Of a stretch of 58,735 bases of DNA, positions 1 through 58,735 are shown piece by piece (within the stretch, counting starts at the first letter, position 1; every line of letters starts with the position of its first letter). Source of the DNA: a virus; IMG/VR virus record IMGVR_UViG_3300021379_000824, positions 1 through 58,735 of that record; one strand, written 5' to 3'. The notes beneath the pieces are model-generated. The model saw nothing but the letters and a program-made list of their open reading frames with translations. It searched no databases and was not told the origin of the DNA. The translations under genes and the position numbers were made by a program.

Positions 1-457
1 TTATTCTATCACGTACTTGTTGTTTAAGTTTGTTATCACTTTCTGCGTGATAGCTAACTGTAATGTGTCCTAAATTTTCCATTACTGCATCAGCCATTTT
101 TGCGCTCATTGCACCATTACTTGTAAGTGCAAAACCACAAGCCCATTTATCTTGATACTTAGCTTCGTATTCTTCTTTTAAATATTTTACAAAAGGAATA
201 AAATTTGGATTTACAGTGGGTTCGCCGCCTGTAAAACTTATACTTGTGTGTTTATAAGTACGTTTTTCCATATAAGTGTCAATATATTCAAATAAGAAAT
301 CTACAGCACTTTTAAGTTCATCTAAACTAGCGTGAGGACTAAAGTTATCGTGCCTATGTGCAGGACAATAACTACAATCGTAATTGCAACGTCTGCCTAA
401 ATCCCAAGTAACTTGGAAAACTTTGCCTGTTAATAAATCAACTGTATCAAAACTCAT
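1..457 (-). CDS. Radical-SAM protein, 3' end missing (window edge)
   Basis: The reading frame starts at an ATG that overlaps the stop of the preceding gene by one base (TAATG) and runs off the left edge, so about 152 N-terminal residues are present. Near residue 24 it carries the radical-SAM iron-sulfur motif C-x3-C-x2-C (RRCNYDCSYCPAHRH), and further on the GGEP motif (SFTGGEPTVNPNF) that contacts the SAM amino group. There is no N-terminal twitch domain; the radical-SAM core begins almost at once. It is the last visible member of a run of seven radical-SAM genes in the same leftward operon. The substrate is unknown. The family call is firm; function beyond SAM-dependent radical chemistry cannot be given from this fragment. 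Confidence 0.9.
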   Translation of the reverse strand, partial: MSFDTVDLLTGKVFQVTWDLGRRCNYDCSYCPAHRHDNFSPHASLDELKSAVDFLFEYIDTYMEKRTYKHTSISFTGGEPTVNPNFIPFVKYLKEEYEAKYQDKWACGFALTSNGAMSAKMADAVMENLGHITVSYHAESDNKLKQQVRDRI

Positions 458-1770
458 TAAATATAATCCTTAAATATAGGTTCCACATCAAGTAAACTTT
501 CAGCTCTAATTTTATCTAAAGTATCGGTATACTGTTTAAAATAATCCCAATGCTCATTATGATAGCTTTCGCTTGACATATAACTTATTACGCTGTTGCG
601 TATATCTTTTGCTTTATTTTTAGTGTTTTCAGGAAAATCTGAAGTTTCGATCCAATCAATAAATCCGTCAAAATTTTCTGTAACTTTGTTTTTCAGTTCA
701 TCTGGTAGCACACGGATATTTAAGTGTTTAGGATGATGTGCCATATGGAAAGTGATAATAGGTTTACTTTTAAAACAGTTCAGTTTTTTGAAATTACTTT
801 CTGTAAGTTTCCATTTCATAAAATCTACCATATGGTTTACATTGTATGCTGTTACTGTAAATGCTAACCAAGCAATAATATTCGGAGATGATGCATCTAA
901 ACTATATAAATTTTTTAATAACTTGCTCCATTTGGCCGGATTTCGTTGATATTCCAATACTTTACCCATTCCATCTATACTAGCACCTACTCTAACTTGT
1001 TTAAATTGCTTCCACATATCAATTACTCTTGGAGGCAATGTGCTCATATTTGTATTATATTCCACAATAATATTTTTAGCGTTATCTGTTTCAATACAAT
1101 GTTCTAGAAAATCATAATGTCTATCAATCAACATAGGCTCTCCGCCGGCAAAGTATACGTGCTCAATGTTTTCAACATTTTTATATAATTGTTGCCAAAA
1201 ACTTTCGTTGTGAACCCAATTATACGCATCGGATACTAGTTTATTGCCTTTACGGTATATTTGCACCTCGCCACTGGTTTCTTTATATGTTGTTTTACCA
1301 GTTAGCTTTTCCCAATCTTCATACCAAGTGTCACTATCGGTAGGACCACACATACGACATTTTAAATTACAGAAGTTTCCAAAACGCAAATCGTAATATT
1401 GAACAGGATTTTCATCAGTATCGATAGTGCCATCTTCATTAGTTATACTTTTTGCTATATCAAACGTAAAATTAGGCCAGTTTTTTTCTTCGTATTTGCG
1501 TCTACTGTTTAATCCGTTAAGTTCTTCGTTTTTACAACGTCCGCATTCATCGCTCCATACACCATTCAACATATTAAGTCTAACATTTTTCATAAGTTCG
1601 GCATTACGTGCTTCATTTAGATCATCTATGCCAACATTATAAGCAGTACCATCTTCTTTTCGTATTACGCCTTGATTTTTTGTTATGTTGGCCTGACAAC
1701 ATATTCTAATATCTCCATTGCTTCTTGCTGCTTGGAATATCCAAGGTATAGGACAAAATGTTTCTGTCAT
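457..1770 (-). CDS. Radical-SAM protein with N-terminal twitch domain
   Basis: This 437-residue protein has a cysteine-rich N-terminal domain (Cys6 in FCPIPW, Cys24-Cys25 in ICC, Cys76-x2-Cys79) like the half-SPASM or twitch domain that binds an auxiliary Fe-S cluster, here placed before the radical-SAM core. The core has FCNLKCRMC (Cys134, Cys138, Cys141) and FAGGEPM near residue 208. This order matches the N-terminal-twitch radical-SAM family frequent in marine phages and in some bacterial gene clusters. Its start overlaps the previous stop by one base (TAATG), implying translational coupling. It resembles the products at 1770-2915, 4269-5597, 6432-7832 and 17278-18651, so the set probably arose by duplication. 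The substrate is unknown. Confidence 0.92.
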   Translation of the reverse strand: MTETFCPIPWIFQAARSNGDIRICCQANITKNQGVIRKEDGTAYNVGIDDLNEARNAELMKNVRLNMLNGVWSDECGRCKNEELNGLNSRRKYEEKNWPNFTFDIAKSITNEDGTIDTDENPVQYYDLRFGNFCNLKCRMCGPTDSDTWYEDWEKLTGKTTYKETSGEVQIYRKGNKLVSDAYNWVHNESFWQQLYKNVENIEHVYFAGGEPMLIDRHYDFLEHCIETDNAKNIIVEYNTNMSTLPPRVIDMWKQFKQVRVGASIDGMGKVLEYQRNPAKWSKLLKNLYSLDASSPNIIAWLAFTVTAYNVNHMVDFMKWKLTESNFKKLNCFKSKPIITFHMAHHPKHLNIRVLPDELKNKVTENFDGFIDWIETSDFPENTKNKAKDIRNSVISYMSSESYHNEHWDYFKQYTDTLDKIRAESLLDVEPIFKDYI

Positions 1771-2915
1771 TAAAATAACTCCGGGGTAATCAATGGTTCA
1801 AGTTTTTCCCATAATTCTTGATTTTTATCCATCCAATGTTCGTTTCTAATCTTATTAAGCTGACTATCGTTGCGCACAAATAGCCCAAAATCTCCTGGTG
1901 TTTGCATTTCATTAATTAACAGTTTAAATATTTTTCTATATTGAACAGGATATTTACTTTGCTTTTCTTCTATGTAATTTAAAATCCAAGATTTTAACGA
2001 TTCTGGTAAATGGCGTGACCGCATCCATTCCGGACCGTCAACAACTACGCATTCATGCCATAGTTTTTCTTCTATACAAAAATCAATAATTTCGTGTATT
2101 TTGTTTATATTGTAAATACTTATTGCACTATGAACATTTATATTGTCAAAATGTTTTTTGTACCATTGAATGTTATTATATACATTTTCCCAATCACTAT
2201 CCTTACGTAAAAAATCATTCAATCTACCATAACTATCAATACTTAAATCAATGTTTACTTTTTTACAGTTTTTAAGTAATTGTAATAGTTTTTCATTAGG
2301 AACAATTGATGCATTTGTAACTAATAAAATAGTGATATTTTCAATAGTGCATTTATTAAGAACTTTTATCAACTTTTCTTGCTCCATCATGGGCTCACCG
2401 CCTAATACTTTGATGAAACGTAAATCACTCAGATCATATTCGTCAACGATAGTGTTATCTGTAATAACACCACGTGGTATTTCAATTCCTAATTTCTTTG
2501 CATCACTATACCAATGTGTACTTAATTGCGGAATACACATTCTACATTTGTTATTACAAACATTAGATAGTGCTAAATCAATGTTTGTCAATTTTTTAAT
2601 TTTTCCTCTACCTTCTTCTACCGAAGGTAAACCAAAATCACTTGTCCAAGGAGAAATTAAATCTAATCTCATACTCCTTGCACTGTGTTTTTCATCTTCG
2701 TAACATTTCTTACAACCGTGAACATACTCGTCATTGAGCATTTTTTGTCGCAACCAATTCATATACTCGTGATTAAATGGATCAGGATGTGCTACATTAA
2801 GATCTTTAGGAACTTCATCTTGTTCAAACACACAGCAAGGAAATATTTGTCCATCAGGACGCATTGCCATATGATGAAATGGCATAACACAAGCATATTT
2901 TGGTGGTTTATCCAT
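1770..2915 (-). CDS. Radical-SAM protein with N-terminal twitch domain
   Basis: I start this at MDKPPKYACVMPFHH (381 residues). That ATG overlaps the upstream stop by 8 nt, like several neighbours, and keeps the family's short lead before the first cysteine. An in-frame ATG nine codons upstream is less likely. The N-terminal domain has Cys9, Cys27-Cys28 (PCC) and a later C-x2-C (GCKKC). The core has VCNNKCRMC and KVLGGEPMM. The auxiliary-cluster cysteines and the radical-SAM triad are all present, so the enzyme looks intact. It is coupled to the SDR-like gene upstream and to another twitch radical-SAM gene downstream. The substrate is unknown; from its neighbours I infer a role in the same pathway as the two QueC-like proteins. 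Confidence 0.9.
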   Translation of the reverse strand: MDKPPKYACVMPFHHMAMRPDGQIFPCCVFEQDEVPKDLNVAHPDPFNHEYMNWLRQKMLNDEYVHGCKKCYEDEKHSARSMRLDLISPWTSDFGLPSVEEGRGKIKKLTNIDLALSNVCNNKCRMCIPQLSTHWYSDAKKLGIEIPRGVITDNTIVDEYDLSDLRFIKVLGGEPMMEQEKLIKVLNKCTIENITILLVTNASIVPNEKLLQLLKNCKKVNIDLSIDSYGRLNDFLRKDSDWENVYNNIQWYKKHFDNINVHSAISIYNINKIHEIIDFCIEEKLWHECVVVDGPEWMRSRHLPESLKSWILNYIEEKQSKYPVQYRKIFKLLINEMQTPGDFGLFVRNDSQLNKIRNEHWMDKNQELWEKLEPLITPELF

Positions 2916-3462
2916 TCCAATATTCCGGTTGCATTGGATCAATACTTAATTCATTAATGTTTAAATGTTTAGGAGTATCAACAATCCATTTGATGTATTC
3001 AGCAGCCGCATCAATATCCATACATTTTCTATCAGGATGCTTTTGTTGATTATTACTTAGTGTGCCAAAACTGATATAACTGATTTTTGGTCCACTTGCC
3101 CAAACACCTGTTAGCCCTAATGTGTTTGAATAATCTCGCAATGCCTTCTTTTCTGCATTGTACAGCCAAGCACCGCCTTTTTTTACTCTATCTGTTGTAC
3201 TACCTATATTGATAATATGACAGTTATGCTTTACTAACACACATTTTTTGTAAACAATGTCTAACAAACTGGTTTGATTAAACCTAAACAAAGCACTACA
3301 ATTAACAAAAACGTCATGTTCTAGTACTGCTTCTGCACATCGTTCCATATCTAACTTTTTACCGAAATCGTATCCAGTTTCTCTACTGATGAATTCTGCA
3401 TCAGGATAAATTTTTGCCAATGCAGCAGCTACTCCAAAGTCTTTATTACCTGTTATAATCAT
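2908..3462 (-). CDS. Short-chain dehydrogenase/reductase-like protein
   Basis: This 184-residue protein begins with a strand and glycine loop (MIITGNKDFGVAAALA) resembling the TGxxxGxG nucleotide-binding loop of SDR enzymes. It later has IINIGSTTD followed by YNAEKKAL, matching the SDR catalytic Ser and Tyr-x3-Lys. It is short for the family (usually about 250 residues), and the glycine loop is degenerate, so it may bind NAD(P) in a reduced Rossmann fold or have lost activity. Its ATG has a good ribosome binding site (AAGGGA) and lies 17 nt inside the end of the PP-loop gene. It is the only oxidoreductase of this kind in the operon, and could reduce or epimerise an intermediate. Confidence 0.7.
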   Translation of the reverse strand: MIITGNKDFGVAAALAKIYPDAEFISRETGYDFGKKLDMERCAEAVLEHDVFVNCSALFRFNQTSLLDIVYKKCVLVKHNCHIINIGSTTDRVKKGGAWLYNAEKKALRDYSNTLGLTGVWASGPKISYISFGTLSNNQQKHPDRKCMDIDAAAEYIKWIVDTPKHLNINELSIDPMQPEYWNG

Positions 3463-4276
3463 TTATTTCCCTTATTACACTACCTACACGTTTATTTGCC
3501 CATTCACGTTCTTCGCACCACCAGCATTGTTTGCATTCCGGTATGTACATACCTACTTTGTAATCTTTAAAATGCCCACAAGCGTCTTTTACAATGTCGT
3601 GATGATTTATATCGCCTTCGCAACTGCGTGTAATCTTATATAAATCTAATATATTGTGTATATAATACTGTGCTACAATCCAATCTTTTTTTACAAATCT
3701 AAAAGGATGCACAAATGTTGCATTTACCTTGCCGCTGTAAAACCATAAATCAGTTAATTGTCCATCTTCTGCATCTTTGTCTCTGTTGGTCATACGATCT
3801 TCACGCAAATCATCAGGATTTTTACTAGTTGCATTGTACACTGCATCCAAGTTGTATTCCCAAGCAGCAAATTTATTAAAACTACCAACAATAATTTGGT
3901 CTCCGCTGCGTCCGTCTATTACAGGACCAATGACTCCGTGTTCTAATTCTGGAGGAATGTAGGTTGTATATCTGTTTTCAATAATATAAGGAAACAAGTC
4001 ATTTAGTTTATTAAAAACTTGCATAGAAATATAACCTTGCCAAGGTCTTGTTTCCCAACAACGTTGATATGTGATAATATCGACTTTAGTATTCAAATTA
4101 TATCTTTGTATCATACTGCAAAGCAAGTATGTAAGTAATGCACTATCTGCCCCACCGCTGAGATTTACACCGATACGTTGCCATTTTCCGTCTATAGGAA
4201 TACTCAAATGCGACACAGTGTGTAACAAAACATTATCAGCAATATTTTTATACAAGCTATTGTTTACTTCATACAT
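3446..4276 (-). CDS. QueC-like PP-loop ATPase (copy 1)
   Basis: This 276-residue protein has the PP-loop SGGADS (residues 40-45, NLSGGADSALLTYLL), which binds ATP pyrophosphate and allows adenylation of a carbonyl or carboxylate. The C-terminal third has TRSCEGD and then ECKQCWWCEE. One cysteine followed by C-x2-C-x2-C is the zinc-site pattern of QueC, the enzyme that turns 7-carboxy-7-deazaguanine into preQ0. Overall sequence and context are not those of a normal queuosine operon: no QueD and no QueE-type protein is seen. I therefore call it QueC-like and leave the substrate open. It overlaps the preceding radical-SAM gene by 8 nt and is a paralog of the 5594-6442 product. Confidence 0.85.
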   Translation of the reverse strand: MYEVNNSLYKNIADNVLLHTVSHLSIPIDGKWQRIGVNLSGGADSALLTYLLCSMIQRYNLNTKVDIITYQRCWETRPWQGYISMQVFNKLNDLFPYIIENRYTTYIPPELEHGVIGPVIDGRSGDQIIVGSFNKFAAWEYNLDAVYNATSKNPDDLREDRMTNRDKDAEDGQLTDLWFYSGKVNATFVHPFRFVKKDWIVAQYYIHNILDLYKITRSCEGDINHHDIVKDACGHFKDYKVGMYIPECKQCWWCEEREWANKRVGSVIREINDYNR

Positions 4277-5597
4277 TATAAACTAATTCTCCGTCTACGA
4301 ACTTAAAACGTTGTATATGATCATTGAAGTTTTGATTCCACAATAAATCTGATTTAGGAATATATTTTAACAGGGCTTGATAATCTTTATTTGTGGCTTG
4401 GTGTTTCATAACATATTCACGCACTTGCTCAATGGCTTGCAATGCACTGGTAATATCCGTCCACCATCCGTATTTTATTTCTTCATCCCAAACATAATTA
4501 TACATTTCTTTGGTTGTAAGTATGTTTCTTCTACGTTCTTTATCTAATTTAATTACTGCATTCCTTGCATTCTCAATTTCATTAAGTGTCGGTCCTCTGT
4601 ATTTTAACATCATTACACTAGGATTTAAATACGCAGGTGTATAAACAATGCTGCAATTTATATAATCTAATTCAAGCGACAAAAACCCACGCATAACATC
4701 TTCAAATTCCATCAACTGATATACACTTGTAGTACATACCAAGTTTATATGACTGTGCTTGTTATCAACTGCTTTGAATTTTTCTATGTTTTCTTTTAAC
4801 TTGTTCCAATCTCCTTGTCTAAAGTATGGATACAGTCGAGGTCCTGCATCTACACTTATCATTATATTACAATATCCAAATTTTTTCAAGAGAAAACTTA
4901 GGGCTTCTGGATCAAAATCTGCATTAAAATTGCTGTGGAATATAATTTTTATGTTTTCAGCATTTGGGTGTTCACTAAGTTTTTCTAGTGTGGGCAAAAA
5001 TTGCTTTTGATACAGCACTTCGCCGCCTGCAAAATCAATTCGTTCCAAGTTAGGAAAGTTTTTGTTTAAATCTTCGGCTATTTCTAATGCACGTTTGGTG
5101 CTGATTTGCATTGTAAAATCATCATCAACAGATGATCTGTGCATACGTCCGGTAAGTTGATGTAATTGGTGTTTGTAATCATCATCATCAGGTTCATATC
5201 CTTTGAGTTTTTTCATCCAACCACTACTAAACACTTGACTGCAATGCAAACAAGCCATGTTACAACTGTGACTAAAACGTATTTCTACTGTTTTGAGGCC
5301 TGCAAAATCTACTTCACCTGTTTCTGGATTGTAATATTTGAGATCTGCTTCCTGTTCTTGGCGCATACTTTTGCCAGCTCGATCTCTTTCAACGTGTTCG
5401 CACATATCACAGCCTACGCTCCACTCACCACGCATCATTTCCAGTCTATGTTTGCGGAATAGTTCGTTGTTATAGAACTCGCTGGGCAACCAAGCATCAT
5501 CTAAAATTTGCATTTTTTCGTGCTGCTGCGGACAACTTGTTACAAAGCCGTTTTTAAAGTTTAATCCACCTATTGTATAGTAACAAGGTAAGCTCAT
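4269..5597 (-). CDS. Twitch radical-SAM protein paired with QueC-like copy 1
   Basis: I start this at MSLPCYYTIGG (442 residues), whose ATG forms an ATGA overlap with the upstream stop and has GGAG in the right place. An in-frame ATG nine codons earlier lacks this support. The N-terminal cysteines (CYYTIGG, TSCPQQ, GCDMC) suggest an auxiliary cluster domain. The core has HSCNMACLHCSQ and DFAGGEVLY, so the usual GGEP reads GGEV. The motif order matches its paralogs. It is the second half of a repeated unit, radical-SAM then QueC-like, with the first unit at 5594-7832. The two products probably act in sequence on related substrates; this is inferred from gene order only. Confidence 0.9.
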   Translation of the reverse strand: MSLPCYYTIGGLNFKNGFVTSCPQQHEKMQILDDAWLPSEFYNNELFRKHRLEMMRGEWSVGCDMCEHVERDRAGKSMRQEQEADLKYYNPETGEVDFAGLKTVEIRFSHSCNMACLHCSQVFSSGWMKKLKGYEPDDDDYKHQLHQLTGRMHRSSVDDDFTMQISTKRALEIAEDLNKNFPNLERIDFAGGEVLYQKQFLPTLEKLSEHPNAENIKIIFHSNFNADFDPEALSFLLKKFGYCNIMISVDAGPRLYPYFRQGDWNKLKENIEKFKAVDNKHSHINLVCTTSVYQLMEFEDVMRGFLSLELDYINCSIVYTPAYLNPSVMMLKYRGPTLNEIENARNAVIKLDKERRRNILTTKEMYNYVWDEEIKYGWWTDITSALQAIEQVREYVMKHQATNKDYQALLKYIPKSDLLWNQNFNDHIQRFKFVDGELVYNV

Positions 5598-6442
5598 ATA
5601 TTCTCCAATAAGAAGCCATTGCAATTATCCAAGCCCCATTGCTTTTCTTGACAGAAAAAACAGTGTCCGCACTCTGGTGGATATTGTCTATTGCGTCTAT
5701 ATTCTTCGCCAAACTCTCTTACATCGCCTTCGCAACTTCTAGTAAGTTTTAACAAATCCCATTGATTGTAATTATGATACTGTGCCATTGTAAAGTTTTT
5801 TCGTAGTAAACCAAATGGATTAATAGCAGGTCCGCTAATAACCCAATCCCAGTTGTCTTTCATATATTCTTCGTTACGGAACGTGGGTTCATCTTCAGTA
5901 GCAAACGGCGGATTCATAGTGATACCAGTGTATATTAGATCAATATTGTATCTGTGCATTACGTATTCTTGGAAATCTAATGTACATAACACATCACAGT
6001 TTGCTTCCCTTGGTAGTTTTGTAAACAAGTGTTCTTTGCCTAAACGTGTAAGCGGTACATCTTCAAACTCTGGAGGTAAAAAGCCCCACACTTGTTCTTG
6101 TATAATATTTGGAAAACGTGCCTTTAAATAATTATACACATCTTCTGCCATTGGGGAAAGCCAAGGCTTTTCTTTCCAAAAACGCACAAGTGTCATACAG
6201 TAAATTTTGTTATTGTAATTGTTTTTTTCTATGTAATCACAAAGCATATAAGTTAGGATACTACTATCTGCACCACCACTTAAACTAACCAGTAAGTTTT
6301 TTGCATTGGGATCAAAATGCACAGGTAATCCATTTATTCTATGTAACTCAGGATATGGTCTAAACAGTAATTCATAAGTGTCTATAAATTTTTTGTTTTT
6401 ATATCCTTGTTCTAAATAGTCAAGATAGTGTTTATCGTCCAT
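5594..6442 (-). CDS. QueC-like PP-loop ATPase (copy 2)
   Basis: I start this at MDDKHYLDYLEQG (282 residues). This ATG lies 11 nt inside the upstream gene and gives a length close to the 276-residue paralog; a longer frame with 37 more residues exists but adds nothing family-like. The PP-loop SGGADS is at residues 55-60 (VSLSGGADSSILTYML). The C-terminal zinc-type cysteines are TRSCEGD and ECGHCFFCQE (C-x2-C-x2-C). WKEKPWLSPM and a following PPEFE segment align with the other copy (WETRPWQGYI, PPELE). It presumably adenylates an acid or amide and exchanges it with a nitrogen nucleophile, as QueC does, but the substrate is unknown. Confidence 0.87.
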   Translation of the reverse strand: MDDKHYLDYLEQGYKNKKFIDTYELLFRPYPELHRINGLPVHFDPNAKNLLVSLSGGADSSILTYMLCDYIEKNNYNNKIYCMTLVRFWKEKPWLSPMAEDVYNYLKARFPNIIQEQVWGFLPPEFEDVPLTRLGKEHLFTKLPREANCDVLCTLDFQEYVMHRYNIDLIYTGITMNPPFATEDEPTFRNEEYMKDNWDWVISGPAINPFGLLRKNFTMAQYHNYNQWDLLKLTRSCEGDVREFGEEYRRNRQYPPECGHCFFCQEKQWGLDNCNGFLLENI

Positions 6443-7832
6443 CAAATATGTCCTGCATTTTAGGAAATACTTCTGCAAAGCTGTTACCACGTTGTGCATC
6501 ACATCTTTGTAAAAACTCTTGCATTTCTGGCAAACGTCTACTCCAGTCTTCACTTTCCATAAAACTTAGCATTCCTTCTAATCTTTTTAATCCATAAGGA
6601 GCAACTTTCCATTGATCATAAGTTACTTTACCCTTATGCCAACTAGGTACACCTAGTTCCCAATTTTCTTCCCACCAAGGATAAAATTCCTCATACTTTT
6701 TACGCACTTCTGCTTTAAACCATTCGGGCAATACTTTTACATTAAGGTGTGGAGGATGGTATACAAAGTGATAATTAATACCACCTGCACCAAATGGCCA
6801 CATATTAATTTTTTTAAACTTTTGCGTTAATTTCCATTTTATAAAATCTGGCAAGTAATAAATGTTTAAGGCTTGTACTGCACAAGCAATTGTAATTTCT
6901 ACATTGTTACTAGTTTCATTATCTAATATATGAAATACTTCTTCTGTACGTTGCCACTTACTTGGATAACGTATATAATCATTCATTTCGTGTATGCTAT
7001 CTACACTATAATGGAATCGTACTAATTTAAATTCTTTCCATAGATCAAATAAATCCTCTCTCCATTCAACTCCATTTGAGTTATAACGTAGTTCAAGATC
7101 TTTTGCAATACCTTGTCGTATTGCTTCTTCAAGTATTTCATAATGCTCCTCAATAATAAGACTTTCGCCACCTGCAAAATAAATTTGCTGCATATTTGGC
7201 ATTTGTTCATAAAACTGTTTCCAAAATACAGGATTTTGCTTATGCCAATTATAACTACTACCGTTTGTGCTACCTTTGTCTTGCCATTGCATTGTTTCTT
7301 TTAACGATTCATTTTGAACTGCTGGAAAAATCTTTTTGTAGTCTTTGATCCAACCCGAACTATCATGGGGTGAACACATTACACAAGCAAGTTGACATTT
7401 TGTACCAAAACGCAAATCAATATATGCAAGCTGTGGAGGTACTTCCCCGTCCTCTGTTGTATTAGCAATTAAGTCATCTACATTTACACGCTGACTCCAA
7501 TATGCAGTTTCCCACATACGTTTACTATTGTGCCCAGCAGCTTCTTCTTTGTAACATTTTAAACAACTAGGAGGCATTTCTCCATTCATCATTTGTTTAC
7601 GTACATTTTTCATATACTTGCTGTTCCAAGCAGTTTGGAAATCTGTAACATTCAAATTATTTGGTTTACCATCATCTGTTTTTAATATGCCAACTTGTCC
7701 GCCGTGTTCTTTGTCGTTGGTTGGTCCAACACTTGATGCATTTGCTGTACAGCAAACTCTCATACTACCGTCGGGTCTTGTGCTTAGATGCACCCAAGGA
7801 AGGATGCAAAAGGTATCGCTTACTTTACTCAT
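6432..7832 (-). CDS. Twitch radical-SAM protein paired with QueC-like copy 2
   Basis: This 466-residue protein has the clearest N-terminal twitch signature of the set: TFCILPWVHLSTRPDGSMRVCC, and SCLKC later. The core has TKCQLACVMCSPHDSSGW and YFAGGESL. Its ATG follows an AGGTAAG-type ribosome binding site and a 42-nt gap after the 7875-8945 gene, the only real spacing in this part of the operon. It overlaps the start of the QueC-like gene by 11 nt. It is closest in motif layout to the 457-1770 protein (CPIPW versus CILPW; QIYFAGGES versus HVYFAGGEP). Function: SAM radical chemistry on an unknown substrate, probably upstream of ATP-dependent amidation by its partner. Confidence 0.92.
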   Translation of the reverse strand: MSKVSDTFCILPWVHLSTRPDGSMRVCCTANASSVGPTNDKEHGGQVGILKTDDGKPNNLNVTDFQTAWNSKYMKNVRKQMMNGEMPPSCLKCYKEEAAGHNSKRMWETAYWSQRVNVDDLIANTTEDGEVPPQLAYIDLRFGTKCQLACVMCSPHDSSGWIKDYKKIFPAVQNESLKETMQWQDKGSTNGSSYNWHKQNPVFWKQFYEQMPNMQQIYFAGGESLIIEEHYEILEEAIRQGIAKDLELRYNSNGVEWREDLFDLWKEFKLVRFHYSVDSIHEMNDYIRYPSKWQRTEEVFHILDNETSNNVEITIACAVQALNIYYLPDFIKWKLTQKFKKINMWPFGAGGINYHFVYHPPHLNVKVLPEWFKAEVRKKYEEFYPWWEENWELGVPSWHKGKVTYDQWKVAPYGLKRLEGMLSFMESEDWSRRLPEMQEFLQRCDAQRGNSFAEVFPKMQDIFDGR

Positions 7833-7874
7833 ACTGTACTTACCTAATTATATACATACTTTATGATTATATGA

Positions 7875-8945
7875 TCATTTCCTTGTTTCGTTGGTTTCAA
7901 CATAGTATAGCTCATTGTGATATGCTTTGTTTTTTGCACAAGTTTTTATACATCTAGTCAAATGTAAAGGATGCCCAGGTGTCCAACTAGCTTCCAAAAG
8001 TTTTTTATACCATTCATGATTTAAAATGTCATCTAAACTATGTTTTTGCAAACTATTCCATCCATCGTTAAAATAGTTTAATTTGTCTACAATTTTTTCA
8101 GAATTTTTAAAAACACTATCCCATAAAAAACAACAAGGCCAGACAGTTAAATCATTTGCAATAAAAATTTCTTGTTCGTGAACATATTTACAAGTGATTG
8201 TATCAATAATATTTTTTACTTTTTCTTGGTTAGTGTCACGCTTTTTTGTTTTGTATTCCAAAATAAATTTATCTAATTCTTTTGCTACATCTTTTTGTTT
8301 GTGTTCTTTACTTCCAGTGGTAGTAATTACTTTTGTTTCTTTATTGTTTTTCTTACCAATATGAGATATCCATTGATGGTAACTGTTACGCATACCTGTT
8401 CTAGTTGCAAAATCAAAACCTAATACAGCAGCGTGAGCTCGTGCTGTTACCAAATCTTTTTCGTTATGATCAAATTCAATAAACACCCACGTGGCGTGTT
8501 GTTCTGGTGCATTTTCTGCAAATGCTATCATATTACGTTCTATTGTTGACCATTTTGTATTCACTCTATAAATATGATTAGTATCTTTGTGTCCATCAAC
8601 ACAAAAATGTACGTGCAATTTACCTATATATTTTTGAGCTAATTTTCCTAAATCTATCCACCATTGTTGACTGTTATATCCTCCGTTTGTGCTGTATTCA
8701 CAATAAGCATTTCTTTCTAAAAGATATTCAGTCATTTTATAACAATCAGGATTAACTATTGGATCTCCTAACACACCGCAAAACTTAAATTCAACACCAT
8801 TGTAATTATCATTTGGGAAAATTCTTTTTAGGTCTTCAAAAGTAAAAGAATTAACTTTTAAATGATTACTATGCAAAGTTCTTGCACAGCCTGGACAAGC
8901 TGCATTACAATCACTAGTAATTTCTAGTTCCACTTTTTGTATCAT
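7875..8945 (-). CDS. Radical-SAM protein with C-terminal SPASM-like cysteines
   Basis: This 356-residue protein has its radical-SAM triad near the N-terminus (SDCNAACPGCAR), and GDPIVNP in place of a GGEP motif. The C-terminal half holds further cysteines: TCKYVHEQE, WPCCFLW and RCIKTCAKN. This arrangement is like a SPASM domain carrying one or two auxiliary clusters. It differs from the neighbouring twitch-first proteins and is a paralog of the next gene upstream (8942-10021), with which it shares GDPIV and DTNHIYR or DTNHLYR. The ATG overlaps the preceding stop by 4 nt (ATGA). SPASM enzymes act on peptides, and some on sugars or other small molecules; the substrate here is unknown. Confidence 0.9.
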   Translation of the reverse strand: MIQKVELEITSDCNAACPGCARTLHSNHLKVNSFTFEDLKRIFPNDNYNGVEFKFCGVLGDPIVNPDCYKMTEYLLERNAYCEYSTNGGYNSQQWWIDLGKLAQKYIGKLHVHFCVDGHKDTNHIYRVNTKWSTIERNMIAFAENAPEQHATWVFIEFDHNEKDLVTARAHAAVLGFDFATRTGMRNSYHQWISHIGKKNNKETKVITTTGSKEHKQKDVAKELDKFILEYKTKKRDTNQEKVKNIIDTITCKYVHEQEIFIANDLTVWPCCFLWDSVFKNSEKIVDKLNYFNDGWNSLQKHSLDDILNHEWYKKLLEASWTPGHPLHLTRCIKTCAKNKAYHNELYYVETNETRK

Positions 8946-10021
8946 TTAAATTGTGCTCCAAACGGATCAAACTCTTTACCGCACTTCATACTACAAACTT
9001 TTAATTTGCCATCTGCACAACTAGGCTTGTTCCAACTGGCTTCTATGTTATCAAATATACCTGTATCAAACACTGCACGTAATCCGTGTGTCTTAGCATC
9101 GATTGCATTTTTGCCGCCTACGTCATCAATGAAGTCCCATACTTGTTCTACTTTAGGATCTTTGTGCCACCATTTATACATACGTCCAGCAGTCCAACAA
9201 CAAGGCATTGCAAGTCCTTCTGCTGTTATAAACAAGTTGCCTTCGTCTTTGACTTTACATTGTATTTCTGCTCTGTCATAGTATGCATCCATTGTACCGT
9301 GTTTGCTTTTTACCTGGTCATATTGTTTTATAGCTTGGTTTTGATATTTTTCATCTGGCTTCTTAAGTTGTGCAGTCTTGTTTCCTTTTTTATCTACTGC
9401 TTGATGTGACTCTTTCTTTTCACTACTAGCAGTTACAAATCTACCTGTTTTTTTAGATACAAATCTTTCAAAGCCCATACGTTCACTGATTTCTCTTGCT
9501 TCTTCAACTTGATGTTGATTATGCTCAAAAATTAGGAAATCCCAACGTGCCCTTCCTCCGGCAGCAATAAAACTACGCATTGCTCGTTCTACATTATCCC
9601 ATACAACACCCTGCCTGTATAGATGATTAGTGTCACTAAGACCATCCACGCTAAAAATAACAGTGCCCATCCTGCCGTAGATTTTGGCCAATTCAGCCCA
9701 CCATGCTTCATCTCTTGCTCCTGCGTTTGTATTCATGCTGAGCCACATATCTTTGTTGTGTTCTCTAAAATATTTGAATATTTCAAGTGTATCTCGTGCA
9801 ACAATAGGATCTCCTAAATTGCCACACATATACATTGTTTTTAATTGTGCAATAAACTCTGGTTCAAATATACGTTTACAATCTTCTAGTGTAAGTTCAT
9901 TCAAATCTATATGCGGATTTAATGCGCCTCCGTTTTGATTACGATCACACATAGGGCAATTAGCCTGACAGTTTTGTGTATTTTCTAAGTGTATACTTCT
10001 TATATCTTCATACTTATACAT
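8942..10021 (-). CDS. Radical-SAM protein with C-terminal SPASM-like cysteines
   Basis: This 359-residue protein starts with a short lead into NCQANCPMCDRNQNGG, the C-x3-C-x2-C cluster motif, followed by MCGNLGDPIV and FSVDGLSDTNHLYR. The C-terminal region has QCKVKDEG, MPCCWT, SCADG and VCSMKCGKE, enough cysteines for SPASM auxiliary clusters. It pairs with the 7875-8945 product as a tandem duplication. The start overlaps the preceding gene by 8 nt (ATGTATAA). Because the two copies lie directly after a carbohydrate-type block (an SGNH-like and a glycosyltransferase-like gene), a sugar or glycoconjugate substrate is possible, but nothing in the sequence settles this. Confidence 0.9.
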   Translation of the reverse strand: MYKYEDIRSIHLENTQNCQANCPMCDRNQNGGALNPHIDLNELTLEDCKRIFEPEFIAQLKTMYMCGNLGDPIVARDTLEIFKYFREHNKDMWLSMNTNAGARDEAWWAELAKIYGRMGTVIFSVDGLSDTNHLYRQGVVWDNVERAMRSFIAAGGRARWDFLIFEHNQHQVEEAREISERMGFERFVSKKTGRFVTASSEKKESHQAVDKKGNKTAQLKKPDEKYQNQAIKQYDQVKSKHGTMDAYYDRAEIQCKVKDEGNLFITAEGLAMPCCWTAGRMYKWWHKDPKVEQVWDFIDDVGGKNAIDAKTHGLRAVFDTGIFDNIEASWNKPSCADGKLKVCSMKCGKEFDPFGAQFK

Positions 10022-10745
10022 AATATTTGCCTATAAAATTTAAAATTTCTTCATTTGTTTTAGGTCCGATATGCTGATTATCAAACGCTGTGTCTAGTCT
10101 GATAATGTGAGATACATTAAAAGCAGCAGCAGTAAAATCCTCTAAGGCAAATTCTACTGTTTTAATGTTAAATAAATTTAACATTTTTATAGTTGTTTCC
10201 TTTGCCCATAAAGAATTATATTCTATTAAATTTCCATATCGCATTAAAGATTTAAATATTTTTGATCTGCCTCCTTCTGCAAGTATGCTTGCAACTGAAG
10301 GTGTATTACCTTCATAAGGAAAACATAGTCTCATTTGCTTTGGCCATTGTATAACAACTAATTTAGGTAATTTTATTTCAGATGTTACTAAATTTAAAAC
10401 ATTCATTAGAATAATATTTGTACTGCCGCCGGAAATTCCTAAATTATACACCGGAATATTTAATTTATCTTCTAACAAATTACTGTATCTTTCTTTTTCA
10501 TATTGAAACAATCCGTATGTATTACTGCAACCGAATGCTAATGCGTAGTCATTGTTAAACTGAAATTCTGGTGTTCTATATCCAAAAGTATTTGTGTTAT
10601 AATATATAGGATTTTTTGATAGATTTGCATAGTGCCAATTATCGCCTCTACGTTTTTTTTGCTTGTTCCAAGTATGTTCGTCTACAGAATTATCCCAATT
10701 CTTAATAGACTTTTTAATTCCAACTTTAAGAAAAGGACTAGACAT
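10014..10745 (-). CDS. SGNH/GDSL-hydrolase-like protein
   Basis: I start this at MSSPFLKVG (243 residues). AGGAG lies just before this ATG, which overlaps the upstream stop by 8 nt; an ATG five codons earlier contains that ribosome binding site and is unlikely. The first conserved stretch, YALAFGCSNTYGLFQ, resembles SGNH block I with the nucleophile in a GCS context. YNLGISGGSTN and LVVIQWP look like blocks II-III of the same fold. A clear C-terminal DxxH motif is not obvious (one possible site is LDTAFDNQHIG). SGNH enzymes remove or transfer acyl groups on sugars, lipids or polysaccharide. Beside the acyl-adenylating enzyme at 15717, a role in acyl decoration is a reasonable guess. Confidence 0.6.
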   Translation of the reverse strand: MSSPFLKVGIKKSIKNWDNSVDEHTWNKQKKRRGDNWHYANLSKNPIYYNTNTFGYRTPEFQFNNDYALAFGCSNTYGLFQYEKERYSNLLEDKLNIPVYNLGISGGSTNIILMNVLNLVTSEIKLPKLVVIQWPKQMRLCFPYEGNTPSVASILAEGGRSKIFKSLMRYGNLIEYNSLWAKETTIKMLNLFNIKTVEFALEDFTAAAFNVSHIIRLDTAFDNQHIGPKTNEEILNFIGKYYV

Positions 10746-11877
10746 TTTGACTCCTTGCATAAAGTAATAATGCTTCCTTTAATGTATTTTTTCTGCGACT
10801 AAGTCTATATAATTCTAAATTATATTTTAAAGCATAATGCATTTCTTTCCGTATATCTAATAAACTTGCTGTGTCATATTTTTTAAGTTTGTTTAAGTTA
10901 TCAATAATTATTTTTATTCTGTGTTCAATAGGATAATCGTTATCGTAGCTTTCATTCCACCAATACTCAAAAGTTATATATCCTTTATTCCTTAATTCTT
11001 GTATTATGCCAGGATTACCTAAAGTCATAAAAGGCATTCCAATACCCAACGGTTTATAAACTTTTTCACTGAGCAAAAGTCTATCATTTTCCACATCGGT
11101 CTCTGTATTTAAGAACAAAAAACTTTCACTACATTCTTTTGGAACAGAGTTGGTAGGCATTGTACTACTCAAATCCGTTATATCTAATACATCAAATTTC
11201 ATTCTATCAATTTGAGTATTTGGATACATTTTTTTATAAAATTGGAATTCGTCAAATACATTTCCCCAAGTATTATAACCGTCGTGAAAAAGATTTTTTG
11301 CTATCAATTGATCTAATAGTAAACAACGATGGTATCTAGCTACTCTAGTAAGATTTATATATAATTTTTTTGGATTATATTCAACTACATCGTCGTAAGG
11401 TTGAAAACGATTCTTCCATCTATCATCGTAAAAAGATTTTCCGTGTTTGCTGTCAAATTTTTTATCAACTGTAACAGCAAAAAATTTTATATAAGGATAT
11501 TTAACAATAAAGTAATCAAGGGTCTCGGCGTGTGTTTTTGGACATTCCATAATTTCACCAATGCACACATGAACATTAGGCAAAGACAAAAAATTTTTAT
11601 TTTCGTTTAAAAAAATGTCAAATTTATTTTTCCAACGTTCCACTTTTTCAATTTTGTCATTTTTAATGTAAGGAACTTGAACAATATAAAATTTATCTTC
11701 TCTGTAAGTTTTTGTGTAATCAACTTCGTCAACACTATCGTTGAAATCTGCAATTACATCCATTAAAATATAATTATACCAAGGAGCACGTAAGGCACGG
11801 TTATAAACTGTTATACCTCTATCATCAAAAAATTCATAATGTTTTTTGCCGAGGTATTTCATTACAATTTTAGTCAT
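10738..11877 (-). CDS. Glycosyltransferase-like protein of unknown specificity
   Basis: This 379-residue protein has a C-terminal segment with FLNTETDVENDRLLLSEK, then VYKPLGIGMPFMTLGNPG and GYITFEYWWNESYD. This pattern (SEK, KPL..G.PF, G.PG, GY.TF....NESYD) recurs in phage and bacterial proteins thought to have a GT-B-like or fucosyltransferase-like nucleotide-sugar site. The N-terminal half is not recognised. The gene overlaps its neighbours by 8 nt on each side and so belongs to the same operon. Transfer of a sugar to a phage or host target is inferred from the C-terminal pattern and from the other glycosyltransferase-type genes nearby. Confidence 0.5.
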   Translation of the reverse strand: MTKIVMKYLGKKHYEFFDDRGITVYNRALRAPWYNYILMDVIADFNDSVDEVDYTKTYREDKFYIVQVPYIKNDKIEKVERWKNKFDIFLNENKNFLSLPNVHVCIGEIMECPKTHAETLDYFIVKYPYIKFFAVTVDKKFDSKHGKSFYDDRWKNRFQPYDDVVEYNPKKLYINLTRVARYHRCLLLDQLIAKNLFHDGYNTWGNVFDEFQFYKKMYPNTQIDRMKFDVLDITDLSSTMPTNSVPKECSESFLFLNTETDVENDRLLLSEKVYKPLGIGMPFMTLGNPGIIQELRNKGYITFEYWWNESYDNDYPIEHRIKIIIDNLNKLKKYDTASLLDIRKEMHYALKYNLELYRLSRRKNTLKEALLLYARSQNV

Positions 11878-12094
11878 CTAAAATTAACCTAACATCTTTT
11901 CCAGGACTTGTTTTGCTAGGTAAACCTCCATACTGCTCTATGTACCATTCAATAACAGCCTTATACCAGTTTTGACTGTTATGATGTGCTTTTTTATTAA
12001 ACTGCCAAATATTGTTATTTGTTGCTTGCATTGTGCTCAATGCTCTAGCACTTTCTTTTTGTAATTGTCTTACATCTAAATCATTTATATCCAA
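11870..12094 (-). CDS. Small protein of unknown function, TTG start
   Basis: The frame opens with TTG (MDINDLDVRQLQKESA), 74 residues, overlapping the methyltransferase gene by 14 nt. If only ATG is accepted, the first is at residue 22 and leaves 53 residues. The protein is polar, with no cysteines, no signal peptide and no transmembrane stretch. It contains two Trp-rich segments (NIWQFNKKAHHNSQNWYKAVIEW as two halves) and ends in LILDD. I do not recognise a family. Size and place, between a methyltransferase and a glycosyltransferase-like gene, would suit a small accessory subunit. A peptide substrate for the radical-SAM enzymes is possible but has no positive evidence. Confidence 0.55.
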   Translation of the reverse strand: MDINDLDVRQLQKESARALSTMQATNNNIWQFNKKAHHNSQNWYKAVIEWYIEQYGGLPSKTSPGKDVRLILDD

Positions 12095-13121
12095 TTTTCA
12101 TAAACCTTTTGTACTGTGTCAAATCTAGTTCACCTTCATATAAAACATTAGACATTGGTGTTTTTTTGCTAAATTCTTCTAACGTTTTGCTGCAATTAAC
12201 GTGTTCTTTAATTTCAAAATAATTATTATTTTGTAATACTATTAGTTGACCTGGAATAATTTTACTATACCAATCTTGAAAATCTTCAATATGTTCAGTG
12301 CTGGTATTTATAATTGTATTAGGATAACTCCATAGAGTTTCAATGGTACCGTTATTTTTTTCTACGTCATATATGTGTTCGTCAAATCGTAGTTCATGTA
12401 TGTCTTGTGTACAGGATTTAAATTTCCATTCGTTTATAATCCAAGGTTTGTTAAAAATATTTGAAATTTGTAAAGTACTTGGGTCTATATCGAAACTTAT
12501 AATTTCATCTACATTAATGTCAGATTCAAAAATCATAGTAGCTAATGTTGCATACCATCCTGCACATAAAAATACAACACCTAAATCTCTGTTAATTTCT
12601 TTTAATTTTTCAACTAGCCATTGTTTACTTTTTATTTGTCCTCTGCTGAGGCAATCTTTATCAAATTCAATATTATTTGTTATTAGATCTTTTAGAGCTT
12701 TTACAAAATGACTATCTGTATGTTTTTCTAGTATCCTAAACATACTCCACATATTGTCATCTAATATTAGTTTTTTTAAATCTTCGTCGCCAATCATTCT
12801 AAAAATACTGTGTATATTATTTTCGGTTACTGATTTTCTTAAATCTTCGTTTCCTGGTAGTAATCTAAATAAACTGTGTAAATTATTTTCTAAAACTGCT
12901 TTACGCAAATCTTCCAAATCGCCTATGCATCTTTTGTTTTCAACAATTCTAAAAATACTATGTATATTATTTTCTAAAACAGCTTTACGTAATTCTTCAT
13001 TGTCACTTAATTTCAGAATGCTATGCAAATCTTCATCAACATATGATCTACGTAATAATTCGAAATTTGTATCGTTTTTATTTAATATTTCAAATCTATC
13101 TAGTACTTCAAATATTTCCAT
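12081..13121 (-). CDS. SAM-methyltransferase-like protein with N-terminal tandem repeats
   Basis: I start this at MEIFEVLDRFEILNK (346 residues) because AAGGAAAA stands 8 nt before that ATG; an ATG ten codons earlier lacks this. Residues about 19-131 are five repeats of roughly 21-28 residues built on the core DLRKAVLENNIHSIFR. The C-terminal part looks like a class I methyltransferase fold: VVFLCAGWYATLATM at the SAM-binding loop, then IISFDIDPSTLQIS with an acidic ribose-binding residue, then NTIINTSTEHIED. The usual GxGxG is replaced by CAGWYA, so SAM binding is inferred from the strand-loop-acid pattern. The repeats may form a helical solenoid for partner binding. The methyl acceptor is unknown. 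Confidence 0.68.
   Translation of the reverse strand: MEIFEVLDRFEILNKNDTNFELLRRSYVDEDLHSILKLSDNEELRKAVLENNIHSIFRIVENKRCIGDLEDLRKAVLENNLHSLFRLLPGNEDLRKSVTENNIHSIFRMIGDEDLKKLILDDNMWSMFRILEKHTDSHFVKALKDLITNNIEFDKDCLSRGQIKSKQWLVEKLKEINRDLGVVFLCAGWYATLATMIFESDINVDEIISFDIDPSTLQISNIFNKPWIINEWKFKSCTQDIHELRFDEHIYDVEKNNGTIETLWSYPNTIINTSTEHIEDFQDWYSKIIPGQLIVLQNNNYFEIKEHVNCSKTLEEFSKKTPMSNVLYEGELDLTQYKRFMKIGYK
12729..13067 (-). repeat. Five tandem ~21-28-residue coding repeats in the methyltransferase gene
   Basis: The repeat core is seen at protein level as EELRKAVLENNIHSIFR, EDLRKAVLENNLHSLFR, EDLRKSVTENNIHSIFR and EDLKKLILDDNMWSMFR, preceded by a more diverged unit ending DEDLHSILKL. The middle copies are also similar at DNA level; for example, near-identical runs around a TGTATATTATTTTC core recur at about 12815 and 12961. 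The conserved EN-N-HS-FR pattern implies a repeated helix-turn unit. High DNA identity between copies suggests recent amplification and the possibility of copy-number change by recombination. Confidence 0.85.
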
Positions 13122-14142
13122 CAAATTTTTCCTTAAGCCAATCAAAGTCATTAATTAAACGTAATTCATCTGGTTTGTTTTTGTTTCTTGCGCCATATGA
13201 TGCACCTGCTTTTGCTCCAATAAGAGCATATTCTCCAAATTTAGGATCACCTTCAATATATGTACACCAAGTTCTTAAACGTTCATTTGTTTCTTGGCTT
13301 TTTTGCCTATCAATTACTTTACTACTTAGTTTACAACATTCTCTAAAAGCACTCTTCCACGTATTAAAAGGATCTGTGTTAAAGGCTGTAACGTTAGATA
13401 TTTTATTCATTGCTACAAATTTATCACTAACACTTGTTGTCATATCTGGTTTACTTACATCCATAACAAGAGTTTTTTCTGTTGGAAAAAGTTTCACTCC
13501 GCCATATCCATATACTAGTCCATTAACTGGATTCATACTGCGCCATACGTGTACGGCTTGCTTATTGTGATGTTCTGGAATATAATCAAAAGAAAATTCG
13601 TCTGTTAGTTGTGCATCACCATCTATGATCCAAAACATATCAGTTTCACACAAACTTGCAGCAGCAATATGAGCTTGATGTATTCCTTTGACACCGTGTA
13701 TACGTTTTACATCTGGAAAACGTGCTAAAACACGTTCATAATTTTCATCAGCATTAGGTTCATTGTAACTTATAAAAACTTTATCAAAATTTGAGATAAC
13801 AGGTTTACTTGCTTGAATAGGTACGAATTTTTTGTTTATATAAAATCTTGCTTTTAATTCACCAGGTCCATGATGACTGTTTTTTGGCATTAAACACACA
13901 CCGTCATAAAAGTCACCATTCTTAAATACGTGAGTATATGTGTTGTTATATTCATCAACTGTATAATTAAAATCAAAGTCTTCGTCAACCACAAGGTTAT
14001 CATAAACAATCCAAAGCATTTTTGTAAGACTTTTACGTTTTGCTTGTGGAACATTTTCAGCATATTTTGCTGTGGGAAATCTAGTTTTTAGTTTTGTGAA
14101 TTGTAACTCAGACGGATTGCCAATATAAAAAATATCATACAT
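13108..14142 (-). CDS. GT-A-type glycosyltransferase-like protein
   Basis: This 344-residue protein has VFISYNEPNADENYERVL followed by RIHGVKGIHQAHIAAAS and then MFWIIDGDAQL. The DGD triad in this setting is the metal and nucleotide-sugar motif of GT-A family transferases. The same signature recurs in the 18651-19577 product (YLSYDEPNAEQNF, RVHGVKG, VDGDNRI), so the two are paralogs; this one has about 115 extra N-terminal residues. It is the first gene of the leftward operon. No ribosome binding site precedes the ATG, and the consensus promoter lies so close that transcription should start at or within a base or two of the ATG. It is probably read from a leaderless mRNA. Sugar donor and acceptor are unknown. 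Confidence 0.72.
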   Translation of the reverse strand: MYDIFYIGNPSELQFTKLKTRFPTAKYAENVPQAKRKSLTKMLWIVYDNLVVDEDFDFNYTVDEYNNTYTHVFKNGDFYDGVCLMPKNSHHGPGELKARFYINKKFVPIQASKPVISNFDKVFISYNEPNADENYERVLARFPDVKRIHGVKGIHQAHIAAASLCETDMFWIIDGDAQLTDEFSFDYIPEHHNKQAVHVWRSMNPVNGLVYGYGGVKLFPTEKTLVMDVSKPDMTTSVSDKFVAMNKISNVTAFNTDPFNTWKSAFRECCKLSSKVIDRQKSQETNERLRTWCTYIEGDPKFGEYALIGAKAGASYGARNKNKPDELRLINDFDWLKEKFDGNI

Positions 14143-14148
14143 ACAGTA

Positions 14149-14177
14149 ATTATATGAGATTTGTATTCTAATGTCAA
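14149..14177 (-). promoter_or_regulatory. Consensus sigma70-type promoter for the left operon
   Basis: Reading the minus strand, TTGACA (14172-14177) and TATAAT (14149-14154) are separated by exactly 17 nt, a full match to the bacterial housekeeping consensus. The predicted transcript start falls at about 14142, the A of the downstream ATG. This is an early-type promoter; it lies back to back with a late-type promoter facing right. Confidence 0.85.
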
Positions 14178-14189
14178 TATTAGATTTTA

Positions 14190-14197
14190 GATAAATA
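14190..14197 (+). promoter_or_regulatory. T4-type late promoter (GATAAATA)
   Basis: The octamer GATAAATA matches the T4 late -10 element TATAAATA at seven of eight positions and stands 17 nt before the ATG of the fibre-like gene, with GGAGGA between. The same octamer precedes two structural genes on the other strand (25891 and 30436). It should be read by RNA polymerase carrying the gp55-type factor encoded at 54564. Confidence 0.75.
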
Positions 14198-14214
14198 TTA
14201 GGACGGAGGACGTT

Positions 14215-15672
14215 ATGGCAGATTTTATACCAGGTGAAGCATATAGATTAGATATCGTTGGAGCAGACGAATCAGTAATTGTAGATAGTTGGCAAGGACA
14301 AGTAAAAGCAGATGTTGTATCATCAAATGGATTGATACAAGTTGATGTTTCAACAGGTAAACTTTATGGACCAATGGTCGGTAATATAGAAGATACCGAA
14401 GGTAATGTAGTTTTCAATTTATCAGCACAAGTTTTAAAATCCGATCTAGAAGGTAGCGTGTATGATACAAGCGGTCAAATCAAACTTATCGACGGTATGA
14501 CTGCTAGAGTTATAGCACCTGTTTATGGTAATGTTGTTGACAGCGAAGGTACAACTATTGTTGATACTGCAAATAAAACTATAACTGCAACTACGTTTAC
14601 TGGCGATTTTTACGGAGATTTGCACGGTAACATTACAAGTGACAGTGTTATATATGGTACATTTAGCGGCGACTTCAACGGTAACGCTTACGGTGAGTTT
14701 TTTGGCGACTTAGTCGGAGAGCACACGGGCGATGTTATTGGAGATTTAACTGGTAACGTTACCGGTAATGTAACAGGTAATGTAAATGGACATTTACTTG
14801 GTGCTAATTTGAATACAGCAGAAGGTGAACCTCCTGAAGTAAAAATAACAAATTTAAACAACACAATCGAACATCCACAATATAGCTTTTACGGCGGCTT
14901 AGAACATCATATTGATCCTGATCCAGGTGCTGTTGCAAACGGTCCTATTGTTTATCTAGGTGATACTAGAGCAGATACTGCACTACGTGCTCATGTACAT
15001 CATTATAACGGACAAGAGATTATCAAGTTACATGATCCGGTTGATCCTACCAGCGAAACAGCACCTGCTACTATTAGAGGACATTTTGATGGAAACTTTA
15101 TATACAGTGACGTAAATGGTGCACAGGATGCATTAACTGTTAGTGAACAAGGCACTGTGTTACACGCTGTAAACGGTGTTGTAACAATTGGTGGCTATAT
15201 TACAGATGCAATAGATTGCGATATAAATATTTTCTCAGATGCAATCACAGTGGAAACAAGTGCCGATGAAGAATTTTTAAATGTCAAAAACTACAATGGT
15301 ACAGTAAATGCAAAAACTGCTATAGGAACAGATAATCCACTTGCAATTATTTCAGGTGAAGGTTACAATGGAACAAACTTTGTAACTGGTGGCTTGTTTG
15401 GTATCTATGCAGATGCAGCACCAACTGATACTCATGTAGAAAGTAAATTTGTTGTTAGCTTACCGAAAGGAAACGACAATCACAGTCAAACAAATCCAAG
15501 ACGTTTGAGCTTTGACGGTGACGGTGTATTGACAGTGCCTGTATTTAAAGCAAGAGGCACTACTTTTGCAGACAGAGATTCAATGACAGCAGAAGCTGGC
15601 ATGATTATTTTTAATCAAAATACAAATAAATTCCAAGGCTACACAGGTAGTTCTTGGGTTGACTTACACTAA
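14215..15672 (+). CDS. Fibre-like virion structural protein
   Basis: This 485-residue protein starts after a strong ribosome binding site (GGAGGA). Residues about 135-200 are a glycine-rich repeat region (FSGDFNGNAYGEFFGDL, GDLTGNVTGNVTGNVNG) typical of phage fibre shafts. The C-terminus, AEAGMIIFNQNTNKFQGYTG then SSWVDLH, is a short domain common at the ends of phage fibre and neck proteins; related patterns occur in the 24303-29810 proteins. It is the only structural gene on the plus strand here and sits between two accessory blocks, behind a late-type promoter. It may be an accessory fibre or whisker. Whether it contacts the host cannot be said. Confidence 0.75.
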   Translation: MADFIPGEAYRLDIVGADESVIVDSWQGQVKADVVSSNGLIQVDVSTGKLYGPMVGNIEDTEGNVVFNLSAQVLKSDLEGSVYDTSGQIKLIDGMTARVIAPVYGNVVDSEGTTIVDTANKTITATTFTGDFYGDLHGNITSDSVIYGTFSGDFNGNAYGEFFGDLVGEHTGDVIGDLTGNVTGNVTGNVNGHLLGANLNTAEGEPPEVKITNLNNTIEHPQYSFYGGLEHHIDPDPGAVANGPIVYLGDTRADTALRAHVHHYNGQEIIKLHDPVDPTSETAPATIRGHFDGNFIYSDVNGAQDALTVSEQGTVLHAVNGVVTIGGYITDAIDCDINIFSDAITVETSADEEFLNVKNYNGTVNAKTAIGTDNPLAIISGEGYNGTNFVTGGLFGIYADAAPTDTHVESKFVVSLPKGNDNHSQTNPRRLSFDGDGVLTVPVFKARGTTFADRDSMTAEAGMIIFNQNTNKFQGYTGSSWVDLH

Positions 15673-15686
15673 ATTTATGTTATAAT
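15659..15686 (+). promoter_or_regulatory. Sigma70-type promoter for the adenylating-enzyme gene
   Basis: TTGACT (15659-15664) and TATAAT (15681-15686) are separated by 16 nt, overlapping the stop codon of the fibre-like gene. Transcription would begin near 15693, leaving a short leader with CGGAGG before the ATG at 15717. The adenylating-enzyme gene can therefore be expressed early although the gene before it has a late promoter. Confidence 0.72.
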
Positions 15687-15716
15687 AAAAACTAAAGATT
15701 CGGAGGTGTTTTCAGA

Positions 15717-16706
15717 ATGATCTATATTGATGGAATAGAATATCTAGAAAGTGATAACGATCACGTAAGATCCGCAGTTATTAACTATCTTGAAAACTGG
15801 AATATTACAGTAACTACCAGCGGTACAACTGGTAATCCAAAAACATATCAACACAGTGCAGAACTAATGCGCAAAGTTGCAGAATACAATGCAGAATATT
15901 TTATGCTTGATTCAAACAGTAGTATGATGGCATTATACAATCCTAGAGGCATTGGTTTTACAAGTATGAGTTTGTATCCTTGTCATGTTGCAAACTGTGA
16001 TACATTTATTGAGACAACAGTTGCAAATCTACCAGATAGAATACGTGAAGTGCAGCCAACAAATATGTTGATACTTCCTAATGTTTGGAAAACTTGGCAT
16101 AGACACAAAAAGTGGCAAAACTTGGATTTGAGCTGTATGAAGCAGATGCAAGTAGGCAGTGATATTACACCTACAGGACTTATGGAAGATTTGCGTTCAA
16201 AAGGTGCGCAACAGGTTAACACAGGTTACGGCAGCACAGAAGTACCTCCTATCATTATGAGTACAGAACGCCAAGACGTATATAAGTTAACCGATATTAA
16301 TCCTAACATCGAATACAAGTTTGAGAAACACGATGATGGCACAACTGAGTTTTGTTGTAAGTACAAAAATCAAACAGAATGGTGGAACAGTGGCGACCTA
16401 GTAGAGTTTACAGACACAGATGAGTTTGCACTATCGGGACGTAGATTTAATGCATTCAAAATGGAAAACTGTGGTGACAGAGTTTATCCAGAACAAATCG
16501 AAAAAGTTGCTATTGAAAATGGTGCAAGTTTAGCACTATGTAGAAAAGTTGCACACGAATGTGTTGTGTATTACACAGGTGATTTGGATATTACTAAGTT
16601 TACAAAACAACATAAGTGCGCATACGAAATCACAGCAAAAAAAGTAGACGAAATCAAAGTAGACGATAATCTGCGTAAGATTGATAGGACACAAGTTTTT
16701 GTATAG
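15717..16706 (+). CDS. Compact acyl-adenylate-forming enzyme (AMP-binding family)
   Basis: This 329-residue protein carries the ordered core motifs of the ANL superfamily: VTTSGTTGNPK (residues 32-42, ATP phosphate loop), VNTGYGSTEVPP (near 170, adenine and acid site), WWNSGDLVEF (TGD-type Asp) and LSGRRFNAFKMENCGDRVYPEQIE as two halves (hinge). Near the C-terminus RKIDR could be the catalytic lysine. Typical members are 450-600 residues; here the region before the phosphate loop is only about 30 residues, so it is a minimal version. It resembles MenE-like acyl-CoA ligases or stand-alone adenylation domains. It should activate a small carboxylic acid as acyl-AMP. The next gene, overlapping by 8 nt, may take the acyl group. 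Confidence 0.85.
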   Translation: MIYIDGIEYLESDNDHVRSAVINYLENWNITVTTSGTTGNPKTYQHSAELMRKVAEYNAEYFMLDSNSSMMALYNPRGIGFTSMSLYPCHVANCDTFIETTVANLPDRIREVQPTNMLILPNVWKTWHRHKKWQNLDLSCMKQMQVGSDITPTGLMEDLRSKGAQQVNTGYGSTEVPPIIMSTERQDVYKLTDINPNIEYKFEKHDDGTTEFCCKYKNQTEWWNSGDLVEFTDTDEFALSGRRFNAFKMENCGDRVYPEQIEKVAIENGASLALCRKVAHECVVYYTGDLDITKFTKQHKCAYEITAKKVDEIKVDDNLRKIDRTQVFV

Positions 16707-17313
16707 ACTAGAAGTTTACGACGGTACACAGGATTTAGAAGATTGGTACGAAGGTGCTGCTGCTAGAGGCTTTTACAACAACCATAACAAAACAGTGCTT
16801 ATTGATTATATTGATAAGCACGAAGATGCTACACTAATACTTTTATATTATAAAGACAGAGTAATAGGCACAACAATCACACACAGTTTGCGTCAACTAG
16901 GAATATTAGGTAAAGATGCACATCGTATTGCTGCACGTACAGCATTGCTTATTGAACGTGTGGATGACATACGTGGACACAAAGTACACAACAATGATCG
17001 CAGCCCAATGAATCATCACACAAGTCAAATGCTAACACCTGCTTGTTTTTATTACTTAGGGCTAGACAAGCCTATGTATGTAAGCACAAACAACTTAGAG
17101 ACAGCAAGCCAACGTAAAGTGCATAGAACTTGGGCAAAGATTATGCATAGACACAAATATCTTAAAGATCCTTTTGAACTAGAGTACAAAGGTGCATTTC
17201 AAACATTTTGGAAAGTAGATGTTGAACACTGGTTAAATGATTTGTCTAAAGTGCAATGGCCCGAATCAAAACAAGTGCTAGACGTATTTGCTGCACAACT
17301 CAAAAAAGTCTGA
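16699..17313 (+). CDS. GNAT-acyltransferase-like protein, TTG start
   Basis: No ATG suits the beginning. A TTG giving MYRLEVYDG (204 residues) is preceded by AGGA at 9 nt and overlaps the adenylating-enzyme gene by 8 nt, the same overlap length used by many genes here. A TTG six codons earlier is also open. The segment LILLYYKDRVIGTTITHSL resembles the central strands of GNAT acyltransferases, and PMYVSTNNLETASQRKVHRTW resembles their late part, where neighbours of the acyl-CoA site lie; the match is weak. Coupling to an acyl-activating enzyme supports acyl transfer. The 3' end overlaps the convergent radical-SAM gene by 36 nt. Confidence 0.5.
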   Translation: MYRLEVYDGTQDLEDWYEGAAARGFYNNHNKTVLIDYIDKHEDATLILLYYKDRVIGTTITHSLRQLGILGKDAHRIAARTALLIERVDDIRGHKVHNNDRSPMNHHTSQMLTPACFYYLGLDKPMYVSTNNLETASQRKVHRTWAKIMHRHKYLKDPFELEYKGAFQTFWKVDVEHWLNDLSKVQWPESKQVLDVFAAQLKKV

Positions 17314-18651
17314 CATTTCTGGAAACACTTGTTTGTGATCAACTCCACGTCTGCGTCCTTGTTCTTTAAAGAAGTTGTGGAAATCTCTACGTCCTTGTAT
17401 AACTTTTTCTAACGGATATTCTGTTGTATCCATGTAATCAACAACACGTCTAAACTTTTCATATTCTATAGTGCTAAATGCATCTTTGCGATTGTCATCT
17501 ACATTTTCTTTTATAAACTGCAAATGGTCACGCATATAAGTCATATAGTTGTTTGGCAGTATATTAATATCATATTGTAGAGGCTCTTTAAGATGTGGTG
17601 TATCAAAACCCAAACGTTGCCATCTGTGTGTTTCTACATCATTATACTTGGCACGCCATTCTAATATTTTTTCTAGTAGTGTGCGGAATGTTGTTACACT
17701 GAATATGTTAAACGTAATCATCAACACCATAGGTGCTTCACAGTTACGCATAAAATAATCCAAGTTGCGTTCAAAAACTTCGATGTCTAATCCGTCACGT
17801 ATGTATTCTGCACGTTTACCCCAAGTGTCAATACTTGTAAACATTTTAAAGCGTCTAATCTTGTTGTTTGTTAACAGGTCATTTACACGGTTTGTAAACT
17901 TTTCTAACTGCTTTGGTTTGCCACCTAAGTTGCTGTTACAGTTTAATTCAAGTTCTGGCTTAGGGTCTGCGTCCAACATATCAAACAGTTTATATGTGCT
18001 TTTTTGTATTGTAGGCTCACCACCTGTAATACGCAATATGTGTAACTCTTTACTTAATTCTGGCCACCAGCGCCAAAATGCATCTAAATACGGATTGTTT
18101 TCTTCTTCAAATATTTGAAACCAATCAATGTCGCATCTATGGTTTTTTACGTTTGTATATGGGCCATGTTGTTTGATTTCTTGATAATATCTACTGCTGG
18201 CTTTTGGATGACAGTATCCACAACGGAAGTTACACTCATTACCAAAACTAACTTCTAAGTATTCTGGATTTACATCAAACTCTGCACCACCTTCTTTTAC
18301 AGCGTTTAGTCTATGTTTAAAGAAGATAGTTTGATTACGCTGTTTTCTATCACTTACGTAATCTTTGCCAAGTGCTTCAATCTTCCAACAATAGTTACAA
18401 CCAGTAGGTTGTTCGCCACGCATCATTGCAGCACGTTCTTGCTTCTTTTGCGCTGTGTTGTGTATTGCACTTGGATTTTCTAACAACGGTGCTGTGTCAA
18501 TCTTATGAGGAGCAGGATGATAACAACTGTGTGTTTCACCTGTTTGGAAATATATATTGGCATGATACCATTTAGCAAAACAAAACGTTGGTGATATTTC
18601 TTGTGTTATACCATCAATGCGTTTAATTTCTTCGCTTTCGCTACGCTCCAT
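17278..18651 (-). CDS. Radical-SAM protein with N-terminal twitch-like domain
   Basis: This 457-residue protein has the N-terminal cysteine domain (TFCFAKWYH, HSCYHPAP, GCNYCWK) followed by GNECNFRCGYCHPKASS and RITGGEPTIQKS. The motif order matches the five twitch-first proteins at 457-7832, but the gene lies in a separate transcription unit behind the 22150 promoter. Its start overlaps the preceding glycosyltransferase-like gene by one base (TAATG). The 3' end converges on and overlaps the GNAT-like gene by 36 nt. That leaves no room for an ordinary intergenic terminator, so antisense read-through between the two units is likely. The substrate is unknown. Confidence 0.9.
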   Translation of the reverse strand: MERSESEEIKRIDGITQEISPTFCFAKWYHANIYFQTGETHSCYHPAPHKIDTAPLLENPSAIHNTAQKKQERAAMMRGEQPTGCNYCWKIEALGKDYVSDRKQRNQTIFFKHRLNAVKEGGAEFDVNPEYLEVSFGNECNFRCGYCHPKASSRYYQEIKQHGPYTNVKNHRCDIDWFQIFEEENNPYLDAFWRWWPELSKELHILRITGGEPTIQKSTYKLFDMLDADPKPELELNCNSNLGGKPKQLEKFTNRVNDLLTNNKIRRFKMFTSIDTWGKRAEYIRDGLDIEVFERNLDYFMRNCEAPMVLMITFNIFSVTTFRTLLEKILEWRAKYNDVETHRWQRLGFDTPHLKEPLQYDINILPNNYMTYMRDHLQFIKENVDDNRKDAFSTIEYEKFRRVVDYMDTTEYPLEKVIQGRRDFHNFFKEQGRRRGVDHKQVFPEMSDFFELCSKYV

Positions 18652-19577
18652 TATTGTTCTCTATCTAAAAATTTTCTACTGTTGTCTCTTACAGGATTTT
18701 GGTATACATTTTTAAAGAACATACTTTGTTGTGCGTTTAAAGGATCTTCAGCAATGGGTATATTTAATTCTTCAATTAATTTTTCGCCTAAATAATTAGT
18801 ATCCAATTCCATGCTTTCTTCATCAAATTCACCTTTTTGATCCCAATATTCATTAAGCCATTCAAAATCACGTACATTAACATAATCCCAATCTGTACAC
18901 ATAGTTTTGTACAAACCTTCTCTAGCACCGTATATAGCCCAACGTCCGTTTTCAACGTCTGCACCTACCATTAACCAAATATACAATCGGTGTAAGTTTT
19001 TCCAGTGATTACGTTTAAATCCTTCATAGTCAGGACGAACACCTTGATCTAATGCCATTTTAACGCCTTCACGGAAACCAGCACGCCACGCCTGATGAGG
19101 TGTAGCATTGTTATATATCATACTATATGTTCCGTTCATTTGTACATATTCAGTATCCCAACAAAAATCTACCTGTGCGTGTGGATTATCTTTTGGAGCA
19201 TTTTCGTGTGTGCGCATATTTAAAACATGACTCTTAGGCCAACATTTAATTCCGCCGTTTCCATACGCTAATCCGTTGATTATATTTTCAGCAGTCCAAC
19301 TAATAACCTTATTAGTTAAATCAGTATCTTCATCAAAGTTTATAACCTGTGACAAAAAATCATCTCTAATTCTATTATCACCATCTACGGTAATAAATCT
19401 ATCTGTTGTAGATTTTTCAGCAGCAGCTTTGTGTGCGCTATCACTACCTTTTACACCATGTACTCGTTCGGCCCAAGGAACCTTACTACATAAGTCTGCA
19501 AAATTTTGTTCTGCATTTGGTTCGTCATATGACAAGTATATAATATCGTAATCAACAACTCTGAATGTGCTAGGCAT
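18651..19577 (-). CDS. GT-A-type glycosyltransferase-like protein
   Basis: I start this at MPSTFRVVDYD (308 residues); GAGGA lies before this ATG, which overlaps the upstream stop by 8 nt. Motifs are IIYLSYDEPNAEQNF, RVHGVKGSDSAHKAAAE and FITVDGDNRI; the DGD is the likely metal and nucleotide-sugar site. It is a shorter paralog of the 13108-14142 protein. NGLAYGNGGIKCWP here aligns with NGLVYGYGGVKLFP there, so conservation extends beyond the active site. The long C-terminus (YEGFKRNHWKNLHRLY, WAIYGAREG) is shared in outline (FGEYALIGAKAG). It probably modifies the same class of acceptor; the specificity is unknown. Confidence 0.72.
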   Translation of the reverse strand: MPSTFRVVDYDIIYLSYDEPNAEQNFADLCSKVPWAERVHGVKGSDSAHKAAAEKSTTDRFITVDGDNRIRDDFLSQVINFDEDTDLTNKVISWTAENIINGLAYGNGGIKCWPKSHVLNMRTHENAPKDNPHAQVDFCWDTEYVQMNGTYSMIYNNATPHQAWRAGFREGVKMALDQGVRPDYEGFKRNHWKNLHRLYIWLMVGADVENGRWAIYGAREGLYKTMCTDWDYVNVRDFEWLNEYWDQKGEFDEESMELDTNYLGEKLIEELNIPIAEDPLNAQQSMFFKNVYQNPVRDNSRKFLDREQ

Positions 19578-20118
19578 CAACTTCCTCTAGATAGTAAGAA
19601 TCAAATCTACGTGTAGTATACACAGAAAACGGTGTTCCGTCAAATTCAAAATCTTCTGAAAATGGCACAAAATTTCCATCTGTAAATTTTATAAGTCTAT
19701 ATAATACATTTGGATCATTCTTTTTTGTAATGCTAAAATAATACTTTGAAAGATCTATGTTAATATTTTGATCTAACAATTCTGATTCAAATTTATCATC
19801 TAACATTATATGCCAACTTTTGTTTTTATTATTTTTAGTTAGAATTACTTGTTTCTCTTTCGGAATAGCAGTGGGTATTTCATATAGAAAACTCCACATT
19901 AATTTATCCTCGTCTATTTGCTTTGTATTTTTTATACTGTATTTTTTCTCGATAAAATCAAATTCTACTTTGTGTTCAAGAAGACTTAATTTTCCTGTAA
20001 TAAAATCTTCAACTTCTTCTATATCAACTTCTAAAAATTGAAATCTTTTGTCAGGCTGGTTGCTTATTTTGTAAATTGTTCCATCGTCTTCAAAACATAC
20101 AAATCTTTTTACATTCAT
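19570..20118 (-). CDS. Unknown protein in the glycosyltransferase block
   Basis: This 182-residue protein (MNVKRFVCFEDDGTIYKISN) is rich in acidic and aromatic residues, with no signal peptide, membrane segment or catalytic motif that I recognise. It looks soluble and mainly beta-stranded, judging by alternating hydrophobic stretches such as QFLEVDIEEVEDFI and VLYRLIKFTDGNFVPF. It overlaps the upstream glycosyltransferase-like gene by 4 nt (ATGA) and the downstream one by 8 nt, so all three are translated together. Related-looking small proteins in marine T4-like phages are uncharacterised. A structural or assembly role is as likely as an enzymatic one. Confidence 0.75.
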   Translation of the reverse strand: MNVKRFVCFEDDGTIYKISNQPDKRFQFLEVDIEEVEDFITGKLSLLEHKVEFDFIEKKYSIKNTKQIDEDKLMWSFLYEIPTAIPKEKQVILTKNNKNKSWHIMLDDKFESELLDQNINIDLSKYYFSITKKNDPNVLYRLIKFTDGNFVPFSEDFEFDGTPFSVYTTRRFDSYYLEEVDA

Positions 20119-20966
20119 ATTCCTAAGACCTTTTCATATTTTTTAATTATGTCATTAGTAACAAAATCTTTTTCGGTGTAATGAAAGATTCCATTTTGTT
20201 GATAATTTCCAATTTTCAATTTTAGATCGTCGTCTAAATATACACCTACTCTGTCTTGCCATCTAACTGAAAAATTATCGTTCCAATTTTGACATTTTGG
20301 TTTCATATGCACAAAACTAGGATATTCACTTTTATTATTTGTAATCAAATGCGTATTATCTAGTAATAAACTTGCTATAGATGCTGTTAAATCCATACTT
20401 GGATTGTTTAAATGTTTTAGCTTGTTATTTACTGTTTTATAAATTGATTGCCAATTATTTGTTATTAATTCAAGCCAGTCATTAAACTCGTGTGCTAAAT
20501 CTGATTTTTTAAAATAATGAAAACCACTGTATAAACTTGGAATATTGTTTAGGTAAAAATGGTTGTATCTATAATAGTTTTTATCAGGAATCACTTCTCC
20601 TCTATATGTTGTAACTTTGCTAGTATAAAATAAATCGTAATTTTCTAAATAATCAAACCAAAAAGAAATGTCATCTAATACCAGCATATCTGTATCTATC
20701 ACTGCTGTGTTTTCATATGGTATAGCGTGATAAATTTTCCATCTATTACTAACTTTCCAATCTTCGTTTTCAGCGTGATCGCCCCAAGGAATTTCCACTA
20801 TATGATCAAACACCTGCTTGTATTTTCGTGGCACTGGATCATTTGTAATTAAGCATACACTGCTATTTTCATTTGTAACTTTAATACTCATTGCAGCTAA
20901 GTATGCTTGACGCACGTAGTCAAAATTACTGTTTTGGGCAAGCATAGTAAAATTATTGGTTGTCAA
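20115..20966 (-). CDS. GT-A/GT8-like glycosyltransferase, TTG start
   Basis: The frame (283 residues) opens with TTG, with GGAG 8 nt before it and a 14-nt overlap with the upstream gene; the first ATG, seven codons later, has no ribosome binding site. TMLAQNSNFDYVRQAYLAAMS is a GT-A-type first helix. ENTAVIDTDMLVLDDI contains the DTD motif that binds metal and nucleotide sugar, as in GT8-like transferases. SLYSGFHYFKKSD resembles the acceptor-side loop of that fold. It is a relative of the next gene upstream (TIVMDTDYVIS, WATVFYFKKSE). Sugar and acceptor are unknown. Confidence 0.72.
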   Translation of the reverse strand: MTTNNFTMLAQNSNFDYVRQAYLAAMSIKVTNENSSVCLITNDPVPRKYKQVFDHIVEIPWGDHAENEDWKVSNRWKIYHAIPYENTAVIDTDMLVLDDISFWFDYLENYDLFYTSKVTTYRGEVIPDKNYYRYNHFYLNNIPSLYSGFHYFKKSDLAHEFNDWLELITNNWQSIYKTVNNKLKHLNNPSMDLTASIASLLLDNTHLITNNKSEYPSFVHMKPKCQNWNDNFSVRWQDRVGVYLDDDLKLKIGNYQQNGIFHYTEKDFVTNDIIKKYEKVLGI

Positions 20967-21783
20967 TTATTCTCTCCAAGCTAAACTTATTCATTATATG
21001 ACAATTACTGCCTTTGAGATTTACTGCTGTATACTCACCAAAACGATTTGTTTTTTGTACAAGAATTTTTATTTCATCTTCAACTATATCAAGTAAAACA
21101 TCTTTGTCAATAGCATAAAATTTCTTGCCTGGAAGTATACCCGCAAAGTCACCAGATTTGTATCCATTCATTATGTGTAGCGCAATGCTAAAAGCAAAAT
21201 CATTTCTATATACAGTTGTACGGAATTGATACATACTTCTATAATGCATATAATTTTCTTTAATATGCTTTACTAAATCAAAAAACATTTTTGTTTGTTC
21301 TGATTTTTTAAAATAAAATACAGTAGCCCAATAAAAATCTATGCTGGTATCACTAATACGTAAAAATTCAGATGTTCCTGTGTGTATACCTACGTGGATT
21401 GCATCCTTGTAAAGTAACAATTCCTTCTGTTGTAAAAAGCAATTATTTAAAATATCATTACTAATAACGTAATCAGTATCCATTACAATTGTTTCATCAT
21501 AAGGAGTAAGGTAATATACGTCTGCCCTATCGGTATTTAGAAAAGATGTTATCTTATTATATAAGTCACCGTCGTGATGTCTTTTTGTCGTATTATGATA
21601 ATTTTTGCTAGTCGATTGAATTACAGTATCAAACAAATTATTACTATTATCATAGTCAGAGGTTGTAACAAGACTGACTGGTAAGTTCAAATACTTTTGT
21701 ATTCTTTTTGCTAAAAATTCAGCTTGTTTTATATAGTTTAGTGTACCGTTGTTGTTAGCAAATAACAAGACGCCTTTTGTCAT
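20953..21783 (-). CDS. GT-A/GT8-like glycosyltransferase
   Basis: This 276-residue protein starts with MTKGVLLFANNNGTLNYIKQ, then VSLVTTSDYDNS. It contains YDETIVMDTDYVISNDI, where DTD is the likely metal site, and DFYWATVFYFKKSEQTKMF. The arrangement matches the 20115-20966 protein, so the two are a diverged tandem pair. The ATG forms an ATGA overlap with the 22127 gene's stop. There is no membrane anchor, which points to a cytoplasmic enzyme using nucleotide sugars. Phage uses of such enzymes include glycosylation of DNA bases, capsid or host surface polymers; the sequence does not choose among them. Confidence 0.7.
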   Translation of the reverse strand: MTKGVLLFANNNGTLNYIKQAEFLAKRIQKYLNLPVSLVTTSDYDNSNNLFDTVIQSTSKNYHNTTKRHHDGDLYNKITSFLNTDRADVYYLTPYDETIVMDTDYVISNDILNNCFLQQKELLLYKDAIHVGIHTGTSEFLRISDTSIDFYWATVFYFKKSEQTKMFFDLVKHIKENYMHYRSMYQFRTTVYRNDFAFSIALHIMNGYKSGDFAGILPGKKFYAIDKDVLLDIVEDEIKILVQKTNRFGEYTAVNLKGSNCHIMNKFSLERIIDNQ

Positions 21784-22127
21784 AAATTTATAATACTTTC
21801 AACAGTTCTGTTTTTTTTCAATTTGTTATATTCAACAAAATATTGGTTAGTTGCTTCAAAATATTTTGTGTATAATTCAGCACTAAAATTTGCAACATTA
21901 TCTACTTCAATCGGTATACTGTTATCATCAATCAAGATTGTTCCATCCTGTTCTAAAGTTACTAAACTTTGACAAAAACTTATAAGTTCTTGTGTAACTG
22001 TAAATTGTCCACCGTTATAGTAGTATACTAAATTTTCTTTATATTGCTCTCTTAACAAACGTTTTTGATTGTTTAGAGTAACCATATAGTTACTGTGGTC
22101 TAATGCTTTTTGAAGACGTTCGTCCAT
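21780..22127 (-). CDS. Small unknown protein, first gene of its operon
   Basis: This 115-residue protein (MDERLQKALDHSNYMVTLNN) begins with a helical, charged segment (QKRLLREQYKENLVYY) and has a stretch with NGGQFTVTQELISFCQSL. I do not recognise a named family; short proteins of this appearance occur beside tail-fibre genes in marine T4-like phages. It has an optimal ribosome binding site (AGGAGG) and is directly behind the sigma70-type promoter at 22150, so it should be strongly and early expressed. It overlaps the glycosyltransferase-like gene by 4 nt. The strong signals suggest a role needed early in infection or a leader for coupled translation. Confidence 0.75.
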   Translation of the reverse strand: MDERLQKALDHSNYMVTLNNQKRLLREQYKENLVYYYNGGQFTVTQELISFCQSLVTLEQDGTILIDDNSIPIEVDNVANFSAELYTKYFEATNQYFVEYNKLKKNRTVESIINL

Positions 22128-22149
22128 ATATACCTCCTAGATATGTTAT

Positions 22150-22178
22150 AGTATATATTAAACTATTTGTATTGTCAA
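22150..22178 (-). promoter_or_regulatory. Sigma70-type promoter of the 22127-17278 operon
   Basis: On the minus strand TTGACA (22173-22178) and TATACT (22150-22155) are 17 nt apart. The -35 box directly follows the stop codon of the late structural gene. The expected transcript start is near 22143, followed by CTAGGAGG and the ATG at 22127. Early transcription of the accessory block can thus begin independently of the late genes that lie upstream on the same strand. Confidence 0.82.
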
Positions 22179-23330
22179 TTATAAATCGGAATCTTTTGTT
22201 CCGGTTGGAACATCAAGCACGATTCCATTGTAAGTTACACCATCGTATACAAATGTACTGTTTGGTGTTTTTGTGTAAACTGTGCTTGTAATAGTTGCTC
22301 CTACACTTTCATCTGCAGGAGCACCTTGTTCACCAAATTCTTGTTGATATCCAGTCCCTGTATCACCGTCGTCAAATTCAATTCTAAATTGTAACTGTGT
22401 AGCACTGGCTAATGCACTATTAGTTCTAGCATAAATTCTAAAAAAGTTATCATCGTAGATCTGGCTTACAGGAATACCTCCAGGATTACCACCTGCTCTA
22501 CCGCCGCCTTGTTTCTCAAATATTTTAGTCCAAGTAGCACCACTACTAATATTAGCGTTACTATATCCTGTGCCCGAACCAGGACTAATTGCTTCACAAA
22601 TCCAATCTGTTTGATTTCTACGTCTGAATCTTACAGTTCCGCTGTCACTTAAAACTTGAGCCCAATCCCAATCCTTACTATAAAGAGTGCCTGTTGTGCC
22701 TCCTGTTGCACTAGATTGAAAAAGTATTTCTCCGCCGGCTGCTAAGAAGTAAATTAATTCATTATGACTAGGAAAATTTACTGTAACTTCGTGCCTAATT
22801 ACTTTTACGGCATCTGCACTACCGCCCCAATTTGCTGTCCTTTGACTAGATGTGCTTACTCCGCCACTGGTTTCTAACGGCTCTAATCCTGTAAAACTAC
22901 TGCTAGGAAATTCTGTAGAAGCATGATTAAATGCTAAAACTGTATCAGCAATAGTATCTAAATCTAATTTATGCTGCCAAGCAATAAGATCTCTATTAGA
23001 TATATCTGCAAAATCTGGATAAGTTAGTTTACCTTCAAATTCAGTAGGATCGATATCACTTGCTAAACTTGCATAGCAGTGATTATGTCCTGCCTGTAAA
23101 TCTAGCCATAAATTAAAATGTTGTTGTTCGGTAACCGTATCACTAACCCCTGGAGTACTGCCTCCAACTACATTGTCACTTGTAAAATTCCTACCATATC
23201 CTCCAGATGTAGTAAGAGGAGTTGTTAAACTACCATAATCATTATAGACAGAAACATTGCCTAAACGTCCAGCTATTAATTCTCTAATTGCATTATAATG
23301 TGATGCTAGTATCGGGGTATTTACAGCCAT
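22179..23330 (-). CDS. Virion structural protein, fibre/baseplate-associated
   Basis: This 383-residue protein begins MAVNTPILASHYNAIRELIA and has FPSHNELIYFLAAGGEILF, then WDWAQVLSDSGTVRFRRR. The same layout (AARYNEIQ, ARRAFFNAGGQIRF, WETMLTNSGQIQFGR) is found in the next protein upstream, so they are paralogs. Low cysteine, high Ser/Thr/Gly content and position at the end of the late tail-gene run argue for a virion component. The ribosome binding site is AAGGAAA. It is the last gene of the late cluster; beyond it the accessory operon starts with its own promoter. No enzymatic motif is seen. Confidence 0.7.
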   Translation of the reverse strand: MAVNTPILASHYNAIRELIAGRLGNVSVYNDYGSLTTPLTTSGGYGRNFTSDNVVGGSTPGVSDTVTEQQHFNLWLDLQAGHNHCYASLASDIDPTEFEGKLTYPDFADISNRDLIAWQHKLDLDTIADTVLAFNHASTEFPSSSFTGLEPLETSGGVSTSSQRTANWGGSADAVKVIRHEVTVNFPSHNELIYFLAAGGEILFQSSATGGTTGTLYSKDWDWAQVLSDSGTVRFRRRNQTDWICEAISPGSGTGYSNANISSGATWTKIFEKQGGGRAGGNPGGIPVSQIYDDNFFRIYARTNSALASATQLQFRIEFDDGDTGTGYQQEFGEQGAPADESVGATITSTVYTKTPNSTFVYDGVTYNGIVLDVPTGTKDSDL

Positions 23331-23378
23331 TATATTTCCTTTTTTAACATTTTAAACTATGCACACAAATTTGTCAAA

Positions 23379-24281
23379 TTATAATTCACTTGTCTTACTA
23401 TATGAAGGTGCAGGTGTATTTACATAAGTTCCGCTTGCTCTTAGATGAGAAACTGAACTTGTTAATATACCTGAAACATATTCGTCTGCGCCCCCTGATC
23501 CTACATCAAGATCACTAAAAACTATATTAAATGTTATTTCGTTATCGTTTTTTTCTTTAGCTTCAATATACCATTCATTTTCTGCATAAGTTCCGCTTGG
23601 ATCAGCTTCTTTAAGATATATTCTTTGATAGGTATCTGTCAAATCTTCGTTGCCAATTGCGTATGCAGTACCACTTCCTGTTGTTGCAGTAGCAGCTCGT
23701 CCAAATTGTATTTGCCCACTGTTTGTAAGCATTGTTTCCCAATCTTGGTTTTTAGATAAATCATCACCAGAAACACTACTAATATCAATGCTGGCATTAA
23801 AACGTATTTGTCCACCAGCATTGAAAAATGCTCTCCGTGCATTTGCATCTGCAAAACCTACATCAATAGTGTGATTAATTGTTTGTGGTGTTGCTGTGCC
23901 GCCCCACGGCGTAGCTGAACCATTTTTAATACTGTTTACTCCAGCAGATTCGGTATCAGTTTGAGAAAGTGCTACTGTAAACCTATCATTTTCTAAAGTA
24001 GTAATAAGAGTTTCGTATGCTGCATATAATGCTTCAGTAATATCATCGTCTTCTGTTACAGTTTCGATTGTTGTTGGAGTAGTTCCATTGATATGTACAT
24101 ATACTTTTTCAAAATCAGTGTACAAAGAATTCATATGATTTGCTAAAACAATTGATTCCACAGGCTCAGGATTAGAAGATACACTTTGATTGTAACCTTT
24201 ATCTCCTGATCCAACTCCTAGTAAAGCTGATATTTTTCCTTGTATTTCATTGTAACGTGCTGCTGAAATTATTTCTGGCAT
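23379..24281 (-). CDS. Virion structural protein, paralog of the next gene
   Basis: This 300-residue protein (MPEIISAARYNEIQGKISAL) shares with the 22179-23330 product an N-terminal helix (ARYNEIQ / SHYNAIR) and the segment ARRAFFNAGGQIRFNASID. The central and C-terminal parts are Ser/Thr/Gly-rich, as in beta-structured fibre proteins. GGAGAG precedes the ATG. The gene lies 48 nt before its paralog, with nothing recognisable in the gap except the downstream ribosome binding site. It is presumably part of the distal tail or fibre network; the exact position is unknown. Confidence 0.7.
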   Translation of the reverse strand: MPEIISAARYNEIQGKISALLGVGSGDKGYNQSVSSNPEPVESIVLANHMNSLYTDFEKVYVHINGTTPTTIETVTEDDDITEALYAAYETLITTLENDRFTVALSQTDTESAGVNSIKNGSATPWGGTATPQTINHTIDVGFADANARRAFFNAGGQIRFNASIDISSVSGDDLSKNQDWETMLTNSGQIQFGRAATATTGSGTAYAIGNEDLTDTYQRIYLKEADPSGTYAENEWYIEAKEKNDNEITFNIVFSDLDVGSGGADEYVSGILTSSVSHLRASGTYVNTPAPSYSKTSEL

Positions 24282-24302
24282 ACTATCTCTCCGTTGTAGT
24301 AC

Positions 24303-25865
24303 TTATACTTTCAGCACACACTCGACTAATTTTTCTTCTGGGTCTGTATTTGTTTCTAATGCAATACCAACTAGAGCTCTTGTAGCTGTAGGCCCTGCAA
24401 CGCCATCTTCCCAAGCGTATACTGGTGTACCTTTTTCAATTACTCCTTTGCAACGAACAGGCACACGGCCTTTAAGAGCAATTGCTTGTCCGTCGATTTC
24501 TGAATTCATTAGATATGCCGGATTCTCACTTATAACACCAATTGCTAAATCGCTTGATTTACAAGGTTTTGTTTCTGCACTAACGTCTTCTTCTGCTGCA
24601 AATTTTGCTTGTGACACTGTCATAACAGTACCAACTGGATGTTCTTCTTCGGTTGTATATTTTTCAGCTAAGTCAGCATACTGTGCTTGTGTAGCAGTAC
24701 CGTTAAATAATACTGCTGTCAAGTTACCTGATGCATCTCTTGCTGCAATAGTATTTGGAGTTGCTGCTGTACTAGCAAGTCGTCCTGTGCCTGCAACATC
24801 TACATTTGTTGCTTTATCTGCTGTACCTCTAAAAGATGTTGCATGAATCTCCGCAAATTTTTCACTTGCGCCACCAATATTGTATACATTATCAGTTTCT
24901 GGATAAAGTCCGGCATCATCTGCTGCTACATTTCTAATAGAAACAATATTTACTGGCGAGCCTGCACCGCTACGCAATGCACCAAAAAAGATTTTATCTC
25001 CAACTTGGTTTTTAATGTTACCTTGATTTCCTGAAACAATGTTTACTAACAAATCATTGCCGGCGCCTACTGTAAATCCAGGATCACCAAAACGCACAAG
25101 ATCACCACCTGATTGTGCATCCTTAAATGATAAATTATTAGCTGAAATAAAACTACTAGCTTCTAAACCATTAATTTTTAAAGCGTTACTTGCTGTACCC
25201 CATATAATAGGTTCATCTGCTGCACCTGAGACTGGATCTCCTATGCTGTTATCTGTAATACCATCTGTTCCAGTATTAACAAAAGTAATACCTCTTTTAA
25301 TTAAGCTAAAACCTGTTAAAGCAGGAGTGCCATCTGGCTGTAATGTTGCAAGTGTAAATTCTTCATTTGAAATTACATATAAAGACACATCGTTAATTAA
25401 TGCAACAATAATTGTTTTTTCGTTCTCAGCATTATCAAGCACATTAACACTGAGCATTTGTGTTGTACCGCTACCGGCAGATTGAGGACCAACAAGTATA
25501 AATTCTCCGCCAGCTGTTTTACCGTACAATTGATTGCTTGTACTACTCCACCAAAGGTCGCCTTCGTTTAATCCTACTGGTTCAGTAGCACTTACTTCAG
25601 TGCCGCCTGCTGTTTTCCAAGCACTACCTGTGTAAAATTTTAATTTTAAAGTGCTTGAATCATACCAAACTTGTCCGTCAATTGCTTTTACTGGCGCAGT
25701 AGTACCTGAAAAAGATTCTAAAAGGTGTAGATAATTTTCGTTTTGTACTTCGCCGTATCCGCTGTAATTTCGTCCAACAAACTTAATGTCTGTTGTTTGA
25801 TCAATTGTGCCATCTTCAACTACTGTAAGTTGAGTGCCGTTATATCTGTTTACAATATATGCCAT
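24303..25865 (-). CDS. Tail fibre-family structural protein
   Basis: This 520-residue protein belongs to a set of three consecutive paralogs. All share an N-terminal domain of about 130 residues with NENYLHLLESFSGTTAP, GQVWYDSSTLKLKFYTG, GDLWWSST and FILVGP. The middle is a beta-rich repeat region (NVYNIGGASEKFAEIHATSF). The C-terminus, ADLAEKYTTEEEHPVGTVM through AIGVISENPAYLMNSE and ALKGRVPVRCKG, is a domain often found at the tip of marine phage fibres. The gene has a late-type promoter 25 nt before its ATG and GAGGAAA as ribosome binding site. It is a candidate receptor-contact protein; that role is inferred from domain position only. Confidence 0.75.
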   Translation of the reverse strand: MAYIVNRYNGTQLTVVEDGTIDQTTDIKFVGRNYSGYGEVQNENYLHLLESFSGTTAPVKAIDGQVWYDSSTLKLKFYTGSAWKTAGGTEVSATEPVGLNEGDLWWSSTSNQLYGKTAGGEFILVGPQSAGSGTTQMLSVNVLDNAENEKTIIVALINDVSLYVISNEEFTLATLQPDGTPALTGFSLIKRGITFVNTGTDGITDNSIGDPVSGAADEPIIWGTASNALKINGLEASSFISANNLSFKDAQSGGDLVRFGDPGFTVGAGNDLLVNIVSGNQGNIKNQVGDKIFFGALRSGAGSPVNIVSIRNVAADDAGLYPETDNVYNIGGASEKFAEIHATSFRGTADKATNVDVAGTGRLASTAATPNTIAARDASGNLTAVLFNGTATQAQYADLAEKYTTEEEHPVGTVMTVSQAKFAAEEDVSAETKPCKSSDLAIGVISENPAYLMNSEIDGQAIALKGRVPVRCKGVIEKGTPVYAWEDGVAGPTATRALVGIALETNTDPEEKLVECVLKV

Positions 25866-25890
25866 TCTTGTTGTTTCCTCGTGCTTAAAC

Positions 25891-25898
25891 TATTTATC
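25891..25898 (-). promoter_or_regulatory. T4-type late promoter (GATAAATA)
   Basis: On the minus strand GATAAATA stands 25 nt before the ATG at 25865 and just before the stop codon of the preceding gene (25900-25902). It is the same octamer as at 14190 and 30436. The leader holds GAGGAAA. Confidence 0.75.
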
Positions 25899-25899
25899 G

Positions 25900-27759
25900 C
25901 TAAACTGCTGAAGTACTGATCTCTCCTGTTGTAGGTGCCCATAAAGCAGATGCTATCTCCATAGAAATAGTTATTCGTGTTATTGTTAGGTTAACTGTTG
26001 CTGTTGGATCAGTGATTGCAAAATCACCAATTACGTTGACGTTTTGAACACCGGCACTATCAACAGCAGTTAGTGTTTTTGAAACACCGCTGTTAACATC
26101 AATAGGATCTGTTGTAGCTGTATAGTAATATGCGTGAATATTTGCAACGGTTCCATTCCTATCAGTGCTAGGTGTACTGATTTCTGATAATAATGTAGCA
26201 ATGTTAACAAGTAATACATCATCACAAGTACCATCGCCGTATGATCCTGGATTGTATGTTGTGCCTATTCCTGTTACGTCTAATCCCATTACTACCGGTT
26301 GTGAAAGAATTGCATCATCAACATACTTTTTGTTTGTAACATCGTTATTTGCAGTAGGAGTAGCAACATTCTTAATTTGTTTTGCATTGGTTAATTCAAT
26401 AGCATCAACACTGGTAATTTGTAAACCTTTTGTAGTTGAAATAGTATCATCGGTGATAGTCATTGTGTCACTACCACCACCGATTTGTAAATTAGTTAAT
26501 TTGCCTACAGTTGTCAAACTACTGTTTACAACACTGCTACCTAATGTATCCAAAGAAAGAACATTTGCTGTACCGATAAAATAACTATCATTTAGTTTAT
26601 TTAGAGCTATACCATGAGAACTTGTCCAATTATCCGTATCATAACTCCAAGTCCAACGTTTATCATCACCCGATACTCTAACAACTATACCAGCATCGTC
26701 TGCATCTATATCACTAATAAGTGTACTGTCGTCTGTAATTGCAAGTTCTATTTGCTTATCTTCGACACGCAAAGTAGCAACATCTAAACTTGTTGTATCA
26801 CCTTCTACTAATATATTTCCTGTTACACGTAAATCGCCTGCAATGTCTACAGTATATTGGGGTAATGCATTTTGGAAAAATCCAACTTTCTTTTCACTTG
26901 AATCAAAATACACACTGTCTTCTAAATTGTTGCTGTTAAATGCAAGTTTTAGATCTTGATTGCTTTTTTGTATTTTGAAATTTGTTACAGCACCGTCTTG
27001 TCTGATATTTAAATCTAAATCATCACCAAGATACAAACCGTTGTCGTTTTTAATAATTATGTACCCTGTGGTAGTATCGTTACTATCAGCACTTAAAAAA
27101 CTATTTTGATCGTAGACATTACCAAAATCGTCTATTAGATTTTTAGCAGATGTAGCACTACCTGTAAAAGTGTAATTACTAAACGCAGAACTAATGTTAA
27201 ATCCTACTTGGAGATTTGTAAATCCTGCTATTGTAGGAAATGGTGTAAATGCATCTTTTGTTTCAATGCCAACAATTGCCCCATTAATAAATCTTTTAAT
27301 TACTACTCTATTTTGCCCTAGTGTATCTTTTATTGTTTCAACAAAATCGCCTGTGCGTGATTGCGATTTATCATAATCCGGTCCTACTAATATTGTTTCA
27401 GTTCCGTTCCAAAAGAACATTTGATCTTTTGCACCGTCGATCCAAATATCTCCTGCAATTAATTCTGTTGGTTGTGTTGCACTGTAAATTGTGCTATCTG
27501 TACTTCTAAATGTTACACCATCATATACTTTTAATCTACCTGTAGAAGTATCATACCATAACTGTCCTCTAATTGGACTGCCAGGTGCAGTTGTGTTTGA
27601 AAAATTTTCAAGCATTTTGATAAAGTTTTCATTTATACTTTCACCAAATCCTTGATAGTTTTTACCTATAAGATTAATGTCAGCGGATGTAGTATCTAAC
27701 CTACCGTCAACTAATTCTACTAATAGAGACCCGTCTGTTTTATTAAGTTTATAGGCCAT
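25900..27759 (-). CDS. Tail fibre-family structural protein
   Basis: This 619-residue protein, the middle member of the three-paralog set, has NENFIKMLENFSNTTAPG, GQLWYDTSTGRLKVYDG and ILVGP in the shared N-terminal domain. It then has a beta-rich shaft with PQYTVDIAGDLRVTGNILVE and ATLRVEDKQIELAITDD. The C-terminus differs from both neighbours (VTNKKYVDDAILSQPVV, then a Thr/Val-rich end, SMEIASALWAPTT), so the set has a common attachment end and different distal ends, as expected for fibres. It joins the upstream gene by a TAATG overlap after GGAGG. No enzymatic motif is seen. Confidence 0.73.
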   Translation of the reverse strand: MAYKLNKTDGSLLVELVDGRLDTTSADINLIGKNYQGFGESINENFIKMLENFSNTTAPGSPIRGQLWYDTSTGRLKVYDGVTFRSTDSTIYSATQPTELIAGDIWIDGAKDQMFFWNGTETILVGPDYDKSQSRTGDFVETIKDTLGQNRVVIKRFINGAIVGIETKDAFTPFPTIAGFTNLQVGFNISSAFSNYTFTGSATSAKNLIDDFGNVYDQNSFLSADSNDTTTGYIIIKNDNGLYLGDDLDLNIRQDGAVTNFKIQKSNQDLKLAFNSNNLEDSVYFDSSEKKVGFFQNALPQYTVDIAGDLRVTGNILVEGDTTSLDVATLRVEDKQIELAITDDSTLISDIDADDAGIVVRVSGDDKRWTWSYDTDNWTSSHGIALNKLNDSYFIGTANVLSLDTLGSSVVNSSLTTVGKLTNLQIGGGSDTMTITDDTISTTKGLQITSVDAIELTNAKQIKNVATPTANNDVTNKKYVDDAILSQPVVMGLDVTGIGTTYNPGSYGDGTCDDVLLVNIATLLSEISTPSTDRNGTVANIHAYYYTATTDPIDVNSGVSKTLTAVDSAGVQNVNVIGDFAITDPTATVNLTITRITISMEIASALWAPTTGEISTSAV

Positions 27760-29810
27760 TAGGTACCTCCGTAATATATAATAAAGTTAAGTGTTACATA
27801 TGGATTTACAATGTTTATTGGAAGGTTTTGTAAATCAATTACACCACCACTAGTTTCTAATCTTGTGCCAGTACCAGAAGTATCACCGTTATTAGCAACA
27901 CTATCAGTGCCACTATAAGTTGCTGTAGATGTAGCATAATATTGGTTATCATCGCCATCATTTAGATCGTGTTTGTGTTCTGGCAAGTTTTCTTGCATTA
28001 CTGTAATTTCTTCATTACCAGCAGCATCGCCTATACCTGACACACCACTTGAAATAGCATTAGATGGTAACGATCCGCTTCCTATACCAGTTGCCATTGT
28101 AGGGAAACGTCCTCTTAAATCTGGAACTCTAAAATAGTTGTTGTTATCAGGTGCACCTCTATCTGTTGGACTACCATAATACCAAGTTGCTGAATTAGTA
28201 GGATCATATCCTAATGCTGTTTTTAAATTACCGTAAGTTGTATCAATAGGGTAGAAGCTGCCGTCACACAATAACCAATTAGCGGGTGCTGTTATTCCAC
28301 CATACATAATAATTGTGCCAACTGGCATAGTATCAAAACTACCAAATAATTGACTTGGTGTTGCCTTTTCCAATATACCAGATGCATTGTTATAAATCAA
28401 CAAAGTATCGTTTGTTTGATCAACAGTTGTTGCTAATGTTTGATCGCTAATAATTGCTGGTGCGGCTTGTGTTGAAAATGTTTTTGTGCTACCACCTGTT
28501 TGACCATCAAATACAAAACTGCTGCCTGTTATTTGTCCAGTCATACCAAATGTTGTTGTGCTGTTTAGTTTGCCTGTACTTCCAGCTGTGCCGCTTACAT
28601 TACCTGTAACGTTACCTGTCAAATTACCTGTTATTCTATTTGCATATAATGTGTCAAAAGGTAATACACTGCTACCAATATTTCTAACATTTGCAGAATC
28701 AGGAATTAAGTTTGCAAGTGTAATATTACCATCAATAGTAGCATTGCCACCAACGTTTAAATTTTTTGTTATTCCTACACCACCAAGTGTTGTAATAGAA
28801 CCTGTTGTAGGATTGTTGCTTTCTGTATCTCCTGTAACACTGATATTACTATCAGTTTTTATATTACCAATTACATCTAAACTTTCAGTAGGATTAAGAT
28901 TGTTAACGCCTACATTAGTGTTACTTTTAATACGTAAAGGAACAGCAAGTGTTCCGTTGTTGTTAATACGCAAATCAATAGGTGCACCGGGTATACTGTT
29001 TTCAACAATACTATTATTACCCTCAACTAATAAACTTAATGTTTTTGCAGTACCAACTTCAATACCATCATTGTTTTTTACTTGAATTTTTTCAGATACT
29101 TGGTTTACGATATTGTTACGCATTACTGTGGTTGTTGGTATAGATGCGCCGTTGATAAGTAAATTTGCTGCTAGATCAGCAGTGCCATTAAATTTAGCAG
29201 TTGTTAAACTTTTGTTGAAATTTACACCTACTTTTAATGGTGTTGTAGCACTATATCCAGCAAAAGGAGTTCTTGGAGAGAACTCAACTCTTGTGTATAT
29301 AGTAACTGGAATATTTTCTATATAATTAATAATTACAGGACGCTTAGGATTACCCGATTCTGTTGATTCTATTTCTTCTACAAGTGCTCCAGTTTTATTT
29401 TCATCAACATAATTTGGGCCTACTAATAACCAACCGCTTCCGGTATATAAATAAAGTTGACTTGTACTCGTGTTTACCCACAAGTCTCCTTTGACACTAT
29501 TTGCTACTTCTGGTTCGAAAGCGCCTTTTTTAAGCCCACCTGCAGCAACCCAGTTTGTGCCATCATATATTTTAAGCTGATCTATTTCTTGTGTAGTGTC
29601 GTACCAAAGTTGTCCTTCAACTGGATTAGTAGGAGGACTAGCATTAGCAAAGTTTTCTAACAATTGTAAGAAGTTTGTATTTACTGCTAAACCATAATCA
29701 GTTATAAGCCTACCAGGTAAGCTCAAACTTGTATCGTTGTTAAAACTACTTTCTTCTACTGTGATTTCACCTTTGTTTGCTTGATCTGTGAAAGGAACTT
29801 GATATGACAT
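27759..29810 (-). CDS. Short tail fibre-like protein with tail-collar domain
   Basis: This 683-residue protein has the shared N-terminal domain (NTNFLQLLENFANASPP, GQLWYDTTQ, GDLWVNTSTSQLYLY), a shaft with TGNLTGNVTGNVSGT, and near residue 490 the phage tail-collar domain: MPVGTIIMYGGITAPANWL, LCDGSFYPID, FRVPDLRGRFPTM, then the histidine-containing ENLPEHKHDLNDGDD. Collar domains occur in T4 gp12 and related short fibres, where histidines can hold metal ions in the trimer. This makes it the best candidate for the irreversible-adhesion fibre. The gene is coupled to both neighbours by short overlaps and has GGAGG. Confidence 0.85.
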   Translation of the reverse strand: MSYQVPFTDQANKGEITVEESSFNNDTSLSLPGRLITDYGLAVNTNFLQLLENFANASPPTNPVEGQLWYDTTQEIDQLKIYDGTNWVAAGGLKKGAFEPEVANSVKGDLWVNTSTSQLYLYTGSGWLLVGPNYVDENKTGALVEEIESTESGNPKRPVIINYIENIPVTIYTRVEFSPRTPFAGYSATTPLKVGVNFNKSLTTAKFNGTADLAANLLINGASIPTTTVMRNNIVNQVSEKIQVKNNDGIEVGTAKTLSLLVEGNNSIVENSIPGAPIDLRINNNGTLAVPLRIKSNTNVGVNNLNPTESLDVIGNIKTDSNISVTGDTESNNPTTGSITTLGGVGITKNLNVGGNATIDGNITLANLIPDSANVRNIGSSVLPFDTLYANRITGNLTGNVTGNVSGTAGSTGKLNSTTTFGMTGQITGSSFVFDGQTGGSTKTFSTQAAPAIISDQTLATTVDQTNDTLLIYNNASGILEKATPSQLFGSFDTMPVGTIIMYGGITAPANWLLCDGSFYPIDTTYGNLKTALGYDPTNSATWYYGSPTDRGAPDNNNYFRVPDLRGRFPTMATGIGSGSLPSNAISSGVSGIGDAAGNEEITVMQENLPEHKHDLNDGDDNQYYATSTATYSGTDSVANNGDTSGTGTRLETSGGVIDLQNLPINIVNPYVTLNFIIYYGGT

Positions 29811-30412
29811 TAAGTATTACCTCCACTTAAACTTTGTACTCTAACCGTGTAATCAATTTGTATAAGTCTGTTTAACGATTTTTGCACAGGATGGAAAATC
29901 ACGTGTGTCAAAAGTCTGCCACTTCCACTAGGAGAATATCCAACTAATCCTAGTTCATCAAAAACAAATTGCGCTTCAGTATCTGCTGCTGTATCAAATG
30001 CATCTTGTCCATCTGGTTCACCATAATCTAGCAATGCACTTACAACAATATCAGTATAATTTGTACCTGTCACATGACGTGTTTCGATTTTATTTCTTTG
30101 TGGATCGACATTATTTACGGAACGGTCGTCGACTACTTTTTGATATGTTTGATTGTAAAGGCTGGCATTAGTACCAGTGCTGTTTGGTGTTAAGTATGTA
30201 ATAATACCAGTTGGATCAACACTAGTACCACCGTTGCCAAACGCCATTTCATAGATAAAACCTTCTCCGGCATTACCTAAACTTTCAGCAAGACTGATAC
30301 TCATATTTTCATAATGAATAGCATTACGCTTGTTTACAAATACGTGTCCAGAATCTGGATTATGTATTTTAATATGTCCTTCTATGTGTACGCCACTTTG
30401 TTCATTAATCAT
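29810..30412 (-). CDS. Baseplate-associated structural protein, unknown
   Basis: This 200-residue protein (MINEQSGVHIEGHIKIHNPD) sits between the giant baseplate gene and the fibre genes. It contains EGFIYEMAFGNGGTSVDPTG and ends in LNRLIQIDYTVRVQSLSGG, a beta-rich pattern seen in small conserved proteins in this position in marine T4-like phages. It probably joins fibres to the baseplate, by position. A late-type promoter at 30436 and AGGAACGGA drive it. It starts at the second of two nearby ATGs; the first is out of frame. Confidence 0.68.
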   Translation of the reverse strand: MINEQSGVHIEGHIKIHNPDSGHVFVNKRNAIHYENMSISLAESLGNAGEGFIYEMAFGNGGTSVDPTGIITYLTPNSTGTNASLYNQTYQKVVDDRSVNNVDPQRNKIETRHVTGTNYTDIVVSALLDYGEPDGQDAFDTAADTEAQFVFDELGLVGYSPSGSGRLLTHVIFHPVQKSLNRLIQIDYTVRVQSLSGGNT

Positions 30413-30435
30413 ATTTTCATTCCGTTCCTATATTG

Positions 30436-30443
30436 TATTTATC
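30436..30443 (-). promoter_or_regulatory. T4-type late promoter (GATAAATA)
   Basis: On the minus strand GATAAATAC stands 23 nt before the ATG at 30412 and overlaps the last codons of the giant gene. The following bases AATATAGGA are also found after the late-type element at 54505, which supports both being functional. Confidence 0.75.
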
Positions 30444-33400
30444 GGGGTAGCGATATTGTTTTGTCTGTTATAAATTTAGCAATTTGATTTTCACTGTCTG
30501 CTATACTTTTTCCTGGATCTGTCCAAGTTTTTCCTGTTTTTCTAATTACTTCAATTATGGTTCCATTTGCAGGTGGATCAATATAATCTGCCAAATATAA
30601 TGCAGTTACAGTGCTATCTCCCCACACAATTGTTTCCATTGTAACTTCTGGAGCACGAGTAACATCTGCTTCTGGTGAATCTTGATCTATTGTGTGGTCA
30701 AACTCTACTATATTATCTTTACGTAATCTAGTACCTGCTAAGAATACATCAATTTCATCAATACTGCTTGGTGTGAAATCAAGTATAAATTGTTTACTAC
30801 TACTATCACCAATAAATGTTGTTTTTATAACTTCATCTTTGTATGGAATATTTTCTTCAATGCCTTGGCCTGTAACTTTTGTGCCTACTTCATAAGTAGA
30901 TTTTACACCAGTGCCTAGTGTACCTCTACGTACCTGTCTTAACAAATTGCCATCCAATGTGTAATATTCAATACGTTCTTTATCTATCCATACAACACCT
31001 GGTGTACCTAATGCTTTATTAGGTGATTGTATACCAGTTGAGTCTTTTAATTGAATAACTTGATCATAATAATTCAAAGGTTGTTGCAATTCATATTCGT
31101 TTTGATTGTTTAATCTCTTATAATGATATCTATTCAACATATCTTTGAATATTCTAAATCCAAATTTTGGTTTACTTGTCTGTGCAGCAAATTGTAACAC
31201 ATCGATTTTATCATTTGGTAGTACTTTTTTATAAAGTTGTACACCGTCTTTTGCAGTAGATATTTTATAATCTTTTTGTGGAACTTGGATTTCTCCGTTT
31301 ACAAATACCCAAACATAATTTGCACTCAGTGCTGGTTTTTGTAATTTAACAAAACCTTTACTCAATAAGTTTTTATCAATGTATTCTTGAGAACCAACAG
31401 GTGCTTGATTTGTATTCCATACAACATCATAACTGTTTCTTTCAAACTCATTAATGTCATGATTGCTAAACGTATACACACTAACTGTTTCCCAAGCATC
31501 TGGTGCTTCTTTTAAGACTAAATTATCTGTCTCAACCAGTGTTACATCTAGTAATTTTAAATCTGCTGTGCTTTCATCATTTGCAACCATTGCAGGAGTA
31601 TCATCAGTGCTTTTTAATTCAAACAAGTCTCTAACATATCCTTGTAGTTCAATAGTCATATTATCACCATCACGAGTAAAACTTTCTACTCTTGCATTAA
31701 CTATTGTGCTATCGTCTGTTAATCTAAATGACACATCTTGGTCTCTTACTAAGTCGTCAAGTGCAGAACCATTTTCAATTACAACTTGTGTGTTAAAGAA
31801 GAAATACTCTGCATCTCTTATAATAAAAATTTCTAATTTTGCACCAGGAAGTGCAACATTGTTTGACAAAATTTCAACCCTGCCATTTAGAGGATCATAA
31901 TTCCATTCTTCGTCTGATAATAAAACTTCATCTAAATAAACAATAACATCTTTACTGTCAATTGCAGTAGTATCTTCAAATTGCCAGGCTTGAATGTCAT
32001 ACTGTCTCGCTATAGTTGTAGTATAACCAATTCTGTATCCCGGATGTAAAAACTTTGACCCTTTTTCACGCTGTACTAATACATTGCTTGCATATGGTTT
32101 TTTCAAAGAAGGTACAGCAACATCGTTTGTAAATCTGTGTGTAATGTTTAACCCATCAGTAACCATGGTTTTATCGATAACCATTTCACTAAACTGATTT
32201 AGTTTTTCACTATACACAGTGTATCCAATTACAGTGCCTTCATCTAAAACGGTAGGAAATTCTAAAGTACCAAATCCATCAGCATTAGTATCATATCCGT
32301 ATTGTGTAGCAGGTTCTTGTTTGACTCCATTCACAGTAACAAAAGTACTTTGTTCTTCTGTAAAACGTATGGGCAATTCGTAATATGTATTTGTCCCATC
32401 TGCAATAATATTATCACTATCTAAAATATTGACTCCGTTGGTTCCAATGCTTACAATTGTTAAATTTTTGTTTGCAGCGATTGCAGAACTATCTGCTAAA
32501 CTTAGAAGTCTAGTTTCAAAATCTAGTTTTAAATCAGCATTGTCTATAACTTCACCTTCGACTGTTACAACCACAGTATTTTCTGTCTGCGGAAATGCGT
32601 CAAATTCCCATTCTATTGTTGTGCCATCTGTAAGATAACTTCTTGTAGAAATAATACCTTGTCCTTCGCTAACACGACTGTAAACTTGAATATCAACTGC
32701 ATCTAAAACTTGGCCAGGTACTTGTTCTTCAGGGCCTTTACTAGTAGTTGGTGTAACAAATCCATCTCCATCCACAACAATATCACCAGGATCTATACCT
32801 GTTGCTGTGGTATACTGAAATCCTCCACCTTGTAAACTAACGTCAAATGCTGTGCTTTCAGGTGTAAAGCTACCGTCGCTGGTTGATTTTCTCACAACAA
32901 TTACATCATCAGCTTTTGTAGTAATCACATCGCTATCTAAGAATATAGTTAATGAAATATCGTCACCTTGTGGTGATACCATTTTTGCATTAGGATTAGT
33001 TCCTGTAGCAGGATATGCAGGATCATCAATACGCACATTGTTTAAATAAACATTGTATGTGACACCCGATTCTAATACTTTAGACAAATTAACTATTTGT
33101 GTACTTCCGTCTAAAACAATTATTTCATCTTCATTGTTTATATCATAGGTATCAAAATCAATGCCAAATCCTTGTAAGTCCCAACCTAGACTTTCTCCAA
33201 ATCCAATGCTATCAACTTGAACTCCACCATAATCAACTCCGTCCATTAACTGAGATAATTCTTTACCTGGCATTCCGGTTGTTGGATTGTAGAAGAAATT
33301 AATTCTATCCGCTGCTGTCAACAAGTCAGTTGATTTTTTATAATTAATAATTACTTCTGCATTATTTGCAGGTGCATTAGTAAAAGTTATTCTTCCTGTG

Positions 33401-36400
33401 TATCTTTCATAACTTCTTGTTTTATCTAATTCGTTTGATATTGTAAAATCACTTATTAGTTGGTCTACGCCTCCTACAGTAATTGAAATATCTGCACTAC
33501 GAGTACTCAAAGGCCACTTCAAATTAAATTCTGTTAAGCCACCATTGCCAACAAATGTTTCTGTTTCGTCTAAAGTTGTGAACAAGTAATTGCCTGAAAC
33601 TCTATCAAATTTCATTAACATATGTGTGTTACGCACTAAGTTATTGCCTATAACAGCATAAACAATAGCCTCTTCGCCATCTTCATTTAATCCACCATTA
33701 ATAGTAACTGTAGGTGTATTGAAATATTTTGCACCAACAGTATCTACTTCAATATAACCAATGCTGTCACCACTTAGATAAGCAAAACCTTCAAGTGTTG
33801 GACCACCGCCTCCTTCGACTGTGATATTCGCAGTGTTTACATATCCGCTTCCGCCACTGTAAATCACAAATTCTTTGATTTCAAATCCTACATTATCATA
33901 CCAATTACGTTTTGGATATTCTAAAACTTCGCTGTCTACATTTTCAAAATTATTGTTTATAAATTTAATTGCTTCAGGTACAACCTTTCCTACCACAGGA
34001 TCATAACTTGGAGGCAAATCAAAATCAGTGACGTTGGTTTGTGTTGGTTCAATCTTTTCATAAGCACTTACATATTCTCTAATCTTTGTACTATAAGGTT
34101 TTACCTCACTGATATACTCCTGATAATTTGGTAAGTTATCATTTTGATATGTGATTTTTTGCGCAAGTTCACCTACATTGTGTTTTGCGGTTACAAAACT
34201 AGATTTGAATATCCAGTCTACATCAATTTGTTCACTAATAGCATATCTTACACTACTGAAGAATAATTTGTTCCATTCAACTTCTAATTGATCTACAAAC
34301 AAATTATTTTGAATCGTATTTAAAATAATACGTGTTTCTTGTGTAGGTTCTCTATCATAGAAACTTGTGTCATAAATTTGCTTATCATAACCTACAGATT
34401 CGTTTTGATACAATGTTGTTGTAAATTGAATTGTACCATTTTGTCTACCAATAGTTTTATAATTTACAGTATAATCAACATTTGATTGATTGTCAATCTT
34501 TTCTAACAACAACCAGCCGCCTGTGCCTATGGTTTCAATTTTAATAACACTACCAATTATGTCATCTAAACTTTCTAATTCATATGCACCTGGAATAATA
34601 AAGTTTATTGCTGTTTCTGCATTATATCCTTGTGCATACCAATCTTCATAGTTCCAATAAAGTGTAGTGTCGTAATCTTGTATTTGATTTCTAAACCACT
34701 CGCCTGTACTTGCAATCCAGTTGTAGATTGCCCAGAAACCACCTATGCTAGAATCGTTTTTAACAAGTACACTAAATGGACGTACAATCAATGTTGTGTT
34801 ATCTAAATAATTTTTACCACCATTTAAGATTTCAACACTTGTAACTTGTCCTAAGTTGTTTATGTATGTTTTAATTTCTGCACCATAACCTGTGCCTTCA
34901 ATTGTTACAGTTGGGCCATCTCTTGTTGCACCGCTGGTATAATTACTGTCAATATAGCCACGCCCTGCATTTGTAATTTGTACTTCAGTTATCGTACCGT
35001 CTTCAATAATCGGTGTAAGAACAGCCTGTTCAATTTTTGCAGTACCAATAAAACGTAATAAATTTTCACTTTCTATTTCTGTATCCCATAAATGACTATA
35101 TTTGCTCGGAGCAGGATCAATTTGTTGCAATGGTGATATATCAAACTCATCAACAACTACATAACCTTTCAAAACACCATTTACACGCTCAACAATCTGT
35201 TTGAGTGCTTCTTTACGGTTTACAAACATACTTTGGTTTGGTTCATTTAAAATACCAAAACGTCTAGCAATACTTACTCTAGTATCTGGCAATTGAATAT
35301 TTTGTTCATTGTATCCAACAAGACTATCTACCCATTTGTCAACAATGTCTGTATTAGGTTTGCTACTTGCTAAACCTTCTGTTAACAATTGGTATTCGCT
35401 ATGTATGTTATTTTCTTCATTATCAGAAACTGAATAATCAATATGTAAAACTGTATTTTTATCTTTGATTAAATTTTTAACATTGTGTAACGCAAATGTT
35501 TGACTGTCAAAAAGATTAATATATCTGTATCCTTGTCCTGCAGGATCTTTAATTAAATTTTCTACATTATTTGCGCTAATATTTCTGCCATAAGTGTTTG
35601 GAACAGTAGTCTTTCCTTTGACCCAGAAGTAATATCTAGGCACTGCAATACCTGTTATTGCATCATATGTGTTTGTAATTGTATATGTATCATCGCCGTA
35701 TAAACTTAAACCACTTATACCATCTGCTAAACCTTCGGTTGTATCTGCTATACTGTCCCATTCGCTGGGTAGATATTCACTTTCTACCCATTCGTATACG
35801 TCAATATCAAACCCTGGCACTATTTGATTCCAATAGTTGGATTTATATTGTATATCTCCTTGATATGGTGTATACCATTTTACAGTATCTATATTCCACC
35901 ATAGCTTTCCAACGTGTTCTTTGCCCCATAAATCAGCAGATCCTGTATTTGTCGATCCAGTGTTATAAACAGCAGGATCATAATATAATTTGTAAGATAT
36001 TTCTTGCTCTGCTGGTCCAGCAATACGTCCTTGAATCGGATCAATAAAATCTAAATATGTAATTAAATCTTTTGTTGTTTTGTCGTATAACCACACACCT
36101 TTAACTTTTGCTAGATTGACATATCTATCAACTTCGGCAGTAAGTGTCCAAGCTGTTGCACCTATGTTAGTTCTAAAATCTTGTATGACTCCAACATTGT
36201 TAGTACTATCTCCTAAAATAACATCTAGTGGTTGAGATGGCGCAACCATATACAGGTGGTTTCTATTCAAATATCCATATGCTCTATTTGCCTGTGTCAC
36301 ATCTGTACTTGTAAATAATTTTTCAGCATAGATCATTCCGTCTTTTGTTTCGTTCAAAACTTCATACAAATATACTTGCGAATTGTCTTTTACTGCGTCA

Positions 36401-39400
36401 ATTATTTGTGTAGTAGAATTGTCAAAAGTTGTAGGAGTTTCTAATGGTGTAGATGTGTCGTCTTTAACATATCTACTGCCAAGTGAAGTGATTGCTCCAG
36501 GCAATAATTCGCTGTATGAATCAAATGTTGTTTCAAATTGAGTATCACCACGTTCGCTTGTAACTGCTAGACGTGTATCTTCTAAATCAACATATACTCC
36601 AAATCTGTTGTTCTTTTCTCCATCAGGTGAATATAATTCTTGGTCTAATGCAAATTGACTGTTTTGTAATTTGTATAGGTATACTTTACCATTAAGTATT
36701 CCGGCAGCATCTGAATTAGGAGCACCAATTGCTAATCTAGATCCGTTGCTGTTTAATGAAATACTATATCCAAAAAATTCGTTGTCAACTGGAGAATCAA
36801 TATTTTGGTCAAAAACATATCTGTTGTTTTGTTTTCTATATATAGCAACACGATATTCACTACCAGATAAAACGCCTGATAATGCTAACACTTCACCATT
36901 TTCACTTATATCATATGTGATACCAACATCACTTGCTAATCCAAAACCACTACTATCTTCATTATATAAATCTGTTGCTTCGTCGAGATCAGATGTTACA
37001 TAACCAGTATAATCAACATAAGTATCAAGCTGATTCCATAAATTTGAATCAAAGGGATTACCTGCCGGTACAAGTGTATTAGCTTGATACAAACTACCTA
37101 AGTAATACACAATTTCATTTTCAATATATTTTCTTACAGTGTTCCATTCACCTCTATAACTTTCATCAATATTATATCTGTAAGATTCAACATCATTATC
37201 TACTTGGTTTGTAATGATATATACTCTACCATTATCAGCTAAACTTCTAATATACAAATGATAATCAAAATCATTAGGAGACACAACTTTTACACCGAGT
37301 CCAAATTTTTCATCTGTACCAGGAGCACTGCTCAATATAATGTCAACTAATTCAAAGTTATTATCAACAAGTTTTTTATAAATGTAAACAACACCTTGAT
37401 TTGTATACTTGCTCGGTAATGCTGCTGCATCTGCTTTTATAATTTCTACTTTTTGCCAATCTTGGCTATCTAAGTCTATTGTACTACTTTCAACTGTTAC
37501 ATCTCTTAGAGCTTGCCAAAGTACACCTTTGCTACTTACAATATCACCTGCAACATATGCGTCTAAAGGATCTAACTCACCCAAGTATCTACTCTTAACA
37601 TTAGTTGCTGTAGGTGCGCCAACATATAGATATTGTCCGTCTGCAGAAATATCTACACTAGATCCAAATTCTCCGTCATCATGATAAGTTGTGATAGCAT
37701 CTAATGTTTGCGATAATTTAAAATCTAATGCTTCGCTACTTCTTGTATAAATGTAAACTCTTCCGTATCCTAAATCAGGAGCACCTACGGCCATTATTGT
37801 GTTATTGTAACTTGCAGATACACTACGTCCGTATTTGTAACTGCTTTCTTCGGGTGCAGTAATAGTTTGTATTTTTTTTCTAATAGGAGCATTATCGTAT
37901 ACTCCACTAACACCATTACAAATATCATCAACCCACATTCTATCATTATCTAAATCGTAAGTTTTTAGGATTGCATTAATGTCTACAAGTTCATTTACTC
38001 TACGAGAATTAAATTCAGTTACAATACCAAGTGTACTATCTTCTATATTGATAAAATCTGTGCTTATTGGTGTATCTGTTTCAATTTCAATATTAGGCAT
38101 TATAACTGTAGAATCTTCACCACTTATAGTGTTTGGTTGAATATTTGTTACAAGCCAGAAACCATTTACTTCATCATCAATGTTGTTAACACCTATAATA
38201 GAATTTTCTGCAAAAGTTATAGGTTTATTAAAATATATTTTGAAACCTAGATCTGTTTTTTCAACAAGTGTAACACTTATTGGAGCAATTACGTGTTTAT
38301 ATACATTCCAACTTGTTCCGCTTTTAGGAACCCAAATATATGATCCTACATCTACAGATTGTAGCTCTAAAGATAAAATGTCTTCATATGTTTTTGTAAT
38401 AAAATTAATTTGGTCTAATTTTACATACCCGCCTGTTTTTGTATACTCAGTTACAGCTTCTAATGTAGGTAAAAATAAACCTGTATCATAATTGTCGGGA
38501 GCGATTAAAACATCTGCTTTTTTATATTGATAGACTAAATCAGTTTTTGTGCTATCAACTTGATTTACTAATTCTATTAACTGTGGTTCTATTCTAAATT
38601 GCTTTTCATCTAGTTGGAATTCAACTTCATCAAAACTTTTTACTGCACCGTATTGTCCAACACGTAATGCCCATTCTTCATAAAGTTCAATGCTATCTTG
38701 ATTAGCACTGCCTAGTTTGTCAAACAGTTTAGTAACACTGTTTGATGTTCCTTTGTCTTGGATAAAGCCTTGATAAAATTTATATTGACTTACATCATCC
38801 TGTATGATATTAGATAGGTAATTTCTTTTTTGATAACCAATTAAATGCTGTGCTAGACGTTGTTGTTCCGCATCAAAATTATCTGTATCTAAATCATAAA
38901 AATCAGCAAATTGATTTGCTCTATAATCCCAATTAGGTTTTAATTCATTATTTGGTTTTTCTGGTAACAATGTCCACAAATTATTATCAAAGTCTTGTAC
39001 ACCAGTATGTGTAATATTTGCAGCGTAATAAAATTCTTTAAATTTTACAAGCTCGCCAATTGTGTAATCTTTATATGATTCCCATTCTGATACTTTAGCA
39101 TCATCGTAAATAAATCCGGGAATATTTAATCCACCATTCCATTCATCTGTTCTATAACCTACTACTTTTAATCTTTCTTGCCTATAACCCGTACTAGGAC
39201 TATAAATTGTATCATTAAAAATAGTTGTATTGTCTACAAATATAGTGTGTTCTTTTTGTATCAATGGTAATTTAATTAGGAAAATTCCATTGTCTTCTGA
39301 ACTTATTTGGAAACCATTGTTATTATCTCTATATACATTAAACAAGCCACTATTTAATTTATTTCCATTTTGATCAAGTATAGGATAGTTGTAAAAACTA

Positions 39401-42400
39401 TTAAAAACATTATCAACAGAATAATATTCTCTTGTAAACTGTATATTATTTGCAGCTGGGCTTAGAGTGATAATACTACTTGTTGCCCAATTTTGCGTTG
39501 ACCAGAACAAAAATTCTTTAGCAGCAAGTGACCAATTTTCAACCGCATTAGTAGCATTATTAAAATAATCAAAACTAAATCCTAATTCAATTAAGTAAGT
39601 TTGATATCCTAATAAAAAATCTACAACATCTTGTATTTCAGGTAAAATAGTTCCATAGTTTAAAACATAAGTATTGGTATCAAACTTTTTCCTAAATGTT
39701 GCATTTACTCCACCTACTTGAGGTAGTTGGGGTAATCTTGTATATTTTGTATCATCAAATGTATTTTCGGATGTATGATTTACATTTACTCTGTAATATA
39801 CTTCATTGTACTTTATAATTTTGCCAGCAATGTAAGTTTGATTTTCGCTCCAAGTAGCAAAACTTTCACTTATGCCACCAACATTTACGCTAGGATCACT
39901 GGCTGTTTCTATAGACTTGTTATAATAAAAGAAAGGCTGTGATTTATCATATCCATTAATTTTAAAACCTTTAGATGTTTTTTCTACAATGACACCACTA
40001 TATGTCACAATCTCTTGAGGAGATGAACTTCTAAAAGTTAAATTATAATTTTCAAAAGGTACAAATACATTTCCTTGGCTTAATGGAGTTTTACTATCTA
40101 AAACTAATTTTAATTTTTCTTTATTTGCATATCCTGCTAATTTAAATCCAATTTTGTTTTGAATATTTTTAACGTCCGAAATATATTTGTCATATGTAAA
40201 CTCAGTGTTTAATCCTACATAGAATCGAATGTACTGTACTAATCCTCCAGAAATTACTGAATCTACTCCTGGAAACACAAGGTTTGAAAGATTTATACGT
40301 TTGTTAGTATCTGTATAAACTAAATTACCACTTATATCTCTTGAAATTCTTGATCTATCAAAGCCTATACCAATTGTATGAGCAGGACGTAATAGAACCA
40401 TTGCTACTAATAATGCAAAAGGATAATCACTACTTCTTCTCCAAGCAGTTTCTTCTGGCGCATGATCTCCGAATTTAAATGCTATACTTTTTTGTGGTGC
40501 AAAACTGAAGTTTTGAGCATATCCACTTTCCAAAGGAGAAAGTAGTTGCCCATTTTCGTTTACAGGAATATGTTTTAATAAATTTGATCTTACGTATTTT
40601 GATCTTACCTTTACAGGTTGTCCTGGTTCTCTTACTATACCGTTTTGTAAATCATTCCATAAAATAAGATTGTTGCTTGTATAAGGAGCAGGACCATAAA
40701 CATCAGTCCACCATAAAGGCTCTGAACCAAAACCTAACATTTCCCAAGGATGTGTATGAGGTCTGTCGGTATCAAATGCTTGAATATATACACCTCTCCA
40801 AAATCCTGGTAATTTTTCATTTTTTAGATTTGTACTTCTACTATAATTGTAGGTAAATGTATTTCCTAATCTGTTAAAAGAATTATCTGTATAATCTGCT
40901 ACTTTTGCAACATCTAACCATTTTACAAAATCTGTAATAATAATATTATCTATGCTTTGTTTAGATACTCCAGTATTTCTACTAAAGCCACCTACAATAT
41001 CATTGATGTCAAAAATATCTTCGTTGTATGTAATTTTAATATTGTTGTAAATTCTTTTTTCAAATTCTAATATTAAGTCATCTCTATAATCATCAAAGGC
41101 AACCATAATACTACCATCGTGTCCCCTAATAACATTTAACGGACCTGTGTTTGGTAATTCATTGCCATTGGCATCATATCTTACTTGATATGTTGTGTCA
41201 AGAAATTTTTCTGGACGATATGCTGGAAATAAACCAATTTTTGTAGGTGTTGGAGGAATAAAACTACCTTCAGTATTTGCATATTCGTAAATCTTAATTA
41301 TATCCCCAATAGCAAAATCTTTTTTAATTTCTACAAACCCTGTATCTGTAAAGGTATAATCATAATCATGTGTAAGTTGCTGATCGTTTATGTAAACATA
41401 CACTGTTAAATTACTAATAATATTTTTAGAAAACACAGAACTTAACGCATAAACTTTTAATCTATCATCTAAAACCTCGTATTCTATTTTAACACTTCCG
41501 CCTGTGCCTGCCATATCTGTGCTATAGAAAGGACTAGATGTGTTTTTATCAGCATTTATTGTGTTGAAAATAAAATCTACTTGTTCTTTTACAGTGCCAG
41601 TTGGTGCATTATCAGTAGCTGTTTGTATAAATTGCCTTTTGAACTTTTGATATTCATTTGAAGCATATCTAATAGATTTTACAATGTTTGCATTTTTAGA
41701 TGCCAAATGGTAAAGTGCTAAATTTATCGGTCCACTATGTTGGATAAATTTTCTTCCAAAACTATAAACAGGACCCAAATCACGTAAGTTACTACTTCCA
41801 GGTTGTAAACCTTGGTAACCTTTTACTTCTCCTACTAACCCTTCTACGTGGTCATTAACTTCACCAAGTGTAAAATCAGTGATGTTGTCATTAAGTGGAT
41901 TGCGTTCAAAGTTATAAGGAATTTCATAATAACCATTTGCATTTTTAGTTGCACCACTATAAGATTTTATTACAACTACATCGGTAAAATTCAATGCATT
42001 AACAAACACGACTCTTTTAATATTGTTGACTGTAACTAAATTATAATCAATACCTTCAGTTTTATAGATGCTGTTTACATAAACTTTTATATCTAAATCA
42101 GATAATGTTCCGCTGTTGTCAAATACATCAATAGGAAAATTATTAATATATTCTTCGCCTGTAAATTTTCTTACAACGTATTGCTTTGATTTTCCTTCTG
42201 CTTTTTGCCAAGCATTTTCATATGTTATTTTTTCATTTTTAAATTTTTGTAAAAACAGTGTATCACTTGGCACTGCAACAAAATCATTGTCTACTTTATA
42301 ATTATAAGATTTACTCAAAAGTGGAAAATCAAAAACAATGTCACCTATGTTTACAAAATTCTTATAAGTTAAAGGAAATCCTAATTCTGTATCTTTAGTA

Positions 42401-44247
42401 CCTTCGCCTACACGATAATTAAATATTCTGTTTCCTACAAATTCTGTACTATCATAAACAGATTCATCTCCTAAACTGTTTCCATCTTTATCAAAAAGAT
42501 CAAACAAAGGTGCTTGGTTTACACCAACTTTATCTTGTGATCTATACCAAGCGTTATTTTTATAATAAAACATACGTCCGGCATTATCAACACCATCTAA
42601 AATTAAAACAGTTTCATTTTCATAAGGTGTAGTGTCGCTTGTTTCTGTTAAACTTATTTGAGTGTTATTGTTATGTTCTATAAAATTAACTTGAAATATT
42701 TTACCATTAACAAGTTGATCAGGATCTCCAGTAAACAATATACGCATACCATTTGCTAAATCAGCGCCATCAACGTTATAACCAACACTACCTTCGATTG
42801 TACTGAATACATCTGCTGTTGTTGTATCAATCAAATCAACTGCTGCTTTTGCTTTGTTACCATGATTGAATAATTTTAGATCTGGTTCAAATTCAATAAT
42901 AGGTCTACGAGCTCGTAAATCTTCAAAAATTTCAATTGGCTGATTGTTTATTTCTGCACTCTTTTCGATTACACTTTTATGTGTCCAACGGTTATATCTA
43001 CTCCAAGGGTTTTTGCTTTTATCTCTACGATTGATACAAACATAATCTTTTGTGCCTGCAAAACTTTTTGCATCTCCAAATGGTACTCTATCAAAGGGAT
43101 TAATATCAAATGGTACTTGTGTATCTTGTGTAAAAATTGCAGGAACTTGCAAATCTTTAACTGCAACAAGTTCGATTGAATCTCCTACACCTTCAATGTA
43201 ATACAATCCTTCAGCATAAGATTCTGGTGTAACGTTTCCTTGAAAATAAATTTTCATTCCGTTGGTAAAGTCCCAACCGTCTGCTGTTCTATAAGTTTTT
43301 TTACCAATAATTTCATCTTCTACATTGATTGCTGTAGATTCTTCAATGTCAAAAACATTTATATTACCGCTTACATTAATATCATTCTGGCTAATATAAT
43401 ATAAATTGTTAGGTGCATTTCCTGGTATAGTAAATTCTAACACACCTTTTGTAATAAAACCAGTTTCTACTAAATCGGTTCTATCAACCACTGTATCATC
43501 ATACTCGCCTGTGATTGTTACACCTTGTAAATAAAGGTTTTCTACATACTGTGTGCTGTCGGCATAAGGAACATTTTTTAATCTGCTTAAAGCAATACCA
43601 AAAGGATGGCCTGGAGTATCTACTTCAAATCTATAAGTTTGACCCCTGTACAGTGTTAAAACTTTGTTTCGTGTTACACCATCGGGTGTGAATACAAATG
43701 CTGCATCCCCGCCGTCATATTCAAGTCTGACTTTTAATGTGCTTACAACGTCAATACCTGTTCCTCTTACAGGAACTTCTTGTGGTCCATTTGGTAACCA
43801 ATAATATTCACGGAAGTTTGTGAACTTGTCAAAATCAATATGCGGATTCCAAGCATAAAATTCTTGCGCAAACATTTTATCATGATTGCTTGTGTCGCCT
43901 CCGAAAGCAGAAATTTGTCCTAGCAAATCTAAATAATCTGCATCAAATTCTACATTACCTAATGTATCTTCAATAATTGTATATGGTTCTAGTTGATAAT
44001 CTTGTCTATGTTTTGATACGTCTTCAACATAAGAATCATTTGTTGTTGTAGCTTTTGCTTCTCTGCTTCCAACAAATCCATTTATTTTTTCAACAACACC
44101 AGGTGATGTAAGCTGATCTAATGTACTGCCTATAAACTTTTTATTTGCATCTGTACGAAAAAATCTTGGTAACAATGCAGCATTTGTTCTTTTACTGTCA
44201 TCACGACTTGGAACAGGGTACTCGTTTTGATTTTTATCATAAGACAT
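30439..44247 (-). CDS. Giant baseplate protein (gp7-position, 4602 residues)
   Basis: The N-terminus (AALLPRFFRTDANKKFIGST, LDQLTSPGVVEKINGFVG, NFREYYWLPNGPQ) resembles the large baseplate-wedge proteins that follow gp6 in marine T4-like phages, where T4 has the 1032-residue gp7. The body is modular. Four segments, near residues 1466, 1722, 2226 and 2368, have a W..Y..G..V.Y....Y.A pattern like small carbohydrate-binding modules. Residues about 2137-2560 have FG-GAP-like propeller blades (IMAVGAPDLGYGRVYIY, LYVGAPTA, LAIGAPNSD). Later segments near 3090 and 3470 have repeats with GGSGY and ITVEGGGG. No frameshift breaks the frame. It starts after AAGGAAA, directly behind the gp6-like gene. 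The gp7 assignment is by position and N-terminal resemblance. Confidence 0.8.
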   Translation of the reverse strand: MSYDKNQNEYPVPSRDDSKRTNAALLPRFFRTDANKKFIGSTLDQLTSPGVVEKINGFVGSREAKATTTNDSYVEDVSKHRQDYQLEPYTIIEDTLGNVEFDADYLDLLGQISAFGGDTSNHDKMFAQEFYAWNPHIDFDKFTNFREYYWLPNGPQEVPVRGTGIDVVSTLKVRLEYDGGDAAFVFTPDGVTRNKVLTLYRGQTYRFEVDTPGHPFGIALSRLKNVPYADSTQYVENLYLQGVTITGEYDDTVVDRTDLVETGFITKGVLEFTIPGNAPNNLYYISQNDINVSGNINVFDIEESTAINVEDEIIGKKTYRTADGWDFTNGMKIYFQGNVTPESYAEGLYYIEGVGDSIELVAVKDLQVPAIFTQDTQVPFDINPFDRVPFGDAKSFAGTKDYVCINRRDKSKNPWSRYNRWTHKSVIEKSAEINNQPIEIFEDLRARRPIIEFEPDLKLFNHGNKAKAAVDLIDTTTADVFSTIEGSVGYNVDGADLANGMRILFTGDPDQLVNGKIFQVNFIEHNNNTQISLTETSDTTPYENETVLILDGVDNAGRMFYYKNNAWYRSQDKVGVNQAPLFDLFDKDGNSLGDESVYDSTEFVGNRIFNYRVGEGTKDTELGFPLTYKNFVNIGDIVFDFPLLSKSYNYKVDNDFVAVPSDTLFLQKFKNEKITYENAWQKAEGKSKQYVVRKFTGEEYINNFPIDVFDNSGTLSDLDIKVYVNSIYKTEGIDYNLVTVNNIKRVVFVNALNFTDVVVIKSYSGATKNANGYYEIPYNFERNPLNDNITDFTLGEVNDHVEGLVGEVKGYQGLQPGSSNLRDLGPVYSFGRKFIQHSGPINLALYHLASKNANIVKSIRYASNEYQKFKRQFIQTATDNAPTGTVKEQVDFIFNTINADKNTSSPFYSTDMAGTGGSVKIEYEVLDDRLKVYALSSVFSKNIISNLTVYVYINDQQLTHDYDYTFTDTGFVEIKKDFAIGDIIKIYEYANTEGSFIPPTPTKIGLFPAYRPEKFLDTTYQVRYDANGNELPNTGPLNVIRGHDGSIMVAFDDYRDDLILEFEKRIYNNIKITYNEDIFDINDIVGGFSRNTGVSKQSIDNIIITDFVKWLDVAKVADYTDNSFNRLGNTFTYNYSRSTNLKNEKLPGFWRGVYIQAFDTDRPHTHPWEMLGFGSEPLWWTDVYGPAPYTSNNLILWNDLQNGIVREPGQPVKVRSKYVRSNLLKHIPVNENGQLLSPLESGYAQNFSFAPQKSIAFKFGDHAPEETAWRRSSDYPFALLVAMVLLRPAHTIGIGFDRSRISRDISGNLVYTDTNKRINLSNLVFPGVDSVISGGLVQYIRFYVGLNTEFTYDKYISDVKNIQNKIGFKLAGYANKEKLKLVLDSKTPLSQGNVFVPFENYNLTFRSSSPQEIVTYSGVIVEKTSKGFKINGYDKSQPFFYYNKSIETASDPSVNVGGISESFATWSENQTYIAGKIIKYNEVYYRVNVNHTSENTFDDTKYTRLPQLPQVGGVNATFRKKFDTNTYVLNYGTILPEIQDVVDFLLGYQTYLIELGFSFDYFNNATNAVENWSLAAKEFLFWSTQNWATSSIITLSPAANNIQFTREYYSVDNVFNSFYNYPILDQNGNKLNSGLFNVYRDNNNGFQISSEDNGIFLIKLPLIQKEHTIFVDNTTIFNDTIYSPSTGYRQERLKVVGYRTDEWNGGLNIPGFIYDDAKVSEWESYKDYTIGELVKFKEFYYAANITHTGVQDFDNNLWTLLPEKPNNELKPNWDYRANQFADFYDLDTDNFDAEQQRLAQHLIGYQKRNYLSNIIQDDVSQYKFYQGFIQDKGTSNSVTKLFDKLGSANQDSIELYEEWALRVGQYGAVKSFDEVEFQLDEKQFRIEPQLIELVNQVDSTKTDLVYQYKKADVLIAPDNYDTGLFLPTLEAVTEYTKTGGYVKLDQINFITKTYEDILSLELQSVDVGSYIWVPKSGTSWNVYKHVIAPISVTLVEKTDLGFKIYFNKPITFAENSIIGVNNIDDEVNGFWLVTNIQPNTISGEDSTVIMPNIEIETDTPISTDFINIEDSTLGIVTEFNSRRVNELVDINAILKTYDLDNDRMWVDDICNGVSGVYDNAPIRKKIQTITAPEESSYKYGRSVSASYNNTIMAVGAPDLGYGRVYIYTRSSEALDFKLSQTLDAITTYHDDGEFGSSVDISADGQYLYVGAPTATNVKSRYLGELDPLDAYVAGDIVSSKGVLWQALRDVTVESSTIDLDSQDWQKVEIIKADAAALPSKYTNQGVVYIYKKLVDNNFELVDIILSSAPGTDEKFGLGVKVVSPNDFDYHLYIRSLADNGRVYIITNQVDNDVESYRYNIDESYRGEWNTVRKYIENEIVYYLGSLYQANTLVPAGNPFDSNLWNQLDTYVDYTGYVTSDLDEATDLYNEDSSGFGLASDVGITYDISENGEVLALSGVLSGSEYRVAIYRKQNNRYVFDQNIDSPVDNEFFGYSISLNSNGSRLAIGAPNSDAAGILNGKVYLYKLQNSQFALDQELYSPDGEKNNRFGVYVDLEDTRLAVTSERGDTQFETTFDSYSELLPGAITSLGSRYVKDDTSTPLETPTTFDNSTTQIIDAVKDNSQVYLYEVLNETKDGMIYAEKLFTSTDVTQANRAYGYLNRNHLYMVAPSQPLDVILGDSTNNVGVIQDFRTNIGATAWTLTAEVDRYVNLAKVKGVWLYDKTTKDLITYLDFIDPIQGRIAGPAEQEISYKLYYDPAVYNTGSTNTGSADLWGKEHVGKLWWNIDTVKWYTPYQGDIQYKSNYWNQIVPGFDIDVYEWVESEYLPSEWDSIADTTEGLADGISGLSLYGDDTYTITNTYDAITGIAVPRYYFWVKGKTTVPNTYGRNISANNVENLIKDPAGQGYRYINLFDSQTFALHNVKNLIKDKNTVLHIDYSVSDNEENNIHSEYQLLTEGLASSKPNTDIVDKWVDSLVGYNEQNIQLPDTRVSIARRFGILNEPNQSMFVNRKEALKQIVERVNGVLKGYVVVDEFDISPLQQIDPAPSKYSHLWDTEIESENLLRFIGTAKIEQAVLTPIIEDGTITEVQITNAGRGYIDSNYTSGATRDGPTVTIEGTGYGAEIKTYINNLGQVTSVEILNGGKNYLDNTTLIVRPFSVLVKNDSSIGGFWAIYNWIASTGEWFRNQIQDYDTTLYWNYEDWYAQGYNAETAINFIIPGAYELESLDDIIGSVIKIETIGTGGWLLLEKIDNQSNVDYTVNYKTIGRQNGTIQFTTTLYQNESVGYDKQIYDTSFYDREPTQETRIILNTIQNNLFVDQLEVEWNKLFFSSVRYAISEQIDVDWIFKSSFVTAKHNVGELAQKITYQNDNLPNYQEYISEVKPYSTKIREYVSAYEKIEPTQTNVTDFDLPPSYDPVVGKVVPEAIKFINNNFENVDSEVLEYPKRNWYDNVGFEIKEFVIYSGGSGYVNTANITVEGGGGPTLEGFAYLSGDSIGYIEVDTVGAKYFNTPTVTINGGLNEDGEEAIVYAVIGNNLVRNTHMLMKFDRVSGNYLFTTLDETETFVGNGGLTEFNLKWPLSTRSADISITVGGVDQLISDFTISNELDKTRSYERYTGRITFTNAPANNAEVIINYKKSTDLLTAADRINFFYNPTTGMPGKELSQLMDGVDYGGVQVDSIGFGESLGWDLQGFGIDFDTYDINNEDEIIVLDGSTQIVNLSKVLESGVTYNVYLNNVRIDDPAYPATGTNPNAKMVSPQGDDISLTIFLDSDVITTKADDVIVVRKSTSDGSFTPESTAFDVSLQGGGFQYTTATGIDPGDIVVDGDGFVTPTTSKGPEEQVPGQVLDAVDIQVYSRVSEGQGIISTRSYLTDGTTIEWEFDAFPQTENTVVVTVEGEVIDNADLKLDFETRLLSLADSSAIAANKNLTIVSIGTNGVNILDSDNIIADGTNTYYELPIRFTEEQSTFVTVNGVKQEPATQYGYDTNADGFGTLEFPTVLDEGTVIGYTVYSEKLNQFSEMVIDKTMVTDGLNITHRFTNDVAVPSLKKPYASNVLVQREKGSKFLHPGYRIGYTTTIARQYDIQAWQFEDTTAIDSKDVIVYLDEVLLSDEEWNYDPLNGRVEILSNNVALPGAKLEIFIIRDAEYFFFNTQVVIENGSALDDLVRDQDVSFRLTDDSTIVNARVESFTRDGDNMTIELQGYVRDLFELKSTDDTPAMVANDESTADLKLLDVTLVETDNLVLKEAPDAWETVSVYTFSNHDINEFERNSYDVVWNTNQAPVGSQEYIDKNLLSKGFVKLQKPALSANYVWVFVNGEIQVPQKDYKISTAKDGVQLYKKVLPNDKIDVLQFAAQTSKPKFGFRIFKDMLNRYHYKRLNNQNEYELQQPLNYYDQVIQLKDSTGIQSPNKALGTPGVVWIDKERIEYYTLDGNLLRQVRRGTLGTGVKSTYEVGTKVTGQGIEENIPYKDEVIKTTFIGDSSSKQFILDFTPSSIDEIDVFLAGTRLRKDNIVEFDHTIDQDSPEADVTRAPEVTMETIVWGDSTVTALYLADYIDPPANGTIIEVIRKTGKTWTDPGKSIADSENQIAKFITDKTISLPR

Positions 44248-44249
44248 TA

Positions 44250-47200
44250 TTAATTATTTCCTTCGGTAATAATATATGTATTTGTTACTGAACTTTGAAT
44301 TCCAGTATTCAAAACCTCATCACTAGTAACAACAGTACCTGTTGCTTTAAGTCTAGCAGCAGTAATACTATCTATAACTTCAACATCTGCAACACTTGCA
44401 GCGTTAACAAAAATTTCATCGTTCTCACACACAATTTCATACAAACTGCCAAATACTTGTGTGTCACTTTTTGGCACGAGCACAATACTTGCAACATCAG
44501 GTGATACTTGTTTCATAACATATGCAGCTAATTCACTAAAATAAAAAGTTTCTCCAAAGTCCCAATTTTCTAGTGCAAAATATTCGTTTATACTGTCAAT
44601 TACTCTTGATTTAATATCATTATCGTTTACAACTCTACCGCTGTTTTTAACAATTTTTATCGTAGCTTGTAAATCCGCATCAGCTATACTGCCAAACAAT
44701 GGTTTATATTTCACAGGATGATAAATCAACTCATCTGATATACTTTTAATTTTTTTAATATCTTGTCCAAAATTTAAATATAGTGCATCGCTGCTAGGAG
44801 GCAATGGTTGTTCCGTAACATCACCTTTTAAGAATTTTCTGTATTCAGTATCATAGGTTTTTGTTAACAAATACAAATCAATAATATTACTACTGCTTGG
44901 ATCTATTCTGCGGTTTTCGGCAGCAGCGTGTTTATAATTAAATCTTAATTTATCTCTACCTTTATATGCTTTCCAATCTATATTCAATTCTAAACCAGTG
45001 CCTGCACTGTTGATTACTTTGAAAACATCTTTACTGGTAATATAGAATTTTGCACTACTACCATATCCACTGTAAGGACCTAATGCTCCTTCATTTGGAT
45101 ACACTAAAATATTATTGTCAGATGCTGATGCATATTCATAAGTTTCAATATCATTACGAATAACTTTTTGTGCGAAAATATATTTTGTATCAGGCAAATT
45201 ATCTGGTGCAACAATTTGAGTAAACAAATCAGGATCATCAATTACACCATCATTGTCGCTGTCTACAAATCCTACTTCTAATTTTTTACTGTCTACATAA
45301 CCAGCATCTGATCTATATTCAGATATAACTTGCCATTTCCAATTTTGTGTAAAACTAGTAAGACTGTCTGGTGCATTATTATTACTTAAAACCTCAATTG
45401 TATCTACAATAATTTGACCTGTTTTACTGTCATAAATTCTATCATTGCCATCAAAGTAAAAACGTATTTGTTCATCACTTTCAAATACATAACGTAAACC
45501 TCTGTGGGTAACAGTGTATGTTTCTCCGTCAGTTTCAAATAAGAATATCCAACTACTGTCTTGATTAGTGCCAGTGGCATCTCCAGCTCTTGCTGTACTA
45601 AAATCATTTACTGTATCTAAATTACTGTTTGTAATAACTTTCCAATTTGTTGTTTCAACATCATATCTTAATCCAAATGTTTTATATGCAAAAACTTGAT
45701 CAACCATTTGTGATAATGAGTCTGCAACAATTGTTGTATTAAGCACTGGAATAATTTCTGATAATATTGAATTAGCAGGAATATTGTCATTTAAAATTAT
45801 AGGACCTAAATCACTGTCAATATCTTGTACAGTGCCATTTTCGAACACACTAACAACTTTTGTCCAAATATATAATTTATCTCCTAAAGTATTTGGTGTT
45901 CTTGCCTGGATAGTATTGTCTTTGTCAAAACAAGACCCTATCGGAGCAGTGAATTTTACTAAACTTCCTGGTGCCACAAAACGCATTGTGCTTGCTGTAA
46001 AACTACTAACTGCAACAGGAATTTGGAATTGGTCTTGGAAAATACCCGAACTTTGATTAGTATCATTTGTTGTCGGATTCCATACAAAATTCAAATCAGC
46101 AACACTGGCATTTCTGTCAAAATATTTGTAATAGAAATTTTTAGTTTGTGTATGTTTGATTATTTCTGTGACTTGTGTGTTTATTACTGCTTCGATATCT
46201 GTTTTAGTTGTAAAATCAAAACTAAATTTTTTCGCAAGATCTTCTGTGTATACACTGCCGTCATCTCCAAACATTAATGTATTACTGTATTTTCCAGTTG
46301 CATCACGCAAATCATAATAACGACTTATACCGCTGCTGGTTCTGTTTACTGATTTTGTTTTAATAATTTGCTGACTAACACCTAGAGGACCAATATTATA
46401 ATCTTCGCCTGTAATCAATCGGTTTTGAGTGTAATATGTGCTTGGTGCATTTGTTTGAATGCTTTCGTTTGATTCAGTTGCATCAGCATTAGATACAGGT
46501 GTTGTCAAATCTAAAACTAAATTTAATGTTTCATTAGTTCCGTTTCGACTTAGATAAGGGACTTGAATTTGTACACCAATTAAGTCACTAGGATTAATTT
46601 TGTATTGCTCGTTTGCACTTGTTCTGTAATAAACTTTAAATGCACCTTTAGGTAAATTACCAAAAACGCCATCGCTGAAAATTAAAGCAATTCTATCATT
46701 AACTTTGCTAAGAACTCCGTAAATATCTCTAACGCCTTTTTCTAAACTATTGTAAACAATGTTATTACCCTCAAGGTTACTTACTTTTGTCCACAAGTCT
46801 TGTTCGTCACCGTTTGAGTCTAATTTATAAAGCCAAACATCTGTTTCGTTTACGTTGTCTGTATCAATGTTTACAGTTGTATTTGGAACTGGATTAGCAA
46901 TACTAAACACATTGTTGTTCATTGTTCCTTGTCTAAAATGGAAGAAAAATCCACTGTTAGAACTGCCTGCACCTTGTCCATTATCTCTGTATAAAAATGC
47001 AAGTTTGTTACCAGGAAATGGTTCTTCTTCGTATATGGTATTATCCGAAGTTTCAATTCCTGCACTAACTAATTCAAATTTTCTAGTTTTGTTATCAATT
47101 GTTTTTGTAAATGAATACAAAGGTACGTCTGTGTTTGTACCATTAAATCTATATTGTTCAGTTACAATACCATCAACTGTTGCTTTTTTTACAGGACGGC

Positions 47201-47711
47201 CAAAACGTGAGTTTGCAGGTAATGCTGCATTTAATATTTTGATAAACTGCTCATACCAATCACTGTTGGTTGCATCATTCCACAGCACAGTTTGTCCACT
47301 TAAATTGTTATTGTTTGCATCAAATACATCTTCAGTTGTGCTAACACTATCAATTTTAAGTAATCCATTTGCTGCTGTGTTTCTGCTTGCATTATAACTG
47401 ATTAGTCGTGCTAACCGGAGAATGCTTTCTCTACGCTCTGCTGTTTCAATATAATTTTCTCTTGCATTTAGGTCTGTACGGAAAGCAAGGTTTTGACCTA
47501 AAAATGCAATCAAATCAATCAGTGCAAGATATTCACTAGACTCGATATAATCGTTAAAGTCTTCGGGATAGTTTTCCCTAATATAAGTGATCATTGTTCT
47601 ACGTAGATTGTCAAAGTCATAACTTTGGAAATCTGCATATTTGAAACTCTGATAGATTGTTTTCCAATCCTCAGCCAATAGAAGTCTATTTTGCCTGTCT
47701 GTTGTTGACAT
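44250..47711 (-). CDS. 6: Baseplate wedge protein, gp6-like
   Basis: This 1153-residue protein has the typical gp6/J-family N-terminus: WKTIYQSFKYADFQSYDFDN, LRRTMITYIRENYPEDFNDY, SEYLALIDLIAFLGQNLAFR, ARENYIETAERRESILRLAR. Dimers of gp6 form the ring that holds the six wedges together. It is longer than T4 gp6 (660 residues). The extra length is in the middle and C-terminal part, with segments such as YRGLRYVFESDEQ-type beta strands; the C-terminal FALENWDFGETFYFSELAAY is the conserved baseplate-assembly end. A late-type element at 47734 and GAGGAA precede the ATG. Confidence 0.9.
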   Translation of the reverse strand: MSTTDRQNRLLLAEDWKTIYQSFKYADFQSYDFDNLRRTMITYIRENYPEDFNDYIESSEYLALIDLIAFLGQNLAFRTDLNARENYIETAERRESILRLARLISYNASRNTAANGLLKIDSVSTTEDVFDANNNNLSGQTVLWNDATNSDWYEQFIKILNAALPANSRFGRPVKKATVDGIVTEQYRFNGTNTDVPLYSFTKTIDNKTRKFELVSAGIETSDNTIYEEEPFPGNKLAFLYRDNGQGAGSSNSGFFFHFRQGTMNNNVFSIANPVPNTTVNIDTDNVNETDVWLYKLDSNGDEQDLWTKVSNLEGNNIVYNSLEKGVRDIYGVLSKVNDRIALIFSDGVFGNLPKGAFKVYYRTSANEQYKINPSDLIGVQIQVPYLSRNGTNETLNLVLDLTTPVSNADATESNESIQTNAPSTYYTQNRLITGEDYNIGPLGVSQQIIKTKSVNRTSSGISRYYDLRDATGKYSNTLMFGDDGSVYTEDLAKKFSFDFTTKTDIEAVINTQVTEIIKHTQTKNFYYKYFDRNASVADLNFVWNPTTNDTNQSSGIFQDQFQIPVAVSSFTASTMRFVAPGSLVKFTAPIGSCFDKDNTIQARTPNTLGDKLYIWTKVVSVFENGTVQDIDSDLGPIILNDNIPANSILSEIIPVLNTTIVADSLSQMVDQVFAYKTFGLRYDVETTNWKVITNSNLDTVNDFSTARAGDATGTNQDSSWIFLFETDGETYTVTHRGLRYVFESDEQIRFYFDGNDRIYDSKTGQIIVDTIEVLSNNNAPDSLTSFTQNWKWQVISEYRSDAGYVDSKKLEVGFVDSDNDGVIDDPDLFTQIVAPDNLPDTKYIFAQKVIRNDIETYEYASASDNNILVYPNEGALGPYSGYGSSAKFYITSKDVFKVINSAGTGLELNIDWKAYKGRDKLRFNYKHAAAENRRIDPSSSNIIDLYLLTKTYDTEYRKFLKGDVTEQPLPPSSDALYLNFGQDIKKIKSISDELIYHPVKYKPLFGSIADADLQATIKIVKNSGRVVNDNDIKSRVIDSINEYFALENWDFGETFYFSELAAYVMKQVSPDVASIVLVPKSDTQVFGSLYEIVCENDEIFVNAASVADVEVIDSITAARLKATGTVVTSDEVLNTGIQSSVTNTYIITEGNN

Positions 47712-47733
47712 ATGTCGTTCCTCGCTTTATAGT

Positions 47734-47741
47734 GTATTTAC
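47734..47741 (-). promoter_or_regulatory. Possible late promoter variant (GTAAATAC)
   Basis: On the minus strand GTAAATAC lies 22 nt before the gp6-like ATG. It shares TAAATAC with the stronger elements at 30436 and 54505 but departs from GATAAATA at one more position, so it is a weaker call. GAGGAA follows. Confidence 0.5.
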
Positions 47742-47763
47742 CTGAAGTCAAAAACTGCGCATA

Positions 47764-48201
47764 TTAAACTAAACCATTGTTTTGGTCAAATCGTAAACGC
47801 ATTGTTTCGCTTATGCTGTAAGGAACATATGTCAAAGAACAATCTACTTGTAAGCCACTTTCATAAGAATCTACAGTAACATTATTTACAGAAATCCTTG
47901 GATCATAATTGATAATATCTGTAATATCTTGTATTATTAGTTCTTTTAAATCTTCAGTAAAAGGTTCAAAAAGTATATCCCAAATAATTGTACCAAAAGT
48001 TGGATTTTCTAACTTCTCGCCTTTGCGAATATGAAAGTGGTTGATGATATCTTGTTTGATAATTTCTAAATCATATAGATTAAATCCACGTGGATTAGCC
48101 ACAGTACTTACACCTCTGTACTGTTTAGTTGTTACAGGTGGTTCCTGATTAGGTGACGAAATTGTAACATTTTTATATAAAGGTTTTTCACTTGTAGCCA
48201 T
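47764..48201 (-). CDS. 25: Baseplate wedge protein, gp25-like
   Basis: This 145-residue protein has the GPW/gp25 family core: NPRGFNLYDLEIIKQDIINH, GEKLENPTFGTIIWDILFEP, and LKELIIQDITDIINYDPRIS. In T4, gp25 forms the wedge core that touches the sheath's first ring and templates its assembly. Length is close to the T4 protein (132 residues). It sits before the gp6-like gene as in other T4-like phages. A gap of 52 nt to the gp6-like gene holds the 47734 element. Confidence 0.9.
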   Translation of the reverse strand: MATSEKPLYKNVTISSPNQEPPVTTKQYRGVSTVANPRGFNLYDLEIIKQDIINHFHIRKGEKLENPTFGTIIWDILFEPFTEDLKELIIQDITDIINYDPRISVNNVTVDSYESGLQVDCSLTYVPYSISETMRLRFDQNNGLV

Positions 48202-48219
48202 AACGTATTTACCTTAATT

Positions 48220-49518
48220 TTAGTTAGCAGTTCTTGGCTCTCGATCAGGAAAGTCATTGTTAAATGTAATCAAGCAAGTTTGTAAATCATTGAACGGTAT
48301 AAAGTTGACGCTGTTTCGAGAGTAATATTCACTATGTTCACGTATATAATCCGGATGTGTGTGACAAATCGGAACATCTTGTGAATCACTTTTGCTTTGC
48401 GGAATCGATTGTTTTACATTAGGTCCGACAATTCTTAATTGTCCATCTACAACTTGTTTTACATTTCCTGCATCGCCATAAACATTGTTGTCAACATAAT
48501 ACAAACTGTTTTTCTTAACTAACTTAGTACCAAACTTTTTTGCTACTTTTTTTGCTTGACTAGCTACATCTGCAAAAGCTCTATCTCCGGTTGTAGCATA
48601 TGTTTTACGATTCAATGCATCTGCAGAATTAGCTAAGTTATTTGCTAATGCAACAGGATTTTCCGCATAACCTAAATTATTTCTAATACGCTTTGAATCT
48701 CTTAAAGAAATTCTAGGTTTGTTTAACACACGGCCTACAAGATTTGCACCAACGTTAAATGCAGCATTTGCGAGTACATTTTGTAACTCAGGTGGTAATC
48801 CTTTTATTGCTCCGTTTAAGTTATTTGTAAAAGCACCTAAACTTTTTGTAAAGCCATCAAATATAGGACCTATTCCTGGTATTCCACTTATCGCTGCTCC
48901 TAAATCTCCTGCAATTTTACTAACCGCATTTCCAAGTGCATTACTTAACCCATTCAAAGCATTTCCAATAGCACCGCTAAAAACACTTCCTAAAGCACCT
49001 GTTAGACCTGTACTACTTAATAAATTTTGCATTGTACTAGGCAATTTGCCCAATAACCCTGTTAGTGCAGAACCTAAAATACTGCTTAATCCACCTTGTA
49101 ATCCTTGTAAGAAACTATCAACAAGTATGTTTGCTTCTTTGCCAGATGCATCAATAATATTTGTTCTAACTTTAGCAGGATTTGTTGCAGGATTTGTTCC
49201 TGAATATGTAACTACATTTGTATTAGGTTGTGCAGCAGTTTGTTTGCGTGAAGCAACTTCTGCTGTGCTAGGTCTTCCTTTTTGCATCCAACCTATGCCG
49301 TCAACATATGCAGCAGGATTTGCCACTGGAGGAGTTTCTTTTGCTGCGGCTGCCCTTGCCAGTCTAGGATCAACTTGACCTGCACCGTAACCAACAGTTG
49401 CCACTTTACCTGCAGGCACTTTTGAATTTACTTGATTAGGTCTGTCTCTACTGACTTTACCTCTCCTAGGTGGTCCGTAACTTACAGCCCCATTGTTTAC
49501 TGCCCACGTATCTGCCAT
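48220..49518 (-). CDS. Gly/Ala-rich baseplate-cluster protein, unknown
   Basis: This 432-residue protein has a disordered N-terminus (SYGPPRRGKVSRDRPNQ) and then a long low-complexity region of small and hydrophobic residues (residues about 130-275: GGLSSILGSALTGLLGKL, GALGSVFSGAIGNALNGL, GDLGAAISGIPGIGPIF). It resembles membrane-active or coiled segments, and resembles the insert in the 51096-53417 hub protein. A compact end follows (CHTHPDYIREHSEYYSRN). I do not recognise a family. The position between the gp5-like spike and gp25 genes suggests a hub or tail-tip component. GGAGG precedes the ATG. Confidence 0.65.
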   Translation of the reverse strand: MADTWAVNNGAVSYGPPRRGKVSRDRPNQVNSKVPAGKVATVGYGAGQVDPRLARAAAAKETPPVANPAAYVDGIGWMQKGRPSTAEVASRKQTAAQPNTNVVTYSGTNPATNPAKVRTNIIDASGKEANILVDSFLQGLQGGLSSILGSALTGLLGKLPSTMQNLLSSTGLTGALGSVFSGAIGNALNGLSNALGNAVSKIAGDLGAAISGIPGIGPIFDGFTKSLGAFTNNLNGAIKGLPPELQNVLANAAFNVGANLVGRVLNKPRISLRDSKRIRNNLGYAENPVALANNLANSADALNRKTYATTGDRAFADVASQAKKVAKKFGTKLVKKNSLYYVDNNVYGDAGNVKQVVDGQLRIVGPNVKQSIPQSKSDSQDVPICHTHPDYIREHSEYYSRNSVNFIPFNDLQTCLITFNNDFPDREPRTAN

Positions 49519-51086
49519 TATTCATCCTCCGGTGTAAGTTCATTCATTGCAGTTCTATCTGTGTGAACTGGTCTTTCTTCCATATGTATATCTTGGCTTT
49601 CTGTGTCGACTGCTTCAGTTTTGTCTGGTGCAGTTTCCAACGGATTCCAACTTTCGTGTCCTTGCCAAGGTTCGTGCTGTGGAACACGTTGTGGAAATTT
49701 TGCTTTTACAGGCAAAGTTGCTTCTTCTGCTTCTTCTGCTGGTGGTCCGTTCATATCAATACGGTTTGCTGTTTCTTTATGATGACTAGATTTTATATTA
49801 CTTGTGCCGCCGGCAGTTATTCTTGTATTGCCGCCACTTTTTTGATTTATGTTTGCACCAACAGTGGTATTCATATCATTTGTTACAGAGGTTTCTAAAT
49901 TGTTTTTACATTTTATGTAACCATCAGTACCAACAACCAAATGATAATCTAAAGCACAGCTCATATTAATATTATCGTTAGTAATCATATTAATATTTCT
50001 ACCAGCTTCGAAATTAATATCTCTATCTGCAACAAAATTAAAATCTGTCTCTGTGTGAAAACTAATACTGTCTTTTGCATAAACATCAATTTTGCCGTTA
50101 CTGGTCATTTCAATCCATGCTGTGCCTTTACTGTTATTAATGTATATCAAATCTTCGCTGGTGTTAATCATAATTTGCGCACCTGTACGTGTGCGGAAAC
50201 GGATCATTTCGTTTGCAGGTATTGTTACATCGCCACCACTTTCACTGGCTTCTTTGTTAACATATTCGTATGGTGTATCTTCTGGCGATCCTTTGCGTAA
50301 AAGTTTATCGTCTCCGTCGTCAATGACAATACTGCTACTACCTAATCTGCTGGTATGAACTGTGGCTCTACTTTCTTTTACACCTACTCTGCCTTGTGGT
50401 GATCCGCCACGTTTATCAACAGGACCTGGTGAACTAAAACCATATACACTGCTTGGAAATTCACGTTGCGCACTTGTGGTTGTAATACCTCTTATATCGT
50501 CCTCAATTAATCCTTGTTCTTGTAGCTGAGTAATAAAATCTTCATTTACAGGACGTTTGTATTTTACAACATTGTTTGTACTTGGTTTAGTAATTTTTTT
50601 GTTGTATTCACCAACTGGTAATTTTTTACCACGCAGTTCGCTAGGAATATTACCACTGGTTTGTTCTGTTGCAGGTTGTCCACCTGGCAACATATAAGTC
50701 ATACCTTTTTCAGGAACACAAGCAAACCAATATCCAAACTCTCTGCTGCCTTCAACAAATGTTACAAGAACAAGTGTACCAGGATCTGGTGGTACTGCCC
50801 ACCAACCATAACTTTTTTGTGAGTTTGAATAACTGTCATTTTTACCTAAATGCTGTGCACCAGTTACGCCATAAAATGGACTTGCATAATACACAATAGC
50901 AGTTTGCCCTAGAGTTTCGCCTGCATTTCCTGCTTCGGTGGTTTTTAACAATTCAACTTCTAAACCACCAAGATAATAAGGATCAGCGTGTTTGATAACA
51001 CGAGCTATAAAAGGACCAGGATTTTTTGCTGGCTCTACAATACCAGCTGAACGTTTTTGTTCTGGTGTTTGTACTTTATTACTCAT
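49518..51086 (-). CDS. 5: Baseplate spike protein, gp5-like without lysozyme domain
   Basis: This 522-residue protein starts with an OB-fold region (NPGPFIARVIKHADPYYLGG, LEVELL, GWWAVPPDPGTLVLVTFVEG), as in T4 gp5 and VgrG spikes. The C-terminal half is a repeated beta-helix (INFEAGRNINMITNDNINMS, KSGGNTRITAGGTSNIKSSH) of the needle type. Unlike T4 gp5, no lysozyme segment is seen between them; the linker is proline- and glycine-rich (RGGSPQGRVGVKESRA). It should form the trimeric spike that pierces the outer membrane, with peptidoglycan cutting left to another protein. The start follows AAGGAT, with 9 nt after the hub gene. Confidence 0.85.
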   Translation of the reverse strand: MSNKVQTPEQKRSAGIVEPAKNPGPFIARVIKHADPYYLGGLEVELLKTTEAGNAGETLGQTAIVYYASPFYGVTGAQHLGKNDSYSNSQKSYGWWAVPPDPGTLVLVTFVEGSREFGYWFACVPEKGMTYMLPGGQPATEQTSGNIPSELRGKKLPVGEYNKKITKPSTNNVVKYKRPVNEDFITQLQEQGLIEDDIRGITTTSAQREFPSSVYGFSSPGPVDKRGGSPQGRVGVKESRATVHTSRLGSSSIVIDDGDDKLLRKGSPEDTPYEYVNKEASESGGDVTIPANEMIRFRTRTGAQIMINTSEDLIYINNSKGTAWIEMTSNGKIDVYAKDSISFHTETDFNFVADRDINFEAGRNINMITNDNINMSCALDYHLVVGTDGYIKCKNNLETSVTNDMNTTVGANINQKSGGNTRITAGGTSNIKSSHHKETANRIDMNGPPAEEAEEATLPVKAKFPQRVPQHEPWQGHESWNPLETAPDKTEAVDTESQDIHMEERPVHTDRTAMNELTPEDE

Positions 51087-51095
51087 TATAAATCC

Positions 51096-53417
51096 TTATG
51101 TTGTGTATGGGCTTGCCATATTTTCATTTGGCTGACTATCTCTAACTTTTACAGGATTATCTCCTGTTGTATTTGTATCTTCTGGTTGCCCTCTACGTCT
51201 CAACAATTTCAAAGTTTGCGTAAATTGTCCACTTCTTATTTCATTTGTTATTTTTGTTACACGATATAATCCGCTAAATTGTTGCACAGGTATAGTGTCT
51301 TCAGGAAATATCATACCTCCAGTTTCTGGATTATAATCTATAGGAGTTCTAAAGTTTAACAAAACATCTGATTCACTTCTTTGATAATCAATTTGTCCAG
51401 TAGAAGTGCTGTTTAAATCTCCTGGTGCATCTGTCCAGTTACCCATACCGCTGTCTACTATAAAATATGGATCTCCAAAGATTTCTAAATCAACTTCTAC
51501 TAAATCCATACTTCCTGAACCTAGAATATTATCATGGAAATTTCTAGCCCATCTAATTTTACTGTTGTCAATACCAGAACCACCGTTGCCTTGTGTGCTG
51601 GTGTTGATTACATAACTTTGTGCAGGTAATCCAGTTGCACTGTTTGCACCTGAATTATTGGTTTTCATAGTTAATTGTTGTGGTTTTTGTAAAACAGCAT
51701 TGTTTTGTATTCCACCTGTTTTAGCATCTAAACTACCTTGTCCATAATCAGCTTGTAAAAATTGAAAAAATGCAGCATTAAATCTTATATCAAAATTAAG
51801 TATGTCTGTGTTTTCTCCACTGTATATGTAGTTGTATTCTTTTTTTGCTTTTTCACGCAGTTGTTGATAATTTAAACCTGGATCAGCCGGTCTTTGTAAA
51901 TGACTGCTATGCATCATGTATTCTACAACTTTGTAATGAAAAACTTTAGCATCTTCGCCATACACATTTTCGTGTGTAGCATTTGCTTTTAAATATGTTT
52001 CGGCATCAATCCTAAACCAAGGTATCATACCGTTTTCATCAGGAGCTCTATCTTTAAGTTCTTTAGCCCAAGCACTGGTTAAAACTACATCTTCAATGAC
52101 TTTAATCATACTAGTACCTGTAGGATATTCAAAAACTCTTTCGTCATTGCTTATAGTGTTTTTTGCTCTTGTATAAACTTTGTTTTTCTTGTCATAAACT
52201 TGTCCAGTTTGTGGCATAGGTGCTTTACCTTGTTCTTCGAAACCTTCAATAATTTTTGCTTTACCTAAATTATTCAAATCAGCAGGATTTTGTGCAATTC
52301 TTGCAAGGTTTTGTCCTATGTTACTTTTTGTTAAAACTTGTCCTGTAACCATGCTTAGAAAACTTTCAAAGTTTTGTGGTGCTTGAGCTCCAAGAAATCC
52401 ACTAACTGCTTCAAATAAACCTTGTGTGTTTCCTGATTTAAAATTGCCTAATAAACCACCTAAACTTTTATCTAAACCACCTACTATGCCTCCAAAAGTA
52501 TTAGACAAACTTGTACTAAAATTATTTCCTTTTGCTAGATTGCTTACAACACCTCCGGCAATACCTGCGGCTACTAAGCCAAAAATTGCACTGCCTCCTC
52601 TGCGTCTAGTTCCTCTGCTTTGTGTTGTTGCGCCAACATCTGTTGTAGATGCTACTTGAGCAGGATTAAATTTTGTGGAAATATCTTTAGGAAAAGTAAC
52701 AATAAATTCATCTGCTTCTACTAATTTATTTTGTTGTCTTAATTCTTCAAAGTGACCATTCATGATTGTGCAAAGACTTTGTTCTCCACTTTGCAAACAT
52801 TGTTCAATTGTTTTGCCTTTTAAACTTACATCAATTGGTATACCAGTTTTATCATCTAAATATGCCTGTTCGTTCCAAGGCATTGCTTCAACACTGTAAA
52901 CCGTACCACCTTCATTTACTTCAAATGTAATATTTGTAATTTTTACAGGTACATCTCTACGTAAATTTTGTCCGCTTTCTGTAACAATAATATCTCCGTC
53001 ATCATCATAACCTACAAACTCCATACTAAGCATAAATGGAGCTCTTTGGTAATTTGTATAGCCACTCATAGTTGCAGCTAATTGACAAGTTTGTAAAAAC
53101 AATCCCATACTATAAGGTTCAGTAACTGTGAATTCAATGTAATTTGCATTTGTGGTACGTGATTTTGTGTTTGGAACACATAAACCTTCTATCAAAACAT
53201 TATCAATATAATATTCTAGTTTCCCACCTATAGCATCTTCATAAGCAGTTGTTACTTTGTTATTGTAAGTACCACCACTTTGAAAAATTACATTTGCAGG
53301 TCCTGAATTTCTATAAGTTTCATTGGGTACTGCTATTTCTTCTCTAGTTAAACAACTAAAAGTAAAAACAGTGTTGAAACTTGCAAATTGATGTAAACTA
53401 TTTGTTTCTATTGCCAT
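51096..53417 (-). CDS. Baseplate hub protein (gp27-position)
   Basis: This 773-residue protein begins MAIETNSLHQFASFNTVFTF and has MSMEFVGYDDDGDIIV-type text (read LSMEFVGYDDDGDII), VPVKITNITFEVNEGGTVYS and VEAMPWNEQAY, a hub-type tube domain. The C-terminal part (VDLEIFGDPYFIVDSGMGNW, GLYRVTKITNEIRSGQFTQT, LKLLRRRG) is typical of hub proteins that sit on the spike. Residues about 269-400 are a Gly-rich hydrophobic insert (GGSAIFGLVAAGIAGGVV, GGIVGGLDKSLGGLLGNF) not expected in T4 gp27. It is directly upstream of the gp5-like gene, as the hub is in related phages. The assignment as hub is firm in context; gp27 homology is inferred. Confidence 0.78.
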   Translation of the reverse strand: MAIETNSLHQFASFNTVFTFSCLTREEIAVPNETYRNSGPANVIFQSGGTYNNKVTTAYEDAIGGKLEYYIDNVLIEGLCVPNTKSRTTNANYIEFTVTEPYSMGLFLQTCQLAATMSGYTNYQRAPFMLSMEFVGYDDDGDIIVTESGQNLRRDVPVKITNITFEVNEGGTVYSVEAMPWNEQAYLDDKTGIPIDVSLKGKTIEQCLQSGEQSLCTIMNGHFEELRQQNKLVEADEFIVTFPKDISTKFNPAQVASTTDVGATTQSRGTRRRGGSAIFGLVAAGIAGGVVSNLAKGNNFSTSLSNTFGGIVGGLDKSLGGLLGNFKSGNTQGLFEAVSGFLGAQAPQNFESFLSMVTGQVLTKSNIGQNLARIAQNPADLNNLGKAKIIEGFEEQGKAPMPQTGQVYDKKNKVYTRAKNTISNDERVFEYPTGTSMIKVIEDVVLTSAWAKELKDRAPDENGMIPWFRIDAETYLKANATHENVYGEDAKVFHYKVVEYMMHSSHLQRPADPGLNYQQLREKAKKEYNYIYSGENTDILNFDIRFNAAFFQFLQADYGQGSLDAKTGGIQNNAVLQKPQQLTMKTNNSGANSATGLPAQSYVINTSTQGNGGSGIDNSKIRWARNFHDNILGSGSMDLVEVDLEIFGDPYFIVDSGMGNWTDAPGDLNSTSTGQIDYQRSESDVLLNFRTPIDYNPETGGMIFPEDTIPVQQFSGLYRVTKITNEIRSGQFTQTLKLLRRRGQPEDTNTTGDNPVKVRDSQPNENMASPYTT

Positions 53418-53719
53418 TATAAATTAAGACCTTTTTTCACAGCTGATGACTTTGGCAAATATATTTGTGTGCCTGGAATAAAATCAAATACCGGATCTTT
53501 CAATGTATCTATGTTACGTTGTGAAAATACCCACCATAATTTACTAGAACCATACAAGTCAAATGCTAATAAATCAGGACGGTATGTGTATTGTGGCTCA
53601 ATAGTATATAAAATATCATCATCTTCTGCAGGTACAGGACGTATTTGTAAAATATCAAGTTCTCCAGTATCGTTGTAAGGAGTATTAGCCCAAGGACTGG
53701 TTTTTCCATATTGTGCCAT
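53417..53719 (-). CDS. 53: Baseplate wedge protein, gp53-like
   Basis: This 100-residue protein has SPWANTPYN near the start, then YRPDLLAFDLYGSSKLWWVF and DPVFDFIPGTQIYLP. The pair (RPDLLA.DLYG...LWWVF and D.I.GT.IYLP) is the gp53 and LysM-like baseplate-wedge pattern. T4 gp53 is 196 residues, so this is the short marine form. In T4, gp53 clamps neighbouring wedges. It overlaps the hub gene by one base and shares a one-base junction with the gp48-like gene, so the three genes are translated as a unit. Confidence 0.85.
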   Translation of the reverse strand: MAQYGKTSPWANTPYNDTGELDILQIRPVPAEDDDILYTIEPQYTYRPDLLAFDLYGSSKLWWVFSQRNIDTLKDPVFDFIPGTQIYLPKSSAVKKGLNL

Positions 53720-54489
53720 TAAATAAATCCTTCATTAGCAAGATTGCCGCGTACAAATTCGTCCATAGAAAAGGTAGAAACTTTTGCTCTGCTGTATACT
53801 GGCTTACAAGTTACACTAAACAAACTGTTGGTAGGAACCATTTGGTACTTGTCAGGTGTTATACCTGCGGCTCCAACCTGTAGATAATCAACATTGTTAG
53901 GCAGATCAAAACTAAATTGTGTAATTACAACAGGAACATTATTTAAAACATAACTTCCATACCCGTTGAGTTTAACAACAGGGGGTGGTGAACCTTTTTC
54001 ACTGGTTTCACCATAGAACATTTTTGTCAAACTTCTAAATAAATGCACTGCTGCAAGCCAATATAATCCATCTTCTTGAGTTTGCACAGGAAAATTACCT
54101 GCAACAACAATGTCCTCAGTACGACTATTAGTATATGCCGGAAAGGGATAATTACTATGTACTGGATGCATTTCACTATACATAGCACTAGTAACTAAAT
54201 TGATTGTAGGAGTAATCGGAAATACAACATTATAACCAGTTGCAGACAAAGGTTGTAACACACTGCTGGTTCTAAACGTTGACAAACTGGGGACACTGAT
54301 TTTTACACGCCAATCTGGCTGTGTATCATCTGTAGGCAAAAACGTTGCAGTTTGTGCAAGTCGTCTTTGTGGTTCAGCACCATTAGGTAAATTGTTTAAT
54401 CTACGCTGTTTTGTGATATCAGCAGGATTAGTAATTACTAAGTTTCTACTTTGGTTATAAACTTTTGATTGTATCGGGGTATTAGACAT
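53719..54489 (-). CDS. 48: Tail tube cap protein, gp48-like
   Basis: I start this at MSNTPIQSKVYNQSRN (256 residues): TAGGAG lies 5 nt before the ATG. A TTG ten codons upstream would put the promoter and ribosome binding site inside the gene. Recognisable parts are WRVKISVPSLSTFRTSSVLQ, VFPITPTINLVTSAMYSEMH, TEDIVVAGNFPVQTQEDGLY and the end VSTFSMDEFVRGNLANEGFI, matching the gp48 and gp54-type tube-initiation proteins of T4-like phages. It caps the baseplate and starts tube growth. It is the first gene of the leftward late cluster. Confidence 0.82.
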   Translation of the reverse strand: MSNTPIQSKVYNQSRNLVITNPADITKQRRLNNLPNGAEPQRRLAQTATFLPTDDTQPDWRVKISVPSLSTFRTSSVLQPLSATGYNVVFPITPTINLVTSAMYSEMHPVHSNYPFPAYTNSRTEDIVVAGNFPVQTQEDGLYWLAAVHLFRSLTKMFYGETSEKGSPPPVVKLNGYGSYVLNNVPVVITQFSFDLPNNVDYLQVGAAGITPDKYQMVPTNSLFSVTCKPVYSRAKVSTFSMDEFVRGNLANEGFI

Positions 54490-54504
54490 ATCGACTCCTA
54501 TATT

Positions 54505-54512
54505 GTATTTAG
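54505..54512 (-). promoter_or_regulatory. Late-type promoter (CTAAATAC) for the baseplate cluster
   Basis: On the minus strand CTAAATACAATATAGGAG leads into the gp48-like ATG 15 nt after the octamer. The TAAATACAATATAGGA stretch is identical to the one at 30436. It abuts the -35 box (54513-54518) of a host-type promoter on the other strand, so the two polymerase forms should exclude each other. Confidence 0.65.
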
Positions 54513-54541
54513 TTGACAAAAATAAGTGCGTGTATTATAAT
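54513..54541 (+). promoter_or_regulatory. Consensus sigma70-type promoter for the gp55 operon
   Basis: TTGACA (54513-54518) and TATAAT (54536-54541) are exactly 17 nt apart, a full consensus match. The expected start is near 54548, a few bases before or within AAGGA, and the ATG is at 54564. It drives the gene for the late sigma factor, which would then switch on the divergent late promoter beside it. Confidence 0.85.
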
Positions 54542-54563
54542 GTAAAAAAGGAAAACATTTTGA

Positions 54564-55391
54564 ATGGCTAGAAAAGTAAATTATTTAAACAACAAAGATA
54601 TGTTAGCTGAAATACACAAATCAAAAGCAACATTTTGCAGCTATGTATCGCCCGAATATGCAATGTATGACATAATATTGCCCGAAGTAGAAAAAATAAA
54701 CATCAGAACTATAGCAGAAGCAAAGCGTAACAAAGCAAAAAAACAAGGTCAAACTGCTTATGAAGAAGCAAAATCGCTTGGCAAGAAGGTAAAGATGGCA
54801 GAATTTGAAGTAGACTATCGAACTATAGATAAAACTGACCTTGTGTTCCGTATTATGACATTTGATCATATTCCAGATGAGCCTGGAAGAAAGAAAAATC
54901 CTAAGACCGTTGCAGATCATAAAACAAAACTTAACTTTCCTCCTTTTAAACATTATAAATTTGACGATAACAATAACTTAGTATGTGTTGGTAAAAGCCA
55001 CTGGATAGGTGGTATGGAGAACGGTTACTTTAGTAAAGAGCATGGTAAAGCTACAAATAACCTAGCCCGTATGTGGATGAAGTTGTGTGATCGCTATGCA
55101 ACACGAGGCAATGTACGTGGATACACATACAATGACGAAATGAGAGGGCAAGCAATCCTACAACTTGCACAAATTGGCTTACAGTTTGACGAAAGCAAGT
55201 CACAAAACCCATTTGCATATTACACAGCAGCAGTTACTAACAGTTTTGTACGTGTGATTAACATTGAAAAACGTGCTCAAAACATTAGAGATGATATTCT
55301 TGAGATGAACGATATGAATCCGTCGCATACAAGACTGCACAGCGGTGAATGGGAAGCAGCACAGCGTAGAGAAAACGCAAATAAAGGTTGA
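54564..55391 (+). CDS. 55: Late-transcription sigma factor, gp55-like, enlarged
   Basis: This 275-residue protein starts NYLNNKDMLAEI, like T4 gp55 (YVNNKELLQAI). It later has GYTYNDEMRGQAILQLAQIG and QNPFAYYTAAVTNSFVRVIN, matching the sigma region-2-like segment of gp55 that reads the late TATAAATA element. T4 gp55 is 185 residues. The extra length lies between residues about 25 and 155 and includes MYDIILPEVEKINIRTIAEA and KSHWIGGMENGYFSKEH, which I do not recognise. The factor should direct host RNA polymerase to the GATAAATA-type promoters listed here. It is made early from a consensus promoter. Confidence 0.88.
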   Translation: MARKVNYLNNKDMLAEIHKSKATFCSYVSPEYAMYDIILPEVEKINIRTIAEAKRNKAKKQGQTAYEEAKSLGKKVKMAEFEVDYRTIDKTDLVFRIMTFDHIPDEPGRKKNPKTVADHKTKLNFPPFKHYKFDDNNNLVCVGKSHWIGGMENGYFSKEHGKATNNLARMWMKLCDRYATRGNVRGYTYNDEMRGQAILQLAQIGLQFDESKSQNPFAYYTAAVTNSFVRVINIEKRAQNIRDDILEMNDMNPSHTRLHSGEWEAAQRRENANKG

Positions 55392-55416
55392 TTTCTTAAA
55401 TTTTCTACTTTATACT
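55388..55416 (+). promoter_or_regulatory. Sigma70-type promoter for gp47-gp46
   Basis: TTGATT (55388-55393) and TATACT (55411-55416) are 17 nt apart, and the -35 box overlaps the gp55 stop codon. The start would fall near 55423, just before GGAG (55428-55431) and the TTG start at 55439. It gives the recombination genes their own transcript. Confidence 0.65.
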
Positions 55417-55438
55417 GTAAGCGAAGTGGAGTATTCTA

Positions 55439-56452
55439 TTGTTTAAAAAGGCAGCAGTATTTACTGACATACATTTAGGTATGAAAGGCAACTCACGTGT
55501 CCATAATCAGGACTGTGAAGACTATATCAATTGGTATATCGAGACAGCAAAAGCAAATAATTGCGAAACAGGCATCTTTTGCGGTGACTGGCACCATAAT
55601 AGGAACAGTCTTAACCTCACAACCATGGATACAACCATTAGGTTGTTGGAGAAACTAGGCGAATCGTTTGAAAAGTTCTATATGTTTGCTGGTAACCATG
55701 ACTTGTACTACAAAGACAAGCGTGATGTAAAGTCAACAGAGTTTGCCAAGCACATTCCTAACGTAACAGTGGTAGATGAGATACAGGTTATTGACGATGT
55801 AGCACTGGTTCCGTGGTTAGTAGGCGACGAATGGCGCCGTATGGAGAAGTTACAGGCCAAATACTTGTTTGGACACTTCGAACTGCCTAGTTTCTATATG
55901 AATGCTATGGTGCAGATGCCAGATCACGGTGAACTAAAGTCGGAACACTTCAAGAATCAAGAGTATGTGTTCAGCGGACACTTCCACAAGAGACAGAAGC
56001 AGGGTAAGATACACTACATTGGTAATGCTTTCCCACACAACTATGCAGATGCTTGGGATGATGACCGTGGTATGATGATATTGGACCGTGAGAACGATGC
56101 AGAACCAGAGTATATCAACTGGCCTGAGTGTCCTAAGTACCGTACAGTCAAGTTATCACAGTTGATTGATGAGAAAGACAGTCTTATCAAGCCAAGTATG
56201 TACCTAAGAGTAACACTTGACATTGATATCAGCTTTGAAGAAGCAACATACATCAAAGAAACGTTTATCGACACATACAACTGTAGAGAGATCACACTAA
56301 TTCCCCAGAAACACATTGAGGAAATCAACACAGACTTGGATATTGAACAATTTGAAAGTGTAGATCAGATTGTTAGCAACGAGATCCAAGCAATCGACAG
56401 CGAACAGTTTAACAAGAAACTGTTATTAGACATATACAATGAGCTAGTATGA
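55439..56452 (+). CDS. 47: Recombination endonuclease subunit, gp47-like (Mre11/SbcD family), TTG start
   Basis: This 337-residue protein is a calcineurin-type phosphoesterase with all expected metal motifs: FTDIHLG (residues 8-14), CGDWHHNRN, AGNHDLYY, LFGHFELP and FSGHFHKRQ. With gp46 it makes the exonuclease that trims DNA ends for recombination-dependent replication. The first codon is TTG; GGAG stands 7 nt before it, and the next ATG would remove the first metal motif, so TTG is the real start. It overlaps the gp46 gene by 4 nt (ATGA). Length matches T4 gp47 (339 residues). Confidence 0.95.
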   Translation: MFKKAAVFTDIHLGMKGNSRVHNQDCEDYINWYIETAKANNCETGIFCGDWHHNRNSLNLTTMDTTIRLLEKLGESFEKFYMFAGNHDLYYKDKRDVKSTEFAKHIPNVTVVDEIQVIDDVALVPWLVGDEWRRMEKLQAKYLFGHFELPSFYMNAMVQMPDHGELKSEHFKNQEYVFSGHFHKRQKQGKIHYIGNAFPHNYADAWDDDRGMMILDRENDAEPEYINWPECPKYRTVKLSQLIDEKDSLIKPSMYLRVTLDIDISFEEATYIKETFIDTYNCREITLIPQKHIEEINTDLDIEQFESVDQIVSNEIQAIDSEQFNKKLLLDIYNELV

Positions 56453-58224
56453 TAAAAATTAAAGACTTAACAGTAAAAAACTTTATGAGTGTGGGTAATG
56501 TTACCCAAGCAGTTGACTTCAACAAGGAGCAACTCACTCTTGTGCTTGGTGAAAACTTAGACCAAGGAGGTGACGACACCGGATCCAGAAACGGTACAGG
56601 TAAAACAACGATAATCAATGCATTATCCTACGCCTTGTACGGCCAAGCACTAACCAACATCAAACGGAACAATCTTATTAACAAGACTAATTCCAAAGGT
56701 ATGTTGGTTACCCTTAACTTTGAGAAAGGCAACAATCAATATCGGATCGAACGTGGTAGATCGCCAAATGTTCTCAAGTTTTATATAAATGACCACGAAC
56801 AAAAAGAAGATGTTGACGAATCACAGGGCGATAGTCGGCAAACACAAAAAGATATTGACAGTTTACTAGACATGAGCCACGATATGTTCAAACATATTGT
56901 TGCACTCAACACTTACACAGAGCCTTTCCTTAGTATGAGAGCAAATGACCAACGTGCAGTTATTGAACAGCTACTTGGTATTACTATTCTCACAGAGAAA
57001 GCAGACTTGTTAAAGGAAAAAGTTAAACAAACCAAAGACTTTATCACAGAAGAAACCCTGAAGATCAATGCAATAGAAGCAAGTAACAAAAAAATTGAAC
57101 AAAGTATCGAAACACTTGCTGGAAGACAACGTGCATGGGTTGCAAAACGCAAAACCGATGAAGAAAAAATGCAAACTGCATTAGAAGAACTAGAAAAACT
57201 AGATATTGATAAAGAATTAGAAGCACACGACCAGTTAACCAACTGGACAGAACTAAACAATCGTATTACTAGTTTGAATAAAGAAAAAGCAACACTTGAA
57301 ACAGCATTGATGCGAGCAACCAAAGGTGTTGATAAGGCAGAAAAGGATATTAAAGAACTTGACGATGCTATTTGTTACACTTGCGGTCAAACGCTTCATG
57401 CGGACAAGAAAGCAGAGATTGAAACTAAAAAACAAAAAGAATTAAGCGATGCATTTGCTTATCAAACAGAAGTTGCAGACAAATTAGAAGCAACTATGGA
57501 GTTTCTCAACGAAATTGGTGATATCAACGGACGTCCTAACACGTTTTATGAGAGTGCAAAAGAAGCATACGAACATAGAAACAACGTAGATAATTTGAAG
57601 CAAACTTTGATAAGTAAAACGCAAGAAGAAGATCCGTACGAAGCACAAATTGAAGACTTGAAGACAACAGCACTCCAAGAAATTGATTGGCAACCAGTAA
57701 ATGATTTAACAAACTTGCGTGAACATCAGGAGTTTTTACTGAAACTCTTAACAAACAAAGACTCGTTTATACGCAAAAAGATCATTGATCAGAACTTAGC
57801 GTACTTGAACAATAGGCTCACATACTATTTAGACAAACTAGGCTTACCACATCAAGTAGAGTTCCAAAACGATTTGTCAGTCGAGATCACACAACTAGGA
57901 CAAGATTTGGACTTTGATAATCTATCCAGAGGCGAACGCAACAGGCTAATACTAGGCATGAGTTTTGCATTCCGTGATGTTTGGGAATCGTTGTATCAAG
58001 GCATCAACTTGTTGTTCATTGACGAGCTTATTGACTCAGGTATGGACACTGCTGGTGTAGAAAATGCGCTCGCTGTACTCAAGAAGATGGGCAGAGAGCG
58101 TAGCAAAAATGTTTTCCTTATCTCACACAAAGATGAACTTGTTGGTAGAGTCAATCATGTAATGAAAGTTATAAAAGAGAATGGCTTTACTTCATATGAG
58201 AACGATATCGATATTGTAGAATGA
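56449..58224 (+). CDS. 46: Recombination ATPase subunit, gp46-like (Rad50/SbcC family)
   Basis: This 591-residue protein has an N-terminal Walker A region (GSRNGTGKTTIINALSYALY, near residues 45-60), two coiled-coil arms flanking a zinc hook (ICYTCGQTLHADKK, near residue 307), and the C-terminal signature LSRGERNRLILGMSFAF followed by Walker B (LLFIDELID) and the switch histidine region (VFLISHKDE). The arms are short for the wider family, as in T4 gp46 (560 residues). With gp47 it processes DNA ends. It overlaps gp47 and the next gene by 4 nt each. Confidence 0.95.
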   Translation: MIKIKDLTVKNFMSVGNVTQAVDFNKEQLTLVLGENLDQGGDDTGSRNGTGKTTIINALSYALYGQALTNIKRNNLINKTNSKGMLVTLNFEKGNNQYRIERGRSPNVLKFYINDHEQKEDVDESQGDSRQTQKDIDSLLDMSHDMFKHIVALNTYTEPFLSMRANDQRAVIEQLLGITILTEKADLLKEKVKQTKDFITEETLKINAIEASNKKIEQSIETLAGRQRAWVAKRKTDEEKMQTALEELEKLDIDKELEAHDQLTNWTELNNRITSLNKEKATLETALMRATKGVDKAEKDIKELDDAICYTCGQTLHADKKAEIETKKQKELSDAFAYQTEVADKLEATMEFLNEIGDINGRPNTFYESAKEAYEHRNNVDNLKQTLISKTQEEDPYEAQIEDLKTTALQEIDWQPVNDLTNLREHQEFLLKLLTNKDSFIRKKIIDQNLAYLNNRLTYYLDKLGLPHQVEFQNDLSVEITQLGQDLDFDNLSRGERNRLILGMSFAFRDVWESLYQGINLLFIDELIDSGMDTAGVENALAVLKKMGRERSKNVFLISHKDELVGRVNHVMKVIKENGFTSYENDIDIVE

Positions 58225-58478
58225 CAGACGACACGCATGATAAATTAATGCAAAAGGTACTTGATTATCTTGCAGCAAGTGAAGACTTTGAACATCTTGC
58301 AAGCGAACGCAGCAAACGTAGGATAAGGCGAGAACTTAGAGAATTAATTGCTTTGTGTAAAATAAGATCAGAAGAAGCAAAGCAACACTATAAAAAAGAA
58401 TTAGCCGAAATACGTGCTAGTGGCAAATGGGCTGTCAACATTGGCAAAGCCAACCACGAAAGGAAAAAGAAACAATGA
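58221..58478 (+). CDS. Small charged protein, unknown
   Basis: This 85-residue protein (MTDDTHDKLMQKVLDYLAAS) is almost wholly helical and highly charged (SKRRIRRELRELIALCKIRS, then AKQHYKKELAEIRASGKW). There is no membrane segment or catalytic motif. It is coupled by ATGA overlaps to gp46 before it and to the halogenase-like gene after it. The basic, helical character suits a nucleic-acid- or protein-binding accessory factor. I do not recognise a family. Confidence 0.75.
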   Translation: MTDDTHDKLMQKVLDYLAASEDFEHLASERSKRRIRRELRELIALCKIRSEEAKQHYKKELAEIRASGKWAVNIGKANHERKKKQ

Positions 58479-58735
58479 AGATTACAGTTGTAGGTGGTGG
58501 ATTTGCAGGAGCACTCACAAGTGCATTTTTAAAAAAAGAACTTCCAAACTCTACAGTTGAAATGATTCATAGCAACAAAGTTCCTACTATCGGTGTAGGA
58601 GAAAGTATTACACCACACTTGCCAGGTGTGCTTGGTGCATTAGGCGTAGATGAAAAACGTTTTATGCGAGAAACAAATGCAGTTTTTAAATATGCTAACC
58701 GTATGGAGAACTGGACTGACACTGCTGAAGGCGAA
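58475..58735 (+). CDS. Flavin-dependent halogenase-like protein, 3' end missing
   Basis: Eighty-seven N-terminal residues are present before the window ends. MKITVVGGGFAGALTSAFL has the GxGxxG FAD-binding loop of the tryptophan-halogenase family, and TIGVGESITPHLPGVLGALG matches its conserved GVGES/T-x2-x motif near residue 45. The later WxWxIP motif and the catalytic lysine lie beyond the window, so halogenation is inferred from the family. Related oxygenases of this fold without halogenase activity exist. Viral members of this family are known from cyanophages. The ATG overlaps the preceding stop by 4 nt, so it is in the same operon as gp47-gp46. Confidence 0.85.
   Translation, partial: MKITVVGGGFAGALTSAFLKKELPNSTVEMIHSNKVPTIGVGESITPHLPGVLGALGVDEKRFMRETNAVFKYANRMENWTDTAEGE

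Follow-up and report, generated by a model that had tools for sequence, protein, structure and literature searches.

What might a marine phage make with two QueC-superfamily PP-loop proteins (Q1 and Q2) that alternate with two twitch radical-SAM genes (rS3 and rS4)? QueC is an ATP-using enzyme that makes amides and nitriles, and it is fed by QueE, a radical-SAM enzyme. The window analysed here is the whole of a 58,735-nucleotide stretch from an uncultured marine T4-type virus (positions 1-58,735 of IMG/VR record IMGVR_UViG_3300021379_000824). A preliminary description had reported the order radical-SAM then PP-loop twice in succession, and this order was confirmed: the minus strand reads rS4, Q2, rS3 and Q1 from 7832 to 3446. 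The genes are intact and real, neighbouring members overlap by 4-17 bases, and all four are under strong purifying selection. The island extends further than that description had seen, and the window holds seven radical-SAM genes. The features considered are the following.

457..1770, minus strand: rS1, twitch radical-SAM protein (NF033640)
1770..2942, minus strand: rS2, twitch radical-SAM protein (NF033640)
2908..3462, minus strand: SDR-like short protein, 184 aa (weak SDR matches)
3446..4276, minus strand: Q1, QueC-superfamily PP-loop protein, 276 aa (motifs, model, QueC profile match)
4269..5597, minus strand: rS3, N-terminal twitch radical-SAM protein, 442 aa (NF033640; own clade)
5594..6442, minus strand: Q2, second QueC-superfamily PP-loop protein, 282 aa (homology to Q1, tree)
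6432..7832, minus strand: rS4, N-terminal twitch radical-SAM protein, 466 aa (NF033640)
7875..8945, minus strand: rS5, radical-SAM/SPASM-like protein (domain and family profile searches)
8942..10021, minus strand: rS6, radical-SAM protein (PF04055, 36.2 bits)
11870..12094, minus strand: small protein, 74 aa (alignment and profile search)
12081..13151, minus strand: putative class I methyltransferase, repeat region at the N-terminus (tentative; motifs, weak PDB similarity)
13108..14142, minus strand: GT-A-like glycosyltransferase paralogue, DGD motif (aligned with the modelled paralogue)
17278..18651, minus strand: rS7, further radical-SAM protein outside the core operon (PF04055, phrog_14086)
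18651..19580, minus strand: GT-A-like glycosyltransferase, DGD motif, modelled (fold matches)

The operon has a conserved order (methyltransferase, 74-aa protein, rS6, rS5, rS4, (Q2), rS3, Q1, SDR-like protein, rS2, rS1), and the island is situated near tail-fibre genes. Comparison with the N_Twi_rSAM family NF033640, whose curated cut-off is 170 bits, upheld the proposed twitch radical-SAM identity of rS3 (187.8 bits) and rS4 (422.9 bits). The cut-off is also passed by rS1 (373.7 bits) and rS2 (239.7 bits), while rS5 and rS6 score below it; rS7 matches phrog_14086 and reaches 26.2 bits on PF04055, under the cut-off of 29.5. The operon carries several distinct, conserved radical-SAM orthologues, and their sharing of one operon with QueC-like ligases sets it apart from N_Twi_rSAM as known. 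Bacterial N_Twi_rSAM searches match broadly on the radical-SAM core, with only 3 of 299 genomes passing the curated cut-off. Sequence and relatives place the start of rS3 most likely at ATG 5597, the listed reading frame beginning at TTG 5624. For Q2 the most likely start is ATG 6442 (282 aa) and not the listed GTG 6553, so the CQKC near the listed N-terminus probably falls outside the gene.

The repeated order had been read as a duplicated cassette, with the proposed check of whether the radical-SAM and PP-loop trees duplicate together; both trees went against this reading. Among 148 radical-SAM proteins placed in one tree, rS3 forms a deep clade of its own and rS4 groups with rS1-type proteins; the two are not sisters and share only 26% identity. 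Q1 is homologous to Q2 (30% identity across 263 aa, E 5e-43), but they belong to separate old clades, their split predating that between distant viruses carrying Q1. Tandem duplication of a radical-SAM/QueC pair was rejected on both trees. Of 37 close loci, 11 keep Q1 while Q2 was not seen there. The near-identical contig L001 carries another QueC-like gene, the third and a more distant one, outside the window and some kb beyond its start (L001:14690-15340). Q1, Q2 and rS3 covary more among themselves than with rS4 (partial correlations 0.50-0.71 vs 0.15-0.37, from 120 non-independent pairs), a modest signal that does not amount to proof of pairing.

The assignment of both proteins to the QueC superfamily was borne out by profile-profile comparison (E 2.7e-8; 194 columns aligned, the cysteines among them) and by fold matches to Cap9 and phage QueC. 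Both PP-loops are kept as described, each reading SGGADS, and so are the zinc-type cysteines, with a C-terminal CxxCxxC and an SCE cysteine upstream in either protein; in Q1 these are SGGADS 40-45, SCE 218-220 and C248-x2-C251-x2-C254. SGGxDS occurs in 74 of 74 aligned members, which had been picked on that motif, and SCE and CxxCxxC are intact across the family. The profile comparison took in QueC, WbuX and TilS among PP-loop families; QueC aligned with the Q profile end to end, whereas WbuX aligned over 34 columns and TilS over 20-52 columns, at the ATP loop only. Orthology to sugar amidotransferases, an example that the preliminary description gave of what would overturn its view, was rejected for the N-acetyl sugar amidotransferase WbuX/WbpG (TIGR03573), as just 34 columns around the loop align and NCBIfam gave no match. 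The Q1 model has a pLDDT of 95.8 and a confident PP-loop fold. The 50 top-ranked fold matches in the PDB contain a single QueC-family protein, Cap9 of type IV CBASS (9nto_B; TM-score by target 0.62). Searching PDB sequences with individual proteins gave nothing.

Q differs from canonical QueC (PF06508 cluster 1) in the substrate motifs of that enzyme. The likeness includes the SGGxDS loop, a conserved lysine, a cysteine plus CxxCxxC, and a partner radical-SAM enzyme in the pathway proposed below. With respect to the QueC zinc site C(x)8CxxCxxC, the four cysteines of Q come in the same order, but in Q1 the first of them lies further from CxxCxxC and SCY is replaced by SCE, so that a zinc site in Q is putative. 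YPDC is missing, and queD and queE are not alongside. YxQxHxxE and VPxRN were each found in 0 of 74 Q relatives and YxDC in 1 of 74, compared with 18, 18 and 19 of 20 QueC controls, respectively. The position of the tyrosine Y189 that is essential in QueC (PMC13329287) is a glutamate in Q proteins. Pfam PF06508 matched neither Q1 nor Q2 at E 0.1; among the 74 relatives, 13 gave a match with E of 0.01 or less, the lowest being 4.6e-7. Because the QueC substrate motifs are missing from nearly all relatives, canonical QueC identity was rejected and canonical preQ0 synthesis by the Q family appears unlikely.

The island is largely viral and undescribed, and its QueC-like clade is common in environmental viruses. 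Relatives were found in at least 492 IMG/VR stretches but in none of 50,697 phage records, in keeping with the earlier remark that the layout was an unfamiliar one for a phage; tblastn in the phage records found nothing. A pattern scan of 84,980 species recovered only two bacterial genomes. rS4, the best conserved gene of the operon, had only two matches in the phage records, both weak and from Vibrio phage. Among close loci with full flanks rS4 is present in 36 of 36, followed by rS5 (35), rS6 (31), rS2 (30), rS1 (27) and the SDR-like protein (26).

We put at about an even chance that the region is part of a virus-encoded biosynthetic island, near tail-fibre genes, whose pathway modifies a glycan. 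This is favoured because of the GT-A glycosyltransferases, the sugar-type enzymes in relatives and the proximity of tail-fibre genes. The modelled GT-A-like protein (pLDDT 88.4) has mostly glycosyltransferases as PDB fold matches, and one or both GT-A-like genes adjoin the methyltransferase in many relatives. The islands of relatives contain a StrB1/SxtG-type amidinotransferase, a DegT aminotransferase and an Asn synthase/GATase, and a bacterial island has a carbamoyltransferase and a SIS-domain isomerase; most neighbours in distant islands received no name from Pfam or PHROGs. The putative methyltransferase shows GGW and DIDP motifs in alignment and, in the PDB, weakly resembles spermidine synthase (E 0.017). 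By analogy with QueE and QueC, the neighbouring twitch radical-SAM enzymes may supply the substrates of Q1 and Q2. These would use ATP to adenylate a carboxylate, release AMP and join an amine or ammonia to give an amide, possibly a nitrile. The substrate would probably be a sugar or sugar-like unit, which phage glycosyltransferases would place on a glycan of the host surface or virion; the methyltransferase and SDR-like protein may act as tailoring steps, and Q2 as an optional extra step. Weighing against such a glycan product, the glycosyltransferase call is a fold match with low TM-scores (approximately 0.3), and the sugar enzymes occur in some relatives only, partly as accessory genes within a region that varies. 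Peptide modification, too, is typically marked by several radical-SAM/SPASM genes.

The main rival, which we judge to be clearly less probable, is modification of a protein or peptide. Twitch radical-SAM enzymes would alter residues of virion proteins or small peptides, perhaps the 74-aa protein, and the Q enzymes would attach a group at a side chain or terminus, a conjugation like that of CdnD by Cap9. Peptides are frequent substrates of twitch/SPASM-type radical-SAM enzymes, and the place of Cap9 among the fold matches fits, as do the SCE and PF(x)4K motifs that Q shares with this protein modifier (motifs per PMC13329287). The 74-aa protein, with 20 invariant columns across 21 aligned relatives, is strongly conserved. 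Profile search found it in the window and 45 loci, but only in closer viruses plus two further loci (L085 and L116). The layout gives no support for it as a RiPP precursor, a RiPP-type protease or transporter was not recognised, and this alternative leaves the sugar-type enzymes unexplained.

Deazaguanine chemistry, in which Q would act on CDG to give preQ0 or a related compound with which DNA or tRNA is modified, is improbable. Membership of the QueC superfamily and PTPS/QueD matches above cut-off in 4 of 19 larger contigs speak for it; against it stand the missing QueC motifs and the glutamate at the Y189 position, and QueD was not found in the other 15 contigs, which are fragments. Sulfur or amide transfer on tRNA or other RNA with radical-SAM partners, of TtuA or TilS type, is more improbable still: the best fold matches in the PDB include TtuA/NcsA and TilS, yet the TilS profile similarity is confined to the ATP loop and the window has no tRNA gene. 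The suggested link to Qat or type IV CBASS, as a defence or counter-defence system, is the least probable reading and was rejected. Q, given as the larger protein, shares the QueC-like fold with Cap9; QatC, likewise an enzyme of QueC fold, also has its CDG-recognition residues replaced (PMC13279940). Against the link, Q1 and Q2 have no PADLOC match (two radical-SAM genes tested gave weak viperin-type matches only), the CDG-recognition Y-x-D is lacking, and no CD-NTase, QatA, QatB or QatD was recognised among the island genes examined.

Glycosyltransferases and radical-SAM cassettes are reported in the host-recognition clusters of pelagimyophages (PMC7029224), and a T4-like environmental genome carries 12 radical-SAM genes (PMC5332604). 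Both resemble the present island in being marine, T4-type and rich in radical-SAM genes, the former also in lying in a host-recognition region; the available portions of these reports give no account of QueC-like proteins, the operon order or the pathway proposed here. Returning to the biosynthetic island, we tentatively suggest that largely viral QueC-fold carboxylate-amine ligases and distinct twitch radical-SAM enzymes may act in series to build a new chemical group, in a phage-owned, natural-product-like pathway that remodels a surface or virion molecule and whose steps are exchanged between phages.

To our knowledge, radical-SAM genes in marine T4-type phages have been noted before without explanation. 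In the present data they fall into orthologous groups that recur, accompanied by a ligase clade of the QueC superfamily, one common in environmental viruses and almost missing from the bacterial genomes scanned. If the proposed surface-chemistry pathway is true, it would add to QatC and Cap9 another case in which the QueC fold has been repurposed. It would also represent a large set of radical-SAM and ligase reactions still untapped, and would hint at the means by which host or virion surfaces are altered by abundant phages of the ocean.

The window, an IMG/VR virus record of 58.7 kb, has T4-type virion genes, among them those for baseplate and tail fibres, at about 24-54 kb, and a virion structural protein of 4602 aa (phrog_10938) is encoded at 30439-44247. 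A short AMP-binding (acyl-adenylate) protein, flanked by tail-like and GNAT-like genes, is encoded on the plus strand at 15717-16706. The preliminary description had claimed an alternating order of radical-SAM and PP-loop genes, with SGGADS and a set of cysteines in both PP-loop proteins. This order was recovered from 7832 down to 3446:

6432-7832, minus strand: rS4, radical-SAM protein
5594-6442, minus strand: Q2, QueC-like PP-loop protein
4269-5597, minus strand: rS3, radical-SAM protein
3446-4276, minus strand: Q1, QueC-like PP-loop protein

Two start codons were revised on the basis of the window sequence and of protein lengths in relatives: ATG 6442 is the probable start of Q2, which then shares 11 bases with the end of rS4, and ATG 5597 is the probable start of rS3, which then shares 4 bases with Q2. 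SGGADS was read in both Q1 and Q2, together with a C-terminal CxxCxxC block and an SCE cysteine ahead of it. Their 30% identity (E 5e-43) indicates homology rather than chance likeness.

Profile-profile comparison with three families (QueC, WbuX and TilS) supported the earlier QueC-like call. Because only QueC aligned over the full length of the domain, cysteines included (194 columns, E 2.7e-8; TilS, 20-52 columns), Q1 and Q2 are assigned by homology to the QueC superfamily. Orthology to the sugar amidotransferase WbuX was rejected, with 34 columns aligned versus 194 for QueC. The confident AlphaFold2 model of Q1 (pLDDT 95.8) matched mostly PP-loop enzymes in the PDB, including TtuA/NcsA, Cap9 complexed with CdnD, TilS and LarE, and most of its best matches among viral structures were annotated as phage QueC. 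Queuosine formation in E. coli needs residues of the QueC motifs YxQxH, VPxRN and YxDC (PMC13329287), and recognition of the deazaguanine by QueC and Cap9 goes through the Tyr/Asp pair (PMC13279940). These motifs were present in 18-19 of 20 bacterial QueC controls; YxQxH and VPxRN occurred in 0/74 and YxDC in 1/74 aligned family members, and canonical QueC identity was rejected on this basis. The 74 members were picked on SGGADS, which is therefore invariant by selection; the family's own conserved positions are R72, P78-W79, E112, N153-P154, R165, P191, K197, E220 and W259. The SCE and PF(x)4K described for Cap9 (PMC13329287) resemble those of the Q family. QueD was not seen in 15 of 19 contigs, these being fragments and so no proof of absence.

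The preliminary description had read the two pairs as a duplicated cassette, which did not hold. Identity between rS3 and rS4 is only 26%, and the two were not sisters in a radical-SAM tree built from 148 proteins of the window and of 21 loci (a quick method, with rough fine placement): rS3 formed its own clade with full support and rS4 clustered with rS1-type proteins. In the PP-loop tree, whose bootstrap was not fully settled, Q2 formed a clade separate from that in which Q1 of close viruses joined the lone Q proteins carried by very distant viruses. Q2 was not seen in 11 of 37 close loci, where Q1 was kept and rS3 still present. Because of the rS3/rS4 divergence, both trees and these Q2-less loci, recent duplication of one cassette was ruled out as the origin of both pairs.

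The fuller operon in relatives comprises a methyltransferase, a 74-aa protein, rS6, rS5, rS4, (Q2), rS3, Q1, an SDR-like gene, rS2 and rS1, often with an extra radical-SAM gene of about 384 aa between Q1 and the SDR-like gene. All 36 close loci whose flanks were complete had rS4; Q1 and rS5 were each present in 35, rS3 and rS6 each in 31 and Q2 in 22. Comparison with the closest relatives showed purifying selection on the operon genes (window versus L002, L005 and L036: dN/dS of about 0.03-0.08 in Q1, Q2, rS3 and rS4). Q loci spanning 16 kb or more held 4-11 radical-SAM ORFs (median 8), and large contigs held 6-21 matches to the twitch family N_Twi_rSAM; as loci were gathered by similarity to Q, these co-occurrence counts describe Q-bearing islands only.

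Several further genes were observed in these islands. The 74-aa protein (window 11870-12094) overlaps the starts of neighbouring genes and matches no known family; 20 of its alignment columns are invariant across 21 relatives. The putative methyltransferase (window 12081-13151) has N-terminal repeats (DLRKAVLENNLHSLFRL-like) in closer viruses; in distant viruses it is about 200 aa and without them. A third, distant QueC-like gene lies downstream of rS1 on a contig nearly identical to the window (L001:14690-15340). Another QueC-family protein, which passes the PF06508 cut-off, is encoded at L024:15991-16813 and extends beyond the end of that locus; its loop is degenerate (SGGMES), and it adjoins a 494-aa radical-SAM protein. 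In distant loci, a protein of ~224 aa (for example L121:7284-7958) with an HxDxDDRxH...H...R pattern and a weak Asp/Asn hydroxylase match (E 0.014) is encoded upstream of Q, usually on the other strand; its cluster is represented in 43 distant loci.

Members of the Q family are found mainly in viruses. No fewer than 492 stretches were confirmed in IMG/VR, whose contigs are mostly fragments in which a gene's absence is not proof, and three different queries found none in 50,697 phage records. A scan of genome contigs from 84,980 species confirmed at least two bacterial loci, a lower bound given its short patterns, and each of the two genomes has multiple copies. A Bdellovibrionales MAG contig (L053 / G001:C275) has three QueC-like genes, more than 10 radical-SAM genes and a carbamoyltransferase alongside, with no phage structural gene recognised among its ORFs.

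QueC adenylates a carboxylate and then forms an amide or nitrile, its substrate being supplied by the radical-SAM enzyme QueE. The intact PP-loop and cysteine site suggest that Q1 and Q2 would likewise adenylate a carboxylate, then form an amide (or nitrile). By analogy with QueE, the neighbouring radical-SAM enzymes would be natural suppliers of their substrate.

A peptide or protein is a real candidate for the target of this pathway, with Cap9-like motifs in the Q family and the conserved 74-aa protein in its favour, though its evidence is weaker than that for a glycan. Counted for a glycan are two paralogues (13108-14142 and 18651-19580) that share a GT-A-like fold and the motif DGD and adjoin the methyltransferase in many relatives, the GT-A and methyltransferase calls resting on fold or motif similarity. 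Also counted for a glycan are a StrB1/SxtG-type amidinotransferase or a DegT aminotransferase in some distant islands, an Asn synthase/GATase in one close island, and a carbamoyltransferase and a SIS-domain isomerase in the Bdellovibrionales island. Two amidinotransferases on virus contigs (L075:279-1271 and L075:9054-10268) are related to StrB1, AGAT and SxtG (profile E 1e-53 to 1bwd). On the glycan side, too, the window's phage region resembles the pelagimyophage host-recognition cluster, reported in PMC7029224 to combine glycosyltransferases with radical-SAM cassettes, and from this resemblance we infer that the window may be a pelagimyophage. We put the chances at about even that the putative pathway acts on a glycan.
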